This document shows, in pieces, positions 1 through 64,000 of a stretch of DNA of 64,000 nt. The notes beneath the pieces are model-generated. The model made no database searches, was not told where the DNA came from, and saw nothing but the letters and a program-made list of their open reading frames with translations. Within the stretch, counting starts at the first letter, position 1. Each line of letters begins with the position of its first letter. This DNA is from Chrysaora quinquecirrha. Lineage: Eukaryota; Cnidaria; Scyphozoa; Semaeostomeae; Pelagiidae. The translations under genes were made by a program, and so were the position numbers. Where the stretch lies: assembly GCA_014526335.1 (NCBI GenBank), contig JACTAT010000011.1, positions 1,003,741 to 1,067,740 on the forward strand, read 5' to 3'.

Positions 1-1076
1 AACTTTTGAAAGGCTAGGAGTAAAAGCTATATCGCTGTATTAAGCAAATGATATTAAAAACGTATCGATTGAATGATTGGAAATGAAGCGACAACCTTTT
101 CTCGTCTTTCCATTTGGACATTGTTCTCTGTTATGTACACTTCATCCGACAAAGCTACATGTTGCAGAGCATCATGCTGTAGGGTAAAAAATCTAAATGC
201 TTTAGGTGAACGGAACAACTGCCGTTAATGAAATGTGTGCCCAAATTATTGACAATAGCACACTAAGTGCGATCGGTCATGACAAATGTTCCTGATAGCT
301 TCGCCGATAATAATTTGAATTACCTATCAGAGGCCAAAAGGCAAAGTTATTAAAGAAAACATAACATTCTTCCACTTTGCTTGTTTCAAATAATAATCAG
401 CTGCACTCATAAGATTTGTCTAATTTTGTCTACATCAGAAGAACTACTTATTTTCATGGTTTTTATATCTCCTCGAAGGCAAATTTATTTCAAACGGTCT
501 CGTATCGAAAATTGTGCCTGGCAGTGCGGAGAGTTCGGTTATGCGGAGAGTGCATGAGAAAACAGGGTTCGGTTATGCAATCAAAAATATGCAATCAAAA
601 AAACAAAAATAAGGATACACTCATTTTTTTTTATAAGAAACTGTGCTAAATCTTCGTACCAGAGTTTCTTAGCTGTCACCCCAATTATGGTACGAAAAGA
701 TTCTTAGCAAGTTTCTTAACATAAAAATCTAATTTTCCTTAATATACCTTCGTTTCTTTATTATCTATCACTGCCAAACATGAATTGGATATAGAGAAGC
801 AAAAATAAATGCAAATTTCATCGCAAACAGCTAAGATATCTTATTAAATGTAACCAAACTGAACTAGGAACAAAACCAAACACGTTAGAAGCTAATGTTC
901 TCTTACAATAGCGTTAAGAAAAATGTAAAAAGTTTCTTAACTTTTTTGGTTCACACAAAATCTCCTACCAAAGTTTCTTAAGTTTTGAAAATCTGGCCCT
1001 ACGGTTTCTTATAAACGGTTTCTTATAAAAAAAATGAATGTATATGTACAAGCATATTGAAAATAATTCTCCGCAC
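1..1076. other. Non-coding, GTTTCTTA-rich stretch
   Basis: I see no convincing gene here. The motif GTTTCTTA and close variants recur several times between about 660 and 1030, which suggests decayed repeat DNA. The short open frames have no recognisable protein character. Confidence 0.5.
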
Positions 1077-4000
1077 CTTATCTGTATCTTCCAGGAGACT
1101 TGTATTGTACATATTGTCTTGTTCATCAGGAAATGGAGTATCCGCTGCTGCTGTGGTGGCATATGGCGATAGGGGCCTCAGAAACTGATCAGGGTCAATA
1201 TCATCAAAAATATCACTATCCAAACCATCCTTGATACAAAAGAAAAGTGTTATATATTTCATAATATAAGTTATAAAATAAAACAAGAATTGCAAAAAAG
1301 GCGCTTCTCTTTGCAACTAGTTTCGTCTTATCGAGGAAGACCTTTCAAGCAAAAATTTTTCACCATAAAAAGCGCCTTTTTTGCAATCATTCTTTGATTT
1401 TTTTGTGTACATTTACGTGCGCACTGCCATATCATCATTTTCAAATTATATAAATTTATTAATCTACAGCTACACGCAGTTTCTTGTTATAAGCAGCCGT
1501 TTATAAGCAACCAAGATGTAGAAGGCCTTAAAATTTAAGCAACGTATAGATAGTACTAGAGGAAGGAAACGTAAGCAACATTTCATAATTTAAATACAGT
1601 AATTTATATCACTGCATGCAGTCGAGGATGGAGCAACATAGAAGCTACACGTTTTCTTTTATAAGAACACTGAAATTGAAGAAAGCCATGCAATGTTCTT
1701 AATATTTATGATTTTAAGGCTTTAAATGTTCTTAACATGTTCTTAATTTTCTTGCTTGTTGTTTTTTAAATTAGATGATAATTGAGTGTTCCTCATTACG
1801 TGAAGCATTTCATTTCCGTTCAACTTTCAATACAATGTCTCTATATCGTAACAATTACATGGTACTTCTTGACTGTGCTATTTATAGTATTTCCTTGCTG
1901 TATACTAGGTGTTCTATAAATGTAAAACGTTATGTTACATAGCATGCTCTTAACTCCAAATTTCTGAAGTATTATGTTCTTATATACTTTCTTCTTATAA
2001 AAAAGCGTGTATTTCTGTTCATTTGCCGTCAAAAACTCGCATATCAACATGAAAAATTTCATTGAAGGGTCTCCCTTTAACTTTCAATACAAAGTCTCTA
2101 TATGGTAACAATTACATGGTACTTCTTGACTAATGCTATTTATGGTTTTTCTTTGCTGTATACTAGGTGTTCTTCTAGCGTTATGTTAAATAAAAAGCTA
2201 TAGGATAACTCCAAATTTTGCTGTTTTCCTAGCCTCTGCACTATTGTTGGGGCCAAAAATATACAAGTAAAATTAAGAAACTACTAAGCAACATTGCTAC
2301 TGAAAGGTGGCCAGAGGAGGTCCAAATAAAAGTAACTTTTTGAACTAGACCCGAGCGAAGTCGCTTATAAAGAAAATTGCGTATATTGAAAAGACAATGG
2401 AAGCATGTATTGTTGAAGAGCATACCTTGTCTTCATCCAAATCAATTATGTCTGCAGCTTTTTGTTCCGAGCTATAATACAATAAATACAGCATGTTAGT
2501 GGATTACCAATAGTGATTCACAGTATGTAAAAAACACCACCACATAAAGCATAATAGCCCACCACATCAAGCATAATAACACACCACTGTAGTGCGTATC
2601 CACCACAGTAAGCAAAAAACGCCACCATAGTGCACAAAATAAACCACCATAGTAGTGAGTATCCAACATAGCAGTGGGTATCCAACACAGTAGTGCGTGT
2701 AGATTCGCTAGGGGGACAACAGCTGACCAATATGCAGTCTGTGTACAGAAAAACAACACCATAAATGTAGTTCTCGAGTGCCTGTGGTAAATGGCAAGCG
2801 TGTAAACTTTAGAGATGGCAAAGAATTGAAAGTCCCTTGCAAGATAATAATTGTCGGACAACCTAAGTTGACATTAATCTTCAAAAATGAATTATCATTG
2901 TTATAATATTTAAAAATTGAAAATTTTTGTGACATTTTGTTCGAGATGACCAGGTTTTTTCTTTAATGGGAAAAACATTTCGTTCGAGATAGCGAATAGT
3001 TCGAGATAACCGAGTTCGAAATAATGGGTTTTATCTCTATACTTAGCCTTGTAGGAAAACGAAGGGAAATGGGAATCTCTTTGAGATAGCGAGTTGTTCG
3101 AGTTAACCGAGTTCAAGATAGCAAGGTTCGACTGTATATTCAAGGTTGGGTAATTGTCAACAGATCAATTAATTAGAAGGGTTGCTAATGAGGTAGAAAA
3201 ATATACAGAGGACAGTGCAGATATTTGGGATTTCAGTACTATCAAACTGCTGGCGTGACGGGATTGACGATTGAGCAAAGCGGATTTTGGCAATAAACCT
3301 TGCAAATTGCAAATTAAGAAAAGTGAAAAATTTTAAGTTTAGCGGGAACAAATTTTCGCGAGTTTCGTTCACCAATCAATGTGGATAAAGCAAAAATTCC
3401 TTCCCACAACACTTTCCTCTCTCAAATTCCCCTTTGTGGGACCTTCATTTACCTTGATAAATCGATGTTCTGTTTACAAATGTGTTGCTGAAATTGCTGA
3501 ATTCGCACTGACAGCCCACACTCCTTGCTATTCACAGCGAGCGCATTATTACCATTCTTCTCCTTGAAAAAAGGACAATTTATAAATGAATGAAACAAAT
3601 TATGAATAATGAAGTGCAATCGTGACAGCAATCGTGGTGATGCCCTTTAATGCATAAATAAAAATCAAACTTTGTAAACAAACCTTTTGGCTGCACTTGG
3701 CTAAACTGAGTTGTTTTTGGAGGGGCCTTATATATATACAAGCAGCCCCAGTAACCTCTTGTCTGATGTCCGCTATATTGTACCAGGTACATTGCAATTG
3801 GGTCAAAGGACGATTTTGTCCACCTGTTTTCGCCCGAAACAACAAAAAGCCACCAGCATCTTTCAGCTTTGGAAATGTCTCCTCAAGTTTTGCAACAACG
3901 GCGTCATGTCGCGCATTTCTATCTTTGAATACGATTTTGCATTTTCCAAGTCCAGCGTTATTCATAATCTCTATCTGCCCAGCTGATGGAGTTTTTTCTT

Positions 4001-4428
4001 GGGTGGGGCTTGGGATACAACAAAACTCGTGTGTCCATGATTCTTTTATAGCATAAGGGACAACAGTTTGCAGCATTTTTCTGTGGTCTTTGTGTCTCAC
4101 TATTCGTGAAGAAAGCCAAGGAAAAGATGTTCTAAGAAAAAGGAAAAATGATTTTGATAAAACGTAACACTGAACGCGCTGCCATAATTCAAATTGGCAT
4201 TTATATGAAATAAGCACAAACAGTATGATCAACTTACCGAAAATTTTGCAAAGCCCTTGAGTTGTTACTGCCACTAGCACCGGCAATGTTACCAGATTCA
4301 GATTCAGAGTTATCTTTGTGTCTCCGTAGATTTTCCCTTCCCTCAACCTTACTTTCCACATCTGTTATCAGTTTCTTTATTTCTGAAATGGTCTTTTTCA
4401 GGTCATCTGCCATCTGCTCCGAAAACAA
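1077..4428 (-). CDS. Exons of a HECT-ligase-associated (G2E3-like) invertebrate gene, N-terminal part
   Basis: Four exon-like blocks lie in order on the minus strand. Exon A runs 4428-4238 and has a GTAAGT donor. Exon B starts at 4131 after a TTAG acceptor and ends near 3683. Two acidic exons follow at 2471-2426 (GTATG donor) and 1229-1077. The A-B junction keeps frame, and so does the junction between the two acidic exons; the phase between B and 2471 does not fit directly, so an exon may be missing. Exon A encodes a charged, probably coiled-coil start (MADDLKKTISEIKKL). Exon B carries a WTHEFCC segment, an AGLG motif, PKLKDAGGF and a closing YIRPLQ motif. From memory, that arrangement precedes HECT domains in many cnidarian G2E3-like proteins. 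No HECT domain is seen before the window edge, so the gene is partial. The family assignment rests on motif recall, and the gene could be element-borne rather than host. Confidence 0.5.
1289..1387. mobile_element. Tiny MITE-like inverted-repeat element
   Basis: An 18-bp perfect inverted repeat, ATTGCAAAAAAGGCGCTT (1289-1306) and its complement (1370-1387), encloses 63 bp without coding potential. This is the form of a very short MITE or a hairpin. No target duplication was identified. Confidence 0.45.
1822..2222. repeat. Imperfect tandem duplication, period about 257 bp
   Basis: About 145 bp at 1822-1968 recurs at 2079-2222. Both copies begin CTTTCAATACAA and contain AACAATTACATGGTACTTCT, and they share the CTGTATACTAGGTGTTCT segment. 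Small indels separate the copies. There is no coding signal. Confidence 0.65.
2515..2706. repeat. Degenerate CCACCA/TAGTG minisatellite
   Basis: Variants of CCACCATAGTAGTG and GTATCCAACACAGTAGTG recur about every 20-40 bases. The minus-strand open frames across this stretch (TTHYYGG-like repeats) are products of the repeat and not genes. Confidence 0.55.
2928..3136 (-). mobile_element. pogo/Tigger-type terminal repeat fragment
   Basis: The tract holds repeated TTCGAGATAACCGAG-type units. Read on the minus strand from 3136 it begins CAGTCGAACCTTGCTATCTT and is preceded by TA. That resembles the terminal inverted repeats of pogo/Tigger elements, which start CAG and contain ATTATCTCGAAC-like blocks. 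No transposase is attached, so this is probably a MITE or a solo end. Confidence 0.4.
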
Positions 4429-5131
4429 CTCAACAAATATTCAACGAGCAACAAGCAACCGATTTCCAAGAGGGTGTGTCTGAAAGAGGATCAGTATGAG
4501 GAAAAATCTAGTGAAAGAAGTTCCTAACCATCAAAAACGAGGCGCGCCCCCGATAGCTCAAATTGGGACCATACACGAAAATGAGGCGCGTCCCCTATAG
4601 CTCAAATTAGGACTGGAGATATCACGATCGATCATAGAGCTCCGATGGCCAACAGGGAAGCTATTATGAAACATTACCACCATACCTCAATTTTGAAAAG
4701 TCTCTTGGTACAAATTTGTGTTGTTGTTCATCATCGAACAAGAGAAATCTGAAAATGTTGACTTAAAAGGTAAATTTCTTATCAGCTCTTTCACTTGCAT
4801 TGTTTGTAAAAATAGATTTGCTCTCAGCCTTCTTATAAAAGGTTCGGTTTCACACATGCATGTCTTGTTAATTGTAGTCTGTCTGAAATGTTACTTATGG
4901 TATTCTCAGATCTTTCTGCAACATGATTTTTCCTAGAAAACCAACAAATTGGCCTGACCTATGGAAAAATCTAAGCTTTGATATTCTGCCCTTTGTGTCT
5001 TACTTTTTTAAAACCTGCTTGCTAAATATCAACTGTGGTAGACCTAAGCAATTTTAAACAAGGCAGTTTTTTTTAAAAGGTTAATTGAGAGAAGCCAATC
5101 AATAATAAAACCTCTTGTTATTTTCAACAAG
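4429..5131. other. No clear gene; 44-bp tandem pair
   Basis: A 44-bp unit beginning GAGGCGCG and containing ATAGCTCAAATT occurs twice, at about 4539 and 4583. The rest is AT-rich, with only short open frames that I cannot assign. Confidence 0.4.
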
Positions 5132-8100
5132 AGTGATGGTGACTGCATTATGATGCTTGATGGAACTTTCGGCTGTGTGAGAAAAGCTTCTTCTGGAACA
5201 AGTAATAAGCCTCCACAACATGGTGGTAATTGCTTCTTTCTAGATCAGGAGGAAGTTGATAACTTTGTGGATAATCATAGTGATAAATTCAAAGAAATTG
5301 CTTTGGTATGGATATTTTTCTTTTTCGTTTGAAATGGTAATTTCATAAATCCTCTTACTCCTCTCTAGAGCTATGAGTGAGCCTTGTGACTCAAAGTGAG
5401 CCTTGTGAAAAGATAGTTGATAACTTATTGGCTTCAAGTTTCGTTTCTGTTGATTGATATGCAATCAGTAAGACTCTAGATAAATCTTGTGGCCAAGAGC
5501 CAAGTACCTTCTGACATTGTACAAACTAATGGAAAAACCTATTTAACTGTTGTGAAAACAGATTTGAATTAGAATTTTTATCATTTTTGACATCTGCTGC
5601 TACAACGTGATGTATTTCTCTGCCCATTTGGTATGGGGTTCTTACAAGTGAGCTCATCTAGATATATCTTGTTTGAACTTATGAAGTTATTCATGATAAG
5701 CATGACCATGTAAAAACCTGATGTGTATATGGCAACTTAAAGAAATGTTTCTAAACTCACAGTCGAATCTTTGCCAGAAGTTGTGCCCAAAGAATATAAT
5801 CCTAAAAAATTATGTTGGTAGTTCAACACATGAAGCCTGTTATTGTCTTCAATGTCCAAGCATGTTTTCACTGAAAATACATTCTGTTATTGATGCTTTC
5901 TGATTGCAATCATATTAAAAATCTACAAACTACTTTCTTTTTATGTTTGAAGAATGAAAACATGATGTGGGGTTTCGAAAACTGGATGGAAGATAGGAAT
6001 CAGGAATTTTGTAACAAAAGATCTTGTAAAGATAGGCATTTCTATTCTCTCTGAACAAAATGAAAACAATTGTAAAAAACAATAAGTTGCTCATTGTTCC
6101 ACCAGCCTGTACACACCCTTCTAAACTATTAAACACAAAATGCTCCTGCTCTGTTTCATGTAGAAATGCGATTCTTTTTTGAACGAAGCCTTTCTTGGTA
6201 GGTAGTTTTTGTCGTATTTTTCCAAATGCTTCTGGTATTTCAAGTTGATCTAATGTTCAATTTTCTCTCGGTTTTGAAGTGTTTGGCTTGCATTCAACGC
6301 ATCATGATTCTTTTGTTCTGCCTTAATTTGTTGATGACTCAATCAAAAACATTTGTGCAAAAGCAATTTTACAATTATCTCTAAAAGCTGGAACAAGGAA
6401 CAAATTCAGAAAGGATTGGGAATGAGTAGGAAACTGTGGGAGTTCATGGAACATGCAGGAACGAATGGGAAAGAGTAAAAGCAAAAGGGGGAAATCAATT
6501 GAAAATCACTGCAAACAGGTGAAAACGTGGGGTTCAGGTGGCTGTCAGGGAAAAATGAAGGTGGGTTTAGAAGAAAAACACTACAGAGGGGGTGAAGCTG
6601 GATTCAGTGGGAAACAAAGTGAACAAGTGGGAACTGGGTTGAAATTAGTAGCAATTCTATTCTGTTCATAGCGATGTCATAATCACATAGGCATGATCTC
6701 ATTCTTCAAACATGGCTAATGGGTACCTTTAATTTTAAATACTTATTAGGACTGCAGCAGTTTTAAAGCAAAAAGTGACAAGTTGCGGACATCAATCCAT
6801 AACACCTTGATAAAAAAGACGTTTTTGGATCTATCTACACGCATGAAGTACCAGGCAGATTCATCTAAGGCATTTGCTGATTTCTAGGTTAATCTCCTGT
6901 TATTCATTTATGACAGATTGACGTTTGTTGACTGAATTCTTCACGTCAAGTTTGCTCCATATTTGCAGAGTATTTTCAATTCTTCTTTTGCTCAACAGAC
7001 TTGCAAACCCTCTCTTCTTAGTGCAGTCATGCTTAAAGGATTATGCTGAACGGAAATTTGGAGTGGTGTATGATATTTCTTGTCTTTTGTCGAAGCATCT
7101 GAAGGTCGTTTTTTTATATAAATTTAATATATTTCTATTGTGGTGCTCTTGCAGCCAATGTTTTGTACCTTACTTTCTGTCCAAATGGCTATTATTACTG
7201 CATAATTTGGCAATGGCTATTATTCTAAGATATATTGGAAATGTTGTAAGATGTAAGCACTGCTTTCACTAACTTCTTTCTTTCCTCTTTGCTTCACTTT
7301 ATTTATTAGCATGCAATATTCAGACTTCCATCTTGTTCCTCTTAGCTTTGCTCCTGCTTAGTTGCCATCCTCCTAGTTTTGTTCTATTCAACTACTGATG
7401 AGGGTTAAATCTAATACATTTAGCGCATTTATTGTTTTGTTTATCAAATATATTACAATTGTAGGCCTATGCATCTTATATGGTTAATCTTATATGTTCA
7501 TTAAACAATTTTGTCATAAGAGCAGAATTTGTACTTTCTATCTTATGGCAATAAGTTCCTATGCCATCTTTCTTGGCCAAGAAAAGTCTTTTTGTATTAT
7601 TTGTAGAAAAATAAAAAAGATGATGAATTCCGAAAGTGTACCTTTGTCACACCTGATTGGCATGCTTATGGGCATGTGGCTTTGTGTCTGGTATAAATCG
7701 AAATCTGAACTCCTGGTATAGGGTTTTAGCTAATTCTGTACGGAAAAATTGGGTTGTTTTCCTTAGCTTTCTTATTTTAAAGAAATTTATGGGAGACGAA
7801 AAATGTAACATTTTTTTTAACTGAAATGATAATCAAGGGGCTAGTTTGCGAAAGAATTGTATAAAAAATTCTTATAGTAAACGGCTTGTTAGTTAGAAAG
7901 GATATCGCTTAAAGGTTTTCTTTCTCATATATGTAACTCATATTTTATAGAGGTAATGCATCACTCCTTCTGATTTCCAGATAGTGTATGCAATTCGTTG
8001 CTTTCCTGAGTTTGGATTAACTGATGGAAAAGGGATGGAAAACCTGTGGTCTTATCTAAGGCAGTTTACTGCCATAACAAAAGAAATTACACCACACCCA

Positions 8101-8333
8101 GGACTGACCTTTTGACCTATGGATTCATTCATTTTGCAAAAATGAAAAACAGGAGTATGGGTATGGTTTGTTTCCTGTATAAAGCAGAACTTGTCAAAAT
8201 GTGGAATTTATGCCACATATAAGATATCCAACAGATAGGAGATTGCGAATCGATGTTGAGGCTCTGCGAGACCTTGTTGTCAAAAAGAATATCGAGGAAG
8301 TTACATGGATCAACAAAACAAAACAGTTGGCTG

Positions 8334-9118
8334 TGTAGCTGCCAAGCGACTACGGTCGATTGAGACGCACCACGGTGACAATAGCAGAGACAAAGCAAGA
8401 AACACAAGTGCATTCAGTGTAGGTGGTGGTGGTTCACTATTAAATGAAAATAACGATTAATAACTTGTAACAAAATATTACAATCAATACAGGCTAACTA
8501 CGAATATAGTTAATACCAAGCACAAGATAACAATCCATAAATAATCAAACAATCCAATCAATAGTAGAGAAAATAACGAGCCTACAGTTCATTCAACATT
8601 AAAGAAAGAATTTGATAAACATACTCTACGTAAACATAAATCAATCGATAAACAAAATACATAGCTAGGAATTAAATCAATAGCTTAAGATAGGAAACTA
8701 GATATAACTAGATACGTTGATTACTTACAATCTGTTAGTCCTCGTAGCTACAAAGCTTCTACCAATGACTGACTTCTGGTATGCCTAGGCCCCAAACAAA
8801 GCCAAAGAAACTTAGGCCATAGGCCTACCAGGAGAAATGTACATGTATCAGCAACCAGATTTTAAGAACCTTCCTTCAGACTGCGAATAACGTTGTGTGT
8901 GATGTGCCTTGAAGGAAGGACTGACAGAGGATTTTATAGCTACGAGAATGCACGAGATACGAGAAAACGTGCATATTTGGAATAATTAAGCAAATTAAAC
9001 AAAGGGCTCATTGAGCTGATAGTTCAAAGTTCAAAAGCAGAGTGCAATAATGCAATTAAATCTCAAGAGATTATACAAACAACAACAAAAATTGCAAAAC
9101 AAACATTTGCACGCTACA
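8334..9118 (-). repeat. 3' LTR of the BEL/Pao element
   Basis: The LTR is 785 bp, begins TGTAGC and ends GCTACA, a 6-bp terminal inverted repeat. It matches the 15400-16185 LTR with a handful of substitutions and one single-base indel. It follows the pol stop by about 55 bp. Confidence 0.93.
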
Positions 9119-9173
9119 TTCCCGGCCCCAAACAGACAACTTCGACTTGACTGTTTCTTCCAGCAAAGCGTGC

Positions 9174-12100
9174 TTACATAGTATGTCCCTCCAAAAGACA
9201 AAGCTTGTTGATCGGTCGAACCAGTTCTCCAGTAGCGGTCTTCAGTTTCACGGAGCGAATCAATCCATCTCTGCCATGATACACTTCTAAGATCCTTGCC
9301 AATGGCCAGCAGTTTCTCGGCATAGATTTATCTGCTACCAGAACGATATCATCTTTAGCCAGGTTTCGTTTCACCGTTTGCCACTTTTGTCGAGCTTGCA
9401 AGATCGGAAGATATTCTCGCACCCAACGCTTCCAGAAAACGTTTGCCATATGTTGTATTTGTCTCCACCGTCGTTGGCAATATTGATCCGTCTTATCGAA
9501 AATTCCAGGAGGCAGAATGACATCTGATTTCAGGAACAGCAAATTATTTGGAGTCAATGCATTCAAGTCACGCGAATCATCTGATATCTTCGTCAAGGGT
9601 CTGGCATTCAGGATTGACTCTACTTCGCACATCAGGGTGGTAAGACTCTCATCATTCAATGTTTGATTCTTAAGCAGAGCTTGCAGAATTCTTCGTATTG
9701 ATCTTATCATTCGTTCCCATACTCCTCCCATATGTGATGCTGCAGGCGGGTTAAATATCCAACGTACCTTTCGTTGCAGACAAAACTCATGTAATTTGTC
9801 CTGATTCCATTGCTCTATTGCTTCACGAAGTTCTCGTTCGCCACCTTTAAAATTTGTTCCATTATCTGATCTGATAGTTTCAGGTGCTCCACGTCTTGCC
9901 ATAAACCTCCTCAGCGCATTGATGAAAGAATCTGTTTCTAGCGTGTGGGCAATTTCGATGTGTACTGCACGAACCGCTAGGCATGTAAACACGACTCCAT
10001 ATCTCTTTACTGTTACTCGTCCTCTTTTCACAAGGAAAGGGCCAAAGTAGTCTACACCAACTGACGTGAAGGGCGGATTGCTTGGCGTAACTCGATCAGC
10101 AGGAAGATCAGACATTTTCTGTTGGGATGGTTCTTGTGTACGTCTCTTGCAATCGAAACAAGACTTTGTTATTCTTCGCACTGGTACTCTAGCCTTAATT
10201 ATCCAAAATTTATCTCTGATTAGCGAAAGAACGTATTCTTGTCCGAAGTGTCCAGATCTCTCATGAAAGTCTAAAATGATAAGGTCGCTTACATGATGGT
10301 TCTTGGGCAGTATAATCGGGTGTTTCGCATCATTGTATCCATATGGTGCATTCTTCAGTCGTCCTCCTACACGTATAATTCCATCTTTCAAAAAGGGGTC
10401 CAACCTTCGGAGCGAGCTTAACTTCTTCACCATCGTCATAGACTGAATCGTGCTAATTTCTTCAGTAAAGCATTCGGACTGAACACACTTCACAATGGCA
10501 TTTTCTGCTTCATTCATTTCATCAACGGTGATTCTTTTCTGGAATTTCAACTGGTCTTGCTTTCCTTTGTCTTTAACGCTGTGTAATAACCATTTCTTGA
10601 AGCGAAATAACCAAGCGACAGCTTTCTTCAACTTGAACCAATTTGAATATCTTGAGAAAATGTACAATGACATTGACATACCATTTGCAGAAATCTCAAC
10701 AGAATGCGTTTGTGCCGACTTCTTAACTTCAACGTCGTCTTCAGCTATTTCTGACATATTTTCATCATACGCGGGCCACAATTTGGAGTCATTCCACAGG
10801 AATTTTGGACCATGTATCCATCGCTCACTTGCAAGGAATTCATTGGCTGATAAACCGCGTGAGGCATCATCTGCAGGGTTTTCTTTAGTTTCGATGTAGT
10901 GCCACTGACTCGGGTCTGAACCATCATGGATCACGGATAACCTGTTTGACACAAACGTATGAAACCGTCTGTCCTGGTTCTTGATATACCGCAACACACA
11001 GGTGCTATCTGTCCAGAATACTGAGCAGTCTATTGAAATCTCGAATTCTCTTCTTAATATCCCGTCAATCTTCACGGCGAGAGTAGCTGCTGTTAACTCT
11101 AATCTCGGTATTGTGATCCTCTTCATCGGAGCTAGTCTCGATTTAGCAAACACAAATGCACAGTTGATCTTGCCACTTTCATTGATTGATCTGAGGTAAG
11201 AGACAGTTTTATAATCGGTTTCTGAGGCATCAGAAGAGTGATGGATTTCATTGTGAACAGCTTCTCCGAAATCTGGTGGCTTGATGCATCTCTTTATCAC
11301 AAAACATTCAAGGGCAGGTAGATCTGTCAACCAATTTTGCCAACGTGCTAAGTTGTCTCCGCTGATCTCTTCATCCCAACCCAAACTATGGCATGACGCT
11401 TGCAGCAATCCTTTAGCCGGTAAGAGAAACGGTGCGACAAATCCAAGAGGGTCAAAAACAGAAGATATAATACTTAACATGCCTCTTCGTGTTGCAGGTT
11501 TTTCTTTCACATTTATCTTAAATCTGAACGAGTCTTTCTCTATGTTCCACTCCATCCCCAAAGTTCTTTCAACTGGCAGCTCATCATCTTCAATGTTGAT
11601 ATTAGTCAGCTCTTTGGATCGTTCTTGAACCGGTATAGCATCCAGTACCTTTCGACAGTTACTGTTCCATTTCGTGAGATGGAATCCGCCACATGCCAAC
11701 ATTTGCGTCAACTGTTGTTGCATTCTGATTCCGTCTTCTGAGGTTTTCACGGATTTTATCAGGTCATCCACATAGAAATCTCTCTGAACTGTTCTGATAA
11801 CGTCTGCATCAAAGTCGTTTGAGTTGTCTAATGCTGTTCTTTGTAGGGAGTAATTTGCACAAAATGATGACCAAATACCTCCAAAAAGGTGTACAAGCAT
11901 CTGATACTCTTCTGGGCGTTTCGAAAGATCACCGTTAGGAAACCACAAGAACTTTAACGCATCAACATCTTTAGGGTGAACACGAACTTGATGGTACATA
12001 GCTTCCACGTCCGCAACAATAGCCACATTTTCTTTCCTGAATCTGCATAGAATGCCAACAATTGAGTTTGTCAAATCAGGGCCTTGGAAAACATTACTGT

Positions 12101-12830
12101 TCAAAGACTCACCACTGAACTTGGCAGCACAATCGAAAACAACTCTCACCTTCTCCAGCTCTTTTGGGTTCACAACATTGTGATGTGGGAGATACCAAGA
12201 AATTCCACTTTTGACTTTTTCTGGCTCTTCTGGAATCTTTCTCGCATACCCCTTGGTCAACAAGTCATCGATAAAGCCAGCATACTTGCTTTGCATGGTT
12301 GAATCATGTGACAGCTTGTTCTTCAAATGTCCGAGTCTTTTCTCTGCCATTGATAGGTTGTTCGGTAGGCATGGGTTTTCATTTTTCCAGGGAATAGCCA
12401 TCTGGTAATGACCGTGAACAAAAGAGAGGGAATCTTCTATGATCTTCATAGCTTTCTTGTCATTCACAGACATGGACTTGCGTTCGGAATTGAGTGGCTC
12501 GTTGAATTCTTGATTGAAGTATTTCATCAACTGTTTCTGGAGATCTTTGTCAATGTTCTTTGAGGTGGAGAAAAAACAGTTCTTGCTATTTGTACCAGAT
12601 CTGCCCAAAGGTCCATTCAACGTCCATCCGAATATCGTCCTGACCGCAAAGGGACCACCGTCATGACATCTTCTTATCTCGCAAGGTTCCAGGGCTTTGG
12701 GGACATCAACACCAATAAGAAGGTTAACTTTCTCACTTGCAATCGCCTTCGGAGCTGAATATCTTGCAGATGTGGCCAGGCGTCTACATCTTCTTGACGA
12801 GCTATCGCTTCTGTGGACACGTTTAAACAC
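9174..12830 (-). CDS. pol: BEL/Pao pol: reverse transcriptase, RNase H, integrase
   Basis: An uninterrupted 1218-residue frame. Residues 30-75 are the end of the protease-linked region (VNLLIGVDVPKALEP) typical of DUF1758. RT spans about 200-400, with VADVEAMY (first Asp near 274) and the catalytic YVDD at 353-356. RNase H spans about 530-665 (SDASE, FWTDST). The integrase zinc-binding domain spans about 845-895 (H..H..C..C). The integrase core has D927 (VDYFGP), D989 (SDNGTNF) and E1039 (GGVWERM), so the DDE triad is intact. The tail after about 1100 is DUF5641-like. Its role is to copy element RNA into cDNA and insert it. The assigned ATG lies in a 157-nt overlap with the protease frame. 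In intact BEL elements gag and pol are usually one frame, so this split looks like a frameshift near 12780-12800 and not a true start. Confidence 0.92.
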   Translation of the reverse strand: MFKRVHRSDSSSRRCRRLATSARYSAPKAIASEKVNLLIGVDVPKALEPCEIRRCHDGGPFAVRTIFGWTLNGPLGRSGTNSKNCFFSTSKNIDKDLQKQLMKYFNQEFNEPLNSERKSMSVNDKKAMKIIEDSLSFVHGHYQMAIPWKNENPCLPNNLSMAEKRLGHLKNKLSHDSTMQSKYAGFIDDLLTKGYARKIPEEPEKVKSGISWYLPHHNVVNPKELEKVRVVFDCAAKFSGESLNSNVFQGPDLTNSIVGILCRFRKENVAIVADVEAMYHQVRVHPKDVDALKFLWFPNGDLSKRPEEYQMLVHLFGGIWSSFCANYSLQRTALDNSNDFDADVIRTVQRDFYVDDLIKSVKTSEDGIRMQQQLTQMLACGGFHLTKWNSNCRKVLDAIPVQERSKELTNINIEDDELPVERTLGMEWNIEKDSFRFKINVKEKPATRRGMLSIISSVFDPLGFVAPFLLPAKGLLQASCHSLGWDEEISGDNLARWQNWLTDLPALECFVIKRCIKPPDFGEAVHNEIHHSSDASETDYKTVSYLRSINESGKINCAFVFAKSRLAPMKRITIPRLELTAATLAVKIDGILRREFEISIDCSVFWTDSTCVLRYIKNQDRRFHTFVSNRLSVIHDGSDPSQWHYIETKENPADDASRGLSANEFLASERWIHGPKFLWNDSKLWPAYDENMSEIAEDDVEVKKSAQTHSVEISANGMSMSLYIFSRYSNWFKLKKAVAWLFRFKKWLLHSVKDKGKQDQLKFQKRITVDEMNEAENAIVKCVQSECFTEEISTIQSMTMVKKLSSLRRLDPFLKDGIIRVGGRLKNAPYGYNDAKHPIILPKNHHVSDLIILDFHERSGHFGQEYVLSLIRDKFWIIKARVPVRRITKSCFDCKRRTQEPSQQKMSDLPADRVTPSNPPFTSVGVDYFGPFLVKRGRVTVKRYGVVFTCLAVRAVHIEIAHTLETDSFINALRRFMARRGAPETIRSDNGTNFKGGERELREAIEQWNQDKLHEFCLQRKVRWIFNPPAASHMGGVWERMIRSIRRILQALLKNQTLNDESLTTLMCEVESILNARPLTKISDDSRDLNALTPNNLLFLKSDVILPPGIFDKTDQYCQRRWRQIQHMANVFWKRWVREYLPILQARQKWQTVKRNLAKDDIVLVADKSMPRNCWPLARILEVYHGRDGLIRSVKLKTATGELVRPINKLCLLEGHTM

Positions 12831-13528
12831 TTCATCGAAAACACATTGTCGATCTGTATGCGCACGTTCTCATCCAAATCCAACACTTCTAGGGTGGCAA
12901 CAGTAGTTCGACAGTCTTCTTTTACACCAGTAATTGTTCCCAGCTGTATGTGACATTCTTTAGGATTTACTTTCAGTTTCTCCAACAGAGCGTTGCTGCA
13001 AAAAGATGCTGTAGATCCACTGCCAAGAAGGGCATATGTGGTAAATACCTTGTTTGTTGAAGGACATGCAACTTTCACAGGGACGATTGGTAATCCTTTG
13101 ACTGCATTCCCGGCCCCAGTAGAATCCGCTAGGCCATTGAACTGAGTGACTGTCTCATTGGCTTCACGACTGCTATTCTGATTGATTCTTGTGGGCTGAT
13201 TATCGTCTGTTACCGCATTGCTGGCACTGAAACTCTTCTGTTTGTTACGCCGGATTTCAAACGCTTTAACTAAATCATGAATTTTACCAATGTGTTTCCG
13301 TGTAATGTTGCAACCAGGAATTGTACATGCTTTTCTTCGTTTACAACCAGCCGAATAATGAAATGAGGATAAACAGTTGTCACATAGCTTTTTAGAACTG
13401 ATAAATTTAAACTGTTGCTCACCATTTTGCTTTAAGAAATCGTTGCAGTTTTCCAGCCTGTGGTTTTGATTGCAGAAGTAGCACTTCAGGTTCGAGCTGA
13501 TCTTTTCTGGGGACTGTCCTTCTGTCAT
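12674..13528 (-). CDS. BEL/Pao zinc-knuckle and aspartic protease region, active site altered
   Basis: The first 110 residues hold Cys/His motifs (CYFCNQNHRLENC; CDNCLSSFHYSAGC) like the nucleic-acid-binding knuckles between gag and protease. The retropepsin-like region reads YALLGSGSTASFC, where BEL proteases (DUF1758, A16) have LLDSGST. The catalytic Asp codon is replaced by GGC (Gly), which should abolish proteolysis. The frame begins at an ATG whose ATGA overlaps the gag stop, and it runs out of frame near 12780, where the protease sequence continues in the pol frame. It is therefore broken twice relative to a working polyprotein. Only the Asp-to-Gly change is a missense effect. Confidence 0.85.
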   Translation of the reverse strand: MTEGQSPEKISSNLKCYFCNQNHRLENCNDFLKQNGEQQFKFISSKKLCDNCLSSFHYSAGCKRRKACTIPGCNITRKHIGKIHDLVKAFEIRRNKQKSFSASNAVTDDNQPTRINQNSSREANETVTQFNGLADSTGAGNAVKGLPIVPVKVACPSTNKVFTTYALLGSGSTASFCSNALLEKLKVNPKECHIQLGTITGVKEDCRTTVATLEVLDLDENVRIQIDNVFSMKCLNVSTEAIARQEDVDAWPHLQDIQLRRRLQVRKLTFLLVLMSPKPWNLAR

Positions 13529-15382
13529 GTTAATGCTGAAAACTCTTCCCTTCGAGGAATCAAATCGTCGAGTGCTCTCTGCTTCATACCAAGATCTTTA
13601 TTGCTTGCATCCATGATACCACCAAAGACAGGATCAGTTTTCTCTCTTGCAGCTGATCTGATCAACTTTCGCAAATCTTCGATATTCGGATCTCGCTCAC
13701 GCATTCTGATTTCCTGTACACGGGCTTGCCACCGGGACTTGACATATGCTGGACATCGTTGCACGATCTTCACAAGACGATCTTCATTGTTGAGCTGGGA
13801 CATTCTTCCAGTTGCCTTCAGTGAAATCTCACAATTTTCCAGGTCATCAGCAAGCTCTTGGAGTGCTTCACCATCTCCAGATCTAATCGGATTTCCTTCC
13901 GACACTTTGGCCAACCATCTGTTCGACACTTTGTAGGCTCCACCAAATTGATCGTGCAGCAGCTGCTTGGCTTTCAAATATCCTTCTTTAGGGTCCAAGA
14001 GAATACAACTTTCAATCGCTTTTCTTGCCTTCCCGGAACAATATTGAATCAACAATTGCAATCTCTTGCTAAAATCAGAAGTTTCAGACTCTACATTATT
14101 TTCAAATGAACGAATGAATAACGAATACTGAATCAGATTACCATAAAAACCATGAGCTCTGATCGAGGTAGTAATGTTGCCATGGCAAGCTTTCGAATTG
14201 CATCAAGATACATAGCACCGCTGTCACCAGCACAGAAAGGAACTTTAGGATTCGATTCAGAAATTCTTTGCATGTTTGGTTGCCATGGAGGAGCAAGAGG
14301 ACTCAAATTCACGTTCGGCATGGCGTGTTGTGTATTGTCATACAGCATGGGAGGGGCATCACCAGGAAACAGGAACTGATGGGTGTTCTGCGGAGGAGCA
14401 GGGACTACATCATCGAGGCCACCAAACTCGATTGAGCGGTCTGCACTGGCTCGTGAGTCGTGCTTCTGACAACTCCAGGGGTAGGAAGCTTGATTCGTAC
14501 ACGGTCTGTTTCACTCAAAGCCACTGATTTTACTCTTCTAGGTGTTCTTCTTTCCGTCTGAACTGTGGTCTGGCTATCAGGCAGCATTGCAGGGTGTAGG
14601 GTAGTTCTTTGGGCTGTTTCGGACCGTTCTTCATAGGGTTCTTTCACAACTGACGATCGGAAATCGACACAAATTTTCTCCTCAGCCTCCAGCTTCGCCA
14701 TCTGGGTTTCTAACTCAAGTCTTTTCTTCATCTGACTTATCCTCAGCTCTTCATTAGCAATCGACTGGCGCTGTTTAAATAGGGATGCTTCTGCTCGCAA
14801 CGAGGCTAGTCGGGCTGCATTTCTGAACTGCTGGGCTTCAATTGAAAGTTTGCTATGACGAGAAGATGAACTACGTGAAGAACGAGAATTGGCTTGACTT
14901 ACAGAATCCTTCGGGTCAACATCATCCAAAACGTCTTTTTCTTCGGCAACCGATCTTTTCTTGCACTGCAACCAAAGGGAAATTCTGTCATTAGCTGCCA
15001 GGTATCTTGTTTCTGCCTCATGCAAGTATGCAATTGACTCCTCGATATCAACATCGTCTACTAGCATATCTTTATACTGATCACAGGCTTCCTTGAAACG
15101 GCTAAAACCTCTTAACAATCGATCTTGCATTGTCTGTGCGTCCATGATGTCAGCATCAACTGGCAGGGCGTCCGAAATATGGGTGATTGTTCTCGTCAGA
15201 ACAGCTTTTGCTCTTGCTCGGGTTTGTTTCAGTCTACGGGCGTTTTCCATATCGATTCCATCCCAATCCAACATAGTATTTCTTTCTCTTTTTCGCCTGT
15301 CTTCTAGAAGTTCCTGAGGTTCTTCGACACTGGCATCGAAATCACCAATCTGGTTATTCATCATCTTCAGATATAAAGCCAA
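13525..15382 (-). pseudogene. gag: BEL/Pao gag, frameshifted
   Basis: Gag is spread over three frames. At 15382-14405 there is a 325-residue N-terminal part with long charged helices (probable coiled coil about residues 170-235) and a serine/arginine-rich linker. At about 14405-14133 a second frame carries a proline-rich stretch and SELMVF. At 14126-13525 the third frame carries FIRSFEN, QYCSGKARKAIE and KQLLHDQFG, which match DUF1759 of BEL gag. The breaks are near 14400 and in a T-run near 14140, each consistent with a single-base change. Gag forms the particle that packages element RNA; this copy could not make a full-length one. The three parts remain collinear. Confidence 0.82.
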
Positions 15383-15399
15383 GGGTAGATTTGAACTAA

Positions 15400-16185
15400 T
15401 GTAGCTGCCAAGCGACTACGGTCGATTGAGACGCACCACGGTGACAATAGCAGAGACAAAGCAAGAAACACAAGTGCATTCAGTATAGGTGGTGGTGGTT
15501 CACTATTAAATGAAAATAACGATTAATAACTTGTAACAAAATATTACAATCAATACAGGCTAACTACGAATATAGTTAATACCAAGCACAAGATAACAAT
15601 CCATAAATAATCAAACAATCCAATCAATAGTAGAGAAAATAACGAGCCTACAGTTCATTCAACATTAAAGAAAGAATTTGATAAACATACTCTACGTAAA
15701 CATAAATCAATCGATAAACAAAATACATAGGTAGGAATTAAATCAATAGCTTAAGATAGGAAACTAGATATAACTAGATACGTTGATTACTTACAATCTG
15801 TTAGTCCTCGTAGCTACAAAGCTTCTACCAATGACTGACTTCTGGTATGCCTAGGCCCCAAACAAAGCCAAAGAAACTTAGGCCCTAGGCCTACCAGGAG
15901 AAATGTACATGTATCAGCAACCAGCTTTCTAAGAACCTTCCTTCAGACTGCGAATATCGTTGTGTGTGATGTGCCTTGAAGGAAGGACTGACAGAGGATT
16001 TTATAGCTACGAGAATGCACGAGATACGAGAAAACGTGCATATTTGGAATAATTAAGCAAATTAAACAAAGGGCTCATTGAGCTGATAGTTCAAAGTTCA
16101 AAAGCAGAGTGCAATAATGCAATTAAATCACAAGAGATTATACAAACAACAACAAAAATTGCAAAACAAACATTTGCACGCTACA
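15400..16185 (-). repeat. 5' LTR of the BEL/Pao element
   Basis: A 786-bp LTR, TGTAGC...GCTACA, nearly identical to 8334-9118. As the element reads leftward, this copy would hold the promoter. The GGCTG target duplication follows at 16186-16190. Confidence 0.93.
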
Positions 16186-16439
16186 GGCTGATTCCTTGAC
16201 AAAAAAGGCTTACCTTCAGAGAAGTTGGTAAAAATTCTAAGGACAGGAGAAATCTACTGAAGATTTATTGCAGAACTTGGTTTATGCGAATTTCCAATGA
16301 TGAAACTGTTATCTATACGTTATCGTCGATAAAACTATCGTTTTGTTATTTTTAACACTTTGTTTCATTACATTGAACCTGAATATTGCTAAAAGGACTT
16401 TACCTTAAAGAAAAGAAGGGGAATATGTTAATATTTATG

Positions 16440-17310
16440 TTAATCTTATCTTTATTTAGATTACTTTGTTTTGTTTAGGTAGAAGCATTTATGTCAAAGG
16501 ATACAGTGTATCTTTTCAACAACAGAACAGAACGGCTTTCATTTCAAATCACAGATTTCAACACAGCTTCACAACCAGAAATTGTCAGATTGGTGCCTAC
16601 AGATTAAATACTGAAGAAAATTTTTAAAGACAGTCAACCACTTGAGGAAGGCCTTTATAAAGTTGACCACATTTGGCTAAAAAAATTATTAGAAAGACCA
16701 CACATTATTTAGTAAAGTGGACTGGATATCCTGAGCCAACTTGAGAACCGTACACAGATATAGATGTCCAAACAAGGAAAAATTAGAATGCTAAAATAAA
16801 GAATGATCTTTAATGAGAATTTGCTAGAGCAAGAAAAAAGTGTGAACTTGCTAAAAAGCCCCAATCTGTTTTTTCAAACTCAGATAAGATGTCAAATCCT
16901 CAGATTACAACTAAAGGCTGCTGTGATTTCATTGCACAAGGCGCAAAAGAAGGAAAGCAAGTGAGAATAATTGACATTTGTGATGACGAAGCAAGTCAGT
17001 GATGGAGGTTGTTTACAAATGAATAATGTTTCAGTTCAAGATTTTTGGAGACAGGGTTCAAGAATCAAGGAAAGGGAGTCTCTCATTGCAACTTCAATCT
17101 CCAATATCGAAATGGGTGAAAATACTCTTACTGGTTCATGAAGAAGACCTTTTAAACCAGACAAGCAACAAGAAGACATGCTTTAAAATGATCACGCATC
17201 TAGGAATGGCAAAATAACTGCAGAGTTGGTAAAGCTAAGAGCTAGTGAGTTCAATGTAGACCCAACACAGATAAGAAGAATTTTTTTTCGCTTAATTGTT
17301 TTGTGCCATA
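16440..17310 (+). pseudogene. Decayed reading frames with a chromodomain-like piece
   Basis: About 16490-16610 reads DTVYLFNNRTERLSFQITDF and ends in a stop. About 16645-16780, in two frames, gives EEGLYKVDHI and then LVKWTGYPEP, the pattern of a chromodomain (histone or integrase-tail reader). From 16880 to 17310 a further frame with stops reads GKQVRIIDICDDEA, then MGENTLTG and ELVKLRASEFNVDPTQIRR. I do not recognise this last part; the end has a helix-turn-helix look. A 160-170 bp segment of it has an inverted copy at 27432-27600. The protein is broken in several places and its parent family is unknown. Confidence 0.35.
17113..17285 (+). repeat. Left copy of a 170-bp inverted duplication
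   Basis: The segment from TGGGTGAAAATACTC to CCAACACAGATAA recurs in reverse orientation at 27432-27600 with few mismatches. In the left copy the coding-like frame continues on both sides, so this is probably the source. The right copy sits inside an intron. Confidence 0.75.
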
Positions 17311-17551
17311 AAAAATACCCAGAAAAATGATTTTTTTATTTTAACGAGAAAGCCTGCAAAAAAAGCGCTGAAATGTACCAAAACTGCCAGAGTTTTATCA
17401 ATAAGAATTGAGATAGGGGCTTGGGCACAAGCAATTGACTGTGATGTAAAGTTATGGACAAGTGGTAAGAAATTCCCTCAATCGTGAGTATGTTGGAAAG
17501 TGTTTAATAATGTCTGATATAGAAGAAGAAAGCTCATAATTTTCAGAAATA

Positions 17552-18374
17552 TTGGCAGAGGAAGAGGAGGGAGTGGTTGCAGTTTATGGTGGTCCAGTCA
17601 GGCCATACCAGTTCGAGCCTCTAGCAGATAGTGACTCAAGTAGCCAGGATGATATTGGCAACTGCAACCAAGATGGCCTAACTCCTGCAGTGTTAAGAGA
17701 GAGATACGGAGGGGACGTGGAAGTTGGCTCCTGGTAGGTATATTTTAAAGTGAAATGAAATCTTTATATCAATCAATGCTCAACCGAGATCCGTCATGTG
17801 TTGTGTATGCATGAGTTGAAATAAACAGTGAATTGTCTGCATCTCTCTCTTTTTGTAGATGTGGAAGGTGCAGCGTTGAACATCTTGTTGGAGCTCTGGG
17901 ATATCGATGTTGTAGCCAGGTCAACGAAGCACAGGGCAAACTTGAATTTGATGGTAGCTTTGAGCACATATCATGTATAACAGAACATGATGATTTTAAT
18001 GCTATGTCAAATAGAATTGTGCTTCAAAATGTTGGCCCCTTGTTAAAAGACAGACAAGGGAGAAAATATCGTCGAAAGGCAGGGATGAGTGAGTACGTAA
18101 CTCTATCAACAATGTTATGACCATTCCTTCATTTTTCATTTAAATTTTAAGCATTTAATTTGCAAATGGTTTTTAAAATTAAAATATTCTAACAAAAAGT
18201 TTTTTGTGCAGATATTTGCGAGCAGTTGCATATCTTTGGTTGGCAAGGTGGCTATTTGGATACATGGGATGGGATAACTCCTGTCCTCTCCCAGCTAGTA
18301 TCTATCACAACATCCATGGAAGGTATCAAAGTGCTGCTGCTCAGGGCTATAAAGATGCAGAAAGGAGAAACTAA
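17552..18374 (+). CDS. P2X7 C-terminal (ballast)-domain-like protein
   Basis: Three plus-strand exons. Exon 1 (to about 17732) begins with an acidic region, then PYQFEPLADSDSSS. Exon 2 (about 17863-18092) has CGRCSVEHL and the cysteine pair YRCCSQV. It ends at a GTACGT donor, and exon 3 (18212-18374) restores frame exactly (MSE|YLRAV), giving WLARWLFGYMGW and a stop. The order PY-FEP, CGxC, CC, then YR-VAY--F-RW--GYLG is that of the cytosolic zinc-binding ballast domain of P2X7. In many invertebrates this occurs as a stand-alone or element-linked protein without a channel. No transmembrane channel part is visible, so a receptor role is not implied. The exon 1-2 junction is unclear: the obvious GT-AG pair creates a stop, and a downstream AG would drop the CGRC motif. 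The gene converges on the transposase-like gene ending at 18558. Confidence 0.6.
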
Positions 18375-18708
18375 TAGAAGTATAAAAATCTTAAGTCTTA
18401 CACTGTTTTTTTTTCTTTTCAGGGTAATGGTGTTATATACAATGCGTTCCTTCTGGATTACTATGACTAATATATTAGCAATTTATAACTAGGGTAGTTA
18501 ATTTTGTAGGATCTTAATTATTCATGCCTGATTATAGAAGCAATAACGATAATATGGTTAAAATTGATTTGAACAAATTGATTTTAGGGACAGGAATTCT
18601 TTTGGATGACCTTTTCTTGGATTGCCACAGTTTTTGCATAGAGGCCGTCTTCTTGCTACAGGCAGCGAATCTGCTCCTCTCTCGTCTATGGCAAGCGGAT
18701 GTCACCAT

Positions 18709-19113
18709 GGTCAGAAAAACCCACTTTTTCTCAGATAAACTGGGTTTTTCTACATTTTATCTGGTGAAAAACCCACTTTTTCTGATAAACCCACTTTTTC
18801 TAACAGATAAAGTGGGTTTTTCTAAAAACCCACTTTTTCTACAGAAAAAGTGGGTTTTTCTCAGATAAAGTGGGTTTTCTAGAAAAGTGGGTTTTCTCAG
18901 ATAAAGTGGGTTTTTCTCAGATAAAGTGGGTTTTTCAGAAAAAGTGGGTTTTTTTCAGAAAAAGTGGGTTTTTCAGAAAAAGTGGGTTTTTCTCAGATAA
19001 AGTGGGTTTTTCTCAGATAAAGTGGGTTTTTCTCAGATAAAGTGGGTTTTTCTCAGATAAAGTGGGTTTTTCTCATTATCAGATAAAGTGGGTTTTTGTC
19101 TCAAAAAGTGGGC
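18709..19113 (+). repeat. Left terminal minisatellite array
   Basis: About 20 copies of AAAGTGGGTTTTTCTCAGAT and variants. The outermost units are in the opposite orientation (AAAAACCCACTTTTTCTCAG), so the array contains its own internal inversions. ORFs across it are repeat artefacts. Confidence 0.9.
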
Positions 19114-19223
19114 GTAAAGCAAAGAGAGAATTCCTCTGCAAACGTTTCTATGTCACTGACCACGCTACTTTATCAGTATTGCTGTTGTGACATACTTACT
19201 GGTCTTACTGTTGTTCTTACTCT

Positions 19224-19625
19224 GTGAATATAGATGCTGTGGACCAAGCAAGCTTTGATGATAGCTTTAATGATTTCCTTGGGGAAGCAATTTCTGATGT
19301 GGAAGCTTTGAGACACATGCAATTTAAACATAAATCTAGTACGAAGAAAAGACCAAAGAAAGGCCCACGTGGTCCTAAAGCAAAAGTATTAGCTATGAAA
19401 TTATATCATCTTCCTGAAGCATCACAAATACCAAACTTTGGAGTTACTTCCCGTGGACTGGTGAAACAGCATATGGATCAAGGTTTCGGTAAATACTTCT
19501 TTAGTCATTATTGTTTGAATGTGGAGAAAATTGATGGATACGTGAAATCAACATGCGAAACAAGCATCGGATGGGACACCCAGGATACGGGATACACTTT
19601 GAGCGACTGGCCGACAAGCAACTAG
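19224..19625 (+). CDS. Unknown ORF, possible N-terminal module of the HECT protein
   Basis: A 133-residue frame with an acidic start (DDSFNDFLGEAISDVE), a basic stretch (KKRPKKGPRGPKAK), then MKLYHLPEASQIP and LVKQHMDQGFGKYFF. The GFGK-like motif after a hydrophobic strand loosely resembles the AGLG segment at 3684-4131, which in related proteins lies upstream of a HECT domain. It is on the same strand as the HECT ORF and is separated from it by the LINE insertion. That makes a shared transcript plausible, but I cannot show it. Confidence 0.35.
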   Translation: MNIDAVDQASFDDSFNDFLGEAISDVEALRHMQFKHKSSTKKRPKKGPRGPKAKVLAMKLYHLPEASQIPNFGVTSRGLVKQHMDQGFGKYFFSHYCLNVEKIDGYVKSTCETSIGWDTQDTGYTLSDWPTSN

Positions 19626-20337
19626 GGCTGAGATTTTGTTAAACTTTTTGGTCAAGATAACTTTCTTTACAGAGTAAATCCTTGCGAACTTGACAATTAC
19701 ATTGATAAGCAATAAAAAAGCCAAATAAAGAGTTGTTAGACTTTATTTTGTGAGGACTGAAATACTAGACATTTAAAGCAGCTTTGAGGGCTGAACCGTA
19801 AGTCCAGTTGCTTTTTAAAAAAAGTGATTTCAAGATAAACCCTCCTTTGACCTTCCGGATTCCAGGCACTTAAGCTTTGGCAATATTCGTTTGAGAGACA
19901 CAGCTAAAACCCACTGATTATCACCTATCAAATTAATAGATAAAATAGGGAGCCTGAACGAGAATTGTAAGAGGAACGGGAAACGGTCAAAATTTTGAAA
20001 CTCCAGTACTGGAAATTTTTTATGTAGGAAACTTTTCACCTCAGACAGCGAAAAGTGTTCTTTTAATTCCTGTGTTTTGTCTCCAATAGCGTATTTCTGT
20101 GACAAGCAGACAAACAGGAAACCCATATGCATTTAAATACGATCGATAAATGGGTTTGGAACATCATTCAGATAGAATAACTATGTTGCCAATATGGATA
20201 TTCAAGAAACTCTTAAGAAACTTTCAGTACTAAAAATTTGAAAATTTTAAGAAACTTTCAGTACTGGATCAACTTTTTAGTTGATCCAGTACTAGTTTTA
20301 GTATTTAGTACAGTACTAGTATTTAGTTGATCATGTT
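19626..20337. other. Non-coding; contains a perfect 14-bp hairpin
   Basis: No gene is visible. AGTACTGGATCAAC (20260-20273) and its exact complement (20280-20293) form a hairpin with a 6-base loop. Further GTACT and TTTAGT repeats follow up to the LINE edge. Confidence 0.5.
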
Positions 20338-23046
20338 TCCTTGGAGAGATAACTTTTCAGAAGTCACATGCCCTGATCTTCAAGTTAAACATCTAAATGA
20401 AATTTTACTGAATATCTTTTCAAACTTTATACCAAACAAAATAATCACAGTCAGGTCTCGCCAGGCACCTTGGATAACACAGTCAATTTAGGGCTTATAA
20501 GACTTTCGTCAGGGATGGGCAGCCAGAGGACAGGCTGGAGGCCATTACCAACATGATATCCCAGGGATCCAAATTAATTGAGGACGCTAAGGACAAGTAT
20601 TTTACAAAAATAGGTAGAACCCTCTCGAATCCTGAAACCGGTAAAAGCTCTATTGGTCCTTGATTAATAAAATCTTGAACAAAGCTAAGATACCCATAAT
20701 CTCTCCCCTGTTAGAAAACGATATATTTGTGTTGGATTTTACTGCAAAGGCAGAAATCTTTAATGATTATTTTATACAACAGTGCACCACACTTGATACT
20801 GGTAGCGAAGTTCCTCCAACGTTAGTACCCAATGCCTCACTGCTCACTGACTATTCCATCTCTGATGAGAAAATCTTGAATATTATTCGATCATTAAATC
20901 CAAATAAGGCTCATGGCTGGGACGATATTTCAGTGCGTATGATAAGGATGTGTGATGATGCCCTCCTTTTACCTCTTAAATTAATATTTGAATCATGTAT
21001 GAACCAAGGTGTTTTCCCTGAAGTCTGGAAACAAGCTAACGTAGTTCCCATTCATAAAAAGAACAGTAAGAATTTGAAACAAAACTATCCTTCAATTTCC
21101 CTTATTCTTATCTTTGATAAAATTTTAGAAAAGCTGATTTTTGATTACCTTTATCAGCATCTGAATACGAAAGGTTTATCAAACCCAAATCAGTCAGGAT
21201 TTCGCCCCGGAGATTCAACTGTTAATCAGTTACTGTCAATAGTCAATTCCATATTCACTGCCTTCGACTGCAATCCCACGATAGATGTCCGTTCTGTTTA
21301 TCTCGACATTTCAAAGGCCTTTGACAGGGTCTGGCATGAGAGTCTCGTATATAAACTACGTCGATGTGGTGTCTCTGGTAAACTACTAACACTGATGCAA
21401 AGTTTTCCCGACAATAGAAAACAGCGTGTTGTCCTGAATGGCAAAACGTCCACATGGGGTAATATTTTAGCCGGTGTTCCTCAAGGTTCTATCCTGGGTC
21501 CTCTTTTCTTTCTTATTTATATTAATGATTTGGCTGATGGCTTAAAATGTAACGTGAAACTATTTGCCGATGACACATCGATCTTTACAGTTGTTCATGA
21601 TCCACATACAGCTGCTCTTGATATGAACCATGATTTGAATCTTATTAAGCTGTGGGCTGACAATTGGCGAATGTCCTTTAATCCTGAACCATCTAAGCAG
21701 GCAGCAGAGGTTACCTTTTCGAAAAGAGAATTTCAACGGATCATCCTCCCATCTTTTTAATGGTGTTCCAGTAATGAGGGTCCAAGAGCGAGCAAAAACA
21801 CCTTGGTGTCATACTAGATTCTAAATTGTCCTTCGCAAGTCACACTCAAGCAGTTATTTCTAAATGTAAACAAGCAATAGGGATGTCGAGATTCCTTTCA
21901 AAATATTTGCCACGACATACGCTCAACGAACTTTATAAACTCTATGTTCGACCACATTTGGATTATGGTGATATAATATATCACATTCCACAAAACAATT
22001 GTGAATTTAGCCAAACTGTCACTTTGACTAATTCAATGGAAAAACTCGAATCGGTGCAATACTCTGCCGCCCTGGCAGTAACTGGCGCTTGGAAGGGCAC
22101 GTCTCGTCAAAAATTTACGATGAACTTGGTTGGGAATCGCTCAACCTCTGACGTTGGAGTAGACGCCTTGTTCTTTTCTATAAGATCATCAATAATTTAA
22201 CTCCAGATTACACCAGAGATCCTTTACCTCAGCTTCAAGAATCTGACTACAGTCTCCGCAGACGAGCTGCAATAGGGCAAATACGTGCGAGAACAGAGAG
22301 ATTCAAATCAAGTTTCTATCCTAACTGTTTGTCGGAATGGGAAAAACTTGACCCTGTGATTCAACTGCTCAGTCAATGTTTTCAAGAAACAACTATTAGC
22401 ACTCATCCGTCCACCTCCAAAACTGGTCTACAACATTCATGACCCAAAAGGCTTATCAATTTTAACACAGCTTCGTGTTGGACTCAGCAAACTGAATTTT
22501 CACAAATTCAAACATAACTTTAACGATACTTTAAATCCTTTGTGTCAGATAAATGATGGTATTGAGGATACGGAACATTTTTGCTGCTCTGCCATGCTTA
22601 TAATACATATAGACGTGATTTTCTCGACAGCGTGAATGCGATATTGCGACCCCATGGATTGGTATACCTTTCGAATGAGAATTTACTCCAAATCATCCTG
22701 TATGGCCTCGAAAAGTTATCTTTAAATTCAAATACAAAAATTATCGAGGCAACTTTGAAATACATTCAGGCCTCAAAAAGTTTCAATAAGTTGTTGTTCA
22801 GAATCTCCTCTTCGTATAATTTGTCTTTTTTTCCATTCTTGTAATTATTTGTTGCTGAAATTATTTGTAATTGTTATTTGCAATATTGTTATTTGTAATT
22901 GCTGTTTGTAATATGTAATTTGTAATATTTAAATGTAACTTTTTGTTAAATGTTATGCCGCAGGGTTGCTATGTATTTCCATGCTCCCTGTTTCCATCGT
23001 CTTGTAACCCTTGCGTGTTAACTGTAAATTTTATGGGAATATAAAA
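20338..23046 (+). mobile_element. 5'-truncated non-LTR retrotransposon (jockey/CR1-like)
   Basis: The frame from about 20338 resembles the linker before the RT (FIPNKIITV, then APWIT). The RT frame 20660-21760 has the PNKAHGWDDIS motif, VPIHKK, NQSGFRPGDST, the first catalytic block LDISKAFDRVWH, GVPQGSILGPLFF, and the active-site LFADDTSIFT. After a frameshift near 21750, the thumb-like region continues at 21826-22200 (YKLYVRPHLDYGD) and the C-terminal region at 22581-22844. At least three frame breaks make it inactive. The 3' end is a degenerate (ATTTGTA)n tract up to about 23040, as in several LINE clades. The endonuclease part is missing. It lies immediately upstream of the HECT coding region. 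Confidence 0.88.
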
Positions 23047-23053
23047 AAGATCC

Positions 23054-24251
23054 GGTTCAACATATGTAGTTGAAGAAGATATCGATAGATATCTAGGTCT
23101 TGAGCAGCTCCAAAGCGAAGGGTCTTTAGACGATGAAGATAATGAAGTATCTATTCATAAAGTGATGAGTGAACAGGAATTTCAGTTGCAGAGAATTAAG
23201 GCAAACACTGCAATGACTGCAACACAGCAACTGCTTTTGCGACGAGATTTCATAGCTGAGGACGCTATCCAGCAATATCAAGATTCGACAATCCTTAATC
23301 ATAAGCTTTTTGTTAAGTTCGATGGAGAGGTAGGGGAAGATCTGGAAGGTCTCACTCGAGAATTTTTTTCGCTGTTTTGGCAGAATTGGTCAAGAAAGCT
23401 TGCTGGAAGTAATAAACTGTATGTCAACTTAAATGCAACGAAACTGATCAGTAGCGAAGAGCTGCAAGCTGTTGGCCGGATACTCATACATGGGTATATA
23501 TTGTGTGGCTATCTGCCATACTTTATAAACGCAAGTGTTCTCTATTGGTTGCTCGTTGGTCGCGAGCCGTCTTGCAATATGTTGTACACCAAATTCATTG
23601 CATGTTTGGACGAGGGAGACATGCAGCTTGTAAATTCTGCCCTTAATGCCGAAATCTGAGATTTCAGAGGAGAAAAAAATTCGCCTTGGGGCGTTTCTGG
23701 CAAAGTATGACTTTGGCATCATTCCAACCAAAGAGACACTTAAGAGCACACTAGAGTCTCTCTCGAGGTACACAACTCTGGTCAGACCTTTCTTTTATTT
23801 GCAGGCAATAAGAGAGCCAATCAAAGGAATCGCTTCAAAGATGTTCCGTGAGGCAAAAGAAGATGAGCTGAAAGCCTTGCTAAGTAATTTAATTCCAACT
23901 GGTGTAGCAGTTGTATCGAGGCTGAATATTAAATACTCGGACGAGGAAAACAGTTGGCGTATACCAATGGAAGAGAGAGTGGTAGACTATTTGGAGACGT
24001 TTCTTGTGTCGCTCAGTCAAAAAGATCTTCTTTCCTTTGTTCGATTTGTTTCTGGGTGTGAGGTTTTACCTCCATCAATCTTGGTAGAATTTAACGGTGA
24101 GTCGAATGAAGAAATGATGGCACCTTCTGCTCACACGTGCTCAGTGACGCTTCATATTTCTCGCTACTTCCTGACATATCAAAGTCTTGAAGCAGTTTTC
24201 AAAAATCTTCTTTCAAATACGGCTCTGTGGTCAGTCTTTGATGTAATCTAA
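23054..24251 (+). CDS. HECT-domain E3 ubiquitin ligase, C-terminal part, carried by the element
   Basis: Two overlapping frames (to 23659 and from about 23646) make one HECT domain with a single frameshift near 23650. The N-lobe includes LFVKFDGEVGEDLEGLTREFF, matching the HECT start F.GE.G.D..GLTREFF. The C-lobe ends with APSAHTCSVTLHISRY, where the Cys is the ubiquitin-accepting residue, and then closes with a short tail as in HECT proteins. HECT ligases form a thioester with ubiquitin before passing it to a substrate. The closest types I recall are the G2E3-like proteins abundant in cnidarians and fish. The 5' part has been displaced or lost at the LINE insertion. The catalytic Cys is intact but the frameshift probably inactivates this copy. 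Confidence 0.78.
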
Positions 24252-24713
24252 AGGTTATGGGATTCATTTATTCAGTTATCGAGAAAGTGACTCGATATGA
24301 TCGAGAAAGGGATTACTGTATTCTTTTATATATTTGAGCTAGAGACTCTTCAAAAACTTTTATCCACTTAGAAGGTCTCAAATATTAAATGCTAAACAAG
24401 ATCATTGCCTTTTCTGTTATGTTGTTACTAAGTTTTGTTGTATACATTTATTAACGTTTATGATTGCTGACTTTCTGCATGTTGGATGCATAATAACAAG
24501 TTTTTCTAGTATATCGGTTAAAAAACATAACATGATAAAAATGCCTCTGTCTATTCTTCCCCTGAAGAAGGACTATTATCAACTCGTATAAATTAGCAAG
24601 AAACTGTTGCTATCAATGGTCGCATGACTGTAAAAATTTAAACAGGTATAAGCTCCAAAAAATAATGTAAAAGCACAAATTAAATCGTTGAATCATAAGA
24701 AGTGAACAAATGT
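24252..24713. other. Convergent intergenic region of the element
   Basis: AT-rich spacer between the 3' ends of the HECT and integrase genes. It is the expected place for two polyadenylation sites, and I see no other feature. Confidence 0.4.
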
Positions 24714-26481
24714 TTAACGAATACATCTTGACACGTAATTTACAACTCTCCCGTAGAGATCAATTCCCTCACTTTCAGAATTAGCAAGAGCATTTATACT
24801 TGTTTGAAGGTTCTCGTATTGTTCATTCGTCAGTGGTCTTGGTATTCGAGGAAGTACAACGGTGATATTGTTTGGCTCAGCAAGATCGTTGGTTCGAAAG
24901 AAGCGAGCGATCGTTTGGCCAACTCCATTGAGATCACGACGAAATAGATTGTTCATGGCCGTACTGTTGTTATCCGATTGTCCCAGATAAGCTGAATACC
25001 ATAGCTGTAATGGAGTCCTGTGATGCTCTGTTCTCAATGGGGGGTTATTGTGAGCTCTTGTCCAGTCTGTTAAATCTCTTTGCAGACGAGGTATGAACAC
25101 ATAATGCAAACAATACAAATGTATGTCGTTCTGTAGGCACAGAATATTGTGATCCTCCATGTGGTAGAAAAGTTTATAATAGTTGTCTAGAACTTTGGCG
25201 TACACATCTCTCCATAGCCTTTCAATTCTTTGATTATGCACAGAAGACCCAGTTAAGGCACTACCACGGTTATCACCATTTAATAAATTCATCAAGCCTC
25301 GCACAAAATTGAACTCGGACCCTCTGTCAACGCGAATTCTACTTGGGACGCCAAAATTTCGTAGACCGGTGATGAACACTCGTAGAGCAGATATGGCTGT
25401 ATTATCACTGGTTACTATCATGTGTGTTATGAGCCTTGAATATCCATCGATTCCACCGTGGATAACGAGATTCCATCTGTAGAGAAAAATGACCATTATA
25501 AAACGTAGCTAAACGGTAAAAGTAGCTATCAAGAATGTGTTAAAATGTCAATAACATCGTAATTGATTACCTTATAAGAGCATGGTTAGTATCCATGTGC
25601 CATAACGAGTTCGGTGAGGGTACACTGTACTGCCGTCGTCTAATTGCTTGCGCCCAGCGTCTGGCAGTACCTTCCGGATCCACTTCAGCAAGAACACGTC
25701 TGCAACGATCTCGCGGTACTATAATTGAAGGTGTTCTTGATCTCAGCAGAGCCAGCATTTCTGCTGCCCCTGAATTTTGATACTGTCTGTTCAAACCTAG
25801 AATTATTGCTCTCAGATCATCATCGCTTATGTCCGTAAATCGCTGACGTGGTGCTGTCAGATGATGACGACTTATGTACCGATGCAATGTGTTGTAATGG
25901 ACACTTCCACCCAATAAACGCTCTGCATTCCTGGCGATATATCTAACTGAAAACCCAATATTTAAAAAGTGTGCCAGTCGGTTTCTGTCTATATCATAAA
26001 AAGTCCCTCGCCGAGCAATTGCATGGCTATGTGCTTGCTGCATGTTAGCATTTGCATCTTGCAGGTTCTGTTCTTCACCATTGGCATTACTTGCTCCAGC
26101 ACTGATTTCATTTAACTTTGCTTTAACCGTGTCTAACATAAGCTCTATATGCTGAAAGTCATTCCTATCGACCAAATTTCTTACTCGATATAGATTTCGA
26201 CGCAGGTCTTCCTCTTGACGGCAAGCAGCTTGCAGACGTTCTCGGTTAGGCATTCTTAAAAACCTACGAATCGAGGACAGTCCGCTGGTTATTCTTTGCA
26301 GTACTGAATCAATTGTTGCCACTGCTGCCCTCTCCGCTCTGTTTGGAAGTGGTGCAACAGAAACATATACATTAACGAAAAAAATAAGCCACGTAAGCAT
26401 TGCTTTAGCAAAATCCATGTTGTTCATGCAGACAAGAATGAACAAATGAACTTTAGGCCCCTCTGAAAAGCAAATCTTCAA
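24714..26481 (-). CDS. Two-exon DDE integrase/transposase of the HECT element
   Basis: Exon 1 (26481-25571) and exon 2 (25476-24714) flank a 94-nt intron with GTAATC donor and TCTACAG acceptor; the frame is kept (ALIR|WNLVIHGG). Exon 1 has a hydrophobic start, an arginine-rich helical region and a helix-turn-helix (FLNIGFSVRYIARNAERLLG...TLHRYI). The integrase core spans the join: MDTNH or GIDGYS (first Asp), RVDRGSEF (second Asp) and HNQRIERLW (Glu). Both exons are open throughout, so this gene may be intact. The family is the rve-type integrase-core protein common in cnidarian and fish genomes. Convergence with a HECT gene inside the same terminal repeats argues that it mobilises this element. 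The true start is uncertain; the Met within MNNMDFAK is an alternative. Confidence 0.8.
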
Positions 26482-26502
26482 ATATAAGAAAACCTACTTC
26501 AT

Positions 26503-26832
26503 CTCCTTAGAAAAACCCACTTTATCTGAGAAAAACCCACTTTTTCGGAAAAACCCACTTTTTCTGAGAAAAACCCACTTTATCTGAGAAAAACCCACTT
26601 TATCTGAGAAAAACCCACTTTTTCTGAAAAACCCACTTTATCTGAGAAAAACCCACTTTTTCTGTAGAAAAAGTGGGTTTTTTAGAAAAACCCACTTTAT
26701 CTGTTAGAAAAAGTAGGTTTATCAGAAAAAGTGGGTTTTTCACCAGATAAAATGGGTTTTTCCAGAAAAAGTGGGTTTATCTGTAGAAAAACCCAGTTTA
26801 TCTGAGAAAAAGTGGGTTTTTCTGACCATGGT
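26503..26832 (-). repeat. Right terminal minisatellite array
   Basis: Copies of AAAAACCCACTTTATCTGAG and variants, mostly in the orientation opposite to the left array. The outermost part switches to GTGGGTTTTTCT so that the two ends mirror each other. Confidence 0.9.
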
Positions 26833-27431
26833 GACATCCGCTTGCCATACTCGTCTGCTCTCTTTGCCATAACTTGTTCTTCAGCTGTAAAAACACTCAT
26901 CATTTTTAGCATCAGATTTTAATAATTTAATCCTCTCACAGAGTGCCATTCAATTGTTGGAAGCAAAGCAAAAATAAAAAAGTTTATTTACCTGATGGAA
27001 ACAATGTGACTTCTTTTGCATGTCTCTCTTTGTATTGTTGTACTGCTTCACTTTTCCTTTTTCGATTTTGAAACTGGTCAACAAGCGATCCTGGTTGCCC
27101 TTTTTTGTGTTCTTCTGTTACTGCAGATAACTCCTCTGCTGTTGCTGGCAGTAACAGATCCCTGATTCCTTAAACATATCCTTTGTAAGAAATATGATAT
27201 ATACCATTAAGTATTAAGAAAATAAATAATTTAGCTTTTTGGACAAATAACTTTGCACACTTACCGTAAGTTGGCACAACAGGAATCCGTCTGACAATTT
27301 CTTCGCCCAGTCTGTATTTTGGATAAGAGACTATGAAATCTTCTTCTCCTGTCTTTGATATCATTGTTTTTTGTTGAATGTTTTCATTGAAATGTAAAGT
27401 TGCAATTGCATGTCTAAAAAAGGTGGTATTT

Positions 27432-27600
27432 TCACCCATTATTCTGTGTTAGGTCTACATTGAACTCACTAGCTCTTAGCTTTACCAACTCTGCAGTTAT
27501 TTTGCCATTCCTAGATGCGCGATCATTTTAAAGCATGTCTTCTTGTTGCTTGTCTGGTTTAAAAGGTCTTCTTCGTGAACCAGTAAGAGTATTTTCACCC
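27432..27600 (-). repeat. Right, inverted copy of the 170-bp duplication
   Basis: It matches 17113-17285 in reverse complement. It lies in an intron of the transposase-like gene. On both sides is a similar TATTTTCACCCATTA...TTCTGT sequence, which could be a duplication created at insertion. Confidence 0.7.
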
Positions 27601-29180
27601 ATTAATTATTCTGTTGATATTGATAGAATGTACTCCAAATACATGCACCCTTTAGGAAATGAAAAGTTGAAAAGTGTTTTTCAGCAGCTGTCGAAATCAA
27701 ATAGCTTTATTAATTCTCCTTTTTTATAACCAAACAACAATAAATACACGAGAAAACTGCAGATTTTTGTTTCCATTAATGTACACACATTTTTACTTGC
27801 AGACTTATAGCGTTTACATTCATAGATTGCATCTCTTTTTGTTCCAGGTGTTAATTTGAGAATTGTATGAAAGTGCAGTATGATATTAAGTGAAAGCATC
27901 TTACCTAACATTGGTGCCCATCCAAGAAAAAAGCAACATTTTTGGATGCCATTTATTCAATGTGGAATGAAAGCTCTTCAAGCAACTGGTTTGATCATTG
28001 GATGAAAGCATTTTTACTGCTTTACACAATTTGCTGTCAGATATAACTGCTTTCAGCTTGTCAAATGGCTCTGTACCTGTAAACATGAGACAATGATATT
28101 TTTTCATTGAAAATTTGAAATAAGTGAAAAAGTGCACACAACACAAGGAAAGCAACCAAAACTTTGGACAATACCTACTTTAATCCAGTTTCTGCGTTCA
28201 GCAATTGGTTCATGCACACATTTTGGGAAAAGTGAATTTTCGTGATTGTTGTGCTTGTTTGCAATATGATTGAGAAAAGATTTCCATTTTGCCAAAATAA
28301 GATCTCCAAATCCTGCTTTAGTGGATGTTGCGCACCAGTATAAATGATTTTGAATACCTTTGATCCACAGCAAAAGTTGATCCTCTTGGTGATAGACTGC
28401 CAGAGATCAAAATAATGCTTGGTAAGTTGCTGATGCTATTATGCCTGTCTGATATAAAAGTTGGCAGAGTCACAGAAAACAATTGCAAAAAATTAAAGGC
28501 ACGTTTGACTCCTTCCAGCTCCATCTGAGTACTCCCTTTGGTCTCATTTGCCTGTACAAATGAAAAGTTTTTTTAATAAATGTGAAAATGGGTATCACAC
28601 CCTAGGTTACAGTATGGTGCCCTGCTGAAAGGACTTTAATATTGGGCAAAACAACAGCCATTGCTGAAAATGTAAGATAAGTTGAAGAAAATTTTGTGTC
28701 ATAAAATATCTTGGAGAAAGTGCTGTGGCACTTTTGCTCCTCTTTTTTAGTACATTATATTGTAAACTAACAAAAAGTTTCTAGGTTGAAATTGCTCTGG
28801 AAGTTGCGTTTTTTACAACCAAGTCAAGGGAAGAAGTGAAAACAAAGTGACAAAGTAAAAAGTATCTTGTTTGTATGAAATATTAGGTCCATGGCCCTTT
28901 ATTTTGAATGTAGGATACTTGCAGTGCAAAGAATGAGTTAAACCACAAAAATTTAAATCATATGTATAACTGTTTGATTCTATTCCAGATGAATCTTACC
29001 TGGACAATCTCAAAATGGACAATTTTCATAATTGAAGGACAGAACATAGTGCAAGCACCATATTTGGCACAGTGGCCCATGGAATCAAAACGACCATCAC
29101 CACACCATATCAAGTCATCCCTTTTGCAAGCACATTCATCATCACATCTAAGCCATAAGTCTCCCAGTGTCTGAGAACTG

Positions 29181-29890
29181 CTGGAAAAAGAAATTTCTTT
29201 TGGTGATAGTAGTAGGTTCTGGCCGTATATGCTGATAATCCCATATGCCGAAAAACAAGAAGCAATTTGCCGAAAAACAAGAAGCAATTCATATAAAGTA
29301 TACCCGTTTTATTGTCTTTAGTTCTTATTGTGCAAAATCACTTCAAATTCTGTCTCATTTTTTAGGATTAGCTAAGTTATGACAAACAAAAGCATTCCAG
29401 TATACAAATGGGCTATAAATATCTGTAAGCCTTAGTGTGGCAGTTACCTCCTCCCAGTATGGTATGGCTTTTTAAAATATATTACATTGCTGCGGCTGTG
29501 TCTAAAATATTATGTAACTTTCTATAGCTATTCTTGTTAATTCTTTTTATGTTGACAAGCTGTAAGATGTTTTCTTTGAAAAGGAGCGTTTCTTGGAACA
29601 TTAACATTCGTCTGCACCTACACCTTGATAATGGATGCTTTTCTTCGTTTTTATTATTGCATTTATGTTTGATGCTAAAATAGAAAAAATTAACACTATT
29701 AAGATATTAAGCTAAGTGACCAAGAAGGAAGATTGTTCGCATGAAGGAGTTTGGGGAAAGATTCTAAAATTGAGTTTGTATCGGCTGCTCATTTGAGACA
29801 GGTGAACAACAATGACTGCCAAATGTAGTTGAACGCCTTAGATTTATTGTACTAATTAAAGATTTTTTTCTTCAACTTGACATATTGAAG
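29181..29890. other. No recognised gene
   Basis: AT-rich sequence upstream of the transposase-like exons. A duplicated GCCGAAAAACAAGAAGCAATT occurs in tandem at about 29247-29290. Nothing else is supported. Confidence 0.4.
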
Positions 29891-30071
29891 AGAAAAACCT
29901 CCCCTCCCCCCTCAAACTATGTTGAAACTATTGAAGATTCTGTTAGCAGTCGTGTGCAGCTGGAATTGACAGGATATTACACCCCTAGACAACATTGTTC
30001 GAGGGGGAGGAGGGGGGAGGTGATGCGAGAGCAGACAGCCGAATTCGATTTTAGCACAGGCGTTCCAACAC
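29891..30071. repeat. Hairpin-bearing direct repeat, copy 1
   Basis: The arms are ACCTCCCCTCCCCCCTCAAA (from 29897) and the complementary 29991-30021. The 67-base interior contains GGATATTACACC at 29972-29983. About 50 bp after the right arm (GATGCGAGAGCAGACAGCCG and onward) is also shared with copy 2, so the repeat is larger than the palindrome. Confidence 0.75.
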
Positions 30072-30687
30072 TTTTTGCAGCCATTGTCTTTTCACTTTCC
30101 TGTACATTATGTGATTTGTGCACATAGATTGGCGGTATTCTAGGGTTTTCGGGGGTGCTGAATTCAATGGTAACATTTTTGAGACTGTAGATTGTATGGA
30201 TGACGTCATAATTTGCCAATGGTCCCATTCATATAGTTCTCTGTGGTTTTGTTGTCTTAAAATGTAGAGAAAACAGTGAACTTGATCTTTCTGAATGTAT
30301 TTCAATCTCATGCAGTGTTCTAGCGTGTCTTTTCAACATGTTGCACAAATACCGGCGTAGTAACTTACTTAAAACATAAGAAATACAGCTGGAATTGAGA
30401 ACGAGTACGCAACATGAAAACAAGGCTACTGACATCCGTTGTAAGAAGAAGCGCCTTAATTCTTTCACCAGTATCGATATAAGGAATAATTTGTTTTGCG
30501 TGTAACACGCTACTATTTTGACGTATAATGATAAGCTGGAGTTACAGTACTTTAGTCAACAAGAAGGCAACGACGATAAACAGTCATGGTTTTCAAAGGG
30601 TAAATAAATGCAAAGAAGAGAGCTTACATATTCTATCGGAGAACGAGCGGCAAACTGTCGGTCAGAAAAATTAGCAAATTATGCAAA

Positions 30688-31550
30688 GTGTTGATATCAA
30701 GCGTGCTAAGAATATGTAAAGAGGATATGGATGAAGCGAAGGAGCATAGGAAGAAGACGGGTCAGCCGCGCTCATTCACCGAGAGAGATCGATGTAGATT
30801 TCTGAGAACATTTCGCAGTATGCGAGACTTGAATACTAATGTAACTGTGCTGGAAGTAGGAAAAGAGGCGCAGATCAACCATGTTAGTTACAGAACCTTG
30901 GTACGAGCGTTGAACGATGCAAACTTTTATAGATTGACCGCAAGGAGAAAGGGTATGCGTTCAAAAAAGGACAGAAAAAAGAGGCAACAGTTTGCTAAAC
31001 AATCTCTGAAGACATGCAATGTGTCATTTTGGACAGATGATGTCCTCTTGTATTTAGATGGCGTGTCATTTATATTTAAGACCGATCCATACAAAGAAGC
31101 CTTAACAAATAGAGGAAGAGTTTTGCGACAGAAGAACGAAGGATTGACATTCACGACGAAAGGATGCAAAGATCTGCCGGGAGGAAAACGCTTATTTATT
31201 TTGGCCGCAATCTCGCACAGCCTTGAAGTTGTATTGGTTGAGGAGTATAAGCACATGAACGCGGAATTTTTCTCAAAATTCATTCAACAAACATTGGCTA
31301 GGAAAGCAATGCCACGTTAAATGCCATTGAAGAATGCAATATGGATTTCTTTCAAATCCCACCAAGGTCACCTGACATAAACCCAATAGAGAAGGTTTTC
31401 AACAGCATTAGAACAGAGCTAACAAAGGAGGCATTACTTAAGAAGATAGAGAAAGAGACATTGGAAGATTTTAGACACCGTGTATTTAAACATATGCATA
31501 ACTTCGATGTGTTGGTAATTGATAAAACCATAGAGACAATGCCCAAATGA
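30688..31550 (+). pseudogene. Tc1/mariner-like transposase remnant
   Basis: A 210-residue frame followed, after a stop at 31320, by a collinear 69-residue frame. The N-terminal region is helix-turn-helix-like (RSFTERDRCRFLRTF, then SYRTLVRALN). The first catalytic Asp block is FWTDDVLLYLDGVSF. The C-terminal block IPPRSPDINPIEKVF holds the final acidic residue of the DDE/D triad. The segment that should carry the second Asp (usually D-G-x-P-x-x-N) is missing at about 31310-31325, where NATLNAIEEC follows directly. It is therefore inactive by deletion. I found no flanking terminal inverted repeats. A basic stretch (RRKGMRSKKDRKKR) may be a nuclear localisation signal. Confidence 0.72.
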
Positions 31551-32269
31551 CTGCAATTTATCAGTAAAAACAAAGGTTACCGTACAAAATACTAAGTACT
31601 TATAATAATAGAACAATGCAATGATTAATTTTAAATAATAATATCTCGTTGGCAGCTTAAATTCAATTGTTTTATATGAATCAGTAACTAGATTTATAAC
31701 CCTTTTGAGAATATGTATAAATCAAAGTATAAATGAATGGATAAAAAGTTAATGAAATATATATAATATGTATGACGCTAGATTCTCCATAACCTAGTTA
31801 TATGATGCGATGATATGAACGATTTTCCTGTTTCCAATGCTGTCATTAAGAATCAATTTCCAAACAGAGCTTCCATGAAGCATCCTTGAGGGGTAACTAA
31901 TGTCAGTGTGCTGTTTACTTCAAAGGACAATGCACCATAAGTTAATCATTATGGAATTTCAATAATACCTAACAATGCGTATACTTTTAGACAATAACAA
32001 TAATTGAATACAGTTGAACGAAGCTGCTGAATGCGAATTGCGATACGAATCCTGAGGGTAAACAGTTTCAAGTTCAGCATTATTTGTCAAAAACATGCAA
32101 GAAAGCTTCACTTGTTCGTTAGAAAGTAATGGAAATAGATGTAGTAGAGATAACTACATGTCATGATAGCAATTTTTTAGAAATAACTGTATGGACTGCC
32201 GCAGAAACAATCACGGAAGGGTAGCTCAGTCTTTTTTTAAATTGAATTTGTTAGTCATACTATTTTACT

Positions 32270-33046
32270 GTTTTTGGCAAACATTCGTGAATTAAGAGAT
32301 ATTCGCGGCCATAAAACACCACTTTTCATGCTCAGTACGTGTAACTGATATATGTACAGTTGTTTGATATGAAATGGTGATCGTGACAAAGAAGCCCTGT
32401 CAATTTTCTCTTTCGCACCCTCCATTTCCCACACAGCCTCCAACAATTCATTGGATTTTTTGGTTCCTTTATTTAGAATGAACTCATACAAAGACGTGTC
32501 GCCCTTTGATGACTGGGCTTTTGCAAATGCCAGTAGATGCACACGAGAATGGATGTTATTTTTTACTATGACGTTTGAAACTTGTAAGTTTGATAATTGC
32601 TTCTTCTTCTTCGTAGCTCTGCAATGCTTTGCCTTGGTAGCTTAACCTGTTTTGGGGGCAGGTACATGCTCCAGATGATTTTCACTAGTAACAAAGTCAG
32701 CATCCTCTTTAATACAATACAGGAACACAGTATGAGAGCCCAAATGACCAGAGAAATTGAGCACAATCTTGTGCTGATTATAGAAATGAATTTTGACTTT
32801 CTTCCACCTCTGCAGCTTACTGAGAAGCACACACATATGAAAATGCACGCCATCTTCCTAGTGGTTCTCCAGTGAGCAAACCCATTGGATAATTCTAGTA
32901 GCCGTGATGTCTTCAAAAGCCTTCACAACAGCATCAGCGAATGATTGCCGGTTAAAAACTTCAGTGTCTGCTTGACTGTACGTTATGAGATACACTTTCA
33001 TTACTTCATCTGTAAGAACATTGGATGGATTCTGTGCATTAGCCAT
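32270..33046 (-). pseudogene. HUH-endonuclease Rep-like protein remnant
   Basis: One minus-strand frame with two in-frame stops (near 32855 and 32640) shows the three rolling-circle replication motifs in order: YLITYSQAD (motif I), GVHFHMCVLL with the HFH metal site (motif II), and YCIKED with the nicking Tyr and Lys (motif III, YxxK). These Rep-type nucleases cut and join single-stranded DNA at a hairpin origin; they occur in CRESS-DNA replicons, and related genes are scattered in cnidarian genomes. A basic linker (ATKKKKQ) and LYEFILNKG follow, but the superfamily-3 helicase expected next is absent: the frame is lost near 32380, with only EHEKWCFMAANI visible in another frame. The start at MANAQNPSN is plausible. 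It is broken and not functional. Confidence 0.68.
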
Positions 33047-33615
33047 GATCTATTTGCTTAAACTCAACAATTGACTTCTCTAACGGAATAGTGACTCTAG
33101 AAATTTTAAATTAACCGCCGTTTCATAGCCTCTATCTCATTTCATTAATATAAAACAATTTCGTAGTCAAGAAAACCTTTATATTATAGTAAATATACCT
33201 AATTGTTGCAGGAAATGCAGAATTTCCGAGACAATGCCTCTACACATATGACCAAGTATTCCCATTTTTTCAACACAACAAATATTTGCATACCCTTTAC
33301 ACATTAATGAAATGTTTTTCCCTACATCTGAATAGATACACTGGAACACATAAATGGCTAAAACTGCCTTATGACATTTTCTTCAATTCAACTCTACTGT
33401 GTTTTTTCGCATAACAATAACAGATATAGGGCTTTCCCGACATATGTACGATCGAGATGATGTATTTTACTTATATAATTACTCATATCAGAAAATGGTA
33501 ACATATGTTACATTTATTTTCATTTTCTACCCGGAGGAACGTTGAAATTGGCGCAAAAATTAATGAAATTGCCAATTATGACGTCAAATAGACGATTTTT
33601 CGGATCGTAACTATC

Positions 33616-33795
33616 AGAAAAACCTCCCCTCCCCCCTCAAACAATGTTGAAACTATTGAAGATTCTGTTAGCAGTCTTGCGCAGCTGGCTTGGCAGGATA
33701 TTACACCCCTAGACAACATTGTTCGAGGGGGAGAAGGGGGGAGGTGATGCGAGAGCAGACAGCCGAATTCAATTTTAGCACAGGCGTTCCAACAC
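33616..33795. repeat. Hairpin-bearing direct repeat, copy 2
   Basis: Same arrangement as copy 1: left arm from 33622, GGATATTACACC at about 33696-33707, right arm 33715-33745. It is closer to a perfect palindrome than copy 1 (AACAATGTT against AACATTGTT). Confidence 0.75.
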
Positions 33796-34730
33796 CTTTA
33801 GGCCATTTAAGTTCAATTACAAAAAATATAAAATAGCCTACCATACTGCAGTGCTGATGGGTTGTTATTTTGACGACAGTGTGCTCTCTGGCAGGCAAAA
33901 AAAAGGCTCCAGGTAATATTGCTAGGTTTGATGTATTTTAATGTGTATTCCTGGAAACAAACATCATCTGATCGCAGTAAGACTGAAACCCAAGGACCAT
34001 GGAAAAAATATTAATTTTGGTTTTGTTTGAAATGAAATGTCGTGCTTTTTCAGTTACATTTCTAGGACCATTACTGACGTTTCTGTTTCCCATCCTTTAA
34101 GCCCTAATAAGACAGAATAGTTTTCTGTGAAACGAATATCATCTTGATTCCTGAAATGATAATATTTATTCACAAAGTTTCCCAAAGCCAAACATTATTT
34201 TGACACAAATTGAAAGTGTAACTTCAGGAGAATGTAACATTCTCAGGGGCTGTTTACATGAACCTCGACTGAACGGACTGGCCTGTGTAAATGGGCTAGC
34301 TCGGCAAGCTAAGCTGGCATTTTCAAACAAATACATGGAGAATGCTAGCCCAGTCTGCAAACTCTTTTGCTATAGTTTTTGATTGAACTTTCTTAATTTC
34401 ACAAAAACAAAACATTATCGACTTCTTATTTCAAGGCCATGTGAATTTTGGTAAATTTTTGCATTCAACCGCATATTTAGTTTGTTTTCATAAAGGGCTT
34501 GCATTAAAACAAACAAAATATCTTTAAGTTATGACTTTGCTGGCTCTCCTTCGTTTTTACTCTCTTGATTTAAGAGCATTTTGAGGTTGCTATTTAAAAT
34601 TTACAGCCATTTACCAATTTAGAAGCAGCCAGGGAAGCCGAAAACAGGTTGACACTTGGATCCTATGCAAAAACTTTCATCTCTGATAACCAGGAGCCTG
34701 CTCCATGTAATCGGCCCCTAAAGGGGATAT
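33796..34730. other. No recognised gene
   Basis: AT-rich. A segment starting CAGGGGCTGTTTACATGAAC at about 34242 looks like the start of a MITE, but I could not pair it with a clear second end. Confidence 0.35.
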
Positions 34731-34734
34731 CCCT

Positions 34735-35848
34735 TTCAAGTTTTTATGAATATAGACATTTGTTTACTTGTACTCTGCTTTGCTTTTCAACAAAATCTAT
34801 AGACATATCATGGAATAAATAATCAACTTTGTTGTCTTCTAGTGAATCTTTGTAGTTCTAAAGGGAGATGATAAATAATCAGATAGAATAGCACACTACT
34901 AAATTACTTGATTGGATGCCTAAGAAAAATTACCTGGTACTTACTAAAAGTACTTCCTTCATCTGTGGACACAACATTTAGTCTACAAGATGATTTCTCA
35001 TCCGAGTTGATGGGGTCAGTAAGAAATGTTCTTTGTCTAGTTTTGGAATTAGTTTAGGTTTCTTACTGTTCACTAACATAGAATAACAAAGTTTTATCAT
35101 ATAGTGGTTGATATGCAAAAGCATAGTCAACTAAGTTGGCCCCATTATTTGTAAGGCATGTCAGGTTACCTATCTTGTCTCCAAATTTGCGTCCATTTAG
35201 GATTCTCAAATTCGCGGATCTACATAGATTTATTAGCTGATATCTATGACTATTGGGGTCGCCTTGATCGATCTTTGCAGGAAGTTACCCAAATTAGAAA
35301 TGCTTGTTTCATCAAAATTCGAGTGTTTAGAATGTGGTAAATGGTCAGGTAAGCATTTTGTGCCAGCATAAAAGTTGCCTATTATCATAATTTCACCAGT
35401 TGAAGAAGAGTGATTAATAATGTTGTCTACTAAATCGTCAAATATGTCATTTGAAAAAACTTAGAATCAAAAGGTGGTATGTATATTTCATTTTTTTTGA
35501 TATTATTTAAGTATTTGCTAAATACATCTTTATCTATTTCCAACCAGCCATATTTTTGTTGATTTTTGAAACTTTAATGTCGTTTTGTAGATAAAATTTG
35601 CAGTATATTAAGATTCCACCAGAACTTCTTCCAGAGGAGCTTTTATGCATTTTATTAGGTGGTACCTCAATATGGAAAAAATGTGGGACATTTTTGTTAT
35701 GTGAGCACAACCATGTTTTGGTAAAAATGTTGATATCATTTGTCAGAAGTTGTGATTCAAGATCAAAGATTTTGCATCCATAATTGTTATGTAAACCATG
35801 GATGTTAAGATGGCTAATTGTAAAATCCAAGGGGGATCTTATTGTCAT
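34735..35848 (-). pseudogene. LINE ORF2 endonuclease (EEP) remnant
   Basis: The frame 35848-35534 has ISHLNIHGL, FDLESQLLTNDINIFTKTWL and SSGGILIYCK, matching the start of the exonuclease-endonuclease-phosphatase domain that nicks target DNA. Further downstream, in shifted frames, appear EIMIIGNF (GDFN block), KIGNLTCLTNNG, ANLVDYAFAYQP and EDNKVDYLFHD, which are late EEP and linker sequence. Several frameshifts and stops make it inactive. The catalytic Glu of the usual ..TETW is replaced by Lys in TKTW. Confidence 0.68.
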
Positions 35849-36019
35849 TATCTGCTATCAGTGGGGTAGAGTACGAAGCCAGCAAATGGAAAGAAAATGG
35901 CTGTTAAGGGGTTGATTAGAGCGTTTTTTCTTTCATTTTATTAATATATCTATATTTTTTTAGGGGATAAAATTTTATTAAAATGAAGTGATTACCAAAC
36001 TGAGTAAATCTTTTCTCTT

Positions 36020-39000
36020 GCATGTCCAAAGATTTGATTTCAGTAATAAAAGTTCTAAATTCGACGCAATCCAGATGTTTCTCATCAGATATCATTCTTG
36101 AGTTGATACCAGGGTGGTTCATGATTCCAATTAAATTGTTCCAAGGTCTTTCTTTGCATAATTTGACAAGGAAGTCATTAGCAGCCAAGATCTTTTTCTG
36201 CTGGTTGTCAGCTCTTCAAAGAATCGCTGAGAAAACCAAATCGGCATTTGGGGATTTCGTTTTAAGTGCTTTTATTGTTGTGTTGAGATATTCCGTGAAT
36301 TGCTCTTCAGATGCAAATTCTTTATCATTTGTCCCAAGGTGTATCAATATTTTCCTCGCATTTGGAAATTCAATGTTAGCAAGAGTTCTTTGCAAGTTCT
36401 GTAGGGTCGCACATCTCACTTTTGTGACAGGGGACGGAAATCTTTTAGATGAAATCTATCTTATATTCGAGTCTCCTATTAATAAACTCTTGTTCGAACA
36501 ATCTTGTTTCCTTTATTTGCAAATGTTGAGGTTGGTTAGGAGGGTTTGATGAGACAGTTAAGGATTGGACTATTTTGTTGTGCTGTGGGATTGTGAAACT
36601 AAGGTTGTGGGTATGTGTTTGCCTGTATTGTTTTAAATTGTAGGATGGTCCAGGTGGAGGGATCGTAGTAGTAGATGCTGATGCTGCAACAGATGAATAC
36701 GATTATTTGTCTGTGGCAGGTGAGAGAATTTATTGTTTACTTGATGGTTTAGGGTGGGTTGGGATGAGATAGGTTGGTGTTGCATAGTGAATGGATCGAG
36801 CTGATTTGGGATGGTGTCCTTGTGGAATGATATGGCTTCTTCTATGCTTTAAGAGACACTTTTCGCAATTTTACTTTCCAACTTGTTGATTTTCTGATTC
36901 AGGTCTTCATGTGTCTGGTTGATATGTTCTTTGCATTGATTGCCTATTGATCTTATGTTTGAGGTATTGTCGTTAATGTTTGATTTTAGAGATTAAAATG
37001 CTTTTTCCACTTTTTTTTATTATCATTAATCAAATTTACTATTTATTGAGCATGTCATATTTTTCTTCTAGGAAATGCATTTCAATTGACATTTTTTTAA
37101 TTCAGCAGCAATTGAATCTAGTTTCTGAAGTGAAGATTTAAAGTCATTAATTAGCCTGCGCGCAGACAAAGACACTTTCAAGAGTGTAGAGTCTGCGAAT
37201 TAAAGTCCAAAAGCTTGTTACGCTGACTCAGCAAAAGCATAACCTCGATATCACGAGAAGTCGTGCTCAAATAACCCCTGCAAATTGTTTTTGTAATGGA
37301 GGACGTTATGAAGGCTGTTGGCTGTTGTTACCAAGGGAGAAAGAAGTTCAAAACGATGGCTTTATCTCATGTTTCAACATACAACTTGAATGAAACCTTG
37401 TTATGTGACTCTGTTAAAAGGAAAACGTATCTTTAAAACCCTGAAGCATGTCCTTCAGATGCTTCGAAAGAAAGGCCTAGGCCTACTGTCTGTAGTAGGC
37501 CGCCCACACTGTGGCTTGGCAGTCCTGGACTTTTAGGCCACGACTCCGACTGAATAGCGTGATATTATGGCAGAGCAAGGAAATGTTTTTTATACTTTTC
37601 TAAGGGAATTAGTCAAATCTTTAGTTTTAAAAGCTTGCAACCTTTTTACGAAATCTGTTGTTTTGAGATAGATGTGTCATGCAGAGTGTGGCTGAGGACT
37701 GAGGTGTGAGGTCCAGAACTCCATACATGCTTTTTACTGGTATCTCTGTAAGACACTATATGTATCCCTGCCCCTGCTACTTCAGTTTAAAAAGGATATT
37801 CCCATTCCCTCTTCTTTCCACCCCATCCTCCCTTAGGGGACTGTAAAGTATGCATTCAAGAATTTTCAAGTAGAATTATTCAAAACTAGACTATGACATA
37901 TGTATAGCAAATTTTGTCTCAATGTACACATACTTTGCAAGCAAGGCTTTTACTATGTGCTTAGGGGCTATTACTGAATTTGTTACTGGAAATGCTGGTC
38001 AGAGTCAGGTAAGAATAAATAATAAATGCAAAGTCTTTCTCAATTTTTCTAATTTGCTGATTATTTGCTCATCTTTACATCATAAAAGGCTTGACCAGCA
38101 TAGTAAAAAAGAACCACATTACATTGAAACACCATTAGTCTTTCACAAAACCATATAAACAAGACCAGTAGCGTTAGAATGCTTGAATGGAAAAAATAGA
38201 AGTCAGATTTTCGTAAAGATTCCTTTGCAACACCCATAAACTCTAAGTAAGTGAGCAACACAACACCGTGTTTTTAAGTTCATCTTGCAGAAGAAGAAAC
38301 TTGCAGCAAGAACCTGCTCAGAAGGCTTCTTGTAATCATTATCATACTATTGAATACCTACAAAGATCACATTCACACAATGTTGTCTGACTTTCTGACT
38401 CTGCTTTCTGTTGGGTTAAATTTCATCAGGTTTTAACATAATAACAATGTTTTAGGCCGAGTCTTGGCTCAGCAAAAAATTGTTATAATCTACTTCTTAG
38501 GTGTTGTTAGTCCTGAAAAATATGTAGGTTGAAACACTCAAGACCATCCAACATAGGAAAGGAGGAGGCAGGGACAACAGGTTGCAATGTGAAATTTAGA
38601 AATTTACGAAAAAGTAGGAGCAGAGTAGTATTGTGCTCAATATGTATGGATAGTTTGGAAACAGATTGGGGTACAGTTCAGGGCATTAGGTTGTCTTAAA
38701 TTAGATGTCTGTTCTTGCTAATTATAGCCACGGATACAATGAAAAGTGTTTGCCTCAAAAAAACATAAGGTTCACATAGCAAGATATCCAATCCAGCATC
38801 CTTACATTACATCTATCCAGTTCAATCAAGGCAGGACAGTTCTGCTTGTGTTTTGATTGTTTATATTAGGCATATTCGGAGGTCATCATTTGTACAGTGA
38901 GAGGACATCCCAATCCTCTGATTCCTGTAGCAGATATAGGCTGACAGGGCAGGCCAGACAACTCAGTTGCTTCTAAGAGTGGTACACCTTCAAATCTAGA

Positions 39001-40192
39001 TATCTTAGGCCCATCACCAACTGCAAAGATATGATTAATTAGCTAAGAGGATTTAGCTAAAATTTTCTTCGAATCATCTTCTTGAAAGCTTTTCATGCTT
39101 GAAAGAAATTCCAAAATACATTCATCCATCATTTAACATCCATTTCTCTTTCCTGAAAGTTGAAAGTCCCATCACAGCAAGTCTTCTAAGCCCTCGCTGT
39201 CACCGAGGTCGAAAATTCCTCTGCGCAAACGATCAACACGCAAAATTTCTCAAGCCACCGCTTATCATTGTCCATACAAACCAATCAAATTCCTAGCTGC
39301 CTGGCGAAAAACTGCCAGGTGATTTTATTGGTCAAAAAACAATAGAATAACAAAAGAAAAGCTTTTGAAAACAATAGCCATTATTTTGGAAACAAGGCGG
39401 GAACAAGCTTTTGGATTTTAATTCGCAGACTCTACACTCTTGAAATTGTCCGAGTCTGCCCGCAGGCTAGTCATTAATAAGCGTTACTTTCCTATCCTTG
39501 ACACAGTTTTGTAGTTGATTAAACATTTCGGGAATCTTCCTTTGAAAATTGTTATTGTTATTTACATTTTCATTCTCATTATCGGAATTTTCTGGTAGAC
39601 TTCTGTTTTCATCATGTAAAATATTTTTTTTCATTTCTGTGGCTGGTCCTGCGATGTTGATAGGTACTTCCTCCTCACTCAGGTTAGATTTGAACACTTT
39701 CATGCAATCCGTGTCGCCCGACAGTTCTTTTAATAAATTAGACTTGTTCTCTTCATCTAATTTTAATAAAATGTCGTAATATGATTTGATCAATTCAATT
39801 AGATGCTTTGATAATCCTTGGACTACTATTCTGTGCTTTTCAGGGAAAATTCTGATAGAAACGTTGAGCACAGCTTGATTGACATTGGTTAATGAACTAA
39901 AGAAAATACTCCAGTTGTATTCTTTGATTTCAATTCTAAAGTCTTTCTTATTTTCAAAAAAGTCTAAAAATTCATCTTGGACTTTATTAATCTCTATGCT
40001 CTCAGGTAAGACTGTAAATAAATCAGTAGCTTGCGACTTACTTGCAATATGGTGATATTCTTTTACGATTTTACCAATGAAATCCTTGAGTAACTTTTCT
40101 CTTTTTATCCATTTTTCGTTCTTATCAATTCCATTTTTCCAAAAAACTTTAACAATGACATCTTCATCGATGACATTTACTATTTTTTCCAT
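36020..40192 (-). pseudogene. LINE ORF1 with coiled coil and SGNH esterase
   Basis: The 240-residue N-terminal frame (40192-39470) starts MEKIVNVIDEDV and ends in an Asn-rich linker. After the inserted element is skipped, it continues INDFKSSLQKLDSIAAELKK, a coiled coil. Around 36419-36216 the frame reads KILIHLGTNDKEFASEEQF, the HxGxND block of GDSL/SGNH hydrolases found in ORF1 of some CR1 and L2 clade LINEs. ORF1 proteins bind element RNA; the esterase role is not settled. The linker between coil and esterase has stops. Confidence 0.66.
37152..39469. mobile_element. 2.3-kb non-autonomous TIR element with 9-bp target duplication (MULE-like)
   Basis: The terminal inverted repeats begin TAGCCTGCGCGCAGAC and extend about 65 bp (shared AGAGTGTAGAGTCTGCGAAT). 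GTCATTAAT flanks both sides (37143-37151 and 39470-39478). A 9-bp duplication with long inverted repeats fits Mutator-like elements; an 8-bp reading (hAT or P) is less good. I see no transposase inside. Confidence 0.82.
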
Positions 40193-41089
40193 TTGCTGAC
40201 ATGTACTATTAATCTATTTTAGTTCATTTTGTTTTTTTTTTCAGAGCGAAAAATTTTACAACTGTACATCAAGCTGTCAGTTAAAAATGAATTCAAATGA
40301 ATTTTGTTATTCCTTTTATTGACAATTACAAACAATGTGTCAAAATCACCCATGGAAAGACACAAGCCAGAAAAGGAACAGACAGCAAGGCGAGAAACAG
40401 AGTTTCAGACCAAAAACTAATAATTGAAAAATGTACCATAAAGGTGTTTTCTAGGAGTAAAATATTGCAAAAATTTCTTTTTTGCACAATTTCATGCTTT
40501 TCAAATTTCACACTTTATTACCCATTTTTTTAAAAAACAATTATTAGAAGTACTTATGGTACACTGCTCGTTTTCTTGCTTCATTTATTTTAAACTTGTA
40601 GTTTGAGAAAAAGGGATTTTCAGTACTTATGCTCAATATGTTTCTATGATTTTATTTTCAGTTCCTCTGTAAAAGATATGCTACCTTATTTTTGGTTGAA
40701 TCATAATCGACTCCAGCATACTCTACTACTATTCTTCACCATGCACTGAACTACCAGCTTCTTTGCCAAAGCTAATGAACATATCTGCTTCTTATGGCCA
40801 CAACAGGCATTTGAAATAGCCAAACGTTTTCTCATTGGTCACTAATGACCTTGTTTAGCCATTTTTCAAGAGACTGAAAAAGTATGAACAAGAATCAAAA
40901 TCTATAATTCCTCTAAAACTGTAACAGTATTGCTTATAATAGGTCAAAATTTGAGAAGCTGGGATTTCAATTCAACATTCTCTGAGTCATTAAAGGCATC
41001 CTTAATTTGGAAATACCTGAAAAGGAAATGGCAAACCTTTGTATGCAGGGCAACAACAATTGCTTTTGTCAGTGGCTGTTACAACTCAA
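40193..41089. other. No recognised gene
   Basis: AT-rich sequence 5' of the LINE; only short chance ORFs. Confidence 0.35.
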
Positions 41090-42272
41090 AGTATCGCTAT
41101 TGCATTCTGTCTGTGTTATTTCAACATTTGAAGATGATTTGACTGAAATATGTCGCTGTATGATTATTTCAAAGGAGTAACAATAGCAGGTGATTTTCTC
41201 CCTCCTCAGCTCATTTACCAAGGGAAAACACAGAGAAGTATACCTAAGTATAATTTTCCAGCAGAATTTTATGTAACACAAACACCAATCATGGGGCATA
41301 TGAAAAGACTTTCTAGAACACATCCTCATTTCATGCATTGAACAGAAACGAAAATATCTCAATTTAAGTTTTCCTTGGCTGTTAATAATATGCAATTAAT
41401 TCAAGGCTAAATGGACAGAAAAAGTAAAAAAATTCTCAGAAAGTAAAATGGAAAAATGTTTGTTCTTTCCAGTAGTTGGACCAGTGATTTTCAGCAGCTG
41501 GACTTCACAGTCAATAAAAATTGCAAATATTTTCTTTGACAGGGGCTCAAACTTGGTTTTAGTCAAAAAAGAGCCAAAGAAATGAAGAAGGGTAAGAAAA
41601 ATGCCCCCTTATTCTATTTTTACATTTGGCTACTCTGTACCAAACCTCGATAAGGATTTCTACTGTAACTATTTTGGAAATAACGGTACTGAGATGATAC
41701 TTGGCAAGAACGCACACTACTATGCTCCGGCATTCCATGCTCTCACGTTAAATAATGAAGTCTGAGGAGATTGTTTGTATATGAGAGTCAATGGATATTA
41801 TAGAGGTCATGTATGCTGAAAGTTATTTAAAGTTGCACAGAGGTCATATACTCGAGTGGTTATCAGGTTTAGCTGATTGCACATACAGTACAAATATATG
41901 ATTTGTACATCCTTGAATTAATGTTATAGGTATCATTGTGTATGCCATGTATATGTGTACAAATTACCTCTCTATACTCTGCAAATTTATAAACTTTCAG
42001 CATATAGACCCTCTATCATACACATTGGCTCTTATATATTCTTAGATGCCAGAACATGGGTGCGTCCCTAGATGAAGGGAGCACACAAGCTGTAGCCCCA
42101 AACACTCTTTAGTTAAGGTAAGATAAGCTAATGAGTATAGTTAAATATATTGTAATTATGATATACAATCCTGCAAATGAAATTTCCGTCCTCGGTTATC
42201 CAAATTTTTTGCTTAACCAAACGACCCTCCATAAAATTGAGTTAAACCTGTTCAGATAATCAAGGATGTACT
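41090..42272 (+). pseudogene. pogo/Tigger-like transposase fragment and its 3' end
   Basis: The frame 41150-41341 reads GDFLPPQLIYQGKTQRSIP and KYNFPAEFYVTQTP, the core of the DDE domain of pogo/Tigger/jerky proteins (FLPMQLIYGGKT...P). The first catalytic Asp block and all later blocks are lost. Downstream at about 42188-42272, TTCAGATAATCAAGGATGTACTGT read in reverse starts ACAGTACATCCTTGATTATC, which resembles a pogo terminal repeat. The two may belong to one decayed copy. Confidence 0.5.
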
Positions 42273-42650
42273 GTGATAAAATTTTGACCATATTAGAAAA
42301 AATGATGACGTCAGCAAAATAAGTGCTCTGCAACAAAAAATTTTTGCACTAATATCATCCTGAATAGATTTTGGGAAAACTCAGGGAGTTTCATTGAGTA
42401 ACTCTCAGTGGTTTAGAAACTATGTGTGTAAGTTTCTACCCATGGGCCCATCCCCCCAGCCTGTGTAGCTTTAAACGCAAAATGGCAAAACTTAAGTGAA
42501 ATAATGATAGAAACGAATTACATTGTACGAAATAGCGCACAGCAACATAATGAAGCTATTGACAGTGTTCTTTTGATAGAACTGTTGGTTTGCAAGAAAA
42601 CACAGGCCAGATTTTTGTACCTAGGGTGAAAATATCAAGTAATGACACAT
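42273..42650. other. No recognised feature
   Basis: AT-rich spacer with no open frame of note and no repeat that I could pair. Confidence 0.3.
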
Positions 42651-43460
42651 CTAAAACAGTTTCTTGACCTTAACCATAATCTTAATTGTAGTTTTAATCA
42701 AATCCTTTATTTTTTATCTTGATCTTAATTTTAATCTTAATCTTAATCTTATTTGAACTTAATATTAGTCTTTCTCTTAAACATCTATCTCATATTAATA
42801 TTCATCTTAATTTCTGGTGTTAATCTTAATGTTTATCTTAATCTCCAACTTCAATGTTCTCTAAATCTAAATTTTTCAAATTAAAGAAACGTTAAATGGA
42901 GCTAAAGATGATCTGAACTGAAATCTTAAATTTGCAAACTGAAATTCAATTTCAATCAATTATAGCCTTAATCTTATTCTTAACGCTCATCTTTATTCAG
43001 ATATTTATCTAAGATCTCACTGAAAACAAAAATTTGTCTTAATGTTTTCCTAAATTTTATTTTTTTTCTGAAAATTAGTGTGCAACTTTTTAAGCTTCAG
43101 TCTAAATATTTTACTGAAACATGAAGTTAAACATAATGCTAAAATGAAAACAAATTTTCGATAAAAATTAGAAGTCAAATTAAAACTTAAATTAAAACGT
43201 ACTTAAAGTTGACAATGACAATCAAATAATAATGAAATATAAACAAATATGAATTGAAATAAAAAATGAAATTAAAGTTGAAGTGAAATCTTTTTCTCTT
43301 GGTCTACACTGCTTAAACTTGGAATTGAAATTAAAATTCATGATAATGTTACTGTTAATCTTAATCTGTTTTAAATCTTAATTTCAATACCCTACTTTTC
43401 AACTTTTAACATTTTAACTTAAATCAAACTTGAAGTGAACAGAATGAATCGAATTCTCCT
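42651..43460. repeat. Degenerate (CTTAAT)n tract with strand switch
   Basis: From 42651 to about 43020 the plus strand is rich in TCTTAATCTTAAT-type units. From about 43090 to 43280 it becomes rich in the complementary sense (ATTAAAACTTAAATTAAAA, AATGAAATTAAAGTTGAAGT). The pattern suggests an old simple repeat arranged as two inverted arms. Confidence 0.55.
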
Positions 43461-45440
43461 ATAAATTGAGTTACAATACAGATTGATGTCAGGTGCCAAA
43501 AGGGTTTAAGTTGCAAAACAAATTGTTTGCTCTCTAGTATCGGCATTCTACTGTGTGTAAAGTTGCCTTAAAGTATCTTAGGCTGTATGCTCTGTTGACA
43601 TGCAGGTGAAAATTTTGAGTTTAACTGTGCTCTTTTTACTTTGCAGATGTAGCTGGAATTCAAGTTCGAAAGAGTATCATGCCATTGTGAAATATGGTTG
43701 ATAATGGAAACTTTTGCGCAGTAAATTGATTTTTGCCAACAGTTTCTGCTATACCATAGTAGCTACATGCATGTCCTAGTCCTACAAATAGGCCTAGCTC
43801 TGCTAATTCTAGTACGGGCAGAAGCAATCTTGCTGCTCTTGATAATAACACTAGAGTCAAGAGCAGCAATTTCACAGGGCAAACTGTTTTAGCATAGCTA
43901 ATGGAAGAACATCAGTTCAGTGATAGCAATTATATTGATCAACAAGAATGCTGATCTGATATGGTTGATAATACAGTGAAAGTTCCTATTTTTGGTCCAC
44001 TTCTTGCTTACTATCTACCTCCTACACTTGACAGCACACCTCCTAAACATTTTGTGCAGTGCCAGCTTTTCTTGGAAAGGAGTCTTATCTGAAGGAAACC
44101 ATTTCTCACTTGCCTCACTTGATAGTCAAAAATTTCCGTTCATGTTCTTCGTCAACATGGTTATCAAAAGATAAAGGTTGCAGATTATTTATTGCAGAGT
44201 TCTGATGTATAGCTGCTCTTGATGATACTGGGCCTAGCTAATATTGGCAGGATCGCACCCCTGGCACTATTTATTTCACTTGGGCATTTTGCCAATTTAA
44301 GTATCTGTTCTTCAACTTCTTCAAATATTTTATCCCTGGCAATTTTTAACAATTTCAATAAATTAATCAAGGAGTGACCAAGCAATCGAATAGTGATTTT
44401 GCTATTTGATTGAGTAGTTGCTATCTGATGGAATAGTCACTATTGGATGGCTTAGTTTCTATTTGATTGAGACCTTTTCCCGAACTGTTTCTGGTCTTGT
44501 AAGTTGTTCAAATTTTAGACTTTCTCTTCGTTTTGAGGTGTCTAGTTTTTGTGGTCATGTATTGTTCCTTGCACTCAACGCATAATGACTTTCTTGTTCT
44601 GCTTAATTTGGTTTACCTATAACTTTCCAAGCAAATGTGATGCAGCAGAAAAGCAGTTGTGCACTATGTATTATAAATAATCTGGGTGCTGAGAGCAAAA
44701 ATTGAACTCCGCAAATGTGTTTATCAATATGTAATTAATAAATTTTTACCTGTTGGCCATTTGGAAATCACTTGTGGAGTGGCTCCGAACAGATTTTTTC
44801 ATCAGCAGTTTTGAGCCAAGAAAGCACCATGTTTTTTCATTGTATTTTCTCATATGAAAGTGAGACTCCAATGGAACTGAGGCAGAAACTCAGGGGGCAG
44901 ATAACTTTAAGTCAATGTTTTGGAACAAAAATACAGAATAATGATTGGTAAAAGGTTACACAAAAGATGCAAGAACTTTCGAATATCAATGAAAATTATA
45001 TAAACAATTACTAATTCAAGCAATTGCGACATTAGACTGATTAGAGTGTATTTTTAACTCATATTTCAGTCTAATAATATACTAACTCCCCCTGAGGTGG
45101 TGAACAGAGAATGTATATTTAACAATTTTTGTAATGATGTGATTTCAAGAGAAATAATGACAAGTAGCTATAGTATCAGGATTAATTACGTACCTGCATT
45201 TCAAAATTTTCATTGATTCACGTAATTGTAGCTTTTTATCTTGATTGGGTATGATGCATCTGAATCATACCCAATTCTTGTTAGGTAGTATATATATAAG
45301 TTGTTTGAATCATAGATAAACTTACATTTCTCTTGGTTTTTCGTGTTAAAATGAAAGATTGTATCTCTTGAGTACTTTGTGTTTATCAATCAAATTTACG
45401 CCCATCTAATGTTGGGTCGAGTCTCTTAAGATGTTTCTCA
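43461..45440. other. No recognised gene; one 12-bp hairpin
   Basis: ATTGGGTATGAT (45244-45255) and ATCATACCCAAT (45264-45275) form a perfect hairpin with an 8-base loop. GATTGAGTAG/GATGGAATAG-type short repeats occur near 44385-44470. Otherwise nothing is supported. Confidence 0.4.
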
Positions 45441-48400
45441 AAGATGTCTGAATTCAAACTTATTCTTACATCACTGAAAATGAGGAAAAAGGAATGTCAG
45501 AGATGTGCTGCCCATCATAAGCTCTATGACAAGGAAACAACAATATGCCAGTTCACAGAGATTTCTTGGAATAAAGTGAAAAGGCAGCATTAGTTTATTC
45601 TAGTTTATTACTGTGATTTCAAATTTGAATTTTGTTGTAATATTCCCTAAAGGGCTTATTGAGAAAGGTAATTAGGATGATTGTCCTCATTTCATGTTCA
45701 TTAGAAATGACGAGGATATACTTCAACTAGCTGAACAGTTAGAAGGAAATGCTCTTCCAGATGCTGCATCTGGATATCACAGAATGTATACATACTCAAA
45801 GACTCTTGTGAATATCAAGAAACGTTTGAAAAAAGCTAAAAAAGAAGCAATATCTGAAGTTTCAAGGCGGGAGTACTGAGGAAAGACACACTGAACATGA
45901 GAGTGAGAGACTATTATCTTCTAGAAAGAAGGACAGGATAGGTAAGGCTAATACTGTTCACACTAAAGTAAGAGCAAACATGCAGATCTATACCTTCCTT
46001 TAGGCATCTTCCATTTTTTCTGAAACTGGTCGGTGAAAGCATGAGTTAGTTGCTTGATTTAGAGGATAATAGCCCTGTTGTTAATTTTTCATATCTGTGT
46101 GTTGAAATTTCCAACAGAGTGATTCTAGCACCATCAAATTTTGAAAATTAGCCAAGGGAGTCTGCCTGTGCTTAGCCTTAGTAATTGCTTGTAATTGCTA
46201 CTTGAATCCAGCCCCCCCCCAGCAGTCACAAAGGACAGGATTCACCCCTGACAAAAAGAGATAAACAAAAACGTACAAAATTTTTTTAGAGATGCTAAGT
46301 TGTGTTCTTGTTCCTTATAGGCAGCATCTTAGCTGTTTACGAGTGTTGCATATGCAACAAAAAGAAGACAAATCCAAATAGTAGTGGCTATAAAGTGTTA
46401 CAAGAGTGCAAAACATAAAATGTTGCATTGAATCTCCAACAAGCTGCCCTTGAAAAAGCTGACAACCCTCAGTTGGTTGCAAACCTAACAGGAGTCAACT
46501 GGAAAGTTATAGCTCAGAAAGAGTTCAATTACCATAAATCATGCTATCACAGCTACACAAGGAAGAAGATATATATTCCTGTATGGAAACAAAACGAACT
46601 ATCAGACTGTTTGCAAAATTTACACATGTATATTGATGATAACGTGTTTGCGCAAGGGAAGGTGATCAATATGACTGAAATCATGAATATAGTTGACAGC
46701 AGCGCAGAAGGTAACTCACTTGATCAAATGACATTGAGGTTAAAAATGAAAGACATGTTTGGCAAACACATAGATTTTTGGTGTCAAAATTCCGGCAGTT
46801 TTTTATCCACAGTACAGAAATTCCAGTCTGGCAAATTGTAGAGGCTGGTGCACGTAAAGACAAATCTGCAAATAAGTTACTGCAAGAAGTTCAGTCACCG
46901 ATTGATAAGATAAAGGTAGTTGCCGCTATACTGAGGAAAGAGATCCAGGAGACACCGGTGACATATAGTAATTGGCCTCCAACAGAAGATGAACTAACCA
47001 GCACGTATTTTCCTGAAAAAGCTGCTTAGTTCAAAAGCAAAATTGTCTCAAAAGAAGAACAGCCAGGTTTTATCAATCAGTCAAGACATAATGCTCTGTG
47101 TCGGTAAAGGGAGAAACAGACCATTGAAGAAAGTCCTTCTTTTGCTTTGCACCAAAAGAAAAACTGGTTCCAAGCAGCTACTTCACTAATTAAATAGGCT
47201 AGGGCATGGGATTTCTTACCATGAAACATGTCTTTTAGAGACAAGTTTAGCAATGGAGCAATCCAGAGAGCAGTTGATTGAAAGCTTTGTACCAAGCATT
47301 ATCCAACCATCTCAGCTCATCACATTTATTTGGGAAAATAATGATATTAATCTCGAAACACTTACTTGAGTTAGCATGCACTGCACAAATGGAATTGTGA
47401 TTCAGCGATCATTAGAACATTCAAAGCAGCTTCTCAACTCCTTCAGTAGTGAAGCATCATTCAAAGAAGAGGTCATTCAAGGCAATACCTAATGAATTTG
47501 AACTGTATATTTCAAAAGAGAGGGAACATCCTGCAATAATCCATAATGTAGTTTTGTCCATGAAGACTGCAGACGAAATTTCTTCCAGAGAGTGCGACTT
47601 TTGGTGGAATGACGTAGTAGTATGCAACAGATCATTTCAAACTGGACTGGCTTTAACTACCTAGTGTTGGAAGAAACGGAAACTTCTCATGAGGTAAGGT
47701 AAAGTAAGAAACGTACCATATCATTTTTTTACAGCTGCAGCTAAAATGTAGCAAGTACATATTTTAGCAACATCATGATAATTGATCCCACTCTCTCTAT
47801 CTGCAGGTTGCTTTCCTTCCTGCAATCAATCAGTCTCCCACCAAAATGGATACTGTGTTGGAGCTGCTGCAGCAGTCTAAACTGAAAGCTGAGAAAATTG
47901 ACCGTACAGAAACAGATGTTGTTTTAGAATCTTGCTATCTATGCAAAAGCGGTCAAAATTCTGATGAACCCACATCATAAAGACTTGAAGAGTTTTGTAG
48001 TTTTGCGCATGGGTGCATTTCATACTTTGATGATTTTTCTGGCCATTACAGGGAAAAGATTTGCAGATGCGGGTCTCCGTTATATCATCGTTGAAGCAAA
48101 TCTACTTGGTATGAGTGTTGTAGTATATGTATTCTTTCATATTTCATGTTATTACATTAGCAAGCCTGTGTTCCATCAACTTTCAGTCATTTAAAGTGGT
48201 ACAATAAAAGTTGCTAATTTTAAACAGTTTGCATTTCTTCAGGTGAAGGCTCAGTTGAAAAGACTTTAAGTGGAAAACATTATAACAATGCAACAAGGGT
48301 ATAGAAATACATATATGATGCAATGAGACGCTTGGAAATAGAGTCATTTGAGTCATGGTTGATCAAAAGGGATGAGCTTGATGTTCTTGATGATTTTTGG

Positions 48401-49496
48401 TCTTCATCTGAACTGGCCAATGTTCTAAATCATACTAATCTCAAAAATTTCCAATCGCTGAAGTTGAGATACCACCGTGTATTTGAAATCATGGAAGAAT
48501 TCAAAAATGGGCTGAAAAGCAGCAGTTACCAGAGACACACCCAGCAGTGTATGATTCCTTCAGGTAAGTCCATTTCATGCTTAAATGTTTAACCAGACCA
48601 GAAAGACCTGCTGCCTTGTGGTAGAAAGAATTGAAATTTCCATATTTCAGTTGTTTCAAAATACAGCCACTCTGGTGGCTGGCTTGGATGCGCCTCAATG
48701 CACTCTATTTTTGATAATGTCTCATAACTCCCTACATTTCTACTTTTCTCATGTTTCAGCGATGGAAATTTTGCTCCACGCCATCAGTTATGTAAATTCA
48801 ATGTGATATATCAGATCAATGCACAGAACAAACGATTAATCATCAACAGAAGTGTACAGGAGGCATAACAGGATACATCACATCAACAGGAACAAGTCAG
48901 AGATGGGTTCTTACAAGCCACTGTGCTGTGAAATGTGTCTCCTTGTTAAAAAAATTTCTAGTAATACAAGAAGAACAGTCTGTGACGAAGGATGTTGGCA
49001 GAACGCAAACTTTGATGTAGCATCCGGTTTTGGAGTGCAGGATTTATTAATTTCATGGGGCACCCTTTTAGTAAAAGCACCACTCTTGTTAATATAACAT
49101 CTGGAATTGAGGCACATCAAAACGTTGCAGCAGACCATCTTGAAGCACACAGTTTTGGCACAAAAGCATTGAAGTTGTTTATCAAGGAGAGAGTAGAAAA
49201 CAATGTTAAACAATTCTACAACCCAGTAAAGCATTGTAACCTTAAAACATTTCCTGACATGAAAGTAAAAAGGGTTACCCGGGTTAAAGAAAAAATAGTG
49301 AAGATAAGCGTTGAAAGAAGTATGTTCCCAAAACTCATTGTCATCAGCGAGAAGCAGTTAGCATGAAAGAAGTTCTGCAGTATTTTCTTGGCCCAATACA
49401 GTGCTCCATAGCATTAGCAGATAGTTGTTTGGTTAAAACTATTATATCCAAGCTTTAAAACACATTGGCGGCAGAAGTTGCAAGGGCTGTATATAT

Positions 49497-51344
49497 ATAG
49501 ATCAAAAGATATTGCTCAAGACATCTGATTTTTACAACAAAATCCAAAAAGTAAAACTAAGAAAATGTTCTTTGAAAAATTATCTTTAGTTTTTAGTTAG
49601 CATAGCTTGTATGTTAGTAAGTTAGCTAGTTAACTTTGGAAGTTAGTAAGTTAGTTAGTAAGCCAGGCAAATTAGTTAGTTAGTTAGTTAAATTTAGTTT
49701 TTTGTTAGTTTGTTAGGTAATTAGTTAGTTGCTTTGTTAGTTAGTTAAATAGTTAGTTTGTTTTATTAGTTAGTCTTATCGCTAGTTAGTTACGTATAGT
49801 TACTTACTTAGTTAGTTAGTTAGCCAGTTAGTTATTTAGTTATTTAGTTACATAAGTAGCATAGCCTGTAAGTTAGTCAATTTGTTAGTTAGCTGCTTTA
49901 GAAGATTTTAAGTTAGTTATTAAGTTAGTTTGATAGTTAGATAGTTAGTTAGGTTTTTAGATAGTCAGTAAGTTACTTGGTTAGAACACCTTGTAAATTT
50001 GTCAGTTAGTTCGTTAGCTACTCTAGAAGATAGTAAGGTGGTTAGTAAGTTACTTTATTATATAGCTAGTTAGTTAGGTAACTAGCTAGATAGTTGTTAG
50101 TTAGTTAGTTAGTTGATTAGCTAGTTAGTTAGTTAGTTAGTTGATAAGTTAGTTAGTCAGTTAGTTAGTTAGTATGTCAGTTAGTTTGTTAGTTAACTAT
50201 TTTAGGTTATTGTAAGTCAGTTATGTTCGTTAGCTACTTTAGAAGATAGTAAGGTGGTTAGTAAGTTACTTTGTTAGTTAGGTAGGTAACTAGCTAGATA
50301 GTTGCTAGTTAGTTAGTGAGTAAATCAGTTAGCAAATTAGTTAGTTAGTTAGTTAAATTTAGTTTGTTTGTTAGTTTGTTAGGTTATTAATTAGTTGGTT
50401 TGTTAGTTAGTTAAATAGTTAGTTTGTTTTATTAGTTAGTCTTATCACTAGTTATTTACGTAGTTACTTACTTAGTTAGTTAGTTAGTCAGTAAGTTATT
50501 TAGTTAGTTAGTTACATAAGTAGCATAGCTTGTAAGTTAATCAGTTTGTTAGTTAGCTATTTCCGAATATTGTAAGTCAGTTAGTCAGTTAGTTCGTTAG
50601 CTACTTTAGAAGATAGTAAGTTAGTAAGTTAATTAGTTAGTTAGTAATTTAATTAATTAGTTAATAAATTTGTTTACCAGATTGTTAGTTAGTTAACATA
50701 GCTTGCAAGTTAGTTAGTTAGTTAGTTAGTTAGTTATTTGGTAAGTGAGTTAGTCAGTAAGCTGGCTTCTTAAGTTTTTAGATAGTCAGTAAGATACTTA
50801 GTTAGAATACCTTGAAACTAGTCAGTTACTTCGTCAGGTACTTTAGAAGGTAGTATGGTGGTTCGTAAGTTACTTTATTAGTTAGCTAGTTAGTTATTTA
50901 TTTAATCAGTTAGTTAGTAAGTTAGTTAGTTAGTTAGCTAGTTAGTTTCTTAGCTACATAGTTAGTTAGTTAGTTAATTAGTTTGTTAGTTAGCTAGTTA
51001 GTTAGTTGGCTAGTTAGTTAATTAATATGTTAGTTAGTTAGTTAATTAACAAACTAGCTACAATGCCTGAGAATTACTTGGAACACCCATCATATTTTTA
51101 AGCAACTAAGTAACTTGAAAGCTACGCTAACTCGCTAACTAAATAACTAACTCACTAACTATTTAATTATCTTTCTAACTAAGTTACTAACTAAGTAGTT
51201 ATCTAACTAACCAACTACTAACTAACTGACTAACTAATTTAGTATCTTCCAAAGTAAACTAACTGACTAACTTACAAGCTATGCTAAGTAACTAACTAAC
51301 TTACTAACTCACTAACTTATTAACTAACTAACTAACTAACTAAC

Positions 51345-51397
<53 letters not shown>

Positions 51398-51933
51398 TAC
51401 TATCTTACAAGGTAACTAACTGACTAACTAATAAGCTAGCTTAATAACTTACTTAATAACTAACTTACTATCTCCCAAATTAGCTAATTAACTAAGTGAG
51501 TAATGTGCAAGCTATGCTAAATAACAAACTGACTAACTAACAAACTAGTTACCTAACTAACTAACTACCGTTTCTAACTAAGTAACTAACCAACTTAATA
51601 TCTTCGAAAGTAGCTAACTAATTACCTGTCTAACTTACAAGCTATGCTAGCTAAACTAAAAAACTAACTACCCAACTAACTAACTAACTAACTAGCTAAC
51701 TAACTAACTAACTAACTAACTAACTGACTAACTGACTAACTGACTAACTAACTAATTACCTAATTACCTAACTAACTCACTTACTAATTAATAAACTTAC
51801 TAAATTTCTTACTATTTTAGTACCTTCCAAAGTAGCTAACTAACTATAACTTACTAACGTACAAGCTATGCTAACTAACCAAAGATAATTTTTGTAAAAA
51901 TCAGATGTCTTGAACAATATCTTTTGATCTATA
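49497..51933. mobile_element. Foldback element with (TTAG)n and (CTAA)n arms
   Basis: The ends are inverted: TATAGATCAAAAGATATTG (49497) and its complement (to 51933), extending through CAAGACATCTGATTTTTAC. The similarity continues inward to AGTTAGCATAGCTTGTA. The left arm (about 49590-51060) is degenerate TTAG repeat, the right arm (about 51110-51880) is CTAA repeat, and a short unique centre (AATTACTTGGAACACCCATC) lies between. No ORF. A TATA-like target duplication is possible but masked by the flanking TATATA. Confidence 0.8.
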
Positions 51934-52186
51934 ATACAGAAACTAACCTGAATATTCTATATTCAAAATCTAGAGTCAATTTCCATTCGAATGAGACCAA
52001 ACAATACCATGTTTTGACAATTTACAAAAAATTTCTCGATGAATTTTTACCTTGGACATAACGCATCTTCGCAGGTCATAAAAATTTGCCCAACACTTGA
52101 AAGGGCAAGTTTGGCTTTTCGAGTCTTCTATGACCATATAAACAGAAAATAAATTAAAAACCCATATGTAATCGATGTCAAGGTCA

Positions 52187-53020
52187 TCTCAGCTATCTGA
52201 AAACAAAATTGAACTTTTGATACAGGATTGGGGACACCCAACATTTTATGCTGCTAAATTAAGTCGCCAAATATATAACTATGCAACTATATAAATATAT
52301 AAATATGCAAATATATAAATATATACATAGTCGCCAAATATATAAATATGCAACTGTTGAGGATAGATTCTACCTTATTCATACCAACACAAACAGAGTG
52401 ATTATGTCTGAAGTTGAAGAGATGCAATGCAGTCAGGAAGAGGCAGATACCAAACTCATGTATTACTGCCAACACGCCAGTTTTACAGAGTTTTCCATGG
52501 TTTTCCAGCACCTGCATTGTTACAGTTCACAGTGATGTGGCAATATACGCCATATATTTTTTGAACAAGATTGATATACATTTGTTTGTTCAAATTGGTA
52601 GAAAGAACAAAACAAGAGTTCTCGATATCAAGACCATCAGTGCAACACACGGAGAAGCAATTTAAAATTGCCTTCCAGCTTTACATGCTTTTACAGGCTG
52701 TGATTACACAAGTGCCTTCCATGGCATCTGCAAAGCAAAGGCGTTAAAGATCTTAGCCAAAAGTAAAAGATTTCAGGAAATTTTTTCCCTGTTGGGAGAA
52801 ACTTACAAATTCAACACAGATGTTTTCCAATCAATCCAAGAATTTATTTACTGTCTCTACAGTCTTAAGAAAGTAAAAGATGTCAACCAAGCAAGATATA
52901 TAAAATTTTGCAATAGCAAGGGAAAAATCCCGGAGCCACAGCAGCTACTGCCAACCTTTGACGAGCTCTATATGCATTGCAAACAGGTCTCGTACGCAAC
53001 AGCTCTTGTAAGCCCTAGAC
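52187..53020 (+). repeat. Upstream copy of a long direct duplication flanking the Penelope element
   Basis: It matches 58936-59693 throughout, from TCTCAGC to AGCCCTAGAC. The 76-bp length difference is mostly an AT-rich expansion here (ATATATAAATATGCAA units, about 52268-52350). It encodes the nuclease-like segment; the conserved GIG is GIC in this copy. Confidence 0.9.
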
Positions 53021-54947
53021 AACAAGCCGTCATTGAGCTCAAATCCTTACCAAACGTTATCATGAAACGGGCAGACAAGGGGGGAAAACTAGTCCTCCTA
53101 GACCGCACAGATTACATAAATGAAGCTCACCGTCAACTAAATGACATCAACTACTACCAAAAACTAGAACAAAACCCTATAGGCGACCTAAGTATCGAAA
53201 TTGCAACATTCACTTCAGACCTAAAAAGAGGTAAATTAACTGATGATACACTATTTCAATTTCTGACCCCTAATGCAGATACAAGAACGCCAATATTCTA
53301 TATGCTACCAAAAATACACAAACCTGGTAATCCAGGTAGACCTATCATATCTGGGTGTAATTCACCTACATCAAAACTATCTCGTTACATTGATCACTAC
53401 CTTAAACCAATAGTAAGGGAAATACCCTCCTATGTCAAAGACACTACACATTTCCTAAGAATACTAAAAACATATGATAGAAAGATAAAGCCAGGCTCAT
53501 TGTTAGTTACATTTGATGTTAAATCGCTCTACACAAAAATCTCAAACAACGAGGGGATCGGACATTGTCTGGATGCCCTCCTAAACCACTATGGGAAAAA
53601 CAACCCCTTCCAATTAGACACATAAGACAAATGTTACATTTCATACTAAAAAGAAACTACTTTGAATTCAATGGAGAATTCTACCTACAGACTATGGGAA
53701 CAGCAATGGGCACGTCATTTGCCCCAAACTATGCAAACATATTCATGAACAGAATTGAAAGCAAAATCCTAACTACAGCACCAGGGGACCTCAAACCCCT
53801 ATTCTGGATAAGCTATATTGATGACATTTTCGCCATCTGGACACATGCTATGAACAAACTGAACAGTTTCTATAACCACATGAACTCTATACATGAAACA
53901 ATCAAATTTGAGATGTCATACTCTATGGCAAGAATAGCCTTCCAAGACACAATGACAATTCTAAAGAAAGACTCAATAAGCACAAAACTTTACAAAAAAC
54001 CGACAGATATATGCTCCCTACTACACGCACAGTCCTTTCACCCAAACAACTGTAAGAAAGGAATTATGTACAGTCAAGCTCTCCAATATAGGAGAATCAT
54101 CTCAGATAATGTAGAATTTGAACTACAACTCAAAAAACTCTTAACCCTATCTGTACTGGGGTATTTTGAACATGTTCTGTACTGGGGGGGTTTTCGTCCC
54201 CCCTTAATTATCTTGGTAAGTATAAAAGATATCTTGATGAAACTTGGTAATAAGTACCTCCAATCTATAATCTATCTATTTATGGTATTGTATGCAAATT
54301 AGTCACGTGATTCGTTGCTAGGCAGCAAGATATTTGAAGGTCAGTAGGAAAAAAATGCACAAATTCGACAATATCTTACCAATACATATTCAAAATGACC
54401 TAATCATGTAGGATATAGGCAATTTTATTAGTTTTCTTGTATTTTTTTATCATTTACTGCCTAATGTTTGTATTTGGACTGTAAATAACCCATTATTCAA
54501 AGTTTGGCTAAAGTGTTCAATGGACTATAACAAACATGTTGTTTTTCAAATACCAAGAAAGACATAGATACTAAAAGACAGTCATGTATGTATGGTTCTA
54601 CTTGTCTGATATAAAAATAATCATATTAGTCATATTTTTGGAACTGTCACGTGACTGGTTGCTAAGCAACCAAATATTGGATTTTTTGTGAAATCAATCG
54701 TTTCAGATAATAAAAACAAAAATATTCTTGAAAGGTAAGTATAAGGTTACTATAAGCATCTAATTACGGCAATTGTTATGGAAATTATTTTGTCTTATTT
54801 ATTTCAAGTTTACTAAGGTAAGTATTTGTAATTACGGATACTGAGGTAAGTAGTTTTCATACACCAGGTAACAATTTTTTACCAGTTTATAGTTAGTTTC
54901 ATATCACAATTTCAACAAAAATAAATCACTGAAAACAAGAAGATCTT

Positions 54948-56976
54948 CTATTGTTCTGGATCAGCTCCTCCACATAGCTCACAGACTGTAATGGTATGTC
55001 TCTTACAGACACCTTTCCCACACATGTTACACTTTCTTGCACTATTTTGTAGTTGACTTTTCTTTTGCTTGTAGTCTTTGTCTCCTCTGAACTTGGTAAT
55101 GCAAGATGAACACCTCTGCAAATCGCTAGGTGGCTGGCGGGCAGGATCTGCTTGTGGTAGAAGAGGGATAAACATCTTAATCTTTGCCCTTGTTTCACTG
55201 TTCAGCCCTGGCATAGAAGCTCTAATTCTCAATTGCGGCATTATCAGTTCTTTAGCCAAATCCCATATGAAAACTTTGGAAGTGCAATTTGAATTTGGGA
55301 ACAACTCGGCAAAGATACTGCTAGCATTCACAATGCTAGTGTCGATCACAAAAGCGAATGTATTGAGAATCCAGCAAGTATTCTTTGTCTTTACAGTGTA
55401 CTTTCCGATACGGTAGTCCACTATATCGACACCACCTTTCGTTTTATCATAAAGGACTATGGTATCTGGTTTCTTGCGGCTGTCCTTTGAAGTTTTCACT
55501 TCTTTGTGCATTGTGCTAAGCACAGCAACTGCTTTCTTCTTATTCTTGCTATTTGGGACATAGCTTGTCAGCATTAGTTTCCCTTTTTCTCTTTCATAAT
55601 ATGCCTTAGTTGAAGGATCATCTCTTCCTTGTGTCACGAATATCTCCTTTGGGATGCCCTTTCTATTTGCTGCCAGTGTTCCGACAATTGTTATTTTTTT
55701 TCATACAAGCTGTTAGCAAGGGAGATACTTGTAAAAAACCGATCTAACAAAATGTTTCGACCACTCATATCAGCATATTTTGCAAGCCCGTCAACGAGAT
55801 AGAGGCAATAGCCATCAGAATTAGTGATGTAAAAATGATTTGGTTCTCCTCTCGGTTTACCAGTATAAGGCAAGGAGAAATACGTATAGCGTAACTTGCT
55901 ATCAGCCAAAGAGCGATATAGTAAGCCATACATCGCAGGTTTCTTTGGGTTGTATTGACGGAATCCAATATTTCCACGATATGGATACAAAGTCTCATCA
56001 ATGGCTAAAAATTCACCTGGTATCCTCATCTTTGCGCAGTTTTCGTTGAAAGTTTCAAAAAAATCTCTGATAGCAGCTGCACGATCATGGGTCCAGCGCT
56101 CATGTCGTGTAGACTGATCATCAAAAGAAATAGCTGATGTAAGAAAAACAAATCTGTTTCTTGACATTGTTGCTGCATAAATTGGACTTAAAGATTCATG
56201 GAACCACAGTGACATAGTTGAATCGAGGTTCTGATGAAGAGCACCCCTAACCATCCAAAGACCAATAAAAGCACGCATCTCCGCGTATCAACCTCCCTAA
56301 AGTAAGTGTACTTGTCACTCTCTTTCATGTGTTCAGACATTCTTGCAGCAATCCTGTTGATCTTTTGATTTGTGTGGAATACCATGTCAGAGATCATAGT
56401 CCCATTAACAAAAAGTTCCCAAGCGGTAACTTTGTCTGTTGCTGCTTTTGCGAGGGCTGTTATTCCAGGACGATTTTTCAAGATATTGGCAGCAGATGTC
56501 CGACCTACAGAAGCTGGTGGTTGGCTGGTCCAAACAATTTTTTCTGGGTTTTTGACTTTTTTGTTGCCAATAATTACAGTGAACGTTTCACTCTCTTGCT
56601 GTGGTAGAGGCTCAAAGAAATCCGGGTCTAGTGCATCATCAAGTGTCTTAGGTCTCAATGCAATGTCCTCTTTGTACCTTGCTAGCCGAGCCTGCCTTTC
56701 AAACCTTCCAGAACTTTCCTGTTCAGACTCCTCACTTATCTCTGCTTCTACGACTGGTTGCTCATTGGTGGAAATATCTTGCTCTTCGTCAGTATCAGAT
56801 GCAGCATCTTCATCATCACTACAGCTTTCTCTCTCACTGTCTTCACAATCACTGAACATGTTAAACTCCTCATCTGATCCAAGAATTTCTTCTTCCAAAT
56901 ATTGCTGCACCTGGATATCAGTGAGTAGCCTTGATCTCTGCTCAGCTAATCGAGGACATTTTGAATTTGATTCCAT
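54948..56976 (-). pseudogene. piggyBac transposase with two frameshifts
   Basis: Three collinear frames. 56976 to about 56290: an acidic N-terminal region (SDCEDSERESCSDDEDAASD) and KIVWTSQPP. 56278-55691: the catalytic core with MRAFIGLWMVRG, LAIDETLYPYRG (first Asp) and LLDRFFTSISLA (second Asp). 55690-54948: ATIT... then KTKGGVDIVDY (third Asp) and a C-terminal cysteine-rich domain (CSSCI, CNMCGKGVC, CELCGG) that binds the transposon ends. All three catalytic Asp residues are present. One break is near 56280. The other is at a run of eight A (minus strand) near 55690-55700, the kind of change expected from polymerase slippage. The start Met at 56976 is natural. piggyBac transposases cut and paste at TTAA without scars. 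Confidence 0.9.
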
Positions 56977-58070
56977 ATTTACTGGTTATTTTCAGGTTGT
57001 GTTATACGAATATATGACTATGAACTCAGTAATAAATATATACAATTTCGTTTAATCTACTTTCCTTCCAGAAGGTAAATTTTATGATCAATGAAAAACA
57101 ACAAATGACGATTCGAAAACAGGTCTGATCTCTAGCACACAAGATTCAGAAAGAAATGCACGTGATGATTGCGCAACGTAAATTCAATTTGTAAAATTTC
57201 ATTTCAGATTGGGTGGCTTTTTCTTCTGCGAGCAACCTGCGTGGTCTGAAGTTAAAATAATTGCTTCAATGAAGGAAAAGTAAAAAGAAGCAGATTTACA
57301 ATACAAATGACTGATTTTCAGCAAAATTTGTTGTTCTTATCAAAAATAGAACTGATTTTTTTTCTAAAATGTATAAAATTTAAGCCAATTCATAACAACA
57401 AGACACTGAAAAAGCAACAAAAATTGCAAAAAACTACAAAAAAATACTTCCTGACATGAAAATTCTTCTCGCAAAGTATTCTTATTCAATCATCAACAAA
57501 ATGAATCTATTGAATTGAATATTATTGAACAAATGTGATAGCAGATGTTATTTACACAATTTTCTACCATAAAAATATTAGCTTCTAATACAGCTTACAT
57601 TTTCAATAAGATAAACATGTCATAGAAGTTACATCTCTATTGTGCTGTTGTTTCATATCAACTTCTTACCAAATATGAAAAAAATTCGACATTTGACTAA
57701 ATCATATAAGCATTATGACGTCATGAAGACAGTGACATCATAGAAATAAGAAACTATAAATACAAACCAAAATATAACAAATTATACATCAAATGATGCA
57801 GCAGACAAAGATAAATCCAACAAGACTACTTTCATAAAAATGGGTTGAATAATAAAGAAGTTATAAGCAAAAAACGTCTTGTCCTTGACACCTCTATAAT
57901 AAAATAGGTGTGTTCTGGTCACGTGATAAACGGCAACGCCCTTATTGTAGCAAAAATAAGTTTCCCAATAAATTTTAGGAAAAGTCAAGAGACTTCAGAC
58001 CTCTAATTAAAACAGTTTTCTTGCAGCATTCACATTTATAGTAGGGGGGCGAAAAACGCCCCCCCCCAGT
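56977..58070. other. 5' non-coding part of the piggyBac element
   Basis: About 1.1 kb of AT-rich DNA between the transposase start and the right terminal repeat. The transposase promoter should lie here, but I see no distinct motif. Confidence 0.5.
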
Positions 58071-58935
58071 ACAGATAGGGTTAACTAGCCCAGTTGAACG
58101 AGGATACAACCTTAATCTCATAAACTCAATATTTGAAAAAGTTAGACATTTGTCCCAAGATGATCTTCTAAATAAACTACCTAAAAGAACTGAACAAAAA
58201 TTACCATTTGTCGTACCATTTAACCACAACACATCAAAAATCGGCCCTAGTCTACATAGACCCTGGCATTTTTTAGAAAAGGATCAAGAGCTGGAAGGAA
58301 TAGCGGAACAGAAACCAGTCCTTGCATTCCAAAGAAACAAAAACCTTGGAGACATCCTGATGCACACGAAATTGGAAGAAGCCTCCTTAGTTAATCAGAA
58401 ACTACAGAGACATACCTTATTATAATTGGTAAAAATGAAATAAATATTGGCAATTCATTTCTGTTTGATACCTCTTAGACATGATGATAGGAACCTTAAA
58501 TGACCACACTCAAATACCCCCTCACAAACCTCGAAAAGCTAATAAAAAAGAACAACTTGCCAAAAACACTACATGCAAAACTCTAATAGCTTCTCATGAC
58601 TTCTTCTACCATCTCTAAGTACGATAGTGCCCCATTTAAAGGGCGCTGAGGGGCCCTTTGCTCACAAAGCGTCCTGTCCTTAAACCCTCGAAACGCTGAG
58701 TACAGGTGGATAGCTGATGAATCATACCAAAAGCCTTTCATGAAATTAAACACCTTGTTCCTGCTTATCACTTTGAGAACACACTACACACATTCTTCTC
58801 ACTATATCTTACAGCCACAACATCCAACGAGGCTTCCATCTCCGTATGTTGAGTACGAATACTCCTATATTTCTTATTTTGCCCCTTGTGGTTTTATATT
58901 ACTTAAATCAAACGCCTCAAATAGTTCAAGCAGTT

Positions 58936-59693
58936 TCTCAGCGATCCGAAAACAAAATTGAACTTTTGATACAGGATTGGGGATACCCAACATTTTATGC
59001 TGCTAAATTAAGTTAAATACATGCAACTGTTGAAGATAGATTCTACCTTATTCATACCGACACAAACAGAATGATTATGTCTGAAGTTGAAGAGATGCAA
59101 TGCAGTCAGGAAGAGGCAGATACCAAACTTATGTATTACTGCCAAAACGCCAGTTTTACAGGGTTTTCCAGGGTTTTCCAGCACCTGCAGTGTTACAGTT
59201 CACAGTGATGTGGCAATATACGCAATATATTTTTTGAACAAGATTGATATACATTTGTTTGTTCAAATTTGTAGAAAGAACAAAACAAGAGTTCTCGATA
59301 TCAAGACCATCAGTGCAACACACGGAGAAGCAATTTAAAATTGCCTTCCAGCTTTACATGCTTTTACAGGCTGTGATTACACAAGTGCCTTCCATGGCAT
59401 TGGCAAAGCAAAGGCGTTAAAGATCTTAGCCAAAAGTAAAAGATTTCAGGAAATTTTTTCCCTGTTGGGAGAAACTTACGAATTCAACACAGATCTTTTC
59501 CAATCAATCCAAGAATTTATTTACTGTCTCTACAGTCTTAAGAAAGTAAAAGATGTCAACCAAGCAAGATATATAAAATTTTGCAATAGCAAGGGAAAAA
59601 TCCCGGAGCCACAGATGCTACTGCCAACCTTTGACGAGCTCTATATGCATTGCAAACAGGTCTCGTACACAACAGCTCTTGCAAGCCCTAGAC
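58936..59693 (+). repeat. Downstream copy of the long direct duplication
   Basis: This copy keeps the conserved GIG motif (FHGIGKAKA) and runs directly into the final Cys-rich exon, so it is the ancestral context. It starts exactly where Penelope sequence ends. Confidence 0.9.
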
Positions 59694-60326
59694 AGCACTC
59701 CAGTGATTCCTTCACCTAATTGATATGGCTTGAAAAAACTGCCAAACAACCTATTAAAGGTGGCGTGGATGACGCAAAAACCTGCGCTGGAATCTATTCT
59801 TGAACTTGTCTCATGTTCTTGCAAAAATCCAAAATGTATGGATCTGAACTGTGCCTGTGTATCATATGTACTAACATGTACTGATCTTTGTCAATGTTCA
59901 AAGTGCGAGAATGAAGAAGCAGAAGATGATAATCTTGAATATGATGATGATGAAGAAGTTGACGAAGATGATCTTCTTCAGGGCGAATCTGACAAGGCAA
60001 TAATATCTTATTTTGGAAATGAATAAACAACTGTGGGATATATAGGGATGTATAGACTGTTTATATTATACCTGATTTTGTCTTAGTTTTAGTAGATTTT
60101 CTTTATCGCTTATTCTCTCTTTTCTGATATTGTGTTATGTATATATTTGAAGATGAAGAATATATATACACCTGATATCCATCTTTACAAGGTAGCTCTG
60201 TCGGCAAGGAGGGTTACAAAGGGGGCAATGGGAGCAAAATTAGTCAATTTGTGGAGTCTTTATAAATATGAAGCTGATCATGGAGAAAAATCCTTAACAG
60301 TTTATTGTTATTTAAATGTCAATATT

Positions 60327-61035
60327 GGGCCTTTGCACACTAGAGTACTTTTCCAAATTTTAGTAAGGATTAACAAATTAACACCTTTTTTCCTAGTGTG
60401 CAAGGACTTTTTGTATTTTCTACTATCCATAAATTCTAGTAAGGATGAAACAGGCCGACTAATTAAATATGGGCAGCTCCCGAGCTGCCCTTATTTCTGC
60501 CAAATGTCATCACGGATTAATTTCTTGACCTGAAGCGACATTTTCTTGCTTTTTTCATTCGTTCTCGAAACAAGATGTCGGATGAAGAGTTTTTCATGCT
60601 TTTTTATGATTGTTTTCTACTTGCTGGAGCAAAGCGGCCAGGGCAGAATGCAAAGAATGATGTTGGTATTATCTGCATATGTTAGACTTTTACAAATGCA
60701 ACAAGCGGCATTAAGGTTCTTTAATCAACAATATTCTGAAGAGCTAAAGTCGGAGAACCCAGATTCTTAAATTCATGTCATTCAGTAAATGTCGAAAATA
60801 GGCAATTTCAAAATAAATATAATTCAAGTTGATGGTGCATTGAGGGTGAAAGAAAGAAAGAATTCTTCTCAGACGTTACGGTGAACCCTATCGAATCTGT
60901 CATCAGAAGTCGAAATCATTGATAGAGACTATTTCAGGGCATCAGGAATTTATGGTCGGAACTCAATAATTAGCAAATGCGCCCCACTGTTTGGTAGAAT
61001 TTTGGCAGAATTTTAGGTCTAGTGTGCAAAGGGCC
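60327..61035. mobile_element. Small TIR element (about 0.7 kb)
   Basis: GGGCCTTTGCACACTAGA at 60327-60344 and TCTAGTGTGCAAAGGGCC at 61018-61035 are inverted with one mismatch. A related CCTAGTGTGCAAGGA lies inside near 60393. The interior contains a minor frame starting MSDEEFFMLFYDCF near 60575, which I cannot identify. No clear target duplication. Confidence 0.55.
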
Positions 61036-61377
61036 ATTGTTATATTGTTTTTTATTTAAAATTTTAACTTCCCATATTACTTAATAATTTACTCCAGTTT
61101 AATTGACCAAGGGTGCCACTAAATGATCAAAGGAACTTATCAGACTAAAAAATATTCTGTAGTACGTCTCAAATTTTCTTTTGTAATTTTCTTCTTCTTG
61201 TTGATCTCAAAAATTGACTAAAAAATTATACACCCCCCAAATTTTTTGCCTCAATTCAGGTTGAGCCTCGCTCGGAAGAGAAAATACAATGCAAAAACCG
61301 TAGATGATTGATATCAACGGACAAAAAGAGGTTGCAGAATATTTTGACAAAAAGAAGTGAAATAAAATCATGTGTCC
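61036..61377. other. No recognised gene
   Basis: AT-rich spacer between the small TIR element and the tRNA-like fragment. Confidence 0.35.
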
Positions 61378-61445
61378 AAAGGTGAATTCGAACCATGGAT
61401 TGAGCGGTCACAGGCTGACATGTATCCACTGCTCCACAGCAACCG
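61378..61445 (-). repeat. tRNA-like sequence, probable SINE head
   Basis: On the minus strand TGGAGCAGTGGATA resembles an A box and GGTTCGAATTC a B box, about 30 nt apart as in tRNA genes. The stems do not pair well, so this is not a working tRNA. A tRNA-derived SINE or a tRNA pseudogene is the better reading. Confidence 0.45.
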
Positions 61446-61741
61446 CTGCTCAACCCCTTTGATTTTCTCGATATAACCGCTGGACAAATATTAATATAAA
61501 TGGCATAGCTTTTATATTAACACAGGGGGGAGCGAAGTGAGGAGGGGTAACGCAAAACGGTTGCCTCAGAGACAGGCTGTATGCACACAGTCTTACTTTG
61601 CCGTGTTGAAGAGAGGTTGCCTCTGTTTTCTTGGTCAAAATTCTTTCGTGAATATGTTAAAAATACTTAGCTATCACATATGAAACTGTGATTGTTTTTA
61701 CAAAAGTTATCAACTTCTTGAAGTTTATTTTGGATTTTAAG

Positions 61742-62265
61742 ATGGGTATCCATGGTCTTCTCTGATTTTTAAAGAATATGTAGAAGAGATCTGTTTGGAG
61801 AGTCTTAAGAACAAGGTTGTGGGTGTATATGCTTTTATCTGGCTTTATAGCGGTGCACAATGTTTTTCTTATCAATTAGCAATGGATATTCCATGTTCAT
61901 TGCACATTGATTATTTCGAAAAACAAGTGGTGAAGTTGCTGAAGTTGGGGACAAAACCAATCCTGGTTTTTGATGGTTGCTTTCCATTGATGAAGTAAGA
62001 CGAAAACGCATTGTGAAATAGAAAAAGACAGGAGAAATTGGCACAAGGCAAGACAGCAGTGGTTAATAGAAATATTACAGAAGCTTATTGTTGTTTCAAG
62101 CAGTCAGTGTCCATTTCCCATGAAGGTTCTGTTGAAGCTTTGAAATGATGCAGAGCTCTTGGCGTGGATTGTATCACAGCACCTCTCGAAAGTGACTCAT
62201 AGCTGATGTACCTGCAAAAGATTGGTTTAATTGATTACATTATCTCCGAGGACTCTGATCTACAC
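61742..62265 (+). pseudogene. EXO1: EXO1-like nuclease pseudogene fragment
   Basis: The fragment starts MGIHGLL, the conserved EXO1 N-terminus (normally MGIQGLL). It continues in shifted frames with KNKVVGVYAFIWLYSGAQ, KLLKLGTKPILVFDGCFP (the metal-binding Asp block) and then EAYCCFKQSVSISHE, CRALGVDCITAPLESDS and DYIISEDSDL, the acidic I-region. The order matches EXO1 residues about 1-175 with no intron, so a processed copy or an internally deleted gene is likely. There are at least two frameshifts and several stops, including one right after MGIHGLL. In ES-D the expected catalytic EAD reads ESD. Homology ends abruptly at 62265, where a TCCCTAAAT-rich repeat begins. Confidence 0.75.
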
Positions 62266-63547
62266 AGTAAAAATATTATCCCTATTTTGTAGTGACAAGC
62301 ATGTATTTGTCCCTAAATAGTTCTTTTTCCCTATTTTCTCCCTAAATTGTCCACAAATTATCCCTCTAATTCAGGGATAAACTCACTAAAATAAATTTAG
62401 GGCAAAGATTAAACATAATCCACAATTTGTCCCTAAATTGAATTTCACAAATCCCTAAGTTTTAGTGTCAAGTCTAAATCGCGAATCAAGTGAGATGCGG
62501 TATAAATGCATTCTTCCCTAAATTTTTTCTCCATGAATTAACAACATGTAAACTAATTAATATCAACGCATTGTTGTCCATTGCCCTTTTTTTCTCATCC
62601 AATTTCAATTTCAAGCCTTTTGTATTTCAACTTAAATTTTCAGCTAAACTTTGAATGACAGCTTGAAGGACGCAAATGACTGACTTTCCGTTGGACCCAG
62701 AAAACTGTTTCTATGTGCTGAAGAGTATAAAATAAATAGTGTAAAACCAGAAGCAACACAAAACAACGACGAAAGAGTTATTGCGATAATTATTTATAAA
62801 GAAATTCAAATACTATTATAGTATTTCCCTGTTATTTTACTTTTTCTAGGCATGATAATAGGCTTACAGGAACATTACTATCTTCACAGAAAGGAGATAC
62901 AAAAATAATTGAATTAAAAAGTGAGCCATTCACAGCTCTTTCATGTTTTAAAAACAAAACATATCTGCACATGTAAAAGATATATTGTAAAAGATATGTA
63001 GGGTACAAAAACACATATAAGAAAAAATGTTTAAGAAGATTTGATTTTTTATCACCAAGGGGGCATGCTGAAAGCTTAGTTGCTATAAAATTTGTAAATA
63101 TCTTTTATATTCCATGACTGATTCCTCTTACTAGAGACAATTTATAAAATGTACCCTAAAGGCTGAAGGGAACCACTTTGAAAAGAGGGGATCAGCTATC
63201 AATGGAATTCACAAAGCAATTTCTGTATAAAGACTTTAGGCAAAAAAAATTTACTTCGTCCAGCATTCTCAGTATAATTCATTGTATTTAAAAGGACCTT
63301 TTGCCAGATTTATGCCGATGTGCAAAAACCCTCCTGCCTGCTTGTAAAACCACAAGTGTGATTTGAAAACAATAATGTTATAATGCATAAAACAAATTCA
63401 AAGTTTGAAATTTACAAAATATTTCATTATCACAAAACGTTCTCTTATTCCATTCTTGACTATTTCTAACCGTCTTTTGTAAATAACCTCTTCTGGTGCT
63501 ATGATCACCAGTTCTTTGATTCCATAAACTTTGTAACCACAATAGTG
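62266..63547. other. TCCCTAAAT-rich repeat, then non-coding
   Basis: Between 62266 and about 62540 the motif TCCCTAAAT/TTGTCCCTAAAT and its complement recur at irregular spacing, starting with CACAGTAAAAA, a common DNA-element terminus. The remaining part to 63547 is AT-rich with no gene I can support. Confidence 0.4.
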
Positions 63548-63868
63548 TTATTCATAGCTGAAATCTAAATCTTCAGCGACAAAATAGAATTGGCTTCTTT
63601 CCACTAAAATATTTTTCACAAATGCCATCTTATCGTCTGTCACTAAAACATTGCCACATTTAATTGTCACTCCATTCAAAACACAAGATTCTGCAGTCAT
63701 GACTTTGGCACCATCATTTAATTGAAGAATACATTTTGTAGCAGGGTCAGCGACAACACATTTAACATTTTTTAGAAATCCCACTGTCTTTGTTCTATTA
63801 TTTGTAATATGTAAAAATAAAAAAGCGATGAAATATACAGAAAGTAGCAAAAATTGAAAAATTTTCAT
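63548..63868 (-). CDS. Small putative secreted protein of unknown function
   Basis: A complete 106-residue frame with no introns. Residues 1-21 (MKIFQFLLLSVYFIAFLFLHI) form a typical signal peptide or membrane anchor. The mature part is basic at the start (TNNRTKT) and has four cysteines (VKCVV, TKCIL, ESCVL, IKCGN), enough for two disulfides. It ends in an acidic EDLDFSYE. I do not recognise the family. It is not in any of the mobile elements I delimited. It may be a host gene, possibly single-exon or the last exon of a longer one; coding status is not proven. Confidence 0.4.
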   Translation of the reverse strand: MKIFQFLLLSVYFIAFLFLHITNNRTKTVGFLKNVKCVVADPATKCILQLNDGAKVMTAESCVLNGVTIKCGNVLVTDDKMAFVKNILVERSQFYFVAEDLDFSYE

Positions 63869-64000
63869 GAACCCTTAAATTTTGTCCTCCTCTTATTAAG
63901 GAAAGTTTTAGAAAATTTGCAATGAAGAACAAAATTGTAACACAATATGCGCAGTACCGAAATACATCTCGAAGCCCAGTATGGCAGGAAAAAAATCATT

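Follow-up and report, generated by a model that had tools for sequence, protein, structure and literature searches.

Whether a HECT-type ubiquitin ligase gene and an integrase-like DDE gene found side by side in Chrysaora quinquecirrha belong to one mobile unit, and of which kind, is the question raised by the 64,000-nucleotide stretch of DNA analyzed here (the window). Our results indicate that the locus is very probably a cut-and-paste DNA transposon of the IS3EU/GingerRoot type, whose autonomous form combines a DD34E rva_4 transposase gene with a convergent HECT-type E3 ligase gene that is integral to the element and inherited together with it.

Boundaries and superfamily placement of the element

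Inverted ends and target site duplications (TSDs) delimit the mobile element to positions 18687-26849 of the window. The outermost 68 nt of both ends (18687-18754 and 26782-26849) start with TATGGC and are identical in inverted orientation, and the gapped inverted match extends past them through arrays of ~20-bp tandem units. An exact 6-bp TSD, CTCGTC, occurs at both flanks (18681-18686 and 26850-26855). A preliminary description of this DNA had proposed both the matching ends and the perfect duplication, which our analysis confirmed. It had also placed inverted 20-bp arrays at the two ends; tandem units are indeed present at each end, but they are not separate arrays and make up portions of one long terminal inverted repeat (TIR), alignable end to end with indels. 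The left TIR (18687-19112) consists of the perfect 68-nt end followed by the array, whereas the right TIR (26506-26849) runs from the array to the perfect end. Foldback elements likewise have long inverted ends with internal repeats, but the element described here differs from them in its IS3EU-like termini and in having a defined DDE transposase. Assignment to a foldback class of its own was rejected because the arrays belong to one TIR with IS3EU-like ends.

Judged by published descriptions, the ends and TSD fit the IS3EU superfamily, and we would thus set the element beside IS3EU/GingerRoot. In the available portions of PMC10045372 and PMC12730594, IS3EU elements are characterized by TA..TA ends (TAYGG..CCRTA in fungal families), a 6-bp TSD, and an integrase-like DDE transposase devoid of the HHCC finger, all of which are common to the window element. 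The TA..TA (TAYGG..CCRTA) termini and the 6-bp TSD of IS3EU/GingerRoot were found in the family studied here, as was a transposase lacking the N-terminal HHCC zinc finger; Pfam returned no zinc finger match on the transposase exons of the window or on the DDE homologue P0009. The same portions of these two sources report TET+ fungal IS3EU families in which the transposase and alpha-kinase genes have opposite orientations, an arrangement shared by the transposase and the second gene of the window element. By comparison with IS3EU as so described, the distinctive features are the HECT ligase as second gene, the minisatellite within the TIRs, and the cnidarian host. GingerRoot, placed in one lineage with IS3EU in the available text of PMC10045372, is alike in its 6-bp TSD and mostly TA..TA ends, and HECT is not mentioned in that text. 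Ginger1, with families in Hydra, also joins an integrase-like transposase to a ubiquitin/SUMO-pathway enzyme (PMC2836005, available portions), but there an OTU or Ulp1 protease domain is fused to the transposase and the flanks are CCGG, whereas here a ligase is encoded by a separate convergent gene and the TSD has 6 bp. Membership in Ginger1 was rejected, as the Pfam scan revealed neither an HHCC finger nor a fused OTU or Ulp1 domain and the HECT gene is separate. The literature searched yielded no description of a HECT-bearing IS3EU element; the carrier superfamily has already been named.

Gene content of the window copy

The transposase gene lies on the minus strand, convergent with the HECT gene, and comprises two exons separated by a 94-bp GT..AG intron (25477-25570). 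Exon 1 (25571-26427) encodes the N-terminal part and the first D of the DD34E motif, and exon 2 (24714-25476) the rva_4 core (Pfam, 2.5e-68) with the second D and the E. Internal stops are absent, in agreement with the converging two-exon DDE gene originally proposed, and this copy could supply transposase. The best PDB matches of the predicted DDE structure were DDE transposases and retroviral integrases, consistent with an integrase-like fold. A viral structure library gave retroviral Pol/integrase proteins as best matches, adding nothing to the PDB result, and a scan of viral contigs with P0009 as query found no relative. P0009 also showed a weak helix-turn-helix match (HTH_38, 0.0016). The preliminary description regarded both genes as cargo of one unit; the single unit stands, but the DDE gene is its transposase.

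The second gene is predicted to encode a HECT-type E3 ubiquitin ligase. Its first exon (19317-19488, plus strand) was delimited with the help of the homologue P0004 and the sequence itself, from which the GT donor was read, and shares 63% identity with P0004 residues 1-62. A nested LINE with a reverse transcriptase domain (PF00078, 4.9e-24) occupies positions 20283-23048 of the plus strand; according to the breakpoints in the alignment to the sister copy C106, these 2.77 kb replace 826 bp of the HECT gene. The LINE does not figure in the preliminary description. The remaining coding part (23049-24251, plus strand) is 70-73% identical to residues 233-631 of P0002 and contains one frameshift near 23650. 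It retains the AHTC motif within a PF00632 domain that scores above the cut-off (31.5 versus 23.9 bits; 1.9e-07), supporting the claimed HECT domain with its catalytic Cys. The DDE gene had been described as having open frames, which is borne out; the HECT frame is broken by the LINE and the frameshift, and this copy probably supplies no active ligase. Besides the window, P0004, P0007, C286, C235, and C217 scored above the PF00632 cut-off and P0001 and P0002 just under it, with no Pfam match at 0.01 for the HECT partner at C348. The catalytic Cys aligned in 12 of 14 genome loci, the exceptions being C106, where the region is missing, and the C378 fragment, where the residue differs. A structure model of HECT built from 8 sequences reached a mean pLDDT of 37.5 and was set aside as evidence.

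Other copies share ends, TSDs, and gene order

Of the 14 two-ended copies read, 12, including that of the window, have TATGG at each end; C335 (TATAG) and C298 (TAATG) depart from it at one end. An exact 6-bp TSD flanks 10 of the 14, two others match at 5 of the 6 positions, and the remaining two have none. The copy at C146:256370-265014 has ends matching at 20/20 nt, the TSD GCCGTG, a main HECT frame open across 704 aa, and two open DDE exons, whereas that at C368:119754-128915 (TSD GAGGTT) keeps parts of both genes. The shared ends, TSDs, and convergent order of these copies substantiate the view of one mobile unit with HECT and DDE genes. Ten short copies with matching ends and no genes were also read. 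Gene-less copies of this kind had been anticipated as an argument against the unit; they do exist, but as short derivatives, which are usual for DNA transposons. Because they lack both genes, HECT is not needed in cis. The TIR and TSD are established for the clade of the window only; for the distant pairs C286 and C348, stretches of 7.5 and 6.5 kb, respectively, yielded neither.

Pairing of HECT and transposase genes

All 15 loci of this genome with a transposase at least 50% identical to P0009 have a HECT gene within 8 kb, and of the 20 HECT loci that we classed as close (our own cut, roughly 35% identity and up), 15 have a convergent DDE gene. The other five have no listed DDE within 12 kb, and the HECT gene of C524 has none in 19 kb. 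HECT and DDE genes lying mostly outside the ends had been named as an argument against the unit; in this clade, the two were not predominantly separate. In a wider count, 40 of 85 listed rva_4 loci (merged from 102 entries after scoring of 93 among 655 candidates, hence a minimum list biased toward P0009 relatives) have a HECT gene within 2 kb, versus 0.17 expected by chance, and all 40 pairs are convergent. The HECT loci used here came from three sets of matches (49 of 81, 41 of 135, and 81 of 106 entries), leaving out further pieces of listed loci and, in the set of 135, exon pieces mostly of host-like genes. One of the HECT queries derived from beside a transposase; its omission, with all 135 entries of the second set and 49 of the first, gave 29/85 within 2 kb. 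None of 102 piggyBac loci (from 122 entries), used as a control, has a HECT gene within that distance. No listed HECT lies within 8 kb of 35 of the 85 rva_4 loci, and one of these, C290:5351795, showed on inspection only subthreshold HECT matches. In another EukProt proteome, the HECT protein P0004 and the DDE protein P0009 correspond to the consecutive transcripts 8351_t and 8352_t.

Origin and putative role of the ligase

The same partner in convergent order occurs where HECT proteins are only about 23-50% identical and in distant rva_4 clades. Because many copies that are only remotely related show this pairing, the ligase seems to be a functional component of the element. A host gene captured passively, without a role in the element, is an improbable explanation of such recurrence, even though transposons do pick up genes, TET/JBP passed passively between fungal transposon lineages (PMC12730594, available portions), and the HECT gene of the window is itself broken. 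Also at odds with passive capture, HECT and DDE trees recovered the same groups, at nine loci the HECT frame is uninterrupted by stops over 637-741 aa, and differences in HECT between subfamilies are mainly synonymous (pN 0.10-0.34 versus pS 0.65-0.84, with pS near saturation; reported for pairs of 60 or more aligned codons and >50% amino acid identity). Within subfamilies, dN/dS spans 0.23 to 2.96, and many copies are therefore decaying. We consider it most improbable that the HECT and DDE genes represent two independent repeats, brought together by insertion at neighboring sites or by residence in duplicated blocks. Two copies at C389, with identical bases before the left end, do look like one duplicated segment, and at C386 four HECT matches follow one another at even distances, but this explanation conflicts with the enclosure of both genes by shared ends and TSDs, the uniform convergence of close pairs, and the piggyBac control.

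For the preferred reading, an element with an integral, co-inherited ligase, we propose that the transposase would recognize the TATGG ends, with the ~20-bp units of the long TIRs probably serving as multiple binding sites. It would excise the unit and insert it with a 6-bp staggered cut, as the TSDs and the enzyme family suggest, and would also move the short gene-less copies. The most likely target of the ligase, which would act in trans in germ line cells, is a protein in or near the transposition complex, the effect being that of either dismantling the postintegration complex for repair or removing a blocking host factor. Alternatively, the ligase may mainly limit the transposase itself instead of acting on host proteins or the integration complex. 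Such self-restraint is possible but doubtful: dosage control is conceivable because the two genes are inherited together, but in Ginger1 the domains related to ubiquitin are proteases, for which a part in repair has been suggested (PMC2836005, available portions).

The pairing links a ubiquitin ligase with a transposon as a recurring partner rather than a single capture, suggests that many of the HECT genes counted in genomes of this kind belong to transposons, and offers a route to identify the protein whose tagging a selfish element requires. We give even chances to the broader proposal that, throughout the animals, rva_4 (IS3EU-like) transposons have HECT as an ancestral and nearly obligatory second gene, dedicated to transposition or to countering the host; if true, many expansions annotated in the HECT gene family would consist of transposon genes.

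Structure of the element and its two genes

The element occupies positions 18687-26849 of the window. Its ends are inverted repeats identical over 68 nt, starting TATGGCAAGCGGATGTCACC, and both borders carry the 6-bp direct repeat CTCGTC, which confirms the matching ends and perfect target-site duplication (TSD) of the preliminary description. That description also reported inverted arrays of a 20-bp unit at both ends. Units of ~20 bp do continue inward from both 68-nt ends, but a gapped inverted alignment of the ends spans both arrays, which are therefore parts of one long terminal inverted repeat (TIR) with indels rather than two independent arrays. A second inverted-repeat pair (17111-17271 and 27443-27603; 158/161 identical) flanks the element. 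No clear duplication was found at the outer edges of this pair, which is perhaps an older element that received the HECT/DDE element by insertion.

The transposase gene lies on the minus strand (exon 1, 25571-26427; exon 2, 24714-25476), with a 94-bp GT..AG intron. In keeping with the open two-exon DDE gene of the preliminary description, a single frame runs uninterrupted across both exons, and exon 2 matches the Pfam domain rva_4, 'Integrase core domain' (2.5e-68). The D, D and E residues are invariant across 24 aligned relatives, and a manual count puts 34 residues between the last two (D and E). The transposase relative P0009 was modelled with AlphaFold2 (pLDDT 85); the best PDB matches of the model are among CAST TnsB, IstA and retroviral integrases, at query TM-scores of only 0.2-0.35. 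The best relatives from named species are those of the hydrozoan Clytia. The transposase N terminus (26323-26427, minus strand) is hydrophobic and resembles a signal sequence, with PLPNR.ERA coming next. This start, odd for a nuclear enzyme, recurs in the sea urchin relative P0022 and in the transposase of another copy, C146.

The convergent HECT gene, on the plus strand, is broken in the window copy. Downstream of exon 1 (about 19317-19488) lies a LINE, absent from the preliminary description; the segment 20283-23048 occupies the place of 826 bp of the HECT gene present in the sister copy C106. The remainder (23049-24251, plus strand) contains one frameshift but retains the AHTC motif. The HECT relative P0008 carries a name that we take to be that of the jellyfish Aurelia; the host is probably a cnidarian.

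Other copies in the genome

A search of the host genome, which comprises 740 contigs and 328 Mb, with the left end as the query yielded at least 182 matches (40/70 candidates scored), many of them several array pieces from one copy. The two genes had been proposed to be cargo of one mobile unit. C146:256370-265014 (8,645 bp) has the whole arrangement: ends matching at 20/20 nt, the TSD GCCGTG, a main HECT frame open through 704 aa and two open transposase exons. Its HECT shares 44.5% identity with the HECT protein P0002; the C146 transposase shares 54-66% with that of the window. C368:119754-128915 combines the TSD GAGGTT with parts of both genes. Ten of the 14 copies with both ends read (C653, C429, C124, C399, C546, C424, C335, C336, C257, and C246) measure only 231-1,078 bp and are too short for the HECT and transposase genes. 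Exact 6-bp TSDs border 10/14 (window, C146, C368, C399, C653, C429, C124, C336, C257, and C246), five of six bases agree in C298 and C424, and C546 and C335 have no TSD. No matching second end was found within the stretches fetched for the gene-bearing loci C106, C389, C439, C285, C343, and C661.

Pairing of HECT and transposase genes

Twenty HECT loci were grouped, by our own reading of the listed matches, as close to P0002. A transposase lies within 8 kb at 15 of them, convergent in 15/15 pairs; no listed transposase occurs within 12 kb of the other five (C524, C424:1688270, C171:438716, C534:352756, and C387:2745856). Reciprocally, a close-group HECT gene lies within 8 kb at 15/15 listed transposase loci with at least 50% identity to P0009. 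Among the more distant HECT loci in the matches listed, 4/29 have a listed transposase, all convergent.

The same association emerged from 85 listed rva_4 loci, a lower bound tilted to P0009 relatives. With the PF00632- and P0002-based HECT lists, 29/85 have a HECT gene within 2 kb (29/29 convergent). When the list was widened with a query taken from the C235 locus, the count rose to 40/85 (40/40 convergent; chance expectation, 0.17), and within 8 kb it was 50/85 (46 pairs convergent, three codirectional and one divergent). The wider count includes as paired C217:152024 and C235:268968, unpaired in the narrower one, each of which proved on reading to have a convergent HECT above the Pfam cut-off. 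Control piggyBac loci had HECT genes within 2 kb at 0/102 and within 8 kb at 2/102. C290:5351795, unpaired in the wider count, shows two HECT pieces that are collinear but below threshold, one of them bearing an SHTC motif; they are only suggestive of a partner. Exceptions to convergence are C271:493002/498706 and C302:988009/982117, where transposase and HECT are codirectional and separated by about 5.1 kb. At C386:1226066-1248305, four HECT matches of near-equal score, spaced about 7.0-7.4 kb, suggest tandem amplification.

Shared inheritance and selection

HECT and DDE trees from the same loci, compared by eye, contain the same groups, each with local support of at least 0.98: one unites the window copy, C106 and C661, a second C368, the C389 copies and C439, and a third C285, C298 and C343. 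C146 adjoins the third group, less strongly supported (0.87 and 0.54). The terminal motif splits along the same lines, being GCGGATGTCACC or one change away in the first two groups and GCGAAAGTCACC in the remaining copies, with one deviating C298 end. Between subfamilies, the proportion of differing HECT sites is 0.10-0.34 for nonsynonymous and 0.65-0.84 for synonymous positions, and the synonymous values are close to saturation. Copies of recent origin give HECT dN/dS values from 0.23 to 2.96, as expected of decaying copies. In EukProt, the relatives P0004 (HECT; gene7518-8351_t) and P0009 (DDE; gene7521-8352_t) follow a single naming scheme and have consecutive transcript numbers; going by these names, the two genes are probably neighbors in one other species.

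Classification and possible mechanism

Two sources give IS3EU ends as TAYGG..CCRTA with a 6-bp TSD (PMC12730594, PMC10045372); since the ends and TSD match this published description, the element is classed, by these two features, as IS3EU-like. TET-bearing fungal IS3EU families, as described in PMC12730594, have oppositely oriented transposase and alpha-kinase genes, a similar two-gene plan with an alpha-kinase where the present element has HECT. Ginger1 transposases carry OTU or Ulp1 domains, and Bao and colleagues suggested that domains of this kind may switch on repair while transposition proceeds or once it is complete (PMC2836005). A literature search, with most subscription papers, preprints and Repbase Reports outside its scope, returned no paper joining HECT to IS3EU, GingerRoot or a DDE transposon; such an element may already have been noted in Repbase Reports.

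The rva_4 protein would carry out cut-and-paste transposition, with the TIR units as putative binding sites, and the short copies may be mobilized in trans. HECT could target either a protein close to the transposition complex or a blocking host factor.

Other mobile elements and reading frames in the window

A BEL/Pao-type retrotransposon (9174-15415, minus strand) encodes a Pao peptidase and an integrase zinc-binding domain, gives weak matches to reverse transcriptase and rve, and contains further frames. A piggyBac-type transposase (DDE_Tnp_1_7) lies in two frames at 54948-56985 on the minus strand. Two plus-strand frames, 52666-53625 and 59339-59719, both start NCLPALHAFTGCDYTSAFHGI and are near-identical across about 115 residues; the former overlaps another frame with a sub-threshold reverse transcriptase match.
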